NCBI RefSeq assembly: GCF_026151205.1
Contig: NC_087074.1
Location: 6,820,001 to 6,884,000 of the forward strand
Direction of reading: 5' to 3'
Length of the DNA: 64,000 bases
DNA from: Bolinopsis microptera
Taxonomy: Eukaryota > Ctenophora > Tentaculata > Lobata > Bolinopsidae
Below are positions 1 through 64,000 of this stretch, piece by piece. Position numbers and translations under genes: made by a program. The notes under the pieces were generated by a model, which was not told the DNA's origin, searched no databases, and was given only the letters and a program-made list of their open reading frames with translations. Numbering within the stretch: position 1 is the first letter of the stretch; each line of letters begins with the position of its first letter.

Positions 1-559
1 CACCCATAATATAACGATATACACTGTTTTTATTTGATGTTTGTCAAAATGCGGAATTTTGGTGTTTGTGCGGTGTCCAGTGTTGATCGTCTGGGAATCA
101 GTTGACAAAAGCCACTGCCCCAATCCACTCGGACCTATCATCGGCTATTGCTAGTTTTCACGCTATTCTTATGTACAAATTCTATCTGGTCGCGCGCACG
201 CACCATCTGATCTAGCCACTGCGCGCGCGTACATGGTTTTCACCCTCGCTCTGTGTTAGAATTATAGTGAGTGTCTCAAAAAGGCGACGAAGGTACTTTT
301 GTTAATAACTCGCCTCAGGTACAACCTCGCGACATGAAATATCTCAATTCATGTGCTTTGGTGTTCTGAAATCTCTTGAAAGTTTCATTGCAAAAATCAA
401 CCAGGAACCTGCTCATTTGGTATATTCATTTAACGGCCAGATAAGCACTGATTAGATTTCTTAAAGAGCTTATTTTATGGGGATGCTGTTGAGCACATTT
501 GGCCGTTTTAAATTAGAACGTTTTGTTCAGAATTTTGAAATGAATAATCTTTAACCAAG

Positions 560-755
560 TCGGCCGGGTGGTGTAGTGGTAACACGATCGCCTCCCAAGC
601 AGAAGGCCCGGGTTCAAATCCGGTCGGATGCAAGTCGGCCAGTTACCAAGCTGTGATTTGGTACTCACCATCTGGCTCTTAGGACTAACTCCCCTTACAT
701 AACATGGGGACCCCAGGCTAATATGTTCATTAACATATTAGAATAATAAAGATTC
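560..755 (+). mobile_element. tRNA-derived SINE
   Basis: The head resembles a glycine-type tRNA. It has an A box TGGTGTAGTGG at 569-579, an anticodon-arm-like CGCCTCCCAAGC at about 590-600, and a B box GGTTCAAATCC at 611-621. The acceptor and T stems do not pair fully, so it is not a working tRNA gene. A body of about 130 bp follows and ends near an AATAATAAAG tail at about 742-751. This is the usual layout of a pol III-transcribed SINE that depends on a LINE for movement. Confidence 0.7.
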
Positions 756-802
756 GGCGGAATGACAGGCTGAGCGCAGCCCAGTAAAACTCCCCAACAG
801 CT

Positions 803-962
803 AGTATAGCATTTTTTATGCATCCTGTAAATTGCTTCTCCATTATTATGGGATGATGATCAATAACTATACACTTGACACTTAACGCATAACGGGTGAT
901 ACTCGTAAAATATCTGTTCCATATATTATTATTAGGACTTCACATAACCATGTGTCTACGGA
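803..962 (+). repeat. dispersed repeat family A, partial copy
   Basis: About 140 bp from ATCCTGTAAATTGCTTCTCC onward is nearly identical to 1314-1460, in the same orientation. The short motif GGAATGACAGGCTGAGCGC also occurs twice nearby, at about 758 and 959. Confidence 0.6.
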
Positions 963-1313
963 ATGACAGGCTGAGCGCCGCTCAGTAAAAGCAGTTCTGC
1001 TTAGACTTAGAACCGATCAAGAATTAAATCAGCACACGAAACCTGCAATAAATTGCTCTGAACAAGATTCCTGTGATATTTTAGAGCTCATCATCACATG
1101 ACCTAGAACAAGCCGATAGCATGAAAAATGCAGATCGAGATTTCAGAAAATTGTGAAAAAGATTCATGATGCTGCCACACCCTACTCGAATGGACCATTT
1201 TCTCGAACTCCGGAGGTCATAACTCTGTAACTCAGGCCCTGCGAATAATAAAATATGGCGTCCGTTCTTGATTTATTTACACTGATCACTAACTCTTGGT
1301 CGCCTTTTTTGGG

Positions 1314-1854
1314 ACATCCTGTAAATTGCTTCTCCATTATTATGGGACGATGATCAATCACTATACACTTGACACTTAACGCATAACGGGTGATACTCGT
1401 AAAATATCTGTTCCATATATTATTATTAGGACTTCACATAGCCATGTGTTTACGCGTACTGCGTGACGCTTGCGGCGGTCGCGCGCTACTGCAAGCGAGA
1501 GGGCTCTGGTTAGATCAATATTAGGACCGTCGACGAGTCCAAGTCCAACTCGGCGCGCGTCCTGGTAGGTTGTAAACCTACAACTATACACTAAACTGTC
1601 ACGTGACTTTTTTAACATGTTCTCTAGCTGGCCCTGAATGACTATTCGAAATCCTAGCCCTCTTATAATCTGATCCTAACCCAATCTTTACCAAAAACAT
1701 ATGGCTATGCTGAAACCCTTACCGGTACCCTAACGAGAATCGACCGTAGAGGCCGTTTTTCGCCCATATCTCGCCAGGGGGGGGGGGGGGGGGGGGCATA
1801 ATTAATTAATTTAAACCTATGTCATGGGGGCTATTCGGAATCAGCGTTCGAAAA
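1314..1854 (+). repeat. dispersed repeat family A, long copy
   Basis: This copy shares long blocks with 57930-58325: the CACATAGCCATGTG block, the GCGGTCGCGCGCTACT block, the GAGAGGGCTCTGGTTAGA block, TCACGTGACTT, and the end CGGAATCAGCGT.CGAAAAT. It also shares the block CGAGT..AACTCGGCGCGCGTC (1530-1580) with 21669-21720 in inverse orientation. An 18-base G run lies at about 1779-1796. It contains the degenerate telomere-like words CCTAACC and CCCTAACG. Confidence 0.7.
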
Positions 1855-2697
1855 TACCTTAATTCCCAAAAATTTGGGCGACAAAAAATTTGAGCGGGCC
1901 TCTCGCCCAAATTTTTTGCAGACCAAATTAATTGCATAAATCTTTTCCGTCTGCTAAATTTTTTGCTAACCAAACTTTTGGCATTTGGCCTGTGGCCCTG
2001 AAATCTATAGAAAGATGGCTTTTTCTTCATATCCAAGTGAAATAATATTTGAAATTTTAGTTTTCTAATCTGTCATTCATGGCTTGATCAAGTGAAAAGG
2101 CTTATATTTTAAATGAATAGAAATAACTGGAATAGCTAACAGCTACTGATAAAACAAATGGCTAGAGGTACGGATAGCTAGAGATTTATACAAGATCTGC
2201 AAATGGATTATCATCCACCGTAAAGTCTGATCTACAATCATCAGTTATACCCGACTTCTCAAAGCCTTTTAAATATACAAAAATTGAGGCGTCATAATGA
2301 TAATTGTATGTGAAAGGGGTATGATAAGATATGCTGAGTGTAAGTAGACTAAACCATCTGATTGAAAGACTAAATATCACTATTGTATATCTATCATTGT
2401 GTACTGTGCCATCATCACTGTATTTTTTAGTAGTTACTGGGCAGATCGTCAATTTCATAATGTGAAACAACTCAGACTACCACCTACATGCTTAAAATTG
2501 AAAGCAAAATGACTGGAATAATAAGGAATAATAATGAATATCTAACTGAAATTGTAGTGGAAAATCGTTCATTTTTCGAAGAATTTGTGCCCAAATTTTC
2601 GGTCGCCCAAATGAGTTCAAATTTTCTGCCCAAATTTTTCGGGCTCAAATAAATTGTGCTCAATATAATGGCACACAAATTTTTGGGAACTAAGGTA
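1855..2697. mobile_element. TA-flanked MITE inserted in repeat family A
   Basis: The left end TACCTTAATTCCCAAAAATT is matched by the inverted right end AATTTTTGGGAACTAAGGTA at about 2678-2697. The outer TA fits mariner-type target duplication. Both subterminal regions are rich in inverted CCCAAATTTT words. The family A sequence running up to 1854 breaks exactly here when compared with the copy at 58.3 kb, which independently places the left border. No coding capacity was seen. Confidence 0.6.
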
Positions 2698-3291
2698 CAT
2701 CGTTTCAAATTGGTCTCAACTGTCGGGTAAATTAGATTGATATGATCACCCTGAATCTGAATGAATTTAGGCAATAAGTATATTATACTTATAGGCAATA
2801 AGTATATCAGCTTAACATATATTAGCATATATTTAAAAACTGCTTGTCTGTTTTACAAGAATCTATAGCTTTACAGTGCGTACTTTTATCATTCTATCCC
2901 GTGATCTACCCAACGCATGTCGTGTCTGAGTAGTTTAAAGAGCAATTCTCTACTTGTGTCTGCTCCCACGACGCTCTTCCTTTTAACACGAATTCAATTA
3001 CTGTCCCGGGGATTGCGGAGGGTCTTACTCAAATCAGTTTAAGAAGCTACTTGCTACAGCACAGCGCTGTGTATGGGTCTTGTAATAAATCGTTCGTTGT
3101 TCATATGCCACTTGAAACTATATTAGAAGGGGAGGCTCTCCGATCTAGCTTGTCTCTTGGAGGTACAGACCGATATTTTTTAAAATGTTCGCAAAATCGA
3201 TTAATATGTATGATGTATGCTATTATGTTTTATGTATTGCACTCACCTTAACCAGTTAACCGTGACACAAACTAATGCAAAATATAAGTAT
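2698..3291. other. no recognisable feature
   Basis: This is AT-rich sequence between two transposons. Short open frames, such as the one near 3051-3251, show no family motif. Upstream exons of the gene at 5121 could lie here or further left, but none could be identified. Confidence 0.4.
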
Positions 3292-4693
3292 GGGGTCGTT
3301 CACATATTACGTAATCAGCCGAGGGGGGGGGGGGGGTTTCCAAATGCTTACGGTTGATTACGGGGGGGGGGGGGGGGGGGGGGGTTTGTTCATTGATTAC
3401 GTAATCAAAATTCTCTTTTTTTACCCTCTAGAATAATAACAACTGGACAATATTTTAAGGGGGGGGGGGGGGTTCGCCCTGATTTTTTTGTGAAACTTGG
3501 TTTCGAGATAGCAGTTGACCAACAAACTAGGACCGGTGACCAAATTTTTGAGGGGGTCCCGGACCCCAACCGCCTAACGGTGCCCGCGGGGCAGCCACAC
3601 CCAAATTTGGTCCAAATTAGGCCCAATTTAGCCAAATACCCCGAACATGCCCAAAACCCAGATTTTAGGTGCTCTACTTGTAGGTAGTGATCCCCTGAAC
3701 TCGTATATAAAATTTCATCAAGATTGGACAAAAAATGACTGAGTTATGAGCCAAAAACCATATGACCATATTTGGGCATACGCACCTAATTTGATCGAAT
3801 TTGGCCCATAAATTGGGCAAATATCAATATTTTTGAATAAAACTAACTTTATATAAAAGGTAAGCCTAAACTACACATTCTCTATGATTGTCAGCTCAAT
3901 ATCTACCTAAGTGTGGATTCTGTGTTCAATGTTCAAATAATCGCAAAAAATGAACAAAATCGCCCATATCTCAGTTCGAGATATTTGCGAAACTGACTTC
4001 GCTCAAAACAATAGAACTCAATAGGGTTTCAATATTTTTTCATGAAATTTTCAGAATCAACGTAGGATTGTCTCATGACCTTAAGTTTTGGGACAGAATT
4101 TTGAGTTAGACTTTTTTTTAATTTGGCGGCCAAATTCTGAAATTTGCCGGGCATTTGGCTCATAACTCAGTCATTTTTTGTCCAATCTTGACGAAATTTT
4201 ATATAGGAGTTCAAGGGATCACTAGCTACAAGTAGAGCACCTAAAATCTGGGTTTTGGGCATGTTCAGGGTACTTGGCTAAATTGGGCCTAATTTGGACC
4301 AAATATGGGTGTGGCTGCCCCGCGGGCACCGCTTAGTTAGGCGGTTGGGGTCCGGGATCCCCTCAAAGTTCGGTCACCAGTCCTAGTTTGTTGGTCAACT
4401 TGCAACTGGTATCTCGAAACCAAGTTTCACAAAAAATCAGGGTGAACAAAAAAAAGTCAAAGGGGGGGGGGGGGGGGGGGGGGGGTCAGGTCATGATTAC
4501 GATCCATTCCTAAATTGTATCACTATTATATCAGAGTGAAATTTGAATTAAAATATTGTCAAATTGTTATTATTCTAGAGGGTAAAAAAGAAAATGTTGA
4601 TTACGTAATCAATAGCCAAACCACCCCCTCCCCCCGTAATCATTTGGAACCCCCTCCCCCCTCTATGGCTATATAACGTAATCAAGGTTTGAC

Positions 4694-4725
<32 letters not shown>

Positions 4726-5032
4726 TAATCAAGACCCAACCCCCCTCCTATATTACGTAATCAAGATTAGACACACCCCCCCCCCCCATCACAACGGATT
4801 AATGAATGAAATAATTGCAAAGCACTTACTAAACGAATATTGGTTTAAAAAACGAAAATGTTGATTACATAATTAACGAAAATTGTCCAATTGGTATTTC
4901 GAGAATCGTTAAAAAATTAGAATTTTGATTACGTAATCAACGACCAAAACCCCCCCCCCCCCCCCCGTAATTAACCGTAAGCATTTTAAAACCCCCCCCC
5001 CTCGGCTGATTACGTAATATGTGAAAGACCCC
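3292..5032. mobile_element. foldback (long inverted repeat) element with poly-G/poly-C tracts
   Basis: The termini are inverted copies: GGGGTCGTTCACATATTACG at the left and its counterpart ending in GTGAAAGACCCC at the right. The arms continue inward for about 450 bp. The block 3490-3760 (GAAACTTGGTTTCGAGAT and so on) reappears inverted at about 4150-4435, leaving a central spacer of about 350 bp. Left-arm G runs (13-24 bases) match right-arm C runs, including about 30 Cs at 4695-4724. The right arm carries several extra copies of a cassette made of CGTAATCAA plus a C tract. There is no transposase. No clear target duplication was seen. Confidence 0.75.
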
Positions 5033-5120
5033 TTGTCATGTACGTTTGTACCCTACCGACTCGCGCGCCGTCATAGCAACCACATCACGTGCACGTGCTA
5101 ACACGCTATAATCCCTCCAG

Positions 5121-5444
5121 ATGCTGCGTTGCCTCTTTACGTGATGGTCAACGACTTTCAGAACGGCAGATGTTGGATTCCTCACATTGAGAAAGACACG
5201 TACTGTCGTAGTCTCCGCAGAAGACTGCGGCGCGAAGTTGCATCTCTAGACAAAGTCCGGACTGTAAAGTACTACCAGTTCCCTCAACGCCCAATCACGA
5301 GAGGTGCTCTGAATGTCACCCCGGTCGAGGATGAGGATCAGACGGACGTGTTCATGTTCCGGACCAACACCAGACTATCCTTCAAACCCTTCGTGAACAG
5401 TGGCAGTCAGCGGCACAGCAGACACGGCGATCACCATCCGACAG
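5121..5444 (+). CDS. unrecognised protein gene, penultimate exon
   Basis: The exon follows a splice acceptor (CCCTCCAG, ends 5120) and closes at ACAG|GTGAGT. It reads open in the frame xAT-GCT-GCG-TTG, giving AALPLYVMVNDFQNGRCW near its start. An arginine-rich stretch (RSLRRRLRREV) follows, then an acidic stretch (VEDEDQTDVFM) and a basic, histidine-rich end. It is an internal exon: no in-frame ATG lies at its 5' edge, so at least one upstream exon is missing from this description. The join to 5634 is phase 1 and keeps the frame open to a stop. The family was not recognised. The tyrosine, arginine and glutamine-rich composition without membrane segments suggests a cytoplasmic or axonemal protein, but that is only inference. 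Confidence 0.65.
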
Positions 5445-5633
5445 GTGAGTGTCGAGAAATTAATTGCTCGATGAGCTGATTGTAATTATAACGAGCCTTT
5501 AATTTGATTCAATGTATGCATCATAACTGCTCAAAAGCTGCCGCAGTCTTAGCACCCTCATTTGCTCGGCCGATAAAAGCAGGTATGCTACTCATGGCAG
5601 GTGTTAGCCTACTGTGAACCATTTCTATTTTAG

Positions 5634-5872
5634 GCAAACCCTACTACAACTACAAGGAGACACAAGAGAAGGTTTGCAAGCAGCAGAGTAAAGTACAAAG
5701 GCTAGATTTAATGGGAAGTCCAGTGGTAGACCAGAACTATCAGTCTTTTAGACCCGGGAATTATCTCACAGTTAACAGACGGCTGCGAGGAAAACCCTCC
5801 AGGTACTCTATGACGTCGCAAAGCTCTTACAATCACCTCCAACATATTCAACACATGAACTCGTTATATTAA
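5634..5872 (+). CDS. unrecognised protein gene, last exon
   Basis: It begins after the acceptor TTCTATTTTAG and completes a glycine codon with the G left by the previous exon, reading GKPYYNYKETQEKVCKQQSK and on to MNSLY-stop (TAA 5870-5872). It adds 79 residues, polar and low in hydrophobic content. An AATAAA lies 50 bp past the stop, which supports this as the true 3' end. Confidence 0.65.
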
Positions 5873-5921
5873 GGAGTTTATACTGAAATACAATGGAAAG
5901 TAAACTTCTGAACATCGATTT

Positions 5922-5957
5922 AATAAATTAGATTTTGCCAGTTGAACCGCATTTATT
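5922..5957. terminator. back-to-back poly(A) signals of convergent genes
   Basis: AATAAA on the + strand (5922-5927) serves the gene ending at 5872. TTTATT at 5952-5957 is AATAAA on the - strand and serves MRPS6, whose stop is at 6081. The two signals are only 25 bp apart, so the transcripts probably overlap at their 3' ends. Confidence 0.5.
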
Positions 5958-6080
5958 TACACATTTCTTTCTTTGTATATGATCGGGTCAAAATGGAAAA
6001 TTGACCACATATTCCATTAACACAATTCACATATTCACCATAATTTCTGTTTGATAAGTTTTACACAATATTTGAATAGT

Positions 6081-6300
6081 TCAACTTTCCTCCGATATGT
6101 GTTCCTCACCATCAAAGTTCCTGATATTGTCTGTGAAATATGCATACTTTGCATTTTGCTTTTCTCTATGACCACACCACAAAGGAAAAGTCGTAGGATT
6201 TGGAGCGATTTTACTAAAAATTGCGTCACTTTCAACTTCGGCGAGCTCGGACAGCTTCGAAATGGTGTTCTCTTTCATAACTGCATCCATAGTGAATAAC
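6081..6300 (-). CDS. MRPS6: mitochondrial ribosomal protein S6 (bS6m), exon 3
   Basis: After the acceptor AAATTTCAG this exon completes an ACG codon and reads LFTMDAVMKENTISKLSELA, then DAIFSKIAPNP. This corresponds to the family segment that carries the last beta strand and helix and ends in a lysine-proline or asparagine-proline turn. About 37 further residues form a lineage-specific acidic tail ending HISEES. The total protein is 138 residues, against about 125 in human. Confidence 0.85.
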
Positions 6301-6484
6301 CTGAAATTTAATAATAATAATTGGTGGGGTAAAGAAACCGAAAATAACAGACGGGTAAAGGGTAGACTGTAAATTATCATTACAACTGATTGTTTCACCA
6401 GAATAATGATGGCAGACAACCCCTTCGTTAGTGAGCACATCTCTCCCCCTTCTAAAATCTGGGATAAAACAGAACGGAACTTAC

Positions 6485-6636
6485 GTGCCCTTCCATACTT
6501 TCTCGGACCCGCTCTCAGTCTTAGCCTCTTGATAATGAGGAAATTGTCTGGTTCCAAGAGTTGATACCCCTCTCACGACACCTCCTTCATTCCATACCAC
6601 CTCGCAAAACTTCCGGAGAAGATCCTTGTACCCGCT
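6485..6636 (-). CDS. MRPS6: mitochondrial ribosomal protein S6 (bS6m), exon 2
   Basis: The exon lies between the acceptor GACTGTTTCAG and the donor GGGCAC|GTAAGT. It encodes SGYKDLLRKFCEVVWNEGGV and then VRGVSTLGTRQFPHY. The stretch GGVVRGVSTLGTRQFPHY matches the S6 hallmark 'G-x-IVR-x-LENLGER-x-LPY' that leads into the second strand of the ferredoxin-like fold. It ends in phase 2, joining exon 3. Confidence 0.88.
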
Positions 6637-6942
6637 CTGAAACAGTCTTATAAAAGTGGCGGCACAAAGGAAATGAAGCACATGTGCGCGGCGGTGGACG
6701 TACTTTTTAAATATTTTGCGCAGTAGTTTGTACGAAAATTAAGCATTTTACGAAGACCCTTCTCCGTATGGGTCACCAAGGTATTCCGTCACGTTCGAGG
6801 GCAAACCTTTTTTCTCAACTGTCAACTGATAGTGCCAACTGCCACTGATACAAATCCTAATATCTATAGTAATCAAACTTCAACAAAGGCCCAGACCATA
6901 AATCAATTTTCGCCCCGAATCCCCACATCATTATTTTCTTAC

Positions 6943-6987
6943 CTTATTTAAGACTTTAGATGCGATAACTACTTCATATCTAGGCAT
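6943..6987 (-). CDS. MRPS6: mitochondrial ribosomal protein S6 (bS6m), exon 1
   Basis: MRPS6 is a small-subunit protein of the mitochondrial ribosome; in bacteria its homologue pairs with S18 on the platform. This 45 bp exon encodes only 15 residues, MPRYEVVIASKVLNK, followed by the donor AAG|GTAAGA in phase 0. MPRYE is the family's conserved start (human MPRYELAL), which fixes the initiation codon. Introns are 306 bp and 184 bp. The gene lies just downstream of SNRPG on the same strand and converges on the unknown gene at 5.1-5.9 kb. The spliced product matches the family end to end, so the call is firm even though each exon is short. Confidence 0.88.
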
Positions 6988-7151
6988 ACTGCTAAGTGGT
7001 GTACATATTGTTAGGGATAAACGAAGTAGAATTCACTTGACAAAATACAAAACTTCTTATTTTTGACGGCACGGGAATTCAAAAATATTTAATTTAGAAA
7101 TTTAAGCAGTGGTCAAAAACTGTAAATAAATAAACAAATTGTTCTGGTTAT

Positions 7152-7157
7152 TTTATT
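7152..7157 (-). terminator. poly(A) signal, probably SNRPG
   Basis: TTTATT (AATAAA on the - strand) lies about 190 bp beyond the SNRPG stop. Several other AT-rich candidates lie in 7120-7260, so the exact choice is uncertain. Confidence 0.35.
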
Positions 7158-7347
7158 TCTTTTTGTGAGTGGAGTCAAATAAAACAACTTATTTTAAGAG
7201 TTAATTTCTCATTATTATTATTAGACAGTGTCGGTAAAAATAGTAAAATAAACAAATAAAATAGTCTATGATAAACGATCTGAATTGAAATCCGAACCAC
7301 AAGTCCAATATTTTTGAAGATCAGACAGCAAGGAAGGGAGTCTGATC

Positions 7348-7509
7348 TCAGTGAATAGGTTCAAGTGCCTCTACCATAACTATACTATTTCCTCTTATCA
7401 CGACCATGCCGATATTCTGATTAGCTTGAAGACTTCCGGGAGTGGTGTCAATTGTCTCGTCCACTACCACGTTCATGAAGGGGTCAAATCCTCGCAATAT
7501 TCCTGTAAC
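7348..7509 (-). CDS. SNRPG: small nuclear ribonucleoprotein Sm G, exon 2
   Basis: Following the acceptor ATTACTTCAG, this exon reads [18 protein letters not shown], then about 15 variable residues, then the Sm2 motif [17 protein letters not shown] and the end EPIH-stop. [11 protein letters not shown] is the signature of Sm G (Sm1 loop with the RNA-contacting FMN), and IRGN is the second RNA-contacting loop. The linker between Sm1 and Sm2 is three residues longer than in human. The spliced protein is 79 residues against 76 in human. Confidence 0.93.
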
Positions 7510-7602
7510 CTGAAGTAATGATGGCGTCAAATTTTTGCAATATATTTTACAGTTACTTCATAATTCGAATACTTGAGTTGCAAATGGTGGTTCACTTACT
7601 CT

Positions 7603-7715
7603 AGTGGGGGGTGGGGGGGGGGGGGGGGGGGTGACATGTCCTATGTTCTGTCCTTTTTGGATTCTATGAGACAACTGACGTTAGCGGACATTGACGGACA
7701 TTGGCGGACAAACAT
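7603..7715. repeat. small copy of the poly-G / TATGTCC repeat
   Basis: A G tract of about 25 bases is followed by GTGACATGTCCTATG and then the diagnostic core GTCCTTTTTGGATTCTATGA, the core also found at about 8480 and 11200. The copy then runs through AGCGGACATTGACGGACATT to CGGACAAACATT, which is also at about 8719. It is a short relative of the element that broke the receptor pseudogene. Confidence 0.65.
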
Positions 7716-7829
7716 TATGAGAATTTTTCGCACAAGATTTGGACACAATATTTTCGGCTCATAATGATCATGACAGCATGAAACATGAACGAAAGTAGTT
7801 TATCGAGAATGCTGCTGAGGATCTAGATT

Positions 7830-8440
7830 AGTGCACCCGTGCCTCGGCTTATGAGTTGTTCCTTTTTTAATTATTACACTACCGGTGTCTTAGGTTATAA
7901 ATAAATTAAAGTAACCGTGGGCCAGTGAGCCACAGCTTTAAATATTTATCAGTTTTACTCAGTACTTAAAGGTCTTATAAACATAGGTTTGTGATAAAGT
8001 AGTCCGAGAAACTTTCCATATATTGATTCAAGCTACGCTGATTATAGGTTTGAGGATGAATGAGACTCCGATCCTGGAAACGTACAGAATTTATGATGGC
8101 TTGCTAGCGTTCGGGATTTTGTCTGCTTTGTGATCGGACTGCCGGGAAACTGTCTAGCTTTGAGATATTTCGTCCACACAAAAAAACGAAATCTGTCAAC
8201 TCTTCTTTACATAGTTGCCTGTTGATAAAAGTTTTAATACTTTCAACACTACTATATAACAAATAATTTGAGCCTGAAGATGGCGTTGACGCCGAAAATT
8301 TGCCCTTACTCCTAACTTCCTTGTTTCACTTGTCCTTGTCTCTTCCAACCGGATAATATCCAGATATCAGTATTTCAATCATGAGACTAATAAACAGCGA
8401 ACTACTCCGTTATTTGATAGTTGCCTGTTCTATCGATATA
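7830..8440 (+). pseudogene. dead class A receptor copy, 5' part with promoter
   Basis: This region aligns base for base with 59155-59600, including the upstream block GCCTCGGCTTATGA, the TATAAATA box, the GTGGGCCAGTGAGCCACAG block and the ATG (here 8056). The frame is lost after about 20 codons: the intact gene's CTCTTTGTC is ATTTTGTC here, one base short, and TGA follows. A 193 bp insertion at 8224-8416 splits it again, and a larger element enters after 8440. It is a duplicated receptor that still shows its promoter. Confidence 0.85.
8224..8416. mobile_element. 193 bp insertion with 13 bp target duplication
   Basis: The insertion is flanked by ATAGTTGCCTGTT at 8211-8223 and 8417-8429, while the intact paralogue has only one copy of the site. 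A 13 bp duplication points to target-primed retrotransposition. The insert carries CTGAAGA, a GGCG-TTGA-CGCC hairpin, then GAAA (8274-8297). This resembles a hammerhead ribozyme core as found in Penelope-like elements. No tail or ORF was recognised, so the class is tentative. Confidence 0.6.
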
Positions 8441-8517
8441 GGGAGGGGGTGTCATGTCCGTCTATGTCCGCCTATGTCCTGTCCTTTTTGGATTCTATGA
8501 GACAACGGACGTGTTTT

Positions 8518-8725
8518 TTGGGACATTGGCGGACACGGACGGACATTGGCGGACTCGGACGGACATTGGCGGACTCGGACGGACATTGGCGGATTCGGAC
8601 GGACATTGGCGGACTCGGACGGACATTGGCGGACTCGGACGGACATTGGCGGACCCGGACGGACATTGGCGGACTTGGATGGACATTGGTGGACATTAGC
8701 GGACATTGGTGGACATTAGCGGACA
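8518..8725. repeat. 20 bp minisatellite (GGACATTGGCGGACTCGGAC)
   Basis: There are about eight near-identical 20 bp units, then a shorter variant (GGACATTGGTGGACATTAGC). Because 20 is not a multiple of 3 and the unit has no stop, several frames stay open on both strands. Those open frames are repeat artefacts, not genes. Confidence 0.85.
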
Positions 8726-8734
8726 AACATTTTG

Positions 8735-10955
8735 AGGACTGAAGAGTACTGAAGAGTACTGAAGAGTACTGAGGAGGATGGCTGAGAAGAATGGCTGAGG
8801 AGGATCAGGGACAAAAGGATTTCGCGGCATGTACGAAATCGCGAAATTTCCCATTCTCCGCGACAAATTTTATGTGTAGTTTAATGTATAGCCTGTTAAA
8901 TTTCGCGGTACCGCGAAATTTGGCCAAAATAATCGCGAAATCCTTTTGTCCCTGAGGAGGATGGCTGAGGAGGATGACTGAGGAGGATGACTGAGGAGGA
9001 TGACTGAGAGGGAGGAGAAGGATCAGGAAGACCCAGGAGGAGGAGGAGGAGGACCCAGAAGGAGGACCTAGGAGGAGGAGGAAGAGAACTGAGGAGGATG
9101 ACTCAGGAGGAGGAGGACTCAGGAGGAGGACTGAGAAGGAGTAGGACTGAGGAGAATGGCTGAGGAGGATAGCTGAGGAGGATGACTGAGAGGGAGGAGG
9201 AGGAGGAAGAGGAGGAAGAGGACTGAGGAGGAGGAGGAGAAGGACTGAGGAGGAGAAGGAGGACCCAGGAGGAGGAGGACCCAGGAGGAGGAGGACCCAG
9301 GAGGAGGACCCAGGAAAAGGCCCCAGGAGGAGGAGGAGGACTGGGGAGGAGGAGAACTGTTGAGGACTGATGAGGAGGACTGAGGACGAGGAGGAAGAGT
9401 AGGAGGAGGACTGAGGAGGGGAGAAGGAAGAGGAGATCAGGAAGACCCAGGAGGACCCAGGAGGAGGAGGAGGAGGAGGACCCAGGAGGAGGAGGAGGAC
9501 TGAGGAGGACTGAGGAGGAGGACTGACGATGACTGAGAAGGAGGAGGACTGAGGAGTACTGAGGAGGATGGCTGAGGAGGATGGCTGGGGAGGATGGCTG
9601 AGGAGGATGACTGAGGAGGATGACTGAGAGGGAGGAGGAGGAGGACTCAGGAGGAGGACTCAGAAGGAAGAGGAGGAGGACTCAGGAGGAGGACTCATGA
9701 GGAGGATCAGGACTTAGGAGTAATGAGAAGGAGGACTGAGGAGAACTGAGGAGGAGGAGGAGGAGGAGGACTGAATAGGAGGAGGAGAAGGAGGGGGACT
9801 GAATAGGAGGAGGAGGAGGGGGACTGGGGGAGGACTGAGGAGGAGGATGGAGGACTGAGGAGAAGGATGAGGAGGAGGACTGAGGAGGAAGAGGAGGAGG
9901 ATGAAGAGGAGGAGGAGGACCCAGGAGGAGGACCCAGGAGGAGGAGGAGGACTGGGGAGGAGGAGAACTGTTGAGGACTGATGAGGAGGACTGAGGACGA
10001 GGAGGAAGAGTAGGAGGAGGACTGAGGAGGGGAGAAGGAAGAGGACTGGGGAGGATCAGGAAGACCCAGGAGGACCCAGGAGGAGGAGGAGGAGGAGGAC
10101 CCAGGAGGAGGAGGAGGACTGAGGAGGACTGAGGAGGAGGACTGACGATGACTGAGAAGGAGGAGGACTGAGGAGTACTGAGGAGGATGGCTGAGGAGGA
10201 TGGCTGGGGAGGATGGCTGAGGAGGATGACTGAGGAGGATGACTGAGAGGGAGGAGGAGGAGGACTCAGGAGGAGGACTCAGAAGGAAGAGGAGGAGGAC
10301 TCAGGAGGAGGACTCATGAGGAGGATCAGGACTTAGGAGTAATGAGAAGGAGGACTGAGGAGAACTGAGGAGGAGGAGGAGGAGGAGGACTGAATAGGAG
10401 GAGGAGAAGGAGGGGGACTGGGAGAGGACTGGGGAGGAGGAGGACTGGGGAGAAGGATGAGGAGGAGGACCCAGGAGGAGGAGGACTGAGGACCGAGGAG
10501 GAAGAGGAGGAGGATGAAGAGGAGGAGGAGGACCCAGGAGGAGGACTGAGGAGGAGGACTGAGGAGGACTGAGGAGGATGGCTGAGGAGGATGACTGAGA
10601 GGGAAGAGGAGGAGGAGGAGGAGGAGGACTGAGGAGGACTGAGAAGGAGGAGGAGGAGGAGGAGGACTGAATAGGAGGAGGAGGAGGGGGACTGGGGGAG
10701 GACTGAGGAGGAGGATGGAGGACTGAGGAGAAGGATGAGGAGGAGGACTGAGGAGGAAGAGGAGGAGGATGAAGAGGAGGAGGAGGACCCAGGAGGAGGA
10801 GGAGGACTGGGGAGGAGGAGGACTGTTGAGGACTGATGAGGAGGACTGAGGACGAGGAGGAGGAGTAGGAGGACTGAGGAGGGGAGGAGGAAGAGGACTG
10901 AGGAAGATCAGGAAGACCCAGGGGGAGGAGGAGGAAGAGTAGGAGGAGGAAGCAT
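8735..10955. repeat. GGA-rich polypurine tract (about 2.2 kb)
   Basis: The + strand is overwhelmingly G and A, built from GGA, GACTGA and GACCCA words. Higher-order duplications are visible: the segment around GGAGAACTGTTGAGG at 9351 recurs at 9962, and a related segment lies at about 10812. A long serine/proline-rich open frame on the - strand is a by-product of the repeat. Only the MITE at 8806-8954 interrupts the purine bias. Confidence 0.9.
8806..8954. mobile_element. 149 bp hAT-type MITE inside the purine tract
   Basis: It has perfect 21 bp inverted ends beginning CAGGGACAAAAGGATTTCGC, and an inner palindrome AAATTTCGCGGTACCGCGAA at about 8918-8937. It is flanked by AGGAGGAT on both sides, which fits an 8 bp hAT duplication, but the host repeat would supply that anyway. 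CAGGG termini also fit hAT. Confidence 0.75.
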
Positions 10956-11107
10956 CTAAATGTTATTTCCATTTTTGTCCGTTTTTGTCCATTTTTGTCC
11001 GTTTTTGTCCGCTCTATTTTTTGTCCGTTTTGAAAATATAGGGTACTGAACGGACAAAAAACATGATCCCCCTATAACAGCAAAAATTGAACATTTTATT
11101 TAGCAAT

Positions 11108-11192
11108 TTAGGTGTCCATTAATGTCCGCCTATGTCCGCCTATGTCCGTCTATGTCCGCCTATGTCCGCCTATGTCCGCCTATGTCCGCCTA
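11108..11192. repeat. 10 bp array (TATGTCCGCC)
   Basis: There are about eight units with few changes, running straight into the shared core TATGTCCTGTCCTTTTTGGA. It is an expanded arm of the terminal inverted repeat of the 2.8 kb insertion. Confidence 0.8.
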
Positions 11193-11271
11193 TGTCCTGT
11201 CCTTTTTGGATTCTATGAGACAAGCGGACATAGACGGACGTGACACACCCCCCCCCCCCCCCCCCCCCCCC

Positions 11272-11327
11272 CGATATAGGTTCCTCCGTCATTCACCTTC
11301 CATTTGCTTTTAATCTGCTGAACAAAC
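11272..11327 (+). pseudogene. dead class A receptor copy, 3' remnant
   Basis: It resumes GATATAGGTTCCTCCGTCAT and continues through the sequence equivalent to TM2 of the receptor at 59399 (CACCTTCCATTTGCTTTTAA, CTGCTGAACAA). Similarity then stops abruptly at about 11327. The rest of the receptor was lost or never copied. Confidence 0.8.
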
Positions 11328-11542
11328 GAAAAACATTATGACAAAAAACCATGAAACGCAACACATCCCAACTTTGTGGAGGGATTCCCTTGAATCTTCC
11401 TCCCAAAACCTTGAAACACCGACTTCAACAAAGTTAAGTCATTTCGTACGATCACTCTTTCACCTGTGATGTTAAAGTTGCAGGAGAAAGTGATTTTATG
11501 GCATATGCAACATGACCTCAACATAGCTAATGATATCAACAA

Positions 11543-11672
11543 ACGACAATTCGGCTTTTGGAAGAAGCGGCACTTCATAAAGTTACTCACACCATTGAGC
11601 GCAGAATAGCTAAGAAAGGATATGTCCTAGGAGTCTTTCTAGATATAGAGGGCGCCTTCGACAATGTCTCTT
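11543..11672 (+). mobile_element. non-LTR retrotransposon reverse transcriptase fragment
   Basis: The translation gives RQFGFW in one frame and, after a shift, HTIERRIAKKGYVLGVFLDI then EGAFDNVS. This is the RT block around catalytic motif A (FLDIEGAFD) and the preceding QFGFR-like block, in the order found in jockey/I-group LINEs. It is frame-shifted and ends at TGA, so it is a relic only. Confidence 0.75.
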
Positions 11673-12889
11673 GAACGATTGTCAAACTGATTTAGGCTTT
11701 TATTTGTTTGCCTGACCGCTGCTTCAGCCTTTTTAGTTTTAAACTTCGACCATCCTATAATTCACGAATCTCATTACTTCTGACCTTCTGTATGTCATAT
11801 CATGGCACTTTGCCAAATAAATATGAACGTCAGCGATATGCATTAATGATTTGATTTACAAATTTTGACAAGTCCCGACTCAAAATATCACAAGTAAATG
11901 TAAAGTGTTATTTGACCACCTTACTATACGAGATAACTGAATCCGAATTCCCGAATTTCCAAAGAACTTGTGAATTAGTGCTGAATTAAAGTAATCAGGG
12001 TATTGCAAATGAAAAAAAGGGTTTAAACTTTTAAACGGTTACAGCGCTGTAACCCGACCCTTATCTTTCCATATTCTCACACGTTTCATGTTATTTTCAA
12101 TAGGGCTCACAACTTCACGTTTTGTATAATTCATCTGATTAGCTTTACGTCTTGTCTAGACTCTTTGCCGGCTTTGTAAAACACATTTCTCTATTGTTTA
12201 GTACGTAACAGTGGAACATCGCAGTTGAATGGTCGAAATGGAGACATCTATCCAAACTATAATCCGCACATATATTAGCTGTAAATATAAAGTTGTAACG
12301 AGCGAGTTAGTAACCAACGTAAGTTGTAAATTTTATATTTGACTTAAGGGCGACACCGAATAATAACCCAAATTTTTAGCTTAACACCTGCTACGTTTCT
12401 TTACTCTTAATATATAGTGTTATATTATCATCACTTCATCATGAAACTGTCAATTAGCTGTGTTTATAGGGTTCTAGAACTCTACTGTCATTTCAGGTTA
12501 TCATTTCTCATCGTTTTAAACCAGGTGCTCCTCGAAAAGTTTCAAGTTTGACACCTCTTTTTGAAGGTTCTCGAAGAATGAATACCAAAGCACCCCTGCA
12601 GATTTCGTCGATTTCAGGTGCCGTCGGCACCATAAAAATTAAAAGCAAACATAAATTTTTTCCCCTAAAATCGAACGCTTTCTGCGCATAAAATTGACCT
12701 CAACAGAAAAAATTAAACATGGCTTCAAATCCAAATTTGAACCAGAGATTTTTCACTTCCTCTCGATAAACTTAATTTTCAACCCAAAATAAAGTCTCAA
12801 AGGGGTAAATTACTCAGGTCAGGATTGTAGGCAATGATTATGCCAAACCATACATTTTTGTAAATTCATTAAACTTTCAATTTAGCCTA
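11673..12889. other. SNRPG intron, nothing recognised
   Basis: AT-rich sequence with no long open frame, splice-bounded exon or clear inverted repeat that I could see. Confidence 0.4.
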
Positions 12890-13085
12890 AAACACCCTAT
12901 TTCACAAAATTTTTCCGGGGGGCTGCGCCCCCCCTAGCCCCCGCCAATGTGGTCCGCCCCTTACCTGGACCCCGCTGGGGGCCGCGCCCCCAGACCCCTG
13001 CCACAGCTTGCAGCTTCGATTGCCGACAGCCCCCCTGACCCCCCCCCCCCCCCCCCCAAAGAAAAATCCTGGCTACGTGCCTGAG
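12890..13085 (-). mobile_element. GC-rich end of a probable hAT-like element
   Basis: Read on the - strand it starts CAGGCACGTAGCCAGGATTT, a terminus of the CAGG-x-CGTAGCCAGGA type common in hAT elements. A run of about 17 Gs and GC-rich sequence with a GGGGGGCTGCGCCCCCC hairpin at about 12916-12932 follow. The opposite end was not identified, so this may be a truncated copy. Confidence 0.4.
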
Positions 13086-14560
13086 CAAAATATAGGTTAA
13101 GGGCTTTTCAGATGATTTGGATCCTCAACAGATACCGACGTACATAACGGTCAATATGTAGTTTAGGTTTACCTGGCCCGTAGGTTACGAATGTGCCCGA
13201 GGAGGAAAAAAAAGCAAACTTAAGAAAATTTCTCGGGAACTTAAAAGTTCACCTCAAAACGAAATCTGCACCTATGTTAACCAAAGTTCTGTAAATCGTT
13301 CTGACCCTAAGCTATGTTTTACAAGTCCGCAGTATTACAGCACTTGTAATCATAGCAACTCAACTTATTTATTTAGTTCTAAACAAACATTGATAAGCCC
13401 TTAATTATAATGCCCGGTGGCTAAAAGTGAGGAATTTAAGAATTTAAATCCTAGTCATAATATTTTCATAGCCATTGACTGATTTTTGTCAACAAAAAAA
13501 TATTCAGCTATTCAGATTAAATTAAAATTAGTCGCTCTCAGGGGTTCTCAAGACGTTCGAATTTATAGCCACTTTTTCCGTTTAAAACAGATTCCTAGTC
13601 ACTTTTTACATTTTAGCCACTGGGTTATAATGCCCTATAATATTATGATAAATGTTGTTCCCAGTGTTTTATCTTATTTGAGCCTTTTCTTTATTTTTTT
13701 GGAGTGCTGATTATAGGTAAAAGTTTATATTCTAATTCATAAATTTGGCTTTTAACGTTAACGCATGCGCAGTAAACTAATGAAAAGGTAATTATATGAT
13801 TATATAAAATTTGTATTAAGCGATGCTAGTATAACCACTTCATGTGAGATAATACCTCACTCGGGTCCACAGTATATCAGCACGTCAATTAGCAACCCGG
13901 CATTTTAAAAATATTTTCATGTCATGAATCATGATCCATGTTGTGCTTTTTTTAGAGCAACTATTTTGTCAGATATATCGATAATTTTGGTTAAATGTTA
14001 ATGCCTACGAAGTAAAAAACGATAATGAAATTACATAGCTACAATAGTATAATATCATTAGTGCTAAAGTCTGTTAGACTGACAATGGTTATTGGTAATG
14101 GAATAAGGTGAGCTCACTTGCACACCATAATATATAATAACTGTATTAAATTTCTCTTTATTTATTTGACGTCTGGTGAATTAGTCATTCGCCGGGCGAA
14201 TTTCGCCCCACAACTAACGCCATTTAAAATTTAATGATTTAATCATTTTTTGGTTCCGTCAAAATATTTTCTTTTGGCGGTTCAAAATTAAGTGAGTCAA
14301 AGTGAGGGATCATTACTGTCTATTTACTGACGGGATTCCTTAATAAATAGCAAAGAATTCTGAACTTGCTCAAACTTGTCTGGTAAGTGACATATCAGGG
14401 TTAAAAATTCGCCAAATTTTTTCATCGATTATCAATAATGGCGAACATCTAGCTCCGCTTTATCTCGGATAAAGGGCGAAAAATAGTTGACTCGTTTATT
14501 TTTGCTATCAATAGCGAAATATCTTATCCCACGATTGATACTAATAAACCCTCTACTTCC
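13086..14560. other. SNRPG intron upstream of receptor gene, nothing recognised
   Basis: AT-rich. The promoter and any 5' untranslated exon of the receptor at 14567 should lie here, because an acceptor (CTACTTCCAG, ends 14562) sits just before its ATG. No convincing TATA or donor could be singled out. Confidence 0.4.
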
Positions 14561-14566
14561 AGCAAC

Positions 14567-15574
14567 ATGGATAAAGAAACCTTCTCTCCACTGCTAGACA
14601 AGCTCCTCGCCTCCCTCCTAACCCTGACCCTGGTACTAGGAGTACCGTTCAACCTCCTCTCCTTCTGCCACTTCTACAACAACCACAGAACCAGTACCAG
14701 TAAACTGATCTATATGATAGTCTCCCTTACAGACACCTTCTCCTGTCTCAACACTTATCCTGTCATAGTAATCCTATACTCAGGGCGGGATCCTGTGCTG
14801 TTCAAAAACTTCACTTTCACTCAGATCTGGGGTATCACATGGGAGCCACTGCCTTATTTCTCTGTGTTTCTAGTGTTCGTCATGACCACTGTTAGAGCTA
14901 TTATATTAATAAAACCGCTTGTAACTCTAAGTAGAAAGTTAATTATAGGATGCATTGTTGGCTACTACATTTTCCTTGTCCTACGGTTCAGTGTTGGACT
15001 CATCTTGTTCGGACACTACGAGTACATAACATTTTCAGGGTACGCCTGGATACAGATAAACAGTGCGTGGTATGGTAAAGTGGACATTAGTCTAGCAGTT
15101 ATCTTACTTGCAACACCCATACTACCAATACTGATTCTATCCTCTATTAGTGTTTATAAGATTGTTAAATCCATAAGAACTGGAACTAAGAACAAAAGAC
15201 TTGCAGCCATCAAACGGAAATCTTCAATAACAGTTGTCATCTTCACAACTATTTATATCATATTTAATCTGCCAGTGTTCTTTACTTACATTTGGTTTGT
15301 CTTGATGATTCAGTTTCAGGTTAATATTTTAGAGTACAACTGGTTCCTACACAATTACCTTTGGATAATGACTTATGTTTGTTGTGTAGCTATAAACGCA
15401 CTTTGTAACCCTGTAGTGTTTTTATGCAGGATGACCGAGTTTAGAAAATATCTGAGCAGCAAGTTGGAGCGACGAATTTCAGTTAGTTCGAATAATTCAG
15501 TAGGAGATATAAATAGAAGGTTTGCTGCAAGATCGGTCACTTTAGAGAATGTTCATGCTACCACACAATTATAA
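14567..15574 (+). CDS. class A (rhodopsin-like) G protein-coupled receptor
   Basis: This 335-residue protein has seven hydrophobic segments, at about residues 13-36, 46-71, 94-117, 125-148, 172-200, 219-247 and 262-287. N29 sits in TM1 and D56 in TM2 (SLTDTF). At the end of TM3 the DRY triplet is replaced by TVR (R110 kept). TM7 ends in NPVVF (N281) instead of NPxxY. TM6 has FNLP without the usual tryptophan. The tail is short, with serines (RRISVSSNN) that could be phosphorylated. The coding region is one exon, and an acceptor four bases before the ATG suggests a non-coding 5' exon. It is nested inside the SNRPG intron on the opposite strand and belongs to the same family as the receptors at 47940 and 59399. 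The ligand is unknown. Confidence 0.85.
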   Translation: MDKETFSPLLDKLLASLLTLTLVLGVPFNLLSFCHFYNNHRTSTSKLIYMIVSLTDTFSCLNTYPVIVILYSGRDPVLFKNFTFTQIWGITWEPLPYFSVFLVFVMTTVRAIILIKPLVTLSRKLIIGCIVGYYIFLVLRFSVGLILFGHYEYITFSGYAWIQINSAWYGKVDISLAVILLATPILPILILSSISVYKIVKSIRTGTKNKRLAAIKRKSSITVVIFTTIYIIFNLPVFFTYIWFVLMIQFQVNILEYNWFLHNYLWIMTYVCCVAINALCNPVVFLCRMTEFRKYLSSKLERRISVSSNNSVGDINRRFAARSVTLENVHATTQL

Positions 15575-15934
15575 TGTTAAATCAACGAAATATTTTATTA
15601 TCATAATGCAAGTTTCACTTTTACCACTGTCTATTTCTACCAGCTATTCAGCTAACTAAAAACATTTAAAAAAAAACATAATGCGACTATTATCAAGTGA
15701 TCTTGATTATGATTCAGAAACTGAGTTGACAGAACTGTCCCATGTATAATAATAAGCTAGACAATATCTTGATAGACACAACTCTGGTAATTACATGGAG
15801 AATCATGAGGATCACCATGAAGATCATGAAAGAGACAACAAACACAAAGGGGATAATGAGCAATTAGGCTTGCCCACCATACCCCCTCTAATTTCCCAAC
15901 ATAAACACAAACTGAAACACAATGCTTGTAATAC

Positions 15935-16012
15935 CTGTCTGTTGGCATTCAACTTCAGCGTCAGTCTCTTGTCCATAAGTTTCTTCAGCTCTGGAGGATG
16001 TGCTTTGCTCAT
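15935..16012 (-). CDS. SNRPG: small nuclear ribonucleoprotein Sm G, exon 1
   Basis: Sm G is one of seven Sm proteins that form the ring around the Sm site of U1, U2, U4 and U5 snRNAs in the spliceosome. This exon encodes 26 residues, [20 protein letters not shown] and then LNANRQ, with the donor CAG|GTATTA. It is almost identical to the human N-terminus ([20 protein letters not shown]). Joining it in phase 0 to 7509-7348 gives a complete Sm fold. The intron between is 8,425 bp and holds a receptor gene, a receptor pseudogene and several transposons. Housekeeping snRNP genes usually have short introns, so this expansion is notable. Confidence 0.93.
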
Positions 16013-16309
16013 TTTTCCTTGATATCTAAAAGAGTTTTGCTTGTTATCATCAACTACAGCATATCTTGTTGTGAGGATGACATTCAGAAAATATTGACAG
16101 TTGAGCTTTGGTAAACTGAGCTGTGTAAGAAAATTTTTTTAAATCAAAAGAAAGGGGTCTAGAATGTGCGAAGACTTTTAAAAATTTCATTAACTTTGAA
16201 ATTTGAAGAGTTGTGAAACCAATGGCAAACACTGTGATAAACACATAGTAAGGTAGTCTTTGAGAGACGGGACAATTAAACAGAGCTTCTGTGCAAGCCT
16301 TCTGGACAA

Positions 16310-16470
16310 AAAATGTGGGCCCTTTCGGGAACCAATAAGGAAAACAAAATTTAAGGAAAACCAAACTTAAGGAAAACAAAATTTAAATTTTATTGCCATT
16401 ACAGTGAATAATGATATCATAATAAATATAAGTAAACATCCGATTATAAACTTGTTAGAACCAGTATAGC
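16310..16470 (-). repeat. dispersed repeat family B, copy 1
   Basis: The reverse complement of this stretch (TAACAAGTTTATAATCGGAT, TGATATCATTATTCACTGTA, repeated AAATTTTGTTTT words) matches 23985-24140 closely. The surrounding open frame on the - strand (16050-16379) is hydrophobic but matches no family I know. Confidence 0.6.
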
Positions 16471-16639
16471 CCAAGATGCTCTACTAACAAATAAAATGGT
16501 CCTTTGAGCGCGCATACATACAACATAGGCCACACCGATCTAGCTGTAATTCTACATCATATTAAGTGAAACAAATTTTTAGTGAAACAAATTTAAAATT
16601 TTATCCTTTATTTTACAATCATAATATAATAATATTTAT

Positions 16640-17690
16640 AAGCCTCCGTTTTGAAAGTTTTAAATTTTAATACATTCACATTTCTATTAATTCAATTTTA
16701 TGCACAAGTCAATAACTGGCCGCCAAAGCCGCGCATTCTTGAAAACAGGATTAACTTGATTATAGTTATACGACTATGTAAATTTAAAACTATCCGTGGT
16801 TTTTTCTTTTAAATAAATAAGTTATAATTTTACCTAAGTCCAAAGCCAGCTTTGAAAAATTTACTATTAAATCATAATATATCGTCAACTTTAACATTTA
16901 AATATTTACAATGCAACAATTCATTAATCTGTAAACACGCGTACTCCAGCCCCTAAACGCATAAATTGTTATGCGGCGCGGCTCAAGCCGCGCACGCACG
17001 TATTATTTTATACTGTTTGCTTTCTAATAAATATCGTGCCAATGTGTATGTCTAAATTTTTTAAACGTTCATGTTTTGTGTAAAGTGAATCCAATTGGGA
17101 CTAGTGACAAGGATAAGGACCCAAGTGCCTGTACGGCTTTTTCGGACCCCTGTGGACCACTACTCTTGAAATCACTCTACAACATTGAACATTTATATCT
17201 ACTACGTCATTTGGCAATTATTGTCATTAATCTAACTTTCTAATTAATTGCCGAGGGGGAAGAGTAAACGCTTCACATTAAAATTCAATATACAAAATTC
17301 AAAACCATCAATACGGTATTAAATATTATGGACAAATCTATAGATCTATTTCGCGTATTCATATATTCACATGATTTGCTTTATATTATCTTAATACTGT
17401 GATGAAGTACAGTAGGATTTATGTTTCGAGAAAGAAAGGTTGCGGTCAAATTATTAACAAAAGTCCATCAGGGACTCTGTGGAGTCGAAAAAGGTACACG
17501 GCCGCTGTCTGGTGCTGCTAGGCATTTATTGATCAAGATGTTTTATTGTATTGATTTATAATGATTCTATTGTTCGTGACTAATCAAGTTCTAAGTGGAG
17601 GTATAAAGTGCTGCTTAAGATACTTCGTCATCTCATGTCCAGTATAATGATTAAGATAGTATACAATACAGTTTCAGTAGTTGACCCATA
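16640..17690. other. intergenic, upstream of SNRPG; imperfect inverted repeat 17095-17510
   Basis: Mostly featureless AT-rich DNA. GTACGGCTTTTTCGGACCCC near 17136 and the inverse of GGAGTCGAAAAAGGTACACGG near 17481 are diverged inverted copies, possibly the ends of an old MITE of about 0.4 kb. Confidence 0.35.
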
Positions 17691-17697
17691 CAGTTAA

Positions 17698-18535
17698 GGC
17701 CACAGGGGGGGGTCCGAGGTCGATTTTGAGATTTTGAGATATGTTGTAGAGCTCGATCTAAATTTTCAAATGCTTTTGTCCTTACCGAAAACAAAGTTTC
17801 CTATTTGAAGATATCGCGCGTTGAATTTTGAGGTTTACCTGTAATTCTATTGTAAATGAAAACTTTAAATGAAATCGTGTTAAAAATCTATCTTCTTTTT
17901 CAGTTTATGACTTAGAACCTTGTAACTTGGCAACAATGTTCTTCAAGGTATTTTGAGTTTTTGTTATGTAACGATTTATGATATCTTGCTCCAAAGCTGA
18001 GATATGAGGTTAACCATGAGTGCGGGTTACAAAATTTAAAATGGTTAACCTCATAAAAAGAGTTAGGAGCAAAATTACAACGATCGTTACATAACAAACT
18101 TTTAAATTTGTGTCAGGAACATAAGTTCCAAATTTGAGGTGAAATGGATAAAAACTCTAGGAGAAGATAGATTTTGAAGTCAAAAATTCGAGGTTTTCAG
18201 GAGAGGCAAAAAACTGTTTTTTATGTTATGTGATTTTTGAGAATTTTGCCTTTATTTGTATATTTTTCAAAGTTTAACTGCTGAAATAACACAAAAACAA
18301 TAAAAACAAAGCTTATCGTAGTTTTCAGTTGTAATGGCATCAATATTTCTGCCCTCCATTATCGATTTATCAAAAAAATGAGGTTAAATGAGAATTGGTT
18401 AACCTCATTTATAAAAAAAAGTAAAATAGCTACAGACAAATGAGTGGTGGCAAAGTATCCACCACAAAAATATATATTGATTCAAAGCATAATGATTTTT
18501 TGCATATTTTGAGGCCTCGACCCCCCCCTGTGGCC
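17698..18535. mobile_element. TTAA-flanked MITE with C8/G8 termini
   Basis: The ends GGCCACAGGGGGGGGTC and GACCCCCCCCTGTGGCC are perfect inverses, each bordered by TTAA (17694-17697 and 18536-18539), the target signature of piggyBac-type elements. Inside, ATGAGGTTAACCAT and ATGGTTAACCTCAT (about 18004-18055) form a hairpin, and the GGTTAACCTCAT motif returns near 18400. There is no transposase ORF. Confidence 0.65.
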
Positions 18536-18539
18536 TTAA

Positions 18540-19160
18540 GTCCGTCATAACTCACAATCGTTAAGTCGTCTGTCAATTTAAAAACTCTACATCATCTTAA
18601 AATACAAAACAAATTGTATCAATTAAATAAAATCAACATGACAGTCAATATAGCCGAAAATGTTCTGATCGGAAATATGTAAAAGAAATTTATTTTAAAT
18701 TTTCTAACTGCTGACTGCAACTTGCCCGCGGCACCGCGCCACAAGTTCACAGTGCCACGCCTAAACTCTAAATATTTAAATAAAGGAAAACGAAATTTAA
18801 CGAGATAATTTATCATGCTTCATACAGAATGAATGGTTAATAATTTAATATATATGTAGACCAAGCTCTGTGCACGGGATGCTTCCTGGAAGAATCCAGT
18901 TCTTTTAGCGGGGCACCCTACCTAAAGCCAAATTGAGATATAATAATCATATTCCTAGGGAAATAATCAGAAATCGAATACCAATCAAATAATATGATAT
19001 ATAGGAGTAGTAACCATATTTACTATGCAAAATGCCCCAACCTCATAGTGTAAATTTATATAAAATTCAAATTCCATACCACCACTAAACCCCAACAGTC
19101 AACACAACAGCCCAAGCAAAATTAAATAACTTCTTATATACTGTCATACTACAAATTAAT
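18540..19160. other. intergenic, nothing recognised
   Basis: AT-rich DNA without inverted ends or a coding signal. If the retroelement ORF at 19168 once had an upstream reverse transcriptase, it has been lost here. Confidence 0.4.
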
Positions 19161-19167
19161 TAAACAT

Positions 19168-20220
19168 TTGAAATCTGTTAACCAGAGAATAATAATATAC
19201 AATTATACCCGTTCTGGTTCCAGATGTAAGTTAGTACTTAAACCAAAAGCAGTTATAAAAAGGATTATCTATAACCAAGATCATGATCTAGGCAAACTTG
19301 ACCTCACAGCTATTGCAAACACCAAAGCAGCACTGAAAGCTGAAAAAGAAAAAGATTTTGCAGCAGAGAGACTCAGAATAGAAAACGCAATAAGTTCTCC
19401 ATCAAAGAAAATATCGTTTTCACTGGCTACACAAAAAGGCAGTTCATCTTGGCTGTCAGCCCTCCCAATGCAGTCTTATGGTTACAGCTTGAACAAGAAG
19501 GACTTTAGAGATGGTATATGTTTACGATATGGCTGGCCTATACAAGATATTGCTAAACACTGTGCGTGTGGAGAAAGAAACTCCGTCGATCATGCCCTTT
19601 CTTGTAAAAAAGGAGGGTATGTTTCCTTTAGACATACAGTGCTTGTAGAAACCGAAGCAGATCTACTACGTGAGGCTAAATGTAGAAACGTTTATACTGA
19701 GCCAGCTCTCTTACCAACGTCTCCAGAACTTCATCCCAAAGGAACTACTGCTGACAGCGGAGCAAGGCTAGATATTGTTGCAACTGGATTATATGGCAGG
19801 AACGCCAGGACTTTCATGGATGTAAGAATAACACACCCAAATGCACCATCAAACCTTAATGTTCCCCTGGACAAGTTGTACAAGAGAAATGAGGAAGAAA
19901 AAAAAACTAAGTATAACTCACGAGTCATCAACACTGAAAGAGCGTCTTTCATTCCTCTAGTGTTTTCTACAGCAGGGACTACAGCACCAGAATGTGACAG
20001 ATTTCACAAACGTCTTGCTAGATTGATATCAAAGAAGAGAAAGGAAAGCTACACAGATGTTATCAACTACATCAGGACCAAGATATGCTTTGCTATGCTT
20101 AAAAGCATAGTGGTATCAGTTCATGGTGTGAGGAGTCAAGAAGAAAAGAAAGTAACAAAAACGGTTGCTGACACAGCATTTGGACTTATACCTAGTATGA
20201 CCTCTTATGAGTGCCGTTAA
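19168..20220 (+). CDS. retroelement-type ORF: zinc-knuckle plus endonuclease-like C-terminal domain
   Basis: A 350-codon open frame without a good ATG near its start (it opens with TTG), so it is probably 5'-truncated. It has a helical charged N-terminal part, then GSSSWLSALPMQSYGYSLNK, FRDGICLRYGWP and a C-x-C-x8-H-x3-C cluster (CACGERNSVDHALSC). RHTVLVE follows, then ARLDIV, and 13 residues later FMDVRITHP. The spacing of D (LDIV) and D-x-R (DVR) resembles a PD-(D/E)XK nuclease core. Zn cluster then nuclease is the order seen at the C-terminus of R2/NeSL/HERO-type retrotransposons. Similar proteins are abundant in cnidarian and other genomes as mobile-element products. The reverse transcriptase itself is absent from this window. 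The frame is intact to the stop, so the insertion may be recent or the domain retained. Confidence 0.6.
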   Translation: MKSVNQRIIIYNYTRSGSRCKLVLKPKAVIKRIIYNQDHDLGKLDLTAIANTKAALKAEKEKDFAAERLRIENAISSPSKKISFSLATQKGSSSWLSALPMQSYGYSLNKKDFRDGICLRYGWPIQDIAKHCACGERNSVDHALSCKKGGYVSFRHTVLVETEADLLREAKCRNVYTEPALLPTSPELHPKGTTADSGARLDIVATGLYGRNARTFMDVRITHPNAPSNLNVPLDKLYKRNEEEKKTKYNSRVINTERASFIPLVFSTAGTTAPECDRFHKRLARLISKKRKESYTDVINYIRTKICFAMLKSIVVSVHGVRSQEEKKVTKTVADTAFGLIPSMTSYECR

Positions 20221-20857
20221 ATTATTAACAGGAAAATTGTTTTAATTTTGGTTGATCGAATGTTTTATATCAGATGTTGATTTCTTAAAGATAGGTGTAT
20301 ATTTTTGCTATTATTTCCATGAAAGGGGAGGTACAGATAAAGTACCAAACCTTATTGTGTATATTTGGTTGCAACTCCGGTAAATGATGAAACATGTCTC
20401 TTATGAGAGTGATACCGTGAGTTGCTTCCTTTTTCTTTTTTTTTTAAGTTATAAAAAGGAGCTAGTTGCCTGTAAGAGCTTTACTAGCACCCGATTTACC
20501 ACCTCTGGGGCACACACCCAGGCCTAAAACCAGCCGAACACAAAAATATATTATCATCACTAGTGGGTGGATTGACTCACAAGTCATTTATCAGCACGCA
20601 GCGTTAATATGAAGTTTATTATCGAATTTAGATTTGGCATACGGAACGTATAATAGTCCAAGTCTTATCGACAAAATCAGTGATGATAGATGTCAGTGAG
20701 TCTGTTTCACAAATGAGCGGAACTGTATATCAAATTAGTCAAAAACTAAATTATCAAGGAAATCACATATGAATAAATTATGTTCAACCAGAATAAATTA
20801 TGTTCAACCAGTAAACGAGTGTCTAAAGCTTTGGCAATTTATAACTTAATATTACAG

Positions 20858-21097
20858 GACCCTGGGCATGGGGTCAAGTTAGAACTTGATTATGTCTTTG
20901 CTCCTATTATATCACGCATGGTCCTTAGCCCCCTCGACAAAAATGCCGAGAGGTACCGAGATAGCAAATCAAATCGTTACCACTGCTTGGATATGATCAA
21001 AAGGGCGTCAGGGAATATCTGGGCTCACCTTCAGTTCTTAAAGTATGCCTTCAATCGAAGTTGGTCAAGGTTGGACAAGAAATATAACAAGAAGTAG
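20858..21097 (+). CDS. possible terminal exon of an unknown gene
   Basis: After an acceptor-like AATATTACAG the frame reads DPGHGVKLELDYVFAPIISR, then SPLDKNAERYRDSKSNRYHC and IWAHLQFLKYAFNRSW, to a stop. Composition and absence of low-complexity sequence look protein-like, and an AATAAA follows at about 21215. The upstream part of the open frame (20780-20857) contains an 18 bp tandem duplication and looks like intron. No partner exon or family was recognised. It could also be a relic of the neighbouring retroelement. Confidence 0.35.
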   Translation, partial: DPGHGVKLELDYVFAPIISRMVLSPLDKNAERYRDSKSNRYHCLDMIKRASGNIWAHLQFLKYAFNRSWSRLDKKYNKK

Positions 21098-21668
21098 CAA
21101 AATTTTCATAAATATTATCCGAGAAACAAATTTGTTACAATAATAACGAACAAAACAAATTAAAACGTGCATGTGTGTCATGTAAGACAGCCATGGTAAA
21201 ACTTCAAAGGGCTAAATAAATCGTACTGGGCTTAGAGCTTGGAGCTTTCAGAATTTATCCGACGCTCGATTTTTTAAGAAATAAATAATCGATATCGTTG
21301 CCAATGTTCCCGGTACGGGAACAATTGTCAAAATATGAGATATTCCTTGCGATAATTTTCATGCGCGGCGCGCGGATCTAAAGAATATCCCATATTCTGA
21401 CAATTGAGCTAAACTATAAATAAAATGTTCGCTACTAAAAAATATACTGTCAAATGATCATTGTATGATTGTAAAAATCACACTGCCAAATTTATCATTA
21501 TGCATTGTATTTGCAATTCGATTTAATAAATATTCCAAAATCATTTGTTTGCTTACGCAATTTAAACATAAATTTACATCCAAGTTAACGTACTACAAGT
21601 ATACTAATTTGCCATAATTTGATTTCACAAATGGTATAAATCATAATTTATTGTTTTAAAGGAAAAAT

Positions 21669-21770
21669 TGTAGGTTTATAACCTACCAAGACGCGCGCCG
21701 AGTTGGACTCGTCGACGGTCTTAACACTTAATATTTGAAACAAATTTTTAACGAGTATCACCTGTTAAGA
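21669..21770 (-). repeat. dispersed repeat family A, inverse fragment
   Basis: Contains TAGGTTTATAACCTACCAAG, ACGCGCGCCGAGTTGGACTC and GTCGACGGTC, the inverse of 1500-1580. Confidence 0.6.
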
Positions 21771-22196
21771 AAAAAAATTATTTGTGCATAAATTTTAAAT
21801 ATTATTGCTTAAATTTAATTTACGTTTTGGCTTTTTAATGGCTTAACATATGATATATATAAATATATATATTTCGTTGCTGTACTCCTACATATCGCAA
21901 TAAATAAATTCGTTCAATGTCATACAATTCAAGACCAGTAAATAATTTAATTGGTCCATAGACTACTGTATAAAATTCTCAATATAAGCTTTTGAACAAT
22001 AATAAATAAATTAAAAACACACAACAACCTTTGGTGTGTAAAAATGATTAAACAGCCTCATTTTGACACAAAATATCTTTCATAATATTATAGTATATGC
22101 TATAATATTAAAACTGTTTAGTTGAGTTCAGGTAACAGAATTTAACTGTAATAGCACCTTTGCTGTGTTATCCACTGTTGAGATGTAGCCATATTT

Positions 22197-22281
22197 TCGT
22201 CCGGTCTAACATTGACCCCGGCTCATGAAATATGTGCTTCGTTCCAGACGAATCGTCCGGTCTAACATTGAACCCGGCTCA
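22197..22281 (+). repeat. direct repeat, 29 bp, two copies
   Basis: TCGTCCGGTCTAACATTGA plus (C/A)CCCGGCTCA occurs at 22197-22225 and 22253-22281 with one mismatch. The function is unknown. The flanking 21.8-22.85 kb has no other recognised content. Confidence 0.6.
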
Positions 22282-22860
22282 CTAATCATAGGGATGGTGT
22301 AGTTATAGTAGCTGGAATATGATCAACTTTTTATGGTTTTATCTCTATTCGAAGGAATTCTTCTGCATCCTAACATATGAAAAGATTTGAATAATTTAAA
22401 AATGTATTTTTCATTTGAATTTGGATTGCAACTTTTCTTTAATTGCATTTTGTGCTAAAAATCAAATGAAAATAAATTTCATGTATTTTGGAGAGATTTG
22501 TTTTAATTTTTAGCGCCGCGCACATTATCTCATCCGTGACTCTCAAGAATCGAGCGCTGTCGTAACATTACATTTGTTAAATTACTGTTTAATGATTATT
22601 CCCTGATTTTCCACGGTTACAAAAACTTTTTGTTTTTAGCAAATAAATGACACCACAGTCAGTCTTAACACATTTTAATAGGTTATCTGAACATTTTCTT
22701 TGTATTTAATCTTGGGCGACCATCGATAGGAAAAGGGATACAAGTAAATTTCAATGTCATCATTGCTTCATGTCAAATTGCCCTGACAGACAGTCTGTCA
22801 AACAAACGTTTAAACACGAATAAAACTATCTAATAATCATGATAATTTAAAGTGTTAAAA

Positions 22861-23000
22861 AAAAAAAAAGGGGGGGGGGGGGGGGGGGACCCCCAACCCA
22901 TGTAGCTGAGACACCTCACAGCAAGTAGACCAAAGTGGCTCTTGCTTGTGAAAGGTGCGTCAACTACCCGCCGAAGCGGTGGGTTGGGAGTCCCCCCTGG
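22861..23000. mobile_element. short foldback element with a three-way-junction fold
   Basis: It is preceded by A and G runs. The basal stem pairs GGGGGGAC (22883-22890) with GTCCCCCC (22990-22997) and CCCAACCCA (22892-22900) with TGGGTTGGG (22980-22988). Inside lie a long imperfect hairpin (22902-22967, GTAG/CTAC closing, GCAAG/CTTGC near the loop) and a perfect small hairpin CCGC-CGAA-GCGG (22968-22979). Only one base is unpaired at the junction. It could be a MITE remnant or an RNA with a defined fold. Confidence 0.6.
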
Positions 23001-23323
23001 GATCATTTCGTCCGTAAAATTATATACAACATAAAATAGTACAGTAAAATATCAAAATGTACATAAACAAATCTAGGAGACCTCAAAGCTCGTCTTCTGG
23101 GGGATGAGGTTGAAGGAGATGTCAGTGTTTAAAGTGTTTAACATTTAAATTATCATATTGTTTGAATTTCTGTTTCTTGCAGTTTCAAACAGTATGTTTC
23201 TTGAAACACCCTGTATACATTCAATTAAATCAAGTGATGCAAGTGGCAAAGCACAGTCGAATCAAGTGTCGCAATTGGCAGAGCACAAATTGCAATACAT
23301 GTATCCATCATCAGGGCAGGGAT

Positions 23324-23610
23324 CAGTGGCGTAACGAAAGGCCCTGCTGACCCCGCTGTGCAGGGGGGCGCCGTCTTAGGGGGGCGCCAAATCGTCGTTT
23401 GAAAGTGGGACAATTTCGAAAACTTAACTAAAGTACTAGCAAAACTGCGCGTTTTGCTCTAGATACACACTTTTTTAGATATTTTACCGGCGTATTCTCT
23501 AAAATCACCTAATTTGTTCAATTTTAGGGAGGGCACCAAAAGGGGAGGGGGCGCCAACAGGGGGGCGCTTTTTTCGGCAGGGGGCGCCAACAGGCAACGT
23601 TACGCCACTG
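23324..23610. mobile_element. 287 bp hAT-type MITE
   Basis: The ends CAGTGGCGTAACG and CGTTACGCCACTG are perfect inverses, and the flanks are an exact 8 bp duplication, GCAGGGAT (23316-23323 and 23611-23618). The interior is GC-rich with repeated GGGGGCGCC words. Both the CAGTGGCGTA terminus and the 8 bp duplication are diagnostic of hAT. Confidence 0.9.
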
Positions 23611-23984
23611 GCAGGGATGACGTTTTGCTTTGACATTTTCACACTTCCTGCAACCACTGTTAACCTTAGGTATTGGTACCAGTAACTACACCGTTGTTAT
23701 ATGAAAAGGTAGTAAAGAATCATATCAAGTCATACAGTATCAAGTCATACGCTTATACAGCAAAGCCCTGGGAAATACATAATTAGTGATATAAAGCAAC
23801 TTAACAGTATGAGACTTCTGAAAGAGGGGTCTCATGTTTGCTGTCCATCTTCTTTCCTCTGTACCCACGTAGAGCAAAATGTCCTCAAAATTGCAAACCT
23901 TATTCTCGTTCTCGTAGAATTAAAGCTATTTCCGTACAGCCTAAGCCTAAGTAAGCTTTTTTTAATTTTTATTTTGTATTTTTT

Positions 23985-24140
23985 AATTTTGTTAGTCGGC
24001 CGACATGTCTTGGGTTGTACTGCAACTGGACCTAACAAGTTTATTATCGGATGTTTACTTAAATTTATTATGATATCATTATTCATTGTAATGGCAATAA
24101 ATTTAAATTTTGTTTTACTTAAATTTTGTTTTACTTCTCA
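23985..24140 (+). repeat. dispersed repeat family B, copy 2
   Basis: It matches the reverse complement of 16310-16470 (AACAAGTTTATTATCGGATG, TGATATCATTATTCATTGTA, repeated AAATTTTGTTTTAC). Confidence 0.6.
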
Positions 24141-24319
24141 CATGTCTAACTACATCACAAACCCTCTCCTTCTTTCTGATCAATTATTACCCTGGTGATA
24201 CATGAGCCGGTAACAATCTGTTGTATTATTAGCACTTTAGAGCAAATAAAAGCTCGAAAGCTTGGTACTGAGAGACTGTAAATGAAAAAGTTGGACATTA
24301 TGTTCACACTGGGCAAGTA

Positions 24320-24476
24320 CAGTAAGACCCTGATTTACCGCGCCCCAATAACTGATTTACCGCAAATCCTGATATACCGCAGCCATCTCCTTTCCCCAAA
24401 TAGGGCTTCACATGTATAATGTAAACCGCAGATGTTTCCTTTTCCCCAGACACCGCGGTAAATCAGGGTTTTACTG
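24320..24476. mobile_element. 157 bp pogo/Tigger-like MITE
   Basis: The left end CAGTAAGACCCTGATTTACC and the inverse right end (CAGTAAAACCCTGATTTACC) differ at one base. Both are bordered by TA (24318-24319, 24477-24478). A third GATTTACCGC copy lies just inside the left end. CAGTAAAACC termini with TA duplication fit the pogo/Tigger branch of Tc1-mariner. Confidence 0.8.
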
Positions 24477-24479
24477 TAC

Positions 24480-25630
24480 TCAGCAAGTTTTTCCAGCTCC
24501 CAGCTGCATGATGTGGCCTCTGAATCTAAAAAAAATTTCTTGTGTAGGACAGAGCGTATGGGAGCATTACATACATAGAAACACAGTACACCAGTCAGAA
24601 CCACAGTTACTACTCCTTGTAGATTCATGCCCAGTGATCTCCTTGCCCTATATGCTACTTTCCTGGCGTAACAAACGTATCTTAAGGTAAGACAGTGGTT
24701 ATCAACACTGTTATTATACACATGGAACTCACAAAGCCTTTCACCAAAGAAGGAATACCACTCTGGATACTCTGTTCCTGATTATCTTATGTTGTGCAGC
24801 TGAAAACCACCATCATCATGTTTGAAATTAGTGTTATAAGAGAGTCCACGCCAGCTTCCCAGAAAAGTGTGCAAACCAGATGTGCTGTTTTTTTCGACCA
24901 GGTCTTTGTTTTGAGAGGAGATGTTTAAAGTAGTAACTTGCTACTCGTCAACACACAAATAAACTTTTTGCTCACTCGAAATGCGGCATATGGAAGTAAC
25001 TTCTCTCCAATGGCCAATGTGTCGCCAAGGACCCAAGCCTGGGAAGTCATTGATATAATTGTAGGTAGCTTGTTGGCAAGTTAGAGCACCAAGTTACATA
25101 CAGCCATGTGTTGGATTACAGCGACTATGATCTTGTTCAGTTTCAAAGCTTTTTACTGTATTTATGCTATCAGAATGATAGTGTCTCCAACTAAGGAGGA
25201 AACAAGTACTGTAGTCAGATACGCTATCAGGATATATCGCTCTGTATTGTCTTGTTTCCCCCTGATTGTGCAGTTGTTATTATGCAGCATAGTGAGAAGC
25301 ACTTTCAAACTCTGCTTGTATTTAAACAAATCAAGATAAATAGTGGCAGTAATTAAACAACACTAAATAACAGACAATGTCCGATGTGTTGGACAATTAA
25401 TGTGATGGACTCACTGGGTATTGAGTTACAACCTTTTAGTCCCCCTTACTTAGGAGCACATTCAAGGACCACAAAGGCAGTTTTTTCTTTCGTTTTCGAG
25501 AGTGCGGCCAGTGAAATTGTCTGTAGAAGTGTAATTTTAGTCTTGCTGGAGAAAAAGTACTAGTAGTATTAGTGGAGAATAAGGCATAAGGGGAGCAACT
25601 CTGAGTCTCATAAACAAAAGTTTCGTGCAG
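24480..25630. other. intergenic, nothing recognised
   Basis: Short open frames on both strands show no motif. An inverted pair CTGAGTCTCAT / ATGAGACTCAG at about 25600-25650 brackets the start of the LINE open frame. Confidence 0.35.
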
Positions 25631-25640
25631 TTTCGAAAGA

Positions 25641-27482
25641 ATGAGACTCAGTGTTGAGGATGATTCCGATGATGCTCTTATCTCCAAGAAATTCTGGACC
25701 TACGTTAAATCTAAATCAAAGTCAACCAGGATCCCTGAAACTGTCAAATATCATAATCGCTTTCGAAACAATCCATCTGATCAAGCTGCCCTTTTTAACG
25801 AATATTTTTATGAGCAGTTTTCTCAAGAGAGCGATTATGGCATTGACATAGATTTTCGTGATGATTGTTTTTCAAGTCTTGTGTTTAGTAGAGAAGATGT
25901 TCTGTTGATTCTTAAAAAGTTAAATCCTAACAAGGCCCCTGGCCCTGATGGGATTCATGGGAGAGTCCTCAAAAACTGTGCCCAAAGCCTTGCATACCCA
26001 CTTAGTGTTTTATTTAACCTGTCTTTCTCGAGCGGATGCATACCCCCTGATTGGAAGCTGGCACTTGTAGTACCAGTGCACAAAAAGGGCAATAAGTCTT
26101 CGGTTGAGAACTACAGGCCTATCTCGTTAACATCTCTTGTAATGAAAGTCTTTGAAAGGTGCATAAAGACTGCATTATACGCTGCATGTTCTGATCTGTT
26201 GGATGACCGACAACACGGTTTTGTTAATGAACGTTCATGCACAACCCAAATGATACCTTTCACGGACAATCTTGCACTTGCATTGAATAACAGGTCCAGG
26301 ACTGATATAATATATTTTGATTTTGCGAAAGCTTTTGATAGCGTTTCGCATGACCTCATTTTAAGTAAATTAAAGAATATTTTTAATGTCGATGGACTAA
26401 TGCTTAAATTTATTAAGTCCTATCTTGAGGGGCGACAACAACAAGTAGTGATAGGAGGCCAAACATCTTCTTCTCTACCAGTTCGGTCTGGTGTCCCTCA
26501 AGGTTCTATACTTGGCCCTTTATTGTTTGTAATATTTATAAATGACATGTTCTCCTGTGTGTCTGAAGACACCAATATCGCCCTTTATGCAGATGACACT
26601 AAAATTTGGAGGGAGATCCTTGGTTACCCTGACCATCACATAATCCAAAATGACATCAACAGATTATATGATTGGTCAGTGAGAAATCGAATGAAGTTCC
26701 ACCCACAAAAGTGCAAAGCCCTCTCTGTGTCCCTGCAAAGAAACGTGCTGGATAACTTGCCATTCAATACCTTCTTTTATAAACTTTCTGGAAGTGATAT
26801 TGACTTTGTGCCCTCTCAGTCAGATTTAGGAGTCGCAATAAACTCCAGGTTTAATTGGGGTGCACAATGTAAAGCGCTTGTTTCCAAAGCTACCTCTAGA
26901 CTTGGACTACTTAAGAGAACATGTCATTTCACTACTGATAAAAGGCAGAAAAGATCGTTCTATTTAGCGTTAATTAGGTCTATATTTGAACATTGTTCTG
27001 TCATATGGTCCCCTCAATCTGCAACTCATCTTCAACAGTTTGTTGCTATCCAAAAGAGGGCTATTAAATGGATCAATGGTGAACCTTACTCCAGTTATAA
27101 TGACGATAAACTTGCTACAGAGCAAAAGAAACTAAATATTCTCCCTGTTAAACAGAAGTTTATTTATAACGATCTTATGACCTTCTATAAAATAGTGAAT
27201 AGCATAATTCCAGTTTCGCTCCCTACATATATAGTCCTATGCCGTCCAGAGGGCACCCGATACACTAGGCACAATGCTCAAATAATTGATATGTCGGATA
27301 CTTCAACTTACATGAGTACCACTGTGCCCTGCTCGGATGCCTTCCGAAATAGCTTTTTTCATAGATCTATGCTGAAATGGAATAGTCTACCAGTATGTAT
27401 CCGGCAGTCAGAGCGGATTTCTACTTTTAAGGCCAAACTGATCAAGTACCTCTGGGCTGCCGATACAGTCTGGCCAGATTAG
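25641..27482 (+). CDS. CR1/jockey-type non-LTR retrotransposon reverse transcriptase, 5'-truncated
   Basis: This 613-residue open frame carries the RT blocks in order: NKAPGPDGIHGRVL (97-110), NYRPISLTS (157-165), DRQHGF (189-194), motif A YFDFAKAFDSVSHD (225-238), GVPQGSILGPLLF (284-296) and the catalytic YADD (316-319). A thumb and connection region follows with an FEHCSVIWSP-like motif. The apurinic endonuclease domain that precedes RT in full-length CR1/L2/Rex1-type elements is missing, and a stop lies a short way upstream of the ATG. This ATG is therefore internal and the copy is truncated. The RT frame itself has no stop or frameshift, which suggests a young insertion. The 3' untranslated part runs to about 27.9 kb. 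Confidence 0.9.
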   Translation: MRLSVEDDSDDALISKKFWTYVKSKSKSTRIPETVKYHNRFRNNPSDQAALFNEYFYEQFSQESDYGIDIDFRDDCFSSLVFSREDVLLILKKLNPNKAPGPDGIHGRVLKNCAQSLAYPLSVLFNLSFSSGCIPPDWKLALVVPVHKKGNKSSVENYRPISLTSLVMKVFERCIKTALYAACSDLLDDRQHGFVNERSCTTQMIPFTDNLALALNNRSRTDIIYFDFAKAFDSVSHDLILSKLKNIFNVDGLMLKFIKSYLEGRQQQVVIGGQTSSSLPVRSGVPQGSILGPLLFVIFINDMFSCVSEDTNIALYADDTKIWREILGYPDHHIIQNDINRLYDWSVRNRMKFHPQKCKALSVSLQRNVLDNLPFNTFFYKLSGSDIDFVPSQSDLGVAINSRFNWGAQCKALVSKATSRLGLLKRTCHFTTDKRQKRSFYLALIRSIFEHCSVIWSPQSATHLQQFVAIQKRAIKWINGEPYSSYNDDKLATEQKKLNILPVKQKFIYNDLMTFYKIVNSIIPVSLPTYIVLCRPEGTRYTRHNAQIIDMSDTSTYMSTTVPCSDAFRNSFFHRSMLKWNSLPVCIRQSERISTFKAKLIKYLWAADTVWPD

Positions 27483-27898
27483 CTCATCAGTCTTATGAGT
27501 CTCAGAAATTTGTTTTTGTTGGTTACAATTCTGTCCGTCCAATTTCCTATCTGCTTGTCCTTTTCTTTTTTCTTTATCAGTTGTGACGGAATTGTAATGA
27601 ACAAAATCCTTATAATTATTTATGATATGTTTGATTTCTTGTTAATGTTTGTCATTCAAATTTGGTAGACGGCCCCAACGTTAATGTGGCTCTTGCTATG
27701 TGTTGGTTCAGCCGAATTAATTATTATATAATCAAGTTTATTTTTCTCGTTAGTTGTCATCCGGCCATACATTAAGCAACTTATATTGCAGTACCATTTA
27801 CCATTTAGTATATCAAAATATGTCATTGTATTTTTGCATGGCTGAAATGTAACGCTTGATTTATATATATAATGATTAATTGAATTTTCAAATAAAAA
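27483..27898 (+). mobile_element. 3' untranslated region of the LINE
   Basis: It continues from the RT stop through CCCCAACGTTAATGTGGCTC and GTTGGTTCAGCCG to an A-rich end AATAAAAAAG. No clean target duplication was picked out, so the exact border is uncertain. Confidence 0.5.
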
Positions 27899-28162
27899 AG
27901 TACTAAGGTGATATTCTTACAACTGAGTTAATCGTGCAATATGAAGCTACTCGATATATATGGTACAAATTGTTGTTAAATTGTACTGTACAGTTAACAG
28001 TATTGTCTTTGGGGAACAGTTTCATTTCGAATCTAATAAATACCATTCATTATAGACTGCAAAATTTAAATAATGTGATATGTGGTTTAAGATTTCATTC
28101 TTTAATTTATATATTTATTCCCAAACCGACTATAAATAACATTTCTCTTAATAGCTGTAGTG

Positions 28163-28264
28163 ATGGCTGCCCATGTAGAGAAGTGCAGATCGTCCATTGA
28201 GAAATTTCTGGTGAAATATCCTGCTGTCGATGAACTCGTAGGGAAAGCTTCAAATGCTACAAAG
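28163..28264 (+). CDS. REEP5: receptor expression-enhancing protein (REEP5/6 type), first coding exon
   Basis: REEP5/6 (TB2/DP1/HVA22 family, yeast Yop1) proteins shape tubular ER with paired membrane hairpins. This exon encodes MAAHVEKCRSSIEKFLVKYP and AVDELVGKASNATK, then the donor AAG|GTATGT in phase 0. An acceptor-like TCTCTTAATAG sits eight bases before the ATG, so a non-coding 5' exon is likely. Exons 2 and 3 carry the DP1 core; two alternative last exons give 299 or 176 residues (human REEP5 has 189). The gene spans 23.5 kb, with introns of 2,076 bp, 708 bp and about 19-20 kb, and the last intron houses another receptor gene. REEP5 and REEP6 are not separable here; the symbol denotes the group. 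Confidence 0.88.
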
Positions 28265-30340
28265 GTATGTGAGATCCATCAATTGTATTTAGACCAACAC
28301 GAAGTTTTTAATGAGAAGCTTCAAGAACACACAAAATAGCAAGTCAATACAGTAAGTTTGTTAATACAAAAAGTCCTGTTTCTCCTGTTGTGGCTCCTTT
28401 GTCCTTTAACTCCTCGATAAGATTAATTGTCCTATTTTTTGTTACATAGTCGATCTGAGCTGATGATCAGTCCTTTAGATTCTCTGTTCATAATTAGATT
28501 ATAAGCTTAATCTGCAAGATTGACTGTATCAATTAGTAAAGTCCCTGTAATCGGCACTTTTACACTTGAATATGATCCATCTTTACATGTTACCTATCTT
28601 GGGCACTCCAGCCAACCTCGAGTTGGGAAACTATCAAGTTACCACGTAAAACTCTAATATTCTGGATCTAACCACCATCCGTTTATACTTTAGCATGCCC
28701 AGTACGAGCTGACAATGTTTTACTGTGATATTGTACTAGCTGAAATTTGTCACTTATTGACGTAGCATGTCTCATACACGGCTCACTCATACATAGCTCA
28801 CTCGTACTTCTAACAACACTGAGAATACTTTTTATTTAGAACTGAGATAATATTATTGTGTGGCAATTGTAGAAAGTATTGTTATTATACCAAACAATAT
28901 CCTTCACTGGACACTAGTAGTGTGCCCTTGCTTTTTGTAATGCAATCAGGATATAATACCAATCTAGCCTTAGAGTGCTACTTTTGAAGAATATACACTA
29001 TACAGAAATGAAATTGCTAGATTGGAGAATATCTATGGGGTCAATCTGATATTATGCGCAAGTGCTCAAGTAGTCATGGTGTCAGGTGTACACATGATTT
29101 ATTCATCTCTAGAACTGGTAGATGCACCATATTATATATTCTAGAAGCTAGTGGTCGACTTAATTCAGCTGAATTATTTAAATTACAGCGTAAGAGATGC
29201 TTCAAATATCAGAGCCGTTTTATAAAATCCAGAATCTTCCTTACGTCTTTCATTCTATTGTATTCTATTTTATTCGCGAACATATACGGTTTGCTTAATT
29301 AATCAGTTAAGTTATAGTGAACTCAACGAGTGAATTTCATGGTCACTTGTTAAGCTCGATTTTACAGAGAAAATGTACGAAAAATGTGAACACGATACAT
29401 GACCTATTTAAAACATTTATATTTCTACTATGCACAGACGTCAGGAACACACCTTACAAGAATTCCACTATTTTCTGCAGAACAATTTAATTGAATTATC
29501 TTGTACTTACTTTGCTGACAACCAAAAGTGGGCAAATCTACATTTTCATATTGCATAACTCATACAACATGGACAAGTATCCTAGAGTCGCTATTAGATG
29601 TAGCCATTATTGTGTTATATATAAGCAAATTCTTACATCATACAAGCAATTAATATGCGTGTATTATTATTACGTACAGAACGTGCAGATCCAGGAGGTC
29701 CATTGTTAATGTTACAAGCGTAACACGTGCACACTGTGCGTTACACGTGCACACGTGCACAGGTTATTGGTATTACTTTGACTGTAGAGTTGAACTGATG
29801 TAATAATGCTTAATAAGTAGTTACATAGTTACATAACTGAGAGTACCTCCACTACTTATAAGCAGTAACTATAGTGAAACTAATGTATTTGTAAGCAGTA
29901 ACTAGTGAAATTAATGTGAAACTAATATATTTGGTTATGAATTATTAGCAAGAAATAACCAAAGCCTGTTCGTTAGGTCTGGTTAATTTATTTACGAGAT
30001 GGAATTACCCGTGAAGCTAGGCTATGAAGTAACGATGCAGCTAAATAAAGCCCTTATTTCACCTGATTACCAAATAGAATATACGTTGGGTTAATATCCT
30101 CCTTGTGTTAATTAACGTTATGTTTCTCCTTCTGCATCTCATTAGCAAACTTAAAATAACAACACTACCATGCAAATTGCAAAAAGCCTTGATAATCCCG
30201 CGTCAGAACTTAAATCTGAATTATGTTTCAACCCCCAATTTATCACCAACAAACAATTTTGTTTATTTAACACTAACTCCTTATTTAACACTAACACTGT
30301 TGTTTATTTAACACTAACTCCTGTTAACTAACACTTCCAG
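28265..30340 (+). other. REEP5 intron 1
   Basis: AT-rich with no recognised insertion. A cluster of ACACGTGCACA words lies near 29730-29760. Confidence 0.6.
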
Positions 30341-30528
30341 GTGAGCAAGGTGAACCTGATAATGGGAGTGATTGCGTTCACAGCAGTGTGGTTAGCTATC
30401 GGATACGGTGCACCTTTCCTCTGTGACTTCATAGGATTCGTCTTCCCCGCTTATCTTTCCTTCAAAGCTGTAGAGAGTGCTGATACTCGTGACGACACTC
30501 AGTGGCTCACATACTGGATTGTTTACAG
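30341..30528 (+). CDS. REEP5: REEP5/6-type protein, exon 2
   Basis: Bounded by the acceptor ACACTTCCAG and the donor TACAG|GTAATT. It encodes residues 35-96: the first hydrophobic hairpin (VNLIMGVIAFTAVWLAIGYG), then LCDFIGFVFPAYLSFKAVES and the family hallmark DDTQWLTYW (85-93). The exon ends in phase 2. Confidence 0.93.
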
Positions 30529-31236
30529 GTAATTTATGTCAAACACAAGGAAATATTTTATCTGGAAAGGTAGATCCTTATTTCGGTCTCCTCTATCTTT
30601 ACAAAGTTAGCAGCTCAACACTGCTATGCGCTGCCAGAGTCACTCTCCCTGTTTTGTGTAGGGATGGTGCTTCGTATCGCTAGATTATTTGCAACGTTCA
30701 ATGCCCTTTACACACTATGTGAATAGGACGCCCAATGTTGCGACAATATCATTTTCTTGGAAATCATCACAAATTATCTGAACTGAAGAAAAGCCGAGCA
30801 GATGACGCCCATTGTTGCAACATTATAATCTTCCGTTAGATCTACAAATAATCTGAACGGAAAATAGAAGACCCTCCTAGCATGAGCCACGTACAAAGAT
30901 CAATTTAGCCACGCAGAAGTGACGTGTAAGGGTCTACTCAGGCCTAGCCACGTCACCTCATGGGCTAACTTCAACAATTGCTGGCGTCCTGAAAGTGGAA
31001 GTGAGGGCCCCAACTCCCCAAGTGATCCTTTCTGAGATAATCAATCATGTGATATCTTTACATCAGAAAGTATGAACCCACCGACCGGAGCTGGAGGCTA
31101 TGAGGATAAGTAAATCTAGCTGTGTATCCACGTCACCTAGCAGGTCCACCTCATAATCTAGCTTTAACACTCGCGTCCTCTAAGTAGAAACGTCTAAGTA
31201 AAGCCCTCGCGCCGTACTTAAAATCCATCTCCCCAG

Positions 31237-31371
31237 CTATTTCGGTATCCTGGAATTCTTCGGTGACTATCTTCTCTTTTGGATCCCCTTCTACTCTCTC
31301 ATCAAGTGTGCATTCCTTCTCTGGATGGTTAACTACGAAGGTGCCAGTCTCATATACTCTCGTTTCATCAG
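31237..31371 (+). CDS. REEP5: REEP5/6-type protein, exon 3
   Basis: Joins in phase 2 after CCCCAG and encodes SYFGILEFFGDYLLFWIPFY, then SLIKCAFLLWMVNYEGASLI and YSRFI. It matches the family block FSxAEFFSDxFLSWFPFY...KCxFLLWxxxPSxGAxxLYxRxIRP. It ends ATCAG|GTATGT, again phase 2, so any following exon must begin with one base completing AGx. Confidence 0.93.
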
Positions 31372-31550
31372 GTATGTGCTATTTTGTGTGTTATCCCTCA
31401 TCATGGGTTTAGATTATCAAATTTGACTGATCCCATGACAACAACAAAAGATAATTCGATGCACTTTAATAAGGGAACAGCATTAGACAACACTGTGACT
31501 ACGACTGAGTGAGATACTGGCTTTCGTCCAGTTGCTGTGTATTACTATTG

Positions 31551-31773
31551 TAGTGTGTAGTGTGTAGTGTGTAGTGTGTAGTGTGTAGTGTGTAGTGTGT
31601 AGTGTGTAGTGTGTAGTGTGTAGTGTGTAGTGTGTAGTGTGTAGTGTGTAGTGTGTAGTGTGAAGTGTGTAGTGTGTAGTGTGTAGTGTGTAGTGTGTAG
31701 TGTGTAGTGTGTAGTGTGTAGTGTATAGTGTGTAGTGTGTAGTGTATAGTGTAGTGTATAGTGTAGTGTGTAG
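31551..31773. repeat. 7 bp minisatellite (TAGTGTG)
   Basis: About 30 units, nearly perfect, with shorter variants at the right end. It begins 180 bp after REEP5 exon 3. The long open frame on the - strand (threonine, histidine, tyrosine, leucine repeats) is an artefact. Confidence 0.9.
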
Positions 31774-34700
31774 ATGCAATGATTTATTGTACGGCCACGG
31801 AAAGAGTTTGACGAAAAGTGACAGATTCTTACTAATATAATAACGATATCTAATCTGACATAATGACAAAGTGCTATAGGTACGAATACCTACTATTTTC
31901 TGAAATCGAACATTTCCTTGAATTTACATATTATTCTCCTCCTTAGTAGACTACTAATTTTAATTAAAACTATTCAGCTAAAAGGGCTTCCTTTAGTTAC
32001 AACTATCTATACTAACTGAATAGCGACAATTGACAGGTTTACCCTAGTAGTGACACATGTAACACTGTGTACAGTTAAGATATTATGTACAATGTACACC
32101 TTGTGGTACATTGTAATCTGTACACGCTATACACTGACCACCTTGTTCGTGTACAAGATCTCTGGTCAAGAGATCTGTGATGAAATTAAACATGATTACC
32201 GCAGATATACCGCAGATCTAGCTATTTGAAAAATAGTTGAGGTCGCAACGTGAGACAAGATCTACCACAGATATTTGTTGAACAGCTGTTTTTATATTTA
32301 ATTAAAACCAAGAGTGGTATTGTATCAAGTACGGAGTTACATAATAATGTGTTGAACGTTATGTACATCAGTATACATTAATGTACAATTAGTTCTCAGT
32401 ATACATTAGTGTATAATATTTACTCTGATGTATAAGTAGCTCTCTGAGAAGCTAGAAGTACACTAAGCTGTAAGAAGGTGTGAGAAACATAGTTCTGATC
32501 TAGTATAATTGTGAGTAGTATCAAATAGTTCCCCCTCCTTCCAGGATCTAGATGTCCTGATAAGGACTGACTATTACACGGAACAATAGTCTGGAACTGC
32601 AATAGTGTCACTGTGACAATATGTTATAGATCTGGCAGATAGTATTTGTAGCAATGTAGCAGTCTGAACAAAGCTCTGAGCGGGCGGTGACTTGATGTAA
32701 GCTGTTAAATATAACATCTGTTAAATACAGCAGAGAGTTGTTATAAAGATGTGAGAGTTGTTGTTATGTGGCACACAACAATGACTGGTCTAGTAATGGA
32801 TTTAGAGATAATATATACACCTAGTACACAGGTCACCTTATCATCACACGTTGTACCCTGGACAAATGTACTATTTACTAAAAGCTAGACATTAGACCCA
32901 TCTGGAGATCTGGCGATCTGCCAAACAGTTTATGTGAAATAACGTTACCTATTGGTATACTAATTCGACTGCGTTAATTATTGTCAGCAATTAATTGTCA
33001 AGATTTATCACAATTATAACAATCTTCTTGGAGTATAGAAACAAGCAAGGTCAATATGTCACGCATGCCTCAACGAAAGATAGATTAGAATATTCTTCGT
33101 GTAATTTACAAGAATTGTATGTATGATTTCGTCGAAAGTTCGACTGATGTGCAACTTGACACTTGACAGCCTTTAATATTAATAACTCTACTGTTGCCTT
33201 CTATTTTAAGGAGCTTATTTAATATTTACCCGTTCAGTTACATTAAACTTTTACCGAAATAATGTTCACTTACGTTACACTTTACGATTAGAAGAATGAC
33301 TATGTTATAATTTATCCATTTTCAGATGGTAATATTCCTACAAGTCAATCTTACCGTATATTAAAGAATATTATTAGATTAATTAGATTAATCAGCTCGT
33401 TTAAATGTTATTAATTGCTATTAAAAGAGTTTAGTTAGTTAGCTAGAGAGTCTGGCTTGCGCAACCAAACCTTTGTCAGCCAGTATTGCAGTATTTGAAT
33501 AAAATTCAGCGTTTAAATAATTTAATACAGCTACTGTCACTCCTGGTAAATTTGTTATATTTTCTTTGAATCCAATCTATATATTATTTCAGTTAGATGT
33601 TCGTTAAACCCAACATTTTATAATTCGTTAGCCCAACTGTAAGCTGGTCCAATTTCCAAACTAACCCTGTCTAGTCATCGACTACTGATTTCATGTATTT
33701 AGTGCAGAATCAAATCCCGATTTACTTGGATTGTCAATTAAATGGGAAAATAGGTCTGCATATATATAATAGTTAATCTCGAGAGTCGAGACTGTAATTT
33801 GATCTATGTTCTAAAATCTATTCCCCTGTATACACATGTGTGTAATGGAAGGGAGGCCATGACGTTACACATATATTAAAAAATCATATTCAAAACCAAA
33901 ACCCCACCATACCCACATTTATTGTACTGGAATATTTCAAGAAGCCATTTCGTATAGGATCAAACAGAAATAGTGTAGTAAGGGACCGTTCACATAATAT
34001 TACATATTATTTACTTACCATTTTCCTGGTAATTTTAAACTCCCTCCCTCTCCCCAAGCCAGTTTAAACTCAGTTATTGTGTAGAAATTACACAAGGGAA
34101 CTAGCTTTTCCCCCTTAAATAACATGTGAAGGATCTCTATTACACAAGTGCAAGCTAAGAAGGCACTCTCCGTAATGTGCATCACATTCTGCAGTACATT
34201 GTGCACACTTCCAAGAGGAATATTTCCTTCTCTTATTAACATTTCTGAAATTCTTCGTTAGATGCTACTAGAATAAAAGATTCCAATCCTAGCCACAGAA
34301 ACACAAACAATCTCTAAATACCATAAAATCTTAATACTTGTTTAACTTCAGCTGTTTAATTTAATATCGGTCCTTATATTTGACGGGCTGTATTTACACT
34401 AGATTCGGAGCATCTTTGATGGTCAGTTTAAAGAAAATCAATGCCATACTTTTCACGTCCGAGACTTGAAATGCCGCTGAAATATAAGTGTAGCTATTGA
34501 TCTAACCCCCTATTTACGCGGCGGTGCCCTATTAACTCAGTACCAGTACCATCCACTGAGTTTCCGGCTCCGGTTATGCAGAACCCTGTACCCTGATCCT
34601 GCTGGGTCCAGAATTATATCTCCCATTAAACAAGAAACTTCTGTGCCTTTGCGTAATACCGATTTAATAAAAGTAAGTTAAGTAATTCTGCAGTACTATC

Positions 34701-37700
34701 TGCCAATATATCTGATGGTGTATATGATTGCATTGATTGAATTGTGCAGCTGAGCCTGACTCATCCCAGGAAGTGCATTATCTTTGATTTTGCTCGAGAT
34801 TTTGTCTAGACAATCAAAATTCACAAGACCCACCTCTTCTTTGTTCGTCAGATTTAATCTTCACAATTTCTTTGGTCTTGCCAGTATGGTGCAGTTGTTA
34901 TTATCGTGGTCCACATACCTCAGTAACCCTGGTAACCCTAGTAACCATAGTAATAGTGACGATCCCATGAAATTATCTTCGTCAGACAGTTCTAGAATTT
35001 GATAAGGTCGGAAGCAGTTGCTTAAACCTCAATCATAATCAACATCGTCTAACAGCACAGTGCACACAACGGAGGTCTATCCCAGTAAAACGTAATTTAA
35101 GGAGAGGGTATGTTAATATCATGTTGTGTAGGGGTTTGTAAACAGGTTGGGTAGACAAATATTTAACCTTTCAAAATGAAGCTTAATGAAGTGTCTGGTC
35201 TATTGGTAACTCCGACTTACATTATCCGCATTTTTCATGTGCATTTTCTGCATTTTTTAGATATAATATCAGATTTAGATTCTCGCACCGCTGATCTGAC
35301 AGTAGTTTTGATCTATTTTAGGAAAACTTGTAAAGCTTGCATATTCAACAACTGCACGATCGTTGGGAAGGTCTTGTCAGGCTTGTCGAGAACCCTTTTA
35401 TAGCTGAAAGGGATGGTCACGTGACATGTTGAAAAGAGTGTAACACGTGATCTGACAGGGTCACGTGATCTTGATTGGACGGGGTCACGCACAGCTGTAG
35501 GAGTCAGACACTTCTTTCTCGAACAGTGCGTTACTTTTGCTCGAAAGCAATTAATCTTTTTAAGTTGCGAGACCTTGAACAAGCGAAAACTTTATGTTCA
35601 TGTTAAGAGAATATCTTGTTCGTGTCAATCCCCATCCTAAGCTCTTGATCCGCTGATTTTATGATTGAATTGCTGTTTGTTATGGTACGGTAGCTGATGT
35701 TATGATATTTATTCTTCAACTGGCGACATACTCCATTTTTATTAGTCTATCGGAGACTCTATCTATAGACTCTATCCATATCGTTACGATCAATATGACT
35801 GTTTTGTTACCGACTTTATCTTTCTAAACAAAAAGACGCGAATATTGTAATATTTCAAATGATCTTATAAAACGTGGCTTCATCCAGAGCTATCACTTTA
35901 TCCACGTTCCACGTAGCGGTCTCCTTTATTAAGTATTCTTTAAATGTAGCTTAATCCTTCTAAGTTTAGCCACGTTTTATATCGTTAATGATTTTATGAT
36001 TCAAAACTCTTGTGGATTGAACTGATCTTGAGATTGAATTGCTGTTTGTTATGGCCCGTTCGCTGATGTTATAATATCTCTTTTACACGATTCTTCTTGA
36101 TTTTTTCGAATATTTTAAAAGATGACTTGGACTGAAAATGGTGTTACGAGCATACTATTTTGGACAACATACTATTTTGGACAAATAAAACGCGAATCTT
36201 ATTATAAATAGAAATTTGTCCATAACTGTCACTTTAACTTTAGTAGGGCAACGGTAACCCATATTACGAACCCTTTAAATTTATGTAATATCCGGATAGA
36301 AACATTATTTACGAGTCGCATTTAAATTTAGCCTAAACCTTTTAAGTTGAGCCGGTTGTATATCGTTAATGGTCCTATAATTCAAACTATGAATTGCAGT
36401 GTAACGTTCTAACTTTCGTGGATTGAACTTTTGTGGATTTTACTGTCCTTGCAAACTCTGGCCATTGCCTTAATTGCGGAATATATTTGGTTAAATGAGG
36501 AGTAATTTGATGTTGAAATACAGATAGCTGACTTATCTTAGTATATTAGTACATTTATATTTTTGTTTATATTTTGTTTCGTTGTATCTCAAATTGGTCT
36601 AGTCTTAAAACTTAGGTACTGTCTTATTTTCTATTTTCATCTTGCATGCTTCTTCAATCAAATTTTGTAGTGGCCTTCCATTCTTTAGAAGGCCATGAGA
36701 ACATTAGTTCTCATGCACACTTCGACTGTTTACACTGTTTCACTTGATGTTTACACTGTTTCATATTTTACAATTAATATTTTCCACCGGCCGTATTAGT
36801 AATTTACAGACGCCCTAGTTGGACACCCTTGTTGGACACACTGGTGTTTCTCCTGATCCTCTAGACAACTAATTCCGTCTAGAAGATCCGGAAATCAAGC
36901 TTTTCAACACCGTCTGCCCCGTCCTTATTCAGCGATCGCTTTCATTCACACTAAAAGGAAAATTCCTAAAATAAACTATTGTACTGTTGGTAAACAAGCA
37001 ATATTATATTCGAGTTTAAGAGTTGTATGGCCGTTAAGTAAATCTAGATAGAGCCTAATATCAGCTGCAATCCACGTTTTACATTTTTATAGTATCCCCG
37101 GGCGACTATCCTGTAACCTGGGCGACTATATCCTGTATCCTGTCCTATCGAAATATTTGTTTAAAATTCACAGGTTAATGGTCTGTTACTTTTGTCTTTG
37201 TCTGACCGGCCTTACTGAGCTGCTAATTAGACTTGAGGTCTTGTTAACTCGTTTAGTTAGTAACTTTATAGTAGCATGCGATGTAATATGCGTTAGTAGT
37301 GTCACGTTTTAGATAGTAGTTTTAGTTTTAGTTAGTAGTGTTAGCTTTTATTTAGCAGTTCTTACTTTTTAGTCCCAGTTGCTCTCAGCAGATCCCATCT
37401 TGATACTTGGCCCGGTTACTGTGACCTCCACTATCTCCACTATCTCCACAATCTCCACAACGCTAAAGTAAAGGATAATCAGAGCTAGCTCCGGCCGTTT
37501 CCCCTGTGTCTGAGTGTTTACACAGAGAATCATTAGTGTAACAGGGCCTGACAGCTCACCACTACATATCCCTAATCCAGACTCTACACTCTACATGCTA
37601 TTAGTAATCAAATTACTTGCCCCGACCACCTCACACTGTGCGAGGGGCGGGAAGTTGAACTACCGCTTCATGGCTCCTACCGGTCTAATTCAGGGTTCCT

Positions 37701-38056
37701 TACACCCGATGTTTTACAATATGATCTTACAATCGTTCATTAATCATGCGCATATTATGCATTATGCAATCATGACTTTATAATGAACGATGTTTGAATG
37801 TTTAAGATGGTAAAGAAGGAGCCAGAAGAATATAGAACTCGCTTTAACACGTACGTGTTACACTAGATCTCCTGTGTTACACTTACCAATAACCAGATCT
37901 AACTGTGTTATGCTGGATAACAATATCAGTATATACTATATAGTATCCAGAATATAGTCAACAATTACCGATTATCCAGACCTTTATCAATATTCAGGAA
38001 GTTGTGTTGGGATAATGGGTACTTACTGAGAATCTACCATTTCTTTGTGAACACAT
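31774..38056 (+). other. REEP5 intron 3, left part
   Basis: AT-rich and largely featureless. 33983-34030 (GGGACCGTTCACATAATATT) resembles the terminus of the foldback at 3292 and may be a relic of it. TCACGTGA-type sites cluster at 35415-35480. Confidence 0.4.
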
Positions 38057-38294
38057 AACACGTACGAAACACGTAATCTATAAAACACGTTTAAATCTTT
38101 AAAACACGTACGAAACACGTAATCTTTAAAACACGTTGACGTAATCTTTAAAACACGTAATCTATAAAACACGTAATCTTTAAAACACTTACGAAACACG
38201 TTATCTTTAAAACACTTACGAAACACGTTATCTTTAAAACACGTACTCTTTAAAACACGTTATCTTTAAAACACGTTATCTTTAAAACACGTAC
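38057..38294. repeat. tandem repeat of (TCTTTAAAACACGTA)-like units
   Basis: Units of 11-16 bp built from AAAACACG plus TACGAAACACG or TAATCTTT. Every unit contributes an ACACGT word, giving a run of bHLH/bZIP-like half sites. Confidence 0.75.
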
Positions 38295-38422
38295 GGTCCC
38301 CCTCGGTGGGACGAACTCCTCATATCTTTATTCCTACACGGGCAGGAGTTAAACCCCTCTAAACATATATATTACAGTTGGAAAATGGGTTCCAGCCTGG
38401 ACTGTATTATGTAGCTAATATC

Positions 38423-38564
38423 GAAAGTAGTCATGGAAGCATGAAAACGATGTACCTCGAGGCGACCCGCTTGTGACTCGACTAGTTGTTAAAAGCCGAA
38501 ACTAGTCGAGTCAAAATCGGGTCGCCTCGAGGTACATCGTTTTCATGCTTCCATGGCTACTTTC
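38423..38564. repeat. long near-perfect hairpin (47 bp arms)
   Basis: The arm 38423-38469 pairs with 38518-38564 with one mismatch (for example GATGTACCTCGAGGCGACCC against its inverse). After a 5x5 internal loop a second perfect 13 bp stem GACTCGACTAGTT (38475-38487 with 38500-38512) closes a 12 base loop. No flanking duplication was recognised. Confidence 0.9.
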
Positions 38565-41500
38565 AATTGTAAGATTTATCGCATCATTACTTTTGGGAAT
38601 GACCACGACTTTTATTCAACTATTCAAGACCCTGCATATTGATAAATTGTATACCCATCAGCTGATAGCATTATACTGAGTTCTTTGCACGTGTCCTTGG
38701 AAAACAAAACAAAAACTTTAACACGGGTATCACAAAGATAGGACTTCAATTTACTTCTGAAATTTTAAAATTACATTGGTCCTAAGCCCCCTTTCCGTCC
38801 TGACTTGTGAGTAATAAAGCTATCGGAATATTAGCTCCGCCCTCTCGAATAGTAATCAAATTAAGGGTCGAACGTTGATGTGGGCGAAAGAGAATGCGGT
38901 GATGAATTTATATTAGAAAATACAACAACCTACCTTTTACTTGGTCAGGCCGGATAGAAAAGAGTGCGTTGTTCTGTGCATATTTTATATTATATATCTA
39001 ATCTGCAGGTGCAAATTTCAGCGTTTTCTTCTTTAGTTCTCTTCCATTTTTAGGTTTCTCTGATAATTGATGGAGCTGACGTAAGAGGAATACCTTGAAG
39101 TGTCCGTGTTTTTTCCGTGTACAAGCTTTGTGGAACGTAGTTTGTGTCGTTAGCTTACAGCTGATCCTTTTTTCAACTTCAGCATAGAGCCTGTGATGTT
39201 TTTTGATTCTTGAAGAGTCCATATTTCCCTAGTATCAATACGCGTCACGCAGTTACCACGTTTGGTAACGGATCTCTACTTGCGTATTTCCTCCCCTATT
39301 TAATCCATCTTTATCGTAAAGGGTTGCAATGTCACGTGTCTCTTTGACACGGCCACACGAACTGAAGATTTTCTCAGTCTGTACCTTAGTTTGACAGTCG
39401 AGGTTTTCTTGTCGAACTTCAGTACGTGTCGAACTAGAGTATGTGTCGAACTAGAGTACGTGTCGAACTAGGGTACTTGTCGAACTAGGGTACTTGTCGA
39501 ACTAGGGTAAGTGTACCTCCTATCCGTTTATAATTGGAAAAGGGGGATATTTGAAGGGTGGAAATAATCTTGGGCGTTCCTGACAGTTCAGCAGTTTTAA
39601 GGGTTTGGCTTATTTTAAGACAATGTTGCTAACTTTTCAGTAATTTGTAGGGTTTGTAATAGTTGTTCTTATTGTAATCATGTTTCAGAGCAACTTACAC
39701 GTCGTTCTTGAGTTTCTAGTTTTAGCCGTGTCATCAAGTTTCAAATTAGAAAAATCTTCCCCAGAAACGTCCAATTTCATTTATCAGAGAGATTTCAAAA
39801 ATGTTGGTTCAGTTGTCGTATGACCTGGGTTCAGTTGTCGTTTTGGGATTTATGCTGATTGGGCGCCCTGTTAACTGTGTGGGAACTAGATTCAATTGGG
39901 TTCCGTTGTCGGTCACCCCCTTGCACGTGCATTTAGTTTGACTGTTTGAAATCCTTTCATTACAGACAGTTCGACTTGACCTGCTTGTTAATCCTAACCA
40001 ATCCGGGAAATTCCTAACCATCTCTTTGAAATTTAATACCATGTCCTAACCAATGCCACGTCAAGTATAATGTAAAAACCACTTTGATGTATAAGATATA
40101 TGTAGGACGTAGGTCGGCTCCCGTAATTAAAGAACCTCGTAGAAGAAGCATATTGCAACATGTCCTGACTTCGACATATTATTTGACTACCAAATAAATT
40201 CAATAACTGACTCGGTTGATTAGGTTTTATGAGGCGAGTTTTAACGAAACGCTTCCCCCAGCACCCAATCATGCTTCAGAACCACTGTCACGTGCCACGA
40301 TCACGTGTCACAACAAGTGGCTCACGTCTCCACAAATACCCCATTCTATTGACAGCTCTTTAAGTTCTCCCTGTCAACCTCAGCCTAGTTGCGACGCATG
40401 TCAGGCGAGCAAGGTGGGCTAGTTACCTTGTCAGGGATATTTCCATGTTAACAAGACCACGTGATGCCAATATAAGGAGATATTTCTACATATTTTCTAT
40501 ATATATGTTAACAGTCAAGTCTGGTTTGTTATAACCAGACATCCCACAATTCCTCCCATCTTGGGGCAGCAGTTGTTGAAGTGAAGTTGGTATGGTCAGT
40601 TCCCTGGAACTGTCACAGAGTCTGTCAGGCTAGTTGTCAGACTGCTGATGAATTAGGATTTGAGGGAAAGTCTCTGCGTTAGCTCTCTTTCATTACGAGC
40701 CCCGAGCATAAAGCATTCAGCGCTTATTAAATCTTTATATATCAAATTACGTCTTGCTGGGTGATTTTATTTTTTATTACTGCCAAGTACAAAACTTCGT
40801 TAGGTATGGACTTTCTAGTTAAGAATTTAAATCGTTTCCGGGCAGATTTCATTTCGGGAAATTGCTGGAAGTGAAAATCATTTTAAGACAGCGAAAAGGG
40901 GCAAGTCATATCTCTTAAGCTGTATGATTTATGAGGATTTAAGGCAATTCAAAACGTATAGACCACACTTCAGAAAAGGTCGCTCGACAGTAAAGACCAC
41001 TTCCGGGTTGTGTTGATCATCAGTTCTCACAACTGACAGCTGTGGGACGTTTTGTTAAAAGTTACAATCTTTATGAACATATTAGGTCCTTAAGCCATCC
41101 CAAGACCAACTTCGACTTCCGACTGTATGCAAAGTCTCGCCCGTAAACGATGTGACTTCTTAACTGGAATGCCCTTTGGAAATCGAGCCACCAGCTTAAA
41201 TACAAAGAGGTCTTGCAGATCGAGCACTTTTAGCCCGTTAATAAACGCATTTTATATAATTTCGGTTAGAGGTCAGAGGGAATTACCAATAAATTAATTT
41301 TCTGCTGACTTTTTATATCCGTTGTGGAACCAGCGCGACACAAAGAATCCAGCTCCTTAATTTATCGGCTCTTCTTATCCTTGTCTCGTCTTTAGTGCTT
41401 CCTTGTGCCCATAAATTCCCGTTTCTTAACGTCCAAGGGAAGTTTGTGGGACTGAGCATGATTATAGCTCTTCGGAGCGGCTTCAGTACAACATAATTAT

Positions 41501-42128
41501 ATTCCAAGTTTTATGACAGTTTTTTCTCTCAGAATTATCCTAGTTCAAGTCAATATTCGTAATTCGTATGTCAGCGTTTATCGTTTACCAATATTCATAG
41601 GCCGATGAAAACTGAGGAATGCCTTACGAAAACCTCCCATATAGTATTTCCGTGGCTGTGGTTGCAATGCGCCTAGTCTACTGGAATGATTCTTCGGAAT
41701 TTCGCTGGATTGTACAACTTTCGTCTTGGTAGATTCCAAACACAAGGAAATTTTCCTTCTGGTTGGTAATATACTTAATGATGGAAGTATAGTGTATTGG
41801 CTATGCCCCGCTTACTAGTTTAGCTCTTTCTAGTCCCCTGCTACACGGCATGTAAACAGGGATTGGCTAGTTAGAGGCGGTCCGTGTAGGCCTTACACTG
41901 TGCTTTCAGCAATACTCATAGTATGTTTAGCAACCTCTTTTCTATAAATAGCTGCTTATTCCGGATATAATTTTTTGAATTCCTCGTAAACCCACGTGTC
42001 TATCAGAGTTTGATTTGAATAAATTACATCTGCAATTAACAACATCCTGTCGCAGAACAGATATTCCTGTTGACGTTTTACCCTACCTATTCACACGTAA
42101 CACGGTCCTCCTTTGCGGCAAGCTACTC
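38565..42128 (+). other. REEP5 intron 3, middle part
   Basis: No coding exon recognised. It includes the tandem array at 39410-39508. Short open frames lack family motifs. Confidence 0.4.
39410..39508. repeat. 17 bp tandem repeat (GTCGAACTAGAGTACGT)
   Basis: About six units, diverging in the last bases. The inverse word AGTTCGAC is also scattered at 57020-57130. Confidence 0.75.
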
Positions 42129-42187
42129 GAGAGAGAGAGAAAGGACGTATCACACCTTTATTAGTATCTGGTAACGTGAGGTTGTTT

Positions 42188-42269
<82 letters not shown>

Positions 42270-42312
42270 GACGTATCACACCTTTATTAGTATCTGGTAA
42301 CGTGAGGTTGTT
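42129..42312. repeat. (GA)n microsatellite within a 50 bp direct duplication
   Basis: GGACGTATCACACCTTTATT through AACGTGAGGTTGTT occurs on both sides of a GA tract of about 75 bp (42189-42265), in the same orientation. This suggests unequal exchange between GA runs. Confidence 0.85.
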
Positions 42313-42670
42313 GATTACCTCTCTAACTTGCTTTACAACTCTTGTACTGCTAACTGTTTCCTCTCTGCTGTCTTTTAATTTCAGTGCTCGTTTTCGTTAA
42401 CAAGGTTCTTGAAAGGTTGTAGATAACACAGTTGTAGGTGGAACTATTTGTTGCTTCTTATATTCATGATCTGATTAAGTTGTGTAGTGTTATTGAGTCT
42501 CATTTGATGATTCTTTAAGAAAATGACTGATTCTTCTAAATAGACTCAGTGATTAAAATGTATTGATGAAGATATCTTCATGATCGTGTTGTCTTCCCTT
42601 GGATAAACAGGCTTAAGCTTCCTCAATGCGGCCAGCAGATAGCTTTAAGGAATGTTTAAGTGTCTGTATA

Positions 42671-42753
42671 GTTTCTTTCATTAAAATTTCTGATTGCTTC
42701 TGAATAGACACTGAGTCTATTCAGAAACAATAAGAAATTTGAATGAAAGAAAC
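42671..42753. repeat. 83 bp near-perfect hairpin
   Basis: 39 base arms (GTTTCTTTCATTAAAATTTC and so on against the inverse GTTTCTTTCATTCAAATTTC) with three mismatches and a 5 base loop. The size and pairing are like a microRNA precursor or a tiny MITE. Confidence 0.8.
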
Positions 42754-45700
42754 ATCAAATCATGAAACTGAATAACACTACACGAATCCACCAGATTGTC
42801 TGTATAGTACTACTCGTGCGGTTGTATTTATTCAAAAAGCCATTTTAGAGTTTCTAATGAGTTCTATCGAGCTCTTCTCAAACACAAGGATATAACTTGT
42901 GAACTCGGCTAGTATATATGAAACATTTGTCATGGAATTGTAGAGGGAGTTAAGTGCCTCGCCGGGCTAAAGTAGTGGGTGACCTTGCTGTACGGCAAGT
43001 TAAATAAGGATATGAAACTACTAGGTTCCGTACAGATTCCGTACAGACTCAACTCTGCACCCGTGTCAATATGTCAATATGTTCATTATATGCAAGCCTC
43101 TTGATTTATAACCATTATTTTGTTTGTTTTTAATCCTGAAATCCTGTTGAAACTCCCAAAATCTGGGCGTCTGTCGTACCAGATTTAGGTCTTGATCTAA
43201 TAAGGAATGTTAGCCGCGATAAGTAACGCATGTCAGTCAGCAGTTGCTTTCTCTCAGCATCAATTGATTCCGTTCATATTTTGAAAGGTTCATCTGAGGC
43301 TCCCAAAAATGTAACCTAAAAATAGTCCATAATTCACTGATCAATAGAGATGTCAAATGATAGGTGACCACATGTTGGTACGTGGACTTCTCTACCGGTC
43401 AAAGCACAAACTGCCATATATAACACAAACTGCCATATATAACACGGATCACAAACGAACCTATCACGTGTTGGCCACACGAGTTCCAATGTCTCAAAGA
43501 GATACAGTATCTGTTTAAAACATAAAAGAGTGTTTATAGTTTGAGCTACTTGAGGAGAACCTGTCAGTTGTCGATTACAAGTGCACTTAGTCGCTCAGGC
43601 GCTCAATATATGACGGTGAGCTCACTTGAGTAGTCACTTTGTTTAATTTTATATGACTTTTGTCGGCAGATTTGTAGTTTTTTTTCCTTTTATGATAGTT
43701 TAGTGCGAGTCACATTTGAAATAGAAACTCGGGCTAAAAACAAGGTTTAGTTTTCCGTGGTCCGTTCCGGGGGAGCCAGTCTGTTTCTATGGTGATGATG
43801 GTGTTTAGGGTGCACGGTATTAATGGTGTACGGTAACCGTACGAAACCTATTAAGGAAAATATCTTCTTCTCACCTTGATAATATGTTGTTTGGCTGAAT
43901 TTAACATCTAATTGCAAATGGACCACTCGAGCTTACATAATCGCTAATGGCGCCTAGATTCTTGGCAACTTAGGTCATAGGAGCCTTTAAAGAAGTTCAA
44001 TATGACCATTGACTATAACCCTTTTGTTCAATTCAATATTTTTTACTTCTTGTCTCAAATCGGTAAACTAGGGGGCCTTTTTAAGATCTCTGGGGTCTTT
44101 TTAATTTTCAGCTAATCTTTACCAATATACTACTAATATAATTAATTGTAGCGAGGGTACTAAATATATGATTATTGTTCTTATGGTTCTGATGGTTCTA
44201 TTTCACTTGACCCTTCCCGAGACCATCATATTTATTGCCACCTAAGTCAAGTGATCACAAGATAAATAAGCAGTGTGTAACATAATGTGATAGGTCTCTT
44301 GCTGAGAAATTGAGCGCTGTTAGCTGATGATGATGATCTTTAGATTAATGAATAACCTATGTTGGGCCCATTATAAAATGAAGTTGGGGTTTTTCGCATC
44401 CACGTCTCCTTGTAACTGTATTAATATTATTAATTTTAAGAAAAGTTATAGTTTTGCGAGCCCGCATTTTAATCTAAATCCCTGTTCAAGTTTTTGAAGT
44501 CATTAATCATTGCACCCTGTAGCTGTGGTTGTGGCCTTTAAAAGCTTTCAGTTTTCCATCTCAATCGTTATAACTCTCCTTACTTTGATCAGTTATTTTG
44601 TTTAACAATAATATTCCGAAATCCTCATCTTCTTACTTTGTATAAGTTTGTAATTACGCTAAACGTTTGATTTGGAATCCCCGGACCCCGCCAGAATTCT
44701 GCCACGTTTTTTACATCACGAAGGTCAATTTTTATACCATTTTTGAGACATCCTAAAGTATCTGGTGGGTATATTGGGGCTAAACATTAATACAATAAAA
44801 GTGTTAAGTCGTTCTTCACGCAAACTTCTCAACTGAATATTCTAATGAAGAGTTACTGCATGATGTCCCCTGGGGTCTCAGAACTTGGAGCACTTTCGGG
44901 GGCTTTCCCAGGATGCTCCCCAAGAGCAGCTATAAATACATTGAGGTCGGTTAAATTGTTTCTTAGCGAGGTTCTACAGTTCGAAAGCTTTTAATAAGAG
45001 GAGGCGAGTATTAGGGTGAGTGTACTAGGGGGCAGTATGAGGGGCTTTGTGCTGACTTAGAGACGGCCGGATCAGTAGGATAGGTATTCAACGTGGGAAA
45101 TATCCTTGCACGGCTTCAAGAGTCTGGATTTTTGTAGTTTTATGAGGATTCCATAGGGCTGAAACATTATTTATGCCGAATTCTCAACAACTTAAACCGG
45201 AGAATCATGACTTAGTCTTTAAAGGGTTCCACGTACTTAGGACGCCATTTTCTTGACGCCAATAACAATAAAATGCACTATTGATACGATTAGGAATAGC
45301 GTTTACAATCACCATGAAATGAATATAATAATAATGTACATATAAATACACATTACAATAATATTAGAATATTCTAATAATAAAGTGGCCACTAAGTAAT
45401 GATTTTACTGGTCGCTCACGTGTAACAAGCACTCAACCAATAACAGCACTCTGTGTGTGTGTCTCACCCTGTCACGTGATACCACCTTGTCACGTGACCC
45501 CCTCTCCTTATACGGGCATCACGTGGTTCCCGACACTTGTGAACGGTTGAAACCGTAATCTCTGAAAGTAATTTATATGCAGAGGGGGGTGTTGTTGGAA
45601 GTAGCTGGTGTTGTTGTCATGGCGACACCATGCACCAGCGCAAACACTAGTGGTATACTAACTTAAGTTATTTTTATTACTTGATGATTGATCGTATTAA

Positions 45701-47900
45701 TAGTGCACTTTACTTCTTCACTTTATTTATTGATATGATACCGTGTCCCGGGTTAGTCTATCCTTGTCTAATTATAAATGGCAAATGATCAGTGATCATT
45801 GATCAAGCAGCTCAGTATACAACCACGTATACACTGTATCTTGTTCAATAGAATAACATGCTTATATTATGCTTGTACCTTGCCCTGGGGCACTCCTTTC
45901 TTTGTGTTCTTTAGTCATACCTTTGTGATCTTTGTTCCTGTACTGATCATTCGAGGCTTATACTCCAGAAACCATTCAAGTTGCAAGGAGACTGGTCTTA
46001 CGGTTTGTTCAGAAGAGTGTGTCTAGATTTAAATGAGCTTTAAAGTTAAACGTTGGCTAATTGATAAATGTCTAGATTTAAATAAGGTCTTGCTTTAAAA
46101 GTTGATAGTGGCTTATTGCTTAACTTGTTACTGTTAAATCCGCAGTAACGTCTTTACTTCTACTACTTGTACGAGTTGCATTTTCCTTCTAGTATCCGAA
46201 CCAAAGCTCGGTAACCGGTAGTTGATGGCTATTTTCTTAGAAGTACCAATGTTCTTAATTCCGAAGTTAAGTTGAGATTTTACTGATACGGTACATGCGT
46301 GAATGAACGTGAAATGAACAATCTCTGTGAACCATATACTGTTTCCTGACTCCGTTAATTTACGTGTGAACGCTAAAATGCATTTAAGGAAAAGCTTTTC
46401 TATCTGATCTCTAAGACATTCCTTGTTCAATTGTTAAGTACGAGACCAGCATATCTAAGGTATGAAGGTCTCGCAGACCAAGCTAACAGACACCTTTCGA
46501 AACAACAATCATGACGCAACAATCTTACATTACGGCAACACACTATTTCTAAAATAGTTTACCATCTCGTAAATATCCTATTTTTGACAGCTGCATTCTG
46601 CAGTTAACCCTCTTAAATGCAGCGTATGTCGGAAAACATTTAGCCGGGCCAAAACTCTCTGACGTAAAACTGAACCAGGGTGTATTTTGAGGCGATGACG
46701 AGGCGTGCCCTGCTCCGACAGTACCCGTGAAGGAAGCTAGCTGTTTGGTAGCTCCGTAATGCTACCCTCTCCACCAATACTCTATCCAAACAAGTCACTT
46801 GTCATTAAAATAATTTCACTAGTAGTTTTCCGGCGAACAATTAAGTTGTCCACACGGACAAGGAACCCGCCATATAAATAGCTGCTCAGAGAGCTCACAA
46901 CCCTGTCAACTTGACCAGCCCACACATACCTCGCACATTTACCTCGATCATTGCTTGTCAGGGGGATAATAATATAGCGCACATCAAATCAGTGACTCGT
47001 TTTCCCCAATTGCATTACTTCTTCAAAATAGCGAACAAAACCAGCATCCCCGCTATCTCCAAATTATTAAAATTAAGTGCCTACTCGCACTAATGGTGCC
47101 CTGACAAGTACTTTGAGATATTGCCGTCACCCAGCAACTGCTGTCATGCAACTCTCTGCCACGTGGGGTGAAGATGGCCGGTCCCCGCGTTCAGAGCTCT
47201 CCTCCAACTGGCTCTAAGGCATTAACAAGCCTTAACAGCTCCTTCAATTATACGCGCTCCAGCTATTTTACCAAATGCTCCAGGTATTTTGCTTTTTATG
47301 CGTTTTCCGCCTTGTTGAATTCTTGCTTATTCTGTCGAGTGGAATTAAGGACTCGGAGAAGCTTTGGTTCATTAACTGTTTTAAAGTTTTGCTCGTTGTG
47401 ATTCAAATTCCATTCTTAATGAAAGTTTAGCCATATCATTTGGGACTCTGCTACAGCTGTGTACTGATGTATTGCGAAGTGTTTAAATTCCCCTCATTGC
47501 CGGCCATCGGGCGTGCTTCAACTTTTCCTTTTACTTCAGCCGCTTCTATTTTATAGGTTTTTATCTTGGTCTCGTTGTCGTTATAACAACTCTTACTTAG
47601 ACGCTTCAATTTACAACTATTTGTGACAGTTGGGTTGACTAGGTATTGTTTTACGATTTATTGTTAGCAGTCGGTCTGTTCAAAAGTTTCTGTATTCATC
47701 AGCTGTGAAACAACCAAATTTTTGAGACACACTTCTCTCCTTTTCTGTTTCTGATACATACTTCTCGATTAGTTTTAGTGAGTCTAGAAGTCTAGACATC
47801 TGTTATAGCTAGGCACGCCCATCTTGCCACTTCAGTTTTGATAACGCACTATAAGGTCTCTTCAAAAGTTTCCATCCACTGTGTAACCTTATTTTAATTC
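42754..47900 (+). other. REEP5 intron 3, right part and promoter area of nested receptor
   Basis: AT-rich without recognised exons. 45415-45535 has four CACGTG-type sites (two as GTCACGTGA) and a CCAAT-like word (CAACCAATAACA). It could serve as a promoter for a transcript feeding the receptor at 47940, whose ATG is preceded by a splice acceptor. Confidence 0.35.
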
Positions 47901-47939
47901 TTATTTCACGACCGTTTTCTTTTCCCAGTGATCTCCAAG

Positions 47940-48980
47940 ATGTCAGATGAGAATCTACCGCACGTGTTCTATGAGACAGAGGATGAGTTGGGCCACTTCT
48001 ACAGTTCAACTGCCGACAAGGCTATGGGAGGAATGCTCATTATCTTCATGGTAATGGGACTATTCGGCAACATCGCGGCTACTTTATACTTCTGGGGTCG
48101 GAGGAGAGAGAACTTCCCGGACTATTTATATGCTGTAAACAGTATGGTGGACACCCTGATCAGTACTCTAGCTCTCCCCGTCATCGTGTCCCTCCTACAC
48201 GACCGAGACGCTATGTTTTTCAGCGACTACTCCTTCTGCTCCGCCTTCGCTCTGCTCTTTACCTTCCTCCAACGATACTCCATGTTTGTAGTGATGGTGA
48301 TTAGTGTGACCAGGACAGTAGCAATCTCCGTTCCCTTCCACACTGTCAAGGAGCCTCTCATCAAGATAGTGCTGCTGGTGTACGGAGTCCTTCTCTCTGT
48401 TACTTATATCACACTGTTCGCTATGGGCAAGATCTTTAACATCTACTTCAACTCCACTGTTTACTGCTCGCCCATATCCTTGATGGCGGACTGGGAGTGG
48501 ACATTATACATGATCATACACCTGCTCACGGCCCTGGTGTGCCCTCTGACAGTGTTTTTCAGTCTTATAATCAGCTGTAAGAGTCTGATGAAGAAAACAG
48601 TGCTGGGCAGTGAAGATGATAAGTTGTTCTGGAAGATATCCGTTACAATAGCGCTCTTTACTGCTGTCTTCCTTATCTGTAACATCCCTGTTTTCGCTCT
48701 CTACGTCATCGCTTCCTTCAAAAGATGGTTCAACATTGATGTCGACGCGGCTGCTTTTCTCCCAGAATCATTTGTGTACTGGTACGACTGGTTGCTGGCT
48801 GGAATCTTCCTAACAGTCCTTAATGCTTCCATCAACCCCTGCCTATACTTCTTCAGGATGCCCCAGTTTAGGATGTGGACATTTAAGAGATCCAACAGGT
48901 TCGGGATTGGCGGGGATTGTAGAACTGTTGATGCTTCAACTTCTCAACATTTGTCCATGCACTCCCATAACCAGTTGTGA
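47940..48980 (+). CDS. class A (rhodopsin-like) G protein-coupled receptor nested in REEP5 intron
   Basis: 346 residues. The ATG at 47940 is chosen because an acceptor (TTTTCTTTTCCCAG) ends 11 bases earlier, implying a non-coding 5' exon. Membrane segments lie at about 30-52, 64-86, 99-130, 141-163, 187-212, 231-259 and 281-306. Landmarks are GN44 in TM1, D71 in TM2, C100 at the top of TM3 with C176 in loop 2 (probable disulfide) and a glycosylation site N171-S-T. R125 lies in VTR in place of DRY. TM7 reads NASINPCLY (N299), an intact NPxxY-type motif. The tail is short and histidine/serine-rich. Codon use is richer in C/G at third positions than in the receptor at 14567. The gene is transcribed in the same direction as REEP5. 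The ligand is unknown. Confidence 0.88.
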   Translation: MSDENLPHVFYETEDELGHFYSSTADKAMGGMLIIFMVMGLFGNIAATLYFWGRRRENFPDYLYAVNSMVDTLISTLALPVIVSLLHDRDAMFFSDYSFCSAFALLFTFLQRYSMFVVMVISVTRTVAISVPFHTVKEPLIKIVLLVYGVLLSVTYITLFAMGKIFNIYFNSTVYCSPISLMADWEWTLYMIIHLLTALVCPLTVFFSLIISCKSLMKKTVLGSEDDKLFWKISVTIALFTAVFLICNIPVFALYVIASFKRWFNIDVDAAAFLPESFVYWYDWLLAGIFLTVLNASINPCLYFFRMPQFRMWTFKRSNRFGIGGDCRTVDASTSQHLSMHSHNQL

Positions 48981-50349
48981 TTTGTGAAGACTACTTTAAC
49001 TTTTAACCCTGATTATTGGTGTTTAGCTGTTACTGCTGAATTTATGTGAACAGTAAACGGTACATCACACTATATTATTTGATATTCCATTAAAAGTTTT
49101 TGGAATAGGCTCCATCCAATCAGAACTAACAAAGCGATTATATTTTACATTTACTAAATTAATTAATGAAGTAACTAATTACTGAAATTATATTATGTAA
49201 CATTAAACTACTGTGTGACGTAATATGACGGAAGTATTTACCTTACAGTGTATTTATCTGTATTACATCACTCACTTTTAAACAAATGTATTGCATCAAT
49301 TCTCCAAACTGGGTGTTACTTATTGAGTAGTGTATGTGAGGGGTGGACCAGTCACATGACCAGGGTGGACCCTCCTCGGGCCTCCTATACCACCTGTCAG
49401 CCGTGCAGCTTTGTATATTCAGTTTTAAAAGACACAACTGAACAACTGGAGTAGCGCTGATTTATGGTAGCGATCGGAACTGTAGTTTAAAGAAATTACG
49501 ATTATTAAAACCTATAAGTTTACGCGCGCAGAACAAAGAAAACGATGCAAAACCCCGTTCCTGAGTCTGAGAACCATAGTCCAGGTCTAGCTTTAATATG
49601 GTCCAGTCTAGCTACAACATAATGAAGCAGGTCACAAGTTTAAACAAGTACTGGAAATTATCCAGGCTGTGTGTAGCTATGACGCTTCTCAGTGACTACT
49701 ACTCACCACTGTGTGTCTCTACACAGTTCTACTAGGGACCTGCTCACCACACCTGATACATAATGCTAGCCGGGCCTGTGCTACATTGTATCACTGTTAT
49801 TACAACACGTAGTTATGGAGCTACATACCTGCCCTGGAATCTTCTCTTTCTTCCTCAGAGTAAGTACTAGACTTTCTCATAGTGGAGGAAGTCTTTGTCT
49901 GTTTGTGGAGATTATTCCTACAAGTTACAACTTGAACCAGAGGTATAAATAAGATTAAGCGCAATGTCAAGATATGTGATAGTACACAAGTTGATACATT
50001 CTCTGCTTGATGAAATAAGAACCTCCTGTAGATCAACGCTTTATATCACGTGTTTAATATTGTGTCCATCGTGTATAGAATAATAACGCACGTGTTATTA
50101 TATAAGGCACGTGTGAACCCCGGCTAGGACCGTTACTCAATCAATTGTTGTAGGTAAGTTGTGAAACAGAAGTGTGGATACAAAGCAGTACAGTGAGACG
50201 AGTATCATGAGTATAATGAGTGTTTTCATTGTGGTGACTGAGTTCGAGTGTGTATGTTCTGTCTCGTGTTAATTAGAGATATTAAGATAGACTGCCACAA
50301 TGTGGCATATTGAAATTAAGAGCGAAACTGTTACTAGCCTATATTACAG
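48981..50349 (+). other. REEP5 intron 3, 3' end
   Basis: 3' flank of the receptor gene and intron up to the acceptor CCTATATTACAG (ends 50349). No other exon recognised. Confidence 0.45.
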
Positions 50350-50824
50350 GGGTATGATGAGAGAGAACTGTGAGATAGTAGACGCAACACTACAAGCAGT
50401 TGACGAAATACAAACAAACATACAGACCTACGTTACAGACACAATAACCCCTTCCCCTCCGTCGGTGAAGAGTGGGTTACGACAAGGTCTCATGTTGGGC
50501 ATGTTAGCTACTGAGACTCACATTGAACCTGCTGGGGACGCGGCTACTGAGACTTACATTGAACCTGCTGGGGCTCTATCTGCTGAGGAGGACTCAGAGC
50601 CCAGCTCACCTGGATCTCCCGGGTCTCCTGGTCAAGTTCAACTAGGGGGTTTTGGAGAGTTTGATAATATGGGTTTAGAGGAGGATGTTTCCATGGTAAC
50701 ACCGGGTGATAACATGGTAACACCTGGTAATAACATGGTAACACCCAATGATGATGTGGTGACACCAGGGGAAATGATAGAGGACTTAATGAGGAGCGTC
50801 CAGCCTGAACAAGTTCAGGAGTAA
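50350..50824 (+). CDS. REEP5: REEP5/6-type protein, alternative last exon A (long acidic tail)
   Basis: An acceptor (CTATATTACAG) opens this exon with one base that turns the AG left by exon 3 into AGG (Arg), exactly the phase required. The frame then reads GMMRENCEIVDATLQAVDEI and QTNIQTYVTD, which parallels exon B (GMIDEVVDRVEDVADQL, DDYVQD). It continues for about 120 further residues: two copies of ATET(H/Y)IEPAG, a SPGSPGSPG stretch and four MVTPG(D/N)N-like repeats, ending PEQVQE-stop. The protein would be 299 residues with a long, acidic, proline/threonine-rich cytosolic tail. An ATG at 50300 could alternatively start a small independent gene, but the phase match and the shared motif favour an alternative exon. 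RNA evidence is lacking here. Confidence 0.6.
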
Positions 50825-51559
50825 TGTTGTGATTCAGAGGAGGATCCTCGTTAGACTAACTTTACAGACTTAACACTGACTTTTCGAAATGTAAACTCTC
50901 TAAACTTGAAAGTTTAAAAGACTTTTCTTCACGACTGTAATAACTTAGTAAGATGTGTGGTGTAATCTAGCTGGTTTAGAAGATGTTACCATGGTAACAG
51001 TGTAACACTAGCTGGTGAGATTGAACTGACTATCCTCTGACAAACAAACAGTTTACAATTTTACAATTTTACCGAGAGGAGAACTTGTTCTACCTGGTTC
51101 TGCACTGTTCGTTTCTTTATTTGTATATTCGTTAATAATCACTTCTTAGAGGTGACATGTTCTGACAAGACTCACACATATATTTCTTTAATATTTTCTA
51201 TTTTTAGACAAACTGTTTAATGATTTTATTTGTAATATTAGTCGCATGTTGACAGTATTAATTCGTTTCTCTTTGAACTTTGGTAAGTAACTGATTATTT
51301 TACCGTTTGACAAACAATCTATCACACAAATACTATAATATTCTGATTAAATCTGATTGACTAAATATCTAGAGGGCATTAACTAGTTAAAATGGAGTAT
51401 AGAGGGCATTCCTATTTTCTAAAACAATATTAGTCACTCTCCGGTTGAGATGCGACAAGATGAAATTCCGGAACAAGAACGTAGCTAATACACACTCTGA
51501 GTGTAAAGTGAGTGTCACTTCATAACTACATTCCTGGTGTTAACCTGTTTATTGTTCAG

Positions 51560-51665
51560 GCCGTTCCTGAAGCAGAAGCAGGGTATGATAGATGAAGTTG
51601 TGGACAGAGTTGAGGATGTTGCTGACCAGCTGGACGACTATGTTCAGGACGATAAGGAGGATTAA
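51560..51665 (+). CDS. REEP5: REEP5/6-type protein, last exon B (standard tail)
   Basis: The acceptor TTATTGTTCAG is followed by G, completing Arg, then PFLKQKQGMIDEVVDRVEDV and ADQLDDYVQDDKED-stop. 'IRPF-LK' continues the family's conserved RxIRPFFLKH segment, so this is the ancestral tail, an amphipathic acidic helix. The product is 176 residues. Confidence 0.9.
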
Positions 51666-51696
51666 GTAGTGTGACGAGGATGGGGAAATGAGGGAC

Positions 51697-51945
51697 AGTG
51701 TGTTACACTGTGTTACACTGTGTTACACTGTGTTACACTGTGTTACATTGTGTTACATTGTGTTACAGTTTGTTACAGTTTGTTACATTGTGCTACACTA
51801 TGTTACACTGTGTAACATTGTGTTACACTGTGTTACATTGTGTTGCATTATGTTACATTGTGTTACATTGTGTTACATTGTGTTAAACTATGTTACACTG
51901 TGTTGCACTGTGTTACAGTGTGTTACAGTTTGTTACAGTTTGTGA
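51697..51945. repeat. 10 bp minisatellite (TGTTACACTG)
   Basis: About 24 units with A/G/T changes in the second half, starting 31 bp after the REEP5 stop. It is therefore in the 3' untranslated region. Three open frames through it are artefacts of a stop-free 10 bp unit. Confidence 0.9.
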
Positions 51946-52079
51946 GGCGACTCACAAGTTTGTGTGACGCTTCCTTTAGCAACATATCTAGGGATAAGTT
52001 AGAACGTCAGCTGAATATCAGTAAGGGAGAGACTGCCTTTTTTCAGATATGTAGAATCCAAGGCGCATTATAATGTGAC

Positions 52080-52840
52080 CAATATCGTTTAGAGTTCAGA
52101 TGTGCTATTTGTTTTAATTAACATGTCCTAACTTTGTACATATTTAACGAGATGTAAAGGCCTTACTGTCACAATATTTCCCTATGATTTCAATTAACAA
52201 GGTTCATTTTGTAGCTAGTCCAGTTTCCCAACCCTAACTTACATTAAAAAGTGAGTGTTTTTATAAGCATCTACCAGCTGTGCATGTCATATTGCTCTGG
52301 GACACATTAATAATCGTACACATTCGCCAAGGAATGAATAAGTTGTTGAAAATATTAAAACTACATTGTATATATTATTATTATTAGCATATTATAATTT
52401 CGAATGCAATTTTAAAATGTTTTGAATTGAATTCGTGGCTAGAGTTAGAATGTAGACGCTCGTATTTTTGCGGTTTTACAATTTCGAAGGAATATTCACG
52501 ATGTTTGTAAGCGTGTGTGCCCATATTATGCTACTTATTAATAAGTGTATTTATTTTATTTTTAAATTCCTTGTCCTATTATAAAGAATAGTATTTACTG
52601 AGTCTTCATCAGTGTTCAAAATATTTCCTAAATTCGAAAAATTGTTGGCATAACTGGATTAATGGCAATTTTTCTAATATTAGAATTTAAAAGCTGCTTC
52701 CCCCATCATACTTACCGCTTCCACAGAAAGATCATTTCTGCTTTTCCTAACGCAAAATTTACATCAATATCTGAAATGGATCAACTTGACCAGCTAACGA
52801 GATCAAAGTATTAATTCTGACGTTTTAATCCACCAATCAT
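52080..52840. other. REEP5 3' flank, nothing recognised
   Basis: AT-rich, with several possible poly(A) words; none is clearly the site used. A consensus AATAAA is at 53087-53092. Confidence 0.4.
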
Positions 52841-52849
52841 CGATTACTG

Positions 52850-53000
52850 TTTCTATCACGTGACCGATACTGACCACCAAGAGAGCGGGATCGGAGTCAC
52901 GTGATCATTTCCCACCAATCAGAGAGCCGTACTAATTGAGGACAATTAGTGCACTGTGCCCGACGTACGGTCATAGGCTAGCGCCTAGCTTCCTTTTTCA
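52850..53000. promoter_or_regulatory. possible promoter: CCAAT boxes and CACGTG E-boxes
   Basis: ATCACGTGACC and AGTCACGTGATC flank two CCACCAATCA words within about 90 bp. A similar set lies at 53710-53770 (CGTCCAATCATG, GATCACGTGG, GTCACGTGG). The combination of CCAAT and E-box is typical of TATA-less promoters. No transcript start could be assigned, and an associated gene was not found with confidence. Confidence 0.35.
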
Positions 53001-54970
53001 TAAGATACACAGTTTTTGTAATTTAATGGATTGTACAATGTACATGTACTGAGATGGTTAGGAGTGTGTAACGTGGAAGTATGTGTAATAAATGTTATAA
53101 TTTATTGTGTGTGAATATTATTGTGCTTGTTCGAATGTTCGAGATGTTTCATTGTCGCTTGAAAGATGTTTGTATTATGAGAAATTTTGTCGCTTCACAT
53201 CTGATGATCCGAACAATAATTTCATGATCAAGTCTAAGATCGAGTAACAAAATTAGCCCAATTTCATTATGTGCGACAAATTGTGTGCAACAAAATCAAA
53301 CATATCTTCGAATCTCACCTTTATCACGTACAGCAATTAGATCACCATATTATTGCAGTAGATTTGGGTATTATTCAAATTTCAAACAATATACACGGAT
53401 AATTTCGGCAATGGTCGTTGTCCAGCTACAAGGTTAGACACCCTTAATAATACAATAAATTAAATAAAACAGTAAACAATTTTTTAAATCAGGGCAGAAT
53501 TCATAAAAAATTTCCTTTGTAATATATAATTAATAATACATAATGCAGCCCATTGAAAATAAAAATCCCACAACTTGGAAAATGCACTTACAGTAAAATC
53601 GCGTAGTTCGCGGAAAGGAAATTAAATACTCACGCATTGTGTTTACTTAACACATCTCCGTAAAGTGTAGAACACATTATAAATATTGAGGGAGTATGCG
53701 GAGGGATTCCGTCCAATCATGAGTCCGTGTGGTGATCACGTGGCACATACCGCAATACTGTCACGTGGTTTGCAGTGACCTTGTTTCCGTGTGTGTAATA
53801 TGGAGTGTAACTGTGGAGAAGGAGTAAAAATGGTAGAATTAACCTCAATGGTAGAGTGCTCTTTTATTTGAATCATACACTATAACTTTTGGGGTTCATC
53901 AGTTCAAATGTTGTTGTGGAATACATGACAGCAATATGAACTTTGCTAAAATAACAAAATTTATCAAATACGTCATCCAACATCCAGAGTGGCTTAAGCT
54001 GTTCACAGTTTTCATATAATCTCAATAGAAGTTACTTATATGGAATTGTTTAAAGTTCTAAACGTTCTGAGGATGTGGTATTTTGGGCGAATTAGAAAGT
54101 AGATGTTTTGGTTGAGCGCCAAGTTCTGCAACTTGTCAACGCTGTACTTAGATATACGGATGTAAACAGAACCGGATTCTCGTTTTAAAATTAAAAACTT
54201 TTCGAATGCTAGAAACTGGGAGCAGCTGAGTGCTGGCGCATGATCGTGGCTGTACGTGTCATTTTATTTGTAGGTTGGCCCAACACAGCCGATCATTGAT
54301 CACATCTCATCTTGTTTAAACTGGATCACAATGCCCGCGACTAATCTTCAAGGACTATGATAAACTTGTTGTGAGAAACTGACGGTTTTATACACGGGAT
54401 GGACATAATATGAACAGTATCGGGATTCAGGCGTGCCAGCACATCGTTTAGTCATTGTACTAAAAATATATTCACTAAACGTACGCGGCGAATCAAATAT
54501 TAGTGAAAACCATGGCGCGCTAGCTTGTATCTGAGCGCGCGCAGCGATATGATTCGCGTCGATCGATCAGATAATGCTCCACGCTGTGCACTGTGGCCAT
54601 TTCGTGGCAAATGTCACGAGATAATGCCATGAAATGAGGATCGTGACGTGAGCGTGTGTAACCACATAACGTGGCATTATAATTATATTAAGTCAAATGG
54701 CCAAGTCAATGATCAGTTTGTAACGAATCAGCCAGTTTACTGAACTTTTGAAACGTATCAAGTCGGCTGTTGAAAATAGAGCTGCTAACCGTACCAGTTA
54801 AGTGGACGTATTCACGTAGACTCGGGATGAGCTGTTAGTGTGATAGTGATATAGCGGGTCCGGGACTCTACGGTGTAAGACTCTACGGCGGCGCCGTACG
54901 GCGTACATGGTATTGTGTAATGTGTATTGGTACAAAACAGGACTCCCCAGAAAACCTTACCACTTACCAC

Positions 54971-55060
54971 CTGCCGGGCTATGCTAGAGGTGATAGATTT
55001 TTCCACAGGACGTTTGTCCTCGCGCATCACATCAAGTTCACCAGCTTTCGCACGCTGCAT
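54971..55060 (-). CDS. possible first exon of an unknown gene
   Basis: On the - strand ATG at 55060 opens MQRAKAGELDVMREDKRPVE and KSITSSIARQ, followed by two donor options (CAG|GTGGTA, or GTG|GTAAGT four bases on). The composition is protein-like and charged. No downstream exon or family was recognised, so this may be chance. Confidence 0.25.
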
Positions 55061-55071
55061 TTAGCCTAGTA

Positions 55072-55173
55072 GTCATTTGTATCACGTGGTGACCCCCACG
55101 GTCGTCTTCGACGATACAGGGGGAGCCGCGCACTTCGTGCGCGGCGGGTCATGTACATGATACAACGTATGAC
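55072..55173. repeat. cruciform-type foldback with two GC-rich hairpins
   Basis: The outer arms (GTCAT, TTGTATCA, GTGACCC against GGGTCA, TGATACAA, ATGAC) enclose two hairpins. One is CCCCC-acg-GTCGTC-TTC-GACGAT-aca-GGGGG (55093-55123). The other is a perfect CCGCGCAC-TTC-GTGCGCGG (55126-55144). AGTAGTCAT occurs on both sides, possibly a target duplication. Confidence 0.65.
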
Positions 55174-55959
55174 AAGTAGTCATGAAGTAACGACATTACT
55201 TTGCAAAGTTTAAAAGCTACGATCTTTTATTTAGCCCGAAATCAAACTTTTCGGGTTAATTCAGAATTTAAGTTGTCCCAAATTTGGCTCCTGGGGAGCT
55301 AACTTTAAATTTACGAGACGGAAATTTTGTTGAAAACCGAGAGGTTCTTGACATACGTTGCATGCCACTTTTCGCCGCCACTAGAGGCTCATCCGGGAAT
55401 GATTAAAGTGCAGGGGATCTTCGATAGTATGCGATATGCATGTTTGGTGGGATTAAATAATATCGAGCTGTTTTCAATCACGCTATCACAATAAGACACA
55501 ATAGCACGCAAGTCATCCCACATATGTTAAGTCATATCTGGGATATGGGAGTTGAAAGTTGAAATGCCGAAAATCGATTAAAAATTCTCGTCGATATGAT
55601 CGGGCCATGCGTTTGATCATCTATGGAGATTGGAGGTCGCTCTGATAGGAAATGTAAAACCGAGTATGTGATATATGAACTTGCAAGTGACCCATGCAAC
55701 AACCACATGTGGTCAGTATTCATTTTTAACCTCCGGTTTGTGCTACCAAGCATTGATTCAGGCGTTATCGGTCGCCCTGCATGTCGTTTTAAGTTACTTT
55801 TCAAATACATCCTAATGTTGGGTTTTTTATAAGCTATTCATATAAAAGAAATATTTTTGGGTACGCAAACAAATCAACAATCATGGATTGCCTGTACAGT
55901 ATCTTTACGTATCATCTAATGATCTATTGTGACATAATATATTTCAGGAGACTGAAGAA

Positions 55960-56240
55960 ATCCAAAGATAGTGCACCGATCTAAAGAGAATGAGTTAGAA
56001 GACCTTCGGAATCTGGAAGTGGAGTCGCTATACTTTGACGGGAGAAAATATGCAGCATTGTGATGAGCTTAGGATCGACATTCGACTACTCGCCACTAAG
56101 ATCTTGTGGCTGTTACGCCACTTAAGTCAACACCGGACGTCACAATGGGATTATAGCCCTCTTTGAGAAAAATTTTGGACGGGAATCGCAAAGATTTATT
56201 TGGTGCCTTCACAGGATAGACCTGCCATTAAAAATTTAAG
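55960..56240 (+). mobile_element. possible decayed retroelement fragment
   Basis: One frame reads KENELEDLRNLEVESLYFDG then RKYAAL before stops. The LEVESLYFDGRK wording resembles proteins of mobile elements common in cnidarian genomes, but the similarity is short and the frame is broken. Confidence 0.25.
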
Positions 56241-56267
56241 GGGTTCTGAGTCCTGAACTGTCGAGAG

Positions 56268-56371
56268 AACGAATTGGTCCTCTCAGCCACGCAAGGTGGA
56301 TTACAATGCAGTCGAGTTATAACTCGACTGCATTGTAATCCACCTTGCGTGGCTGAGAGGACCAATTCGTT
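56268..56371. repeat. perfect 104 bp palindrome
   Basis: 52 bases (56268-56319) are followed with no spacer by their exact inverse (56320-56371). The centre reads GTCGAGTTATAACTCGAC. I checked all 52 positions and found no mismatch. Confidence 0.95.
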
Positions 56372-57929
56372 AGTTACATCTTCAATATTTACTTACCGCT
56401 TGATTTGAATATCAAGTATAAAAGCTTAGTTGTTAATGGTGCAGTTAACTTGTTTGAGGAAGTAACAGTGGTCAGGAAACACGTTTAGGGTAAAGTTGAC
56501 AGGGAAATTTGTTTAGAAGTTTAACGAAATAATTCTTATTTTGCACACCCCCATAACATTCTAATTGCCATGTTAGCTGACTATTGTTCTGTTATTAAAA
56601 AAGAGGCTATAGAGAAGGTTTCTGAAGTTGTAGTATCAGATGTTTTGTCGTTAAGCTATGTTCTGCCTAAGTTGGATGTTAAGGCCACCTACTATTCCGA
56701 GTTGTGTTCTATGAGTAAGCTAGATGGTAGCATATTTATTTTAAAGGGATTAGATTTATTTATATTTTGTTTTAGAACCATCTACTTCTGACCTGCCCTG
56801 TCAAAATTAAAAGGGCGTACAGGTTGTCCCGGCAAAAGCCTCCTTAAATTATTAATGGACGATCCTAAAGACCGTAATTTGGTCATGAACACTTCAGAAG
56901 AATTGAATGAAATAAAGGATATTGCCCGCTGTAAACAATGCTGAAGGAACCGTTTGTAGCTTTTGCACATTTTACGGTGTGAAGATGTTTTTACCATGGT
57001 AAATTCGGTACACGTACTCAAGTTCGACTCGCACTCTAGTTCGTCACTTACTGTAGTTCGACAAACCCTGACGTTCGACTCTGAGTCTGTCGAACTAAAG
57101 TGCTCTATCTGGACTTAAGTTCGACACGCACTAAAGTTAGACAAAAGAACTTTGACTGTCGGACTACAGTTTTGAAATCTCCAATATCAAGTAATCAAGC
57201 AACGATCCTTAAAGAGCTTGTAATCTATTCGTTTGTGTGTCTTCCACTTGTCTCATGCTGTTCAATTATGTGTTTACTTTATATAATTTTATAATCCATA
57301 TCTATGGACATTTAATTGACCTCATACTCAATTGTTAGTTATTAGAATTGTAGGCTTAACGGAGAAATAGAAGAGTAACGTGGTAACTCTTGCTTCGTAT
57401 TATAGATCTAGATTGTAGATTATGCTAGTTAAGTATTTAACTAATTAGTGATTCACTCCCGGCGCGAGAACAAAGCGCCAGGAAAATAAGACAATTTTTC
57501 GCGCGAACTTGTAAATTTACTTACGCCGCGCAGAGGTGTTCCTTCCTGGTGTATCCATATTATCTTTGATATTGGGATACGAAACATGTATATATGTATC
57601 AAGGAGGTTCTATTTATTTTATTTTTGGAGATATACCCCAGCTGGTAGGGTTTGCTGGGTCTACGTGCTAAGGCGTGACAAAATCTACGGCGTGAATAAA
57701 ACACTAACAGGACTGTAAGTGTACGGCGTGAAATATTATTATTTTTTATTTTTCATTGATATTTTTCTATTTTTGATTAATATTGATAACTTGGCAGTTG
57801 GCATGTGTCAGTTGATAAATTTAACACATCTCCAAGACTGTGAATCATCTTTCCTTAGCTTTCCGTCTTCTGAATACCGGAATCCTAGGTGAAGTGCGTT
57901 TTTGCTCTTGGCAGTTCTTCCTCTGATTA

Positions 57930-58325
57930 AAGTGGATGATGATTAATCACTCTACACTCGACTGTCACGTGACTTATTCAACCCGTTCTCTAGCTGGTCC
58001 TGAACGACTTCTCGAAACCCTAACCCTCTAATCTGATCTCAACCCTAACCCTAACTCTAAGGCCTAACCCTTCACATAGCCATGTGCCTACGCGTACTGC
58101 GTGACGCGCTTGTTTCACAAGTAGGCGGTCGCGCGCTACTAGACTGCAAGCGAGAGGGCTCTGGTTAGAGCAAGCCTAACCCAATTCTTAACAAAAGGAT
58201 ATGCTGAAACCCTAACCCTAACGAGAAATTATACTACTTTCCATATACCGTCATATCACGTGATCGAGACTGTTTTCGCCAATATCTCATCAGGGGGTGA
58301 TTCGGAATCAGCGTCCGAAAATCCA
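57930..58325 (+). repeat. dispersed repeat family A with interstitial telomere-like repeats
   Basis: It matches 1330-1854 in blocks (CACATAGCCATGTG, ACGCGTACTGCGTGACGC, GCGGTCGCGCGCTACT, GAGAGGGCTCTGGTTAGA, CGGAATCAGCGT). It includes CCCTAACCCT, CAACCCTAACCCTAACTCTA and AAACCCTAACCCTAACGAG, short runs of the animal telomere unit (TTAGGG complement). Confidence 0.75.
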
Positions 58326-59164
58326 TCCATTGAAGTTGGTTTCAACATTACATGCCCCTATGTCACTGTCAGGAGAGCTCCGGAAGGACATGAGCAATGA
58401 GGTACTACTATACTATTGACCATTGTTAATGATCTGGCCCGGCGCGTGCTACTTCGTGGCTCGTGAAGCTTCGAGAAGAAAGCGGCGCGCGCTACTTCGA
58501 AGAAATTTAGACGAGTAACATCCGTCAACTATACTAGTACTAATTACTCAGCTCAGTAGACTTTTTCAAAAGGGGAAAATACTTTTATTCGGTAGTGATT
58601 AATGTTATATATTTTTAAAACTTGCTTTTGACTATTTAATTTGTAAACCGCAAGATTTTGTGCAATTTTGGATTCTATACTTATAGTTATAGATAACGAG
58701 AATAAGGAAGCGAATTATAATTATACCTATACCTGCATTAAGGAAAGAAATGCCATTACTAATACTATGGCAACACCGATAAAATCAATGGAGTATTATC
58801 AATCATCAATAATATAAAAGTAAATGCCACTAAGTTATCTATCGCAGTGCCAGTGTATATACTGGGCACTTTTAGGTACAGACTACATAATCGGGCAGAT
58901 CTAGGCAACATTTGGAGGATGCATATTTGACTTCCTGGAAACCATTTATTATTATAGACAGTACCTCAATTACTCTACATAATTTGTTAAACGTTCTCTA
59001 ATAAAGTAATAACGTTAAATTATACAACAATGACAAGTGACATAACAAATGATATATTGCAACGTTTCATTTGAATTTGATGTCAGATCACCTGCACACT
59101 TTTTCTGTGCCCAACATGTACACTACAGATCTTAAAGTTAAACACGCGGTCTATTAGCGCACCC

Positions 59165-59398
59165 TGCCTCGGCTTATGACTATGAGTATGAGTTGTTCCC
59201 TTTTCAATTATTTTACCACCGGTGTCTTAGGTTATAAATAAATAAACGTAAACGTGGGCCAGTGAGCCACAGTTTTAAATACTTAACGTACGCTTTACTC
59301 AGTAATTAGAGTTAGAGGTCTTAACATACGTTTGTGATAAAGTAGTCCGAAAAACTGCCCTTATATTGATTCAAGCTACGCTGATTATAAGTTTGAGG
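59165..59398 (+). promoter_or_regulatory. conserved promoter and 5' untranslated region of receptor gene
   Basis: TATAAATA at 59233-59240 lies about 160 bp before the ATG. This block is shared almost base for base with the pseudogene copy at 7830-8055, including GTGGGCCAGTGAGCCACAG and GTGATAAAGTAGTCCGA. The duplication therefore took the regulatory region along with the gene. Confidence 0.5.
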
Positions 59399-60382
59399 AT
59401 GAATGACACTTTGACCTTGAAAACTCATAACAGAATTTATGATGGCTTGATAGCGTGCGGGCTCTTTGTCTGCTTTGTGATCGGACTACCGGGAAACTGT
59501 CTAGCTTTGAAATATTTCCTCCACACAAAGAAACGAAATCTTTCAACTCTTCTTTACATAGTGGCATGTTCTATCGATATAGGTTCCTCCGTCATTCACC
59601 TTCCAGTTGCTTTTAGTCTGCTGAACAACCGAACTGCTGGGTTTCTCAGCAACTCTGTTGTCAACTCCATTTGGAATTCTGTCCTCCTGCTGCTTCAACT
59701 AATGTCCATATTCGTGGTTATGACACTGTCGTTATCACGAGCGATTGCCATAAAGTACCCTTTCTACAAAATCAACAAAAGAGCAGTTCTTGTGTCCATC
59801 GCTGTTTACCTCCTTTACCATTGTATTTGCAACTCTCTACTTTTTGTCTATCCCGAAATGGCTTACAACTACGCTACGTCACATTGTGACGTATCTCCAA
59901 TACCCCCAGAATCTTTACCGCTGTTAATCTGCTACATGTTTAACTACAGCGCTTGTTTGGGAATACCTCCAATGATCGTGTTTCTGACGTTTCTTGTCTC
60001 GATTGTTATGCTCCGGAAAGATCCTGTCGCAAACAATGTTTCCCAAAGGAAAAATCAACATGCTTCAATCACCATTACTTACTTTACAGCCCTCTTCCTC
60101 TGCTGCAATTGCTTCACTTTCATCAACTGCTTTCTCCTAACTTATACCCTCCTGTTCAAGATATATCCGGGTCCAATATACGATAACTATGTTATGTCCT
60201 GCTACAGCTGGCTTCTAAGTGAAATCTTCTGTACGGTCTTAAACGCTTCTCTAAACCCACTGCTCTATGTTTGGAGGATGAGGGAAATGAGGTTGTGGAT
60301 TGTTGGAATCCTCCCAAATAGAGCAAGCAGTGCTTCTAGGGTGATAGCGAATACGAGTAATGAAACTGAGACCGAACTGTAA
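59399..60382 (+). CDS. class A (rhodopsin-like) G protein-coupled receptor, intact paralogue of the 8 kb pseudogene
   Basis: 327 residues from the ATG at 59399; that ATG is conserved in the duplicated copy, whereas the longer open frame has no upstream ATG. Membrane segments lie at about 15-40, 50-74, 90-118, 129-151, 174-204, 223-252 and 266-292. Landmarks are PGN33 in TM1, D60 in TM2 and LSR (R114) in place of DRY. TM7 has NASLNPLLY (N286), followed by the VWRM start of helix 8. N2-D-T is a possible glycosylation site. The coding region is one exon. It shares with the receptors at 14567 and 47940 the non-canonical TM3 end and, with 47940, the NAS(L/I)NP(L/C)LY TM7, marking one lineage-specific family. 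It lies between REEP5 and the CAMSAP gene on the + strand. The ligand is unknown. Confidence 0.88.
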   Translation: MNDTLTLKTHNRIYDGLIACGLFVCFVIGLPGNCLALKYFLHTKKRNLSTLLYIVACSIDIGSSVIHLPVAFSLLNNRTAGFLSNSVVNSIWNSVLLLLQLMSIFVVMTLSLSRAIAIKYPFYKINKRAVLVSIAVYLLYHCICNSLLFVYPEMAYNYATSHCDVSPIPPESLPLLICYMFNYSACLGIPPMIVFLTFLVSIVMLRKDPVANNVSQRKNQHASITITYFTALFLCCNCFTFINCFLLTYTLLFKIYPGPIYDNYVMSCYSWLLSEIFCTVLNASLNPLLYVWRMREMRLWIVGILPNRASSASRVIANTSNETETEL

Positions 60383-62000
60383 AGATATTAGTAATGACAA
60401 CCTAAACTGGATAAAATGAACTTAGGAAACGGCCGAACTGGTAACTTTTGAAGAACCTGAACTGAATCGAATTTGTTGCAGGCATCCACCAAGTAGCAAT
60501 AGCATGGTTTGTGAACATAATTAAATGACATAGTCTATAACAGTGCGTAGTCCGATGATTCTTCACATTGTAAAGCCAGCTGTATACATTTTGTGTTTAT
60601 GTGTATTTCAGCTTCAGGCACTGCAGCTAGTGTGCTGTGTTTTTATGTGTTATTAACGTATTATTTAGCATATTTAACAGTCCCTGAGTTTGAAAGTTGT
60701 TAATTGGCGTTTGAGACAAGTATTTTTGTAATAACTATAATACGTTGTGCTACTGCTATATATTTGAATATTGAGTTTGACGTAGTTGATGGTTGAGCTG
60801 GTTTCAAGCACAGGTCGCTCTCAAATCCAACAATAAGCAACAATTCGACCTTCGGCATTTGAGACCTCCTCAAGCCTTCGCTGGAAGACTGTCAACAGAT
60901 GCCGGACGATAAGTTTTTGAAATTCTACCGAGTTTGATCGAAGACAACATTTGTTTTATATATTGAAACTTATATTCAGAGTGTTTTCTTCGACATTCAA
61001 TTCAAATTCAACGCATGATGATAAATAAATATTCAAAAATAGATAAGTGCTTCTTTATAAACCAACGTGTGCCGAGTTGAACACAACTCAACATATTTGA
61101 ACAAGTTCGATATAATGTTTAAGATTATCACGTCACACATTTAGCTTTGCTACACGTTGTATAATGTATAAGTGAGGCCAAATTATAGATCCTTTTGAAA
61201 AAACTGCACTTTCGTAATTTAACCGGTAACACTAACATGCTGTATTATGATTTTGAGAATTGGAAATAATTTTGTTGATTTCATACTATAGGTATTACTG
61301 ATGACAATCTCTCATTCAATAGACACCAAAATCCAATTTGTATATTAAATAGAAGAAAGACCCAAGATATTAAAATGAAAAATAGTAACTTGACCATGTG
61401 GTATGATAACTTCAAAAACGTAGAAACATGCATATTTACAACTTATATACACTTCAACTATAATTATATCGAACATTATAACTTTTAAGAATAAGTTCAA
61501 ATCACTGTATCAAATATCATGCTGTCATTTTCAAATTATGTTTTGAATATTATACATAGATCAAAGTTTTTCCTCACTGCCATCAAATCATTGTTTATCT
61601 GCAACATAAACAATCGGCCGCCTCTAATACTCGATATCATAATTCCTAGTGTCCTAACTGAAGTACATTCCATCTCATAGCTCATACCCAGTTTACAGTT
61701 TTTACTGACAACGCAACAGTATAGTAGTAACAAACACAATAACTTTATTCATATCACTAGTAATTTATGAATATAGTCCGTTTGTCGCCCTGTATTTTAC
61801 TACCAAATTCGGTTCCCCAGAACTTATGTGAAAAGTAGATTATTAGCTATCTCACTTCATGGTGTGGTAGAGATATGTAGGCTTGCCAGAGGTCAAAATT
61901 GCGTCCCATAACTTTAAACAATAAACATGACACTAAGGGTAAGCCTCCCCTCGATTAGGATAAAGCTGAGGAATTAAATAAAGTTGCCACACCCAGGCTG
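60383..62000. other. 3' flank of receptor and downstream of CAMSAP exons
   Basis: AT-rich. The final CKK-coding exon or exons of the - strand gene should lie here or further left. I could not identify one with confidence. Confidence 0.4.
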
Positions 62001-62014
62001 ATTAATATCGAGTC

Positions 62015-62080
62015 TAAGTAACCCCAGGTTGCTAAGTTACCCCAGGTTGCTAAGTTACCCCAGGTTGCTAAGTTACCCTA
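62015..62080. repeat. 17 bp tandem repeat (AAGTTACCCCAGGTTGC)
   Basis: Four nearly perfect units. Confidence 0.85.
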
Positions 62081-62205
62081 GGAATTCAGCAAGGGTAAAC
62101 ACCAGCTTTCCTCCACAGTTCGTTCCTGATAGTAATGCCGTCGACAGATAGTGAGAATGACAGGGTGGGGAGATCGGAGAAGGATCTGGAGCCTGAGTCG
62201 TACCT

Positions 62206-62345
62206 GAGAGAGGGGTCGGAGGGATTAGAGAGGGGTTGGATGGGTTAGATAGGGGTCGGAGGGGTTAGAGAGGGTTAGAGAGGGGTTGGATGGGTTAGAG
62301 AGGGGTCGAAGGGGTTGGAGAGGGGTTGGAGGGGTTAGAGAGGTG
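62206..62345. repeat. about 20 bp G-rich minisatellite (GAGAGGGGTTGGATGGGTTA)
   Basis: Seven or so units, mixing TTGGATGGG and TCGGAGGGG variants. Each unit has several G3-4 runs, so the + strand could form G-quadruplexes. Confidence 0.85.
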
Positions 62346-62422
62346 TTTTTCACAATCTATTTTTATTCGGTTATTTAACGGATTTCTCCTCTAAGCCAAT
62401 TACTGCATCTATTTGTACTGAC

Positions 62423-62487
62423 TTGTATAGGTAAGATAGCATCTGCTGAATGATGGTCTTTGGGCCTTTCCCGTAAATCTTTATCAG
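62423..62487 (-). CDS. CAMSAP/Patronin CKK domain, third exon seen
   Basis: After the acceptor CTCAATTTCAG it reads LIKIYGKGPKTIIQQMLSYL-Y and ends AA|GTCAGT (phase 2). This is the CKK segment 'IxKLTGxGPKxIxxxMIxxLYKY', which contacts the tubulin surface. The exon finishing the fold (equivalent to human SSDRKQFNLIPAKTMSV onward) was not found. Confidence 0.8.
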
Positions 62488-62766
62488 CTGAAATTGAGGT
62501 TTTTATCGTTATAAAATGAAAAAGAACGACAGGAGAATTATTAATGTATGTATACATTTAAAAAAATTATGTATTACCTAACAAACTTGGATGTAAGCAA
62601 AGTGTGTAATAAAGTAGTAAGTAGTAGTAGTATTAAAGTAAAATAGAAAGTAGTAGTATTAAAGTAAAATAGAAAGTAATAAGTAAAATAGAAAGTAGTA
62701 AGAATGAAATAAAATTTAAACGTAGTAAGTACTAAGTATTAAAGTAAAGTACATACAACAACAAAC

Positions 62767-62868
62767 CTTGGCTGATTCAGTATCGTAAGTGTAGATGCCC
62801 CGGAACTTCTTGGCTATGTGGTCTCTGAAGAGGATGACATACTGCTGAGCAGGGTTGTTTGCTATTGC
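62767..62868 (-). CDS. CAMSAP/Patronin CKK domain, second exon seen
   Basis: The exon lies between AATCCCAG and AAG|GTTTGT, both phase 0. It encodes AIANNPAQQYVILFRDHIAK and KFRGIYTYDTESAK. YVILFRD..xxFRGIYTY matches the CKK core strands (human HFLILFRDxxCQFRALYxY). Confidence 0.88.
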
Positions 62869-62878
62869 CTGGGATTGT

Positions 62879-62962
62879 GTGTTAGTAGATTAAAAACATA
62901 TTCAATACATTGTGTGAAAATAGAGATTAGAGGTGTTAGTAGATTAAAAACATATTCAATAT
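62879..62962. repeat. direct repeat of 29 bp in CAMSAP intron
   Basis: GTGTTAGTAGATTAAAAACA plus TATTCAATA at 62879-62907 and 62933-62961. Confidence 0.8.
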
Positions 62963-63246
62963 TGGAACATCAAGTGGAAATAGAGTGCATGCTCAGGATT
63001 GTCAGCAGCGAACCTTTGTTATGGGTCTTAATAGTTTTAAAATATTAGGTAGTTCTTTTGTTCCTAAAAATAATGTTCAAAAACGTTTCCGCAATAAACA
63101 ATAAATACATTAGAATTGTTAAAACCATAAAGTTGTATAGTACTAGTAGAAGTTGTATTATAGTAAAACACAATTAATAATAACATAATTAATAACACTA
63201 TTAATAATAACATGTTTAATTAAATAGTTAATAACATAATTTCAAC

Positions 63247-63374
63247 CTTGAGAGCCTGCTGCTGTTGAGGTTTATCAGGGACACCACTCAGACAGGTCCA
63301 GCACACAGCGTTACTGATAACTTTACTGTTGCTCTTAGCACTAGGTGGAACGAACAGTGGCAGTGCTGGCGGTC
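63247..63374 (-). CDS. CAMSAP/Patronin CKK domain, first exon seen
   Basis: CAMSAP/Patronin proteins bind and protect free microtubule minus ends through this C-terminal CKK domain. The exon enters in phase 2 after ATATTTCAG and reads PPALPLFVPPSAKSNSKVIS and NAVCWTCLSGVPDKPQQQQA-LK. LFVPPSAKSNSKVISNAV is the family's start-of-domain signature (human LFVKPSAKSNRSIIINAI). The donor is AAG|GTTGAA. The rest of the protein (calponin-homology domain, coiled coils) must lie beyond the right edge. With the exons at 62767 and 62423 this gives about 98 residues of CKK in correct order and phase. Vertebrates have CAMSAP1-3; which one this resembles most cannot be told. Confidence 0.88.
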
Positions 63375-64000
63375 CTGAAATATATTGTGAGTCAGATGTT
63401 GTGTGTTTCCGTGTAAGCAAGTAAAGAAGGAAATTGAAGAACATTTTCACATAAGCATTGGACAGAATTGAACATATCTAAACAGAAATGAACAAAAATG
63501 AACGACAGCAGTAATTGAGGACCCAAACTCCAAAGGCAAATGTTATTTTACCAAAGCAATGTTGCTATCAGACATTATAAACTAACGGGGAGTGTTTTTG
63601 GGAGTGTTTCTGGTGTTATTTTGTGGAGAGTTTCTGGGAGTGTTGTTCATTTTCTCTCTGAGGTGACAGTTTCTAGTGTTGCTCCTACCATCTGGACTAC
63701 TCTCAGAGGAGTGTTTGCGGTATGTTGCACCTCCACCAGTTTCCATCAACTGTGACGGAGAAGTTAGTAATATGATGATAACTTTGTTGTTTAAACTATT
63801 CGTGCGTAAGGCAATGATTGCGATTGCATGGTTCTTAGCTTAAAAGCTTTACGATTATTAAGCATCATGTTCGGTTCATCTTCAGGCCAGAAAGTAGTAC
63901 AAGTAGTTAAGTAATCAGTGTAACTAATGAATCTCTAACCCGGTTTTTGTCAGGGTACATGTGACCCCTAGTACCCTCCCTATTACCACGCATATCGTCT
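63375..64000. other. CAMSAP upstream intron, nothing recognised
   Basis: No further exon on the - strand was identified before the window edge. The open frame at 63540-63755 (+) is rich in repeated GGGAGTGTTTCTGG-like words and is not gene-like. Confidence 0.4.

Follow-up and report, generated by a model that had tools for sequence, protein, structure and literature searches.

The last intron of a REEP5-like gene of the ctenophore Bolinopsis microptera contains, upstream of the ordinary terminal exon (exon B) and in the same strand and phase, a second exon-like sequence (exon A), and we consider it reasonably probable that exon A is a duplicated and diverged copy of exon B that serves as an alternative last exon. 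Both a duplication of the exon and a second form of the protein's cytosolic end are supported by the in-register similarity of A to B, their equal phase, their comparable acceptors and the intact frame of exon A. The original prediction, which had called an origin by exon duplication plausible, is strengthened by the same features.

The window analysed here is a stretch of 64,000 nucleotides (C3:6820001-6884000) in an assembly of 264.7 Mb and 232 contigs. Four plus-strand exons (28163-28264, 30341-30528, 31237-31371 and 51560-51665), joined at GT-AG borders, encode a 176-residue protein in which the TB2/DP1/HVA22 domain (PF03134) is recognized at residues 70-144 (95.4 bits, 1.9e-27). The coding part of exon 1 (MAAHVEKCRSS...ATK) was placed by in-frame spliced translation and by a protein search of the organism's own genome, exons 2 and 3 by the PF03134 match and their borders, and exon B by spliced translation, the own-genome protein search and a paralogue on C5. 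Exon 3 closes with ...FI and the two bases AG of an incomplete codon (...ATC AG) at 31371, directly before the donor gtatgtg, and the last intron is 20.2 kb long. Exon B, a canonical REEP5-type terminal exon, has the opening PFLKQKQGMIDEVV and the translation PFLKQKQGMIDEVVDRVEDVADQLDDYVQDDKED after the Arg, its start being given as PFLKQKQGMIDEV or PFLKQKQ. The REEP5-type paralogue on C5 (C5:6073075-6081833, about 6.073-6.082 Mb, with an intron of ~8 kb) has the ending RPFLLKNEEKID... in a single exon (...KILRPFLLKNEEKIDARLEKVTGKVNKYVDDAKREGKEI), without a split at the Arg preceding PFL. This single-exon ending points to exon B as the ordinary ending of the REEP5-type gene. A long reverse transcriptase ORF (PF00078; 25614-27479) lies shortly 5' of REEP exon 1, and a 10-bp tandem repeat (ACACTGTGTT, 24 copies, 51695-51937) follows right behind the stop of exon B, where it is likely to be part of the 3' UTR.

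Exon A (50350-50824, plus strand), a candidate alternative terminal exon, comprises 30 codons that resemble those of exon B, a 127-residue acidic tail and a TAA stop. It had been claimed that both candidate last exons follow good acceptors and start with a single G completing the arginine codon left open by exon 3, and this is borne out: exons A (50350) and B (51560) each stand behind a CAG acceptor, the first base G of each makes AGG (Arg), and the fusions of exon 3 to A and of exon 3 to B are both in frame and open, each with a stop. Following this G, exon A has 157 open codons, terminated at 50822-50824. Its acceptor scores 7.65, at the 98.8th percentile (top 1.2%) of the 3859 plus-strand AG sites in the window, and the same matrix gives 8.58 for exon 2, 7.59 for exon 3 and 8.32 for exon B. 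This matrix is a generic, assumed one, used without training, and it is rough, since the last exon of the C5 paralogue obtains only 2.99. The open frame of exon A exceeds what chance would produce: none of 4000 dinucleotide shuffles was stop-free across the 157 codons and only four of 4000 across the 127 codons of the tail, and not one of 30,860 overlapping 157-codon placements in the intron stretch 31900-47800 (both strands) was open. Between 50824 and 51560 the hexamer ATTAAA occurs at 51346, an occurrence estimated to be likely by chance at this base composition, and AATAAA does not occur.

With the splice junctions as the starting point, the first 30 codons of A and B can be aligned gap-free, giving a BLOSUM62 sum of 34 at offset 0, compared with at most 18 at the other offsets from -8 to +8. 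The original prediction had aligned the openings as GMMRENC... and GMIDEV..., which is the wrong register, because exon B opens with PFLKQKQ. Exon A ranks first among 1175 sites with YAG, the required phase and 30 open codons (mean -31, s.d. 11), collected from both strands of the window and five loci (L003-L007) with the exclusion of sites within 60 nt of the acceptor of B; the runners-up are two sites at 16, one of which is A's own frame shifted by four codons. The sum of 34 was reached by none of 2007 30-mers taken from 10 TCP1 stretches. Among 80,756 stop-free 30-residue frames from the window and the loci (without L001, and with some loci overlapping), the best match to A is B and that to B is A, the next sums being 27 for B and 26 for A; the C5 paralogue, ungapped, scores 26 against B. 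Local alignment of A with B scores 36 versus 18.6 ± 3.7 for shuffles (fraction 0.001 of 2000), and DNA identity is 41/92 versus 23.6 ± 4.2. The spacing from the junction to YV.D is equal in A and B, while the C5 paralogue requires a 3-residue gap, and the PFLK/PFLL opening common to B and the C5 paralogue is missing from A. Neither in the window nor at the C5 paralogue loci was a third terminal-exon copy prominent among the top matches listed.

A sum of 34 is attained by 6.7% of shuffles that leave the hydrophobic positions (VILMFYW) in place, and by 0.8% and 0.2% under two broader definitions of hydrophobic residues, so that most of the signal comes from an amphipathic pattern common to both exons. 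The Eisenberg moment, a measure of sequence and not of structure that was taken here on hand-chosen segments, is 0.351 for A (shuffle fraction 0.016) and 0.551 for B (0.002). The likeness of A to B could therefore be due to convergence of the amphipathic pattern, although a coincidence, while possible, seems unlikely given the position and phase of exon A.

A coincidence of two amphipathic helices is what has to be assumed if exon A is a separate small gene, or part of one, lying within the REEP intron in the same orientation, an explanation that we regard as unlikely. Translation would then begin at the ATG at 50354 (156 residues), and the acceptor at 50350 would take either a trans-spliced leader or a short 5' UTR exon from a TATA promoter near 50100. 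Several features fit such a gene. The sequence ATG ATG lies 4 nt behind the acceptor of exon A. On the plus strand, a TATA-like box (TATATAA, 50099-50105) that could serve an independent transcript of exon A is followed by a donor-like GTAAGT (50154-50159), 196 nt before exon A, which may mark a 5' UTR intron; TATAWAR followed by GTAAGT 30-90 nt further on occurs only three times in the window (both strands), once at this place, the pair having been chosen post hoc. The same intron also holds, likewise on the plus strand, a nested single-exon 7TM receptor-like ORF (stop-to-stop frame, 47898-48977). In 15 receptor ORFs, three from the window and 12 further ones, which were used for the acceptor and codon-usage tests, the best acceptor-like site lies 4 nt before the ATG in one (W3) and within 13 nt in four. 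However, the ATG-near acceptors of these receptors are not consistently above control positions, the control fraction exceeding 0.1 in 11 of the 15.

The genome also contains genes resembling those of spliced-leader (SL) RNAs, as the nested-gene explanation would lead one to expect. The Hormiphora leader pattern followed by GT, with up to two mismatches, has 113 genome matches versus 50 for the reversed control, and its three exact copies are clustered at C13:12.81-12.89 Mb. These correspond to three SL RNA-like genes (C13:12811380-12894606), each with a leader-like exon, GT and a possible Sm site downstream, namely the stretch CACATCTTTTGG, which we take to resemble an Sm site. Within the window the SL-like motif has eight matches versus 8.4 expected, which is the chance level, and none near exon A. 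In Hormiphora, leaders and nested genes are common: 56% of Iso-Seq reads begin with a leader, and 2357 genes lie within others, many of them parallel to the host (PMC8527503). Such nested, trans-spliced genes are like exon A in being same-strand ORFs in a long intron with an acceptor beside the ATG (PMC8527503), but in-register similarity to the host's own last exon is unexpected in them. Thus a nested gene explains the anatomy of exon A but not its in-register similarity to B, and would leave unexplained why A, the closest counterpart of B, sits exactly at offset 0 from an acceptor of matching phase.

Both sets of features would be reconciled if exon A arose by duplication of exon B but is now used only in an independent transcript, via the same acceptor, encoding a helix and tail without the membrane domain. 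This would account for the in-register similarity together with the ATG ATG beside the acceptor and the promoter-like signals upstream; however, it requires one more step, and the donor and phase of exon 3 still fit use in cis, so that we hold it to be quite unlikely. There is also a slight probability, somewhat below the preceding one, that the acceptor at 50350 is used doubly, in cis from REEP exon 3 and by a spliced leader or a local promoter. The cis product would be an acidic-tailed REEP anchored in the membrane, and the second product a free helix-plus-tail protein translated from the ATG 4 nt past the acceptor. Double use overlaps with service as an alternative terminal exon, and its probability accordingly stands outside the sum of those of the other explanations.

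The tail of exon A beyond YVTD consists of 127 residues with a net charge of -19. The acidic tail with internal IEPAG and MVTPG-like repeats that had been predicted is thus present, at 127 residues instead of the predicted length of about 120. Two 36-nt repeats (ATET[HY]IEPAG.., 50507-50578) contain the two copies of IEPAG, spaced by 36 nt; SPG is present three times (50606-50632), the copies differing only at third codon positions (0/0/7 pairwise differences by codon position); and four MVTPG-like units of 21 nt (50693-50776) differ mostly at the third position (12/6/20). The repeat periods of 36, 9 and 21 nt are each a multiple of three. In a DNA search of the genome, with simple repeats skipped, exon A had 26 matches elsewhere, all within the MVTPG block (query 742-803), and the MVTPG-like minisatellites are dispersed on C10, C12, C5, C3 and C1, one of them reading MVTPGN in one frame. 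Since similar minisatellites elsewhere also vary there, the third-position changes in the MVTPG block are discounted as evidence of selection. A repeat of this minisatellite-like kind may have contributed to the growth of the tail. Minisatellites with the unit CATGGTAACACC, which is like the MVTPG repeat of exon A, are found at C10:14888050-14888700 and C12:3365700-3366250.

Searches for known components in exon A gave no known domain (Pfam at E 0.1, NCBIfam at E 1, PDB at E 10) and no LC3-interacting motif [WFY]xx[LIV] in the tail, and Rfam at gathering thresholds had no match in the window. A transposable element or segmental duplication as the source of exon A was not supported, the protein search of its own genome having found exon A itself and one match with stops at E 0.16, and the DNA matches elsewhere being confined to the MVTPG block.

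Judged by synonymous codon usage, exon A scores -0.08 bits per codon, lower than any of 26 coding sequences tested in leave-one-out fashion (0.009 to 0.239), the REEP gene itself having 0.20 by the same measure. In an earlier model based on less data, the 135 ORFs presumed to be non-coding included 44 that scored at least as high as exon A. Six TCP1 loci entered the earlier model and 10 the later one, L016 being left out for a stop; 16 TCP1 loci were found and 11 tried, the remaining five having internal stops. Codon usage, by which exon A looks non-coding, was therefore rejected as proof of coding. Such usage would be accounted for if the exon were young or weakly expressed, but equally if it did not code.

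The non-coding-like codon usage and the minisatellite-like sequence of the tail are also what would be expected if exon A were a copy of exon B that is degenerating or not in use and has kept an open frame by chance. This is very improbable, given that 157 codons stayed open in none of the 4000 shuffles. By codon position, A and B are identical at 12, 19 and 9 of 30 sites versus 9.5, 10.0 and 6.0 expected; the second position exceeds expectation (p 0.0007), and the first and third are near it. With third positions near chance the copy would be old, and in an old copy stops would be expected under neutrality.

If, as we favor, exon B was duplicated and the resulting exon A later diverged into an alternative last exon, the exon 3 donor (31371) would have two possible partners. 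Splicing to 51560 would give the standard 176-residue protein, whereas splicing to 50350 would give the same membrane domain with a substitute C-terminal amphipathic helix (GMMRENCEIVDATLQAVDEIQTNIQTYVTD) and the 127-residue acidic tail. The tail would be cytosolic and is probably disordered. The substitute helix might keep the protein seated on the curved ER membrane, and the tail might recruit other proteins or limit crowding.

In its PF03134 domain and its C-terminal amphipathic segment behind ...RPFL..., the Bolinopsis gene is like other members of the ER-shaping REEP5/6 (DP1/TB2, Yop1p) family, which is characterized by two membrane hairpins, cytosolic termini and localization to the ER and from which the predicted A form differs by its second, diverged terminal exon and the 127-residue acidic tail. 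Splicing that changes the C-terminal end of a REEP protein is already known. REEP6.1, a retina-specific isoform of rod photoreceptors, gains 27 residues from exon 5 (PMC5142109), and a review describes this addition as an amphipathic helix (PMC9437294). REEP6.1 is thus like the A form in that splicing changes its helical C-terminal end, but it adds an extra exon, whereas in Bolinopsis the whole terminal exon would be swapped for one with its own stop and a long tail. The changed cytosolic tail had been described as a form not known in this family; an alternative cytosolic end is supported as a prediction, and REEP6.1 shows that a changed C-terminal end has a precedent. The accessible portions of the literature on REEP5 and REEP6 isoforms and exons contained no duplicated terminal exon bearing a long acidic tail, and a literature search for ctenophore REEP5 had no matches. 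Adjacent, same-phase, diverged exon copies are a feature shared with gene-internal exon duplication coupled to alternative splicing, from which the present case differs in that the copy is a terminal exon that acquired a tail. The terms of such exon duplication occur in a paper on metazoan G-alpha (PMC5896119). Ctenophore Iso-Seq data are described in PMC8527503 and PMC10232365.

Should the junction from 31371 to 50350 be used, a lineage for which a position as the sister group of all other animals has been argued would vary the curvature-sensing end of its ER-shaping proteins by duplication of a terminal exon, a route different from that of vertebrate REEP6.1, with a long acidic tail gained partly from repeat-like DNA. 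Were exon A transcribed alone, this would be a case of a terminal exon turned into a nested gene in a trans-splicing animal, and were its acceptor used in both ways, a duplicated, partly minisatellite-extended terminal exon would be on the way to becoming an independent gene without having ceased to serve the parent gene.

The window contains three single-exon 7TM receptor-like ORFs (14453-15571, 47898-48977 and 59306-60379), none of which has a Pfam match at E 0.1. The ORF at 47898 shows weak matches to solved GPCRs, the best at 1.4e-4, and has at least 114 genome-wide matches, itself included (113 of 621 candidates scored). By these matches, such ORFs possibly form a large lineage-specific receptor family.
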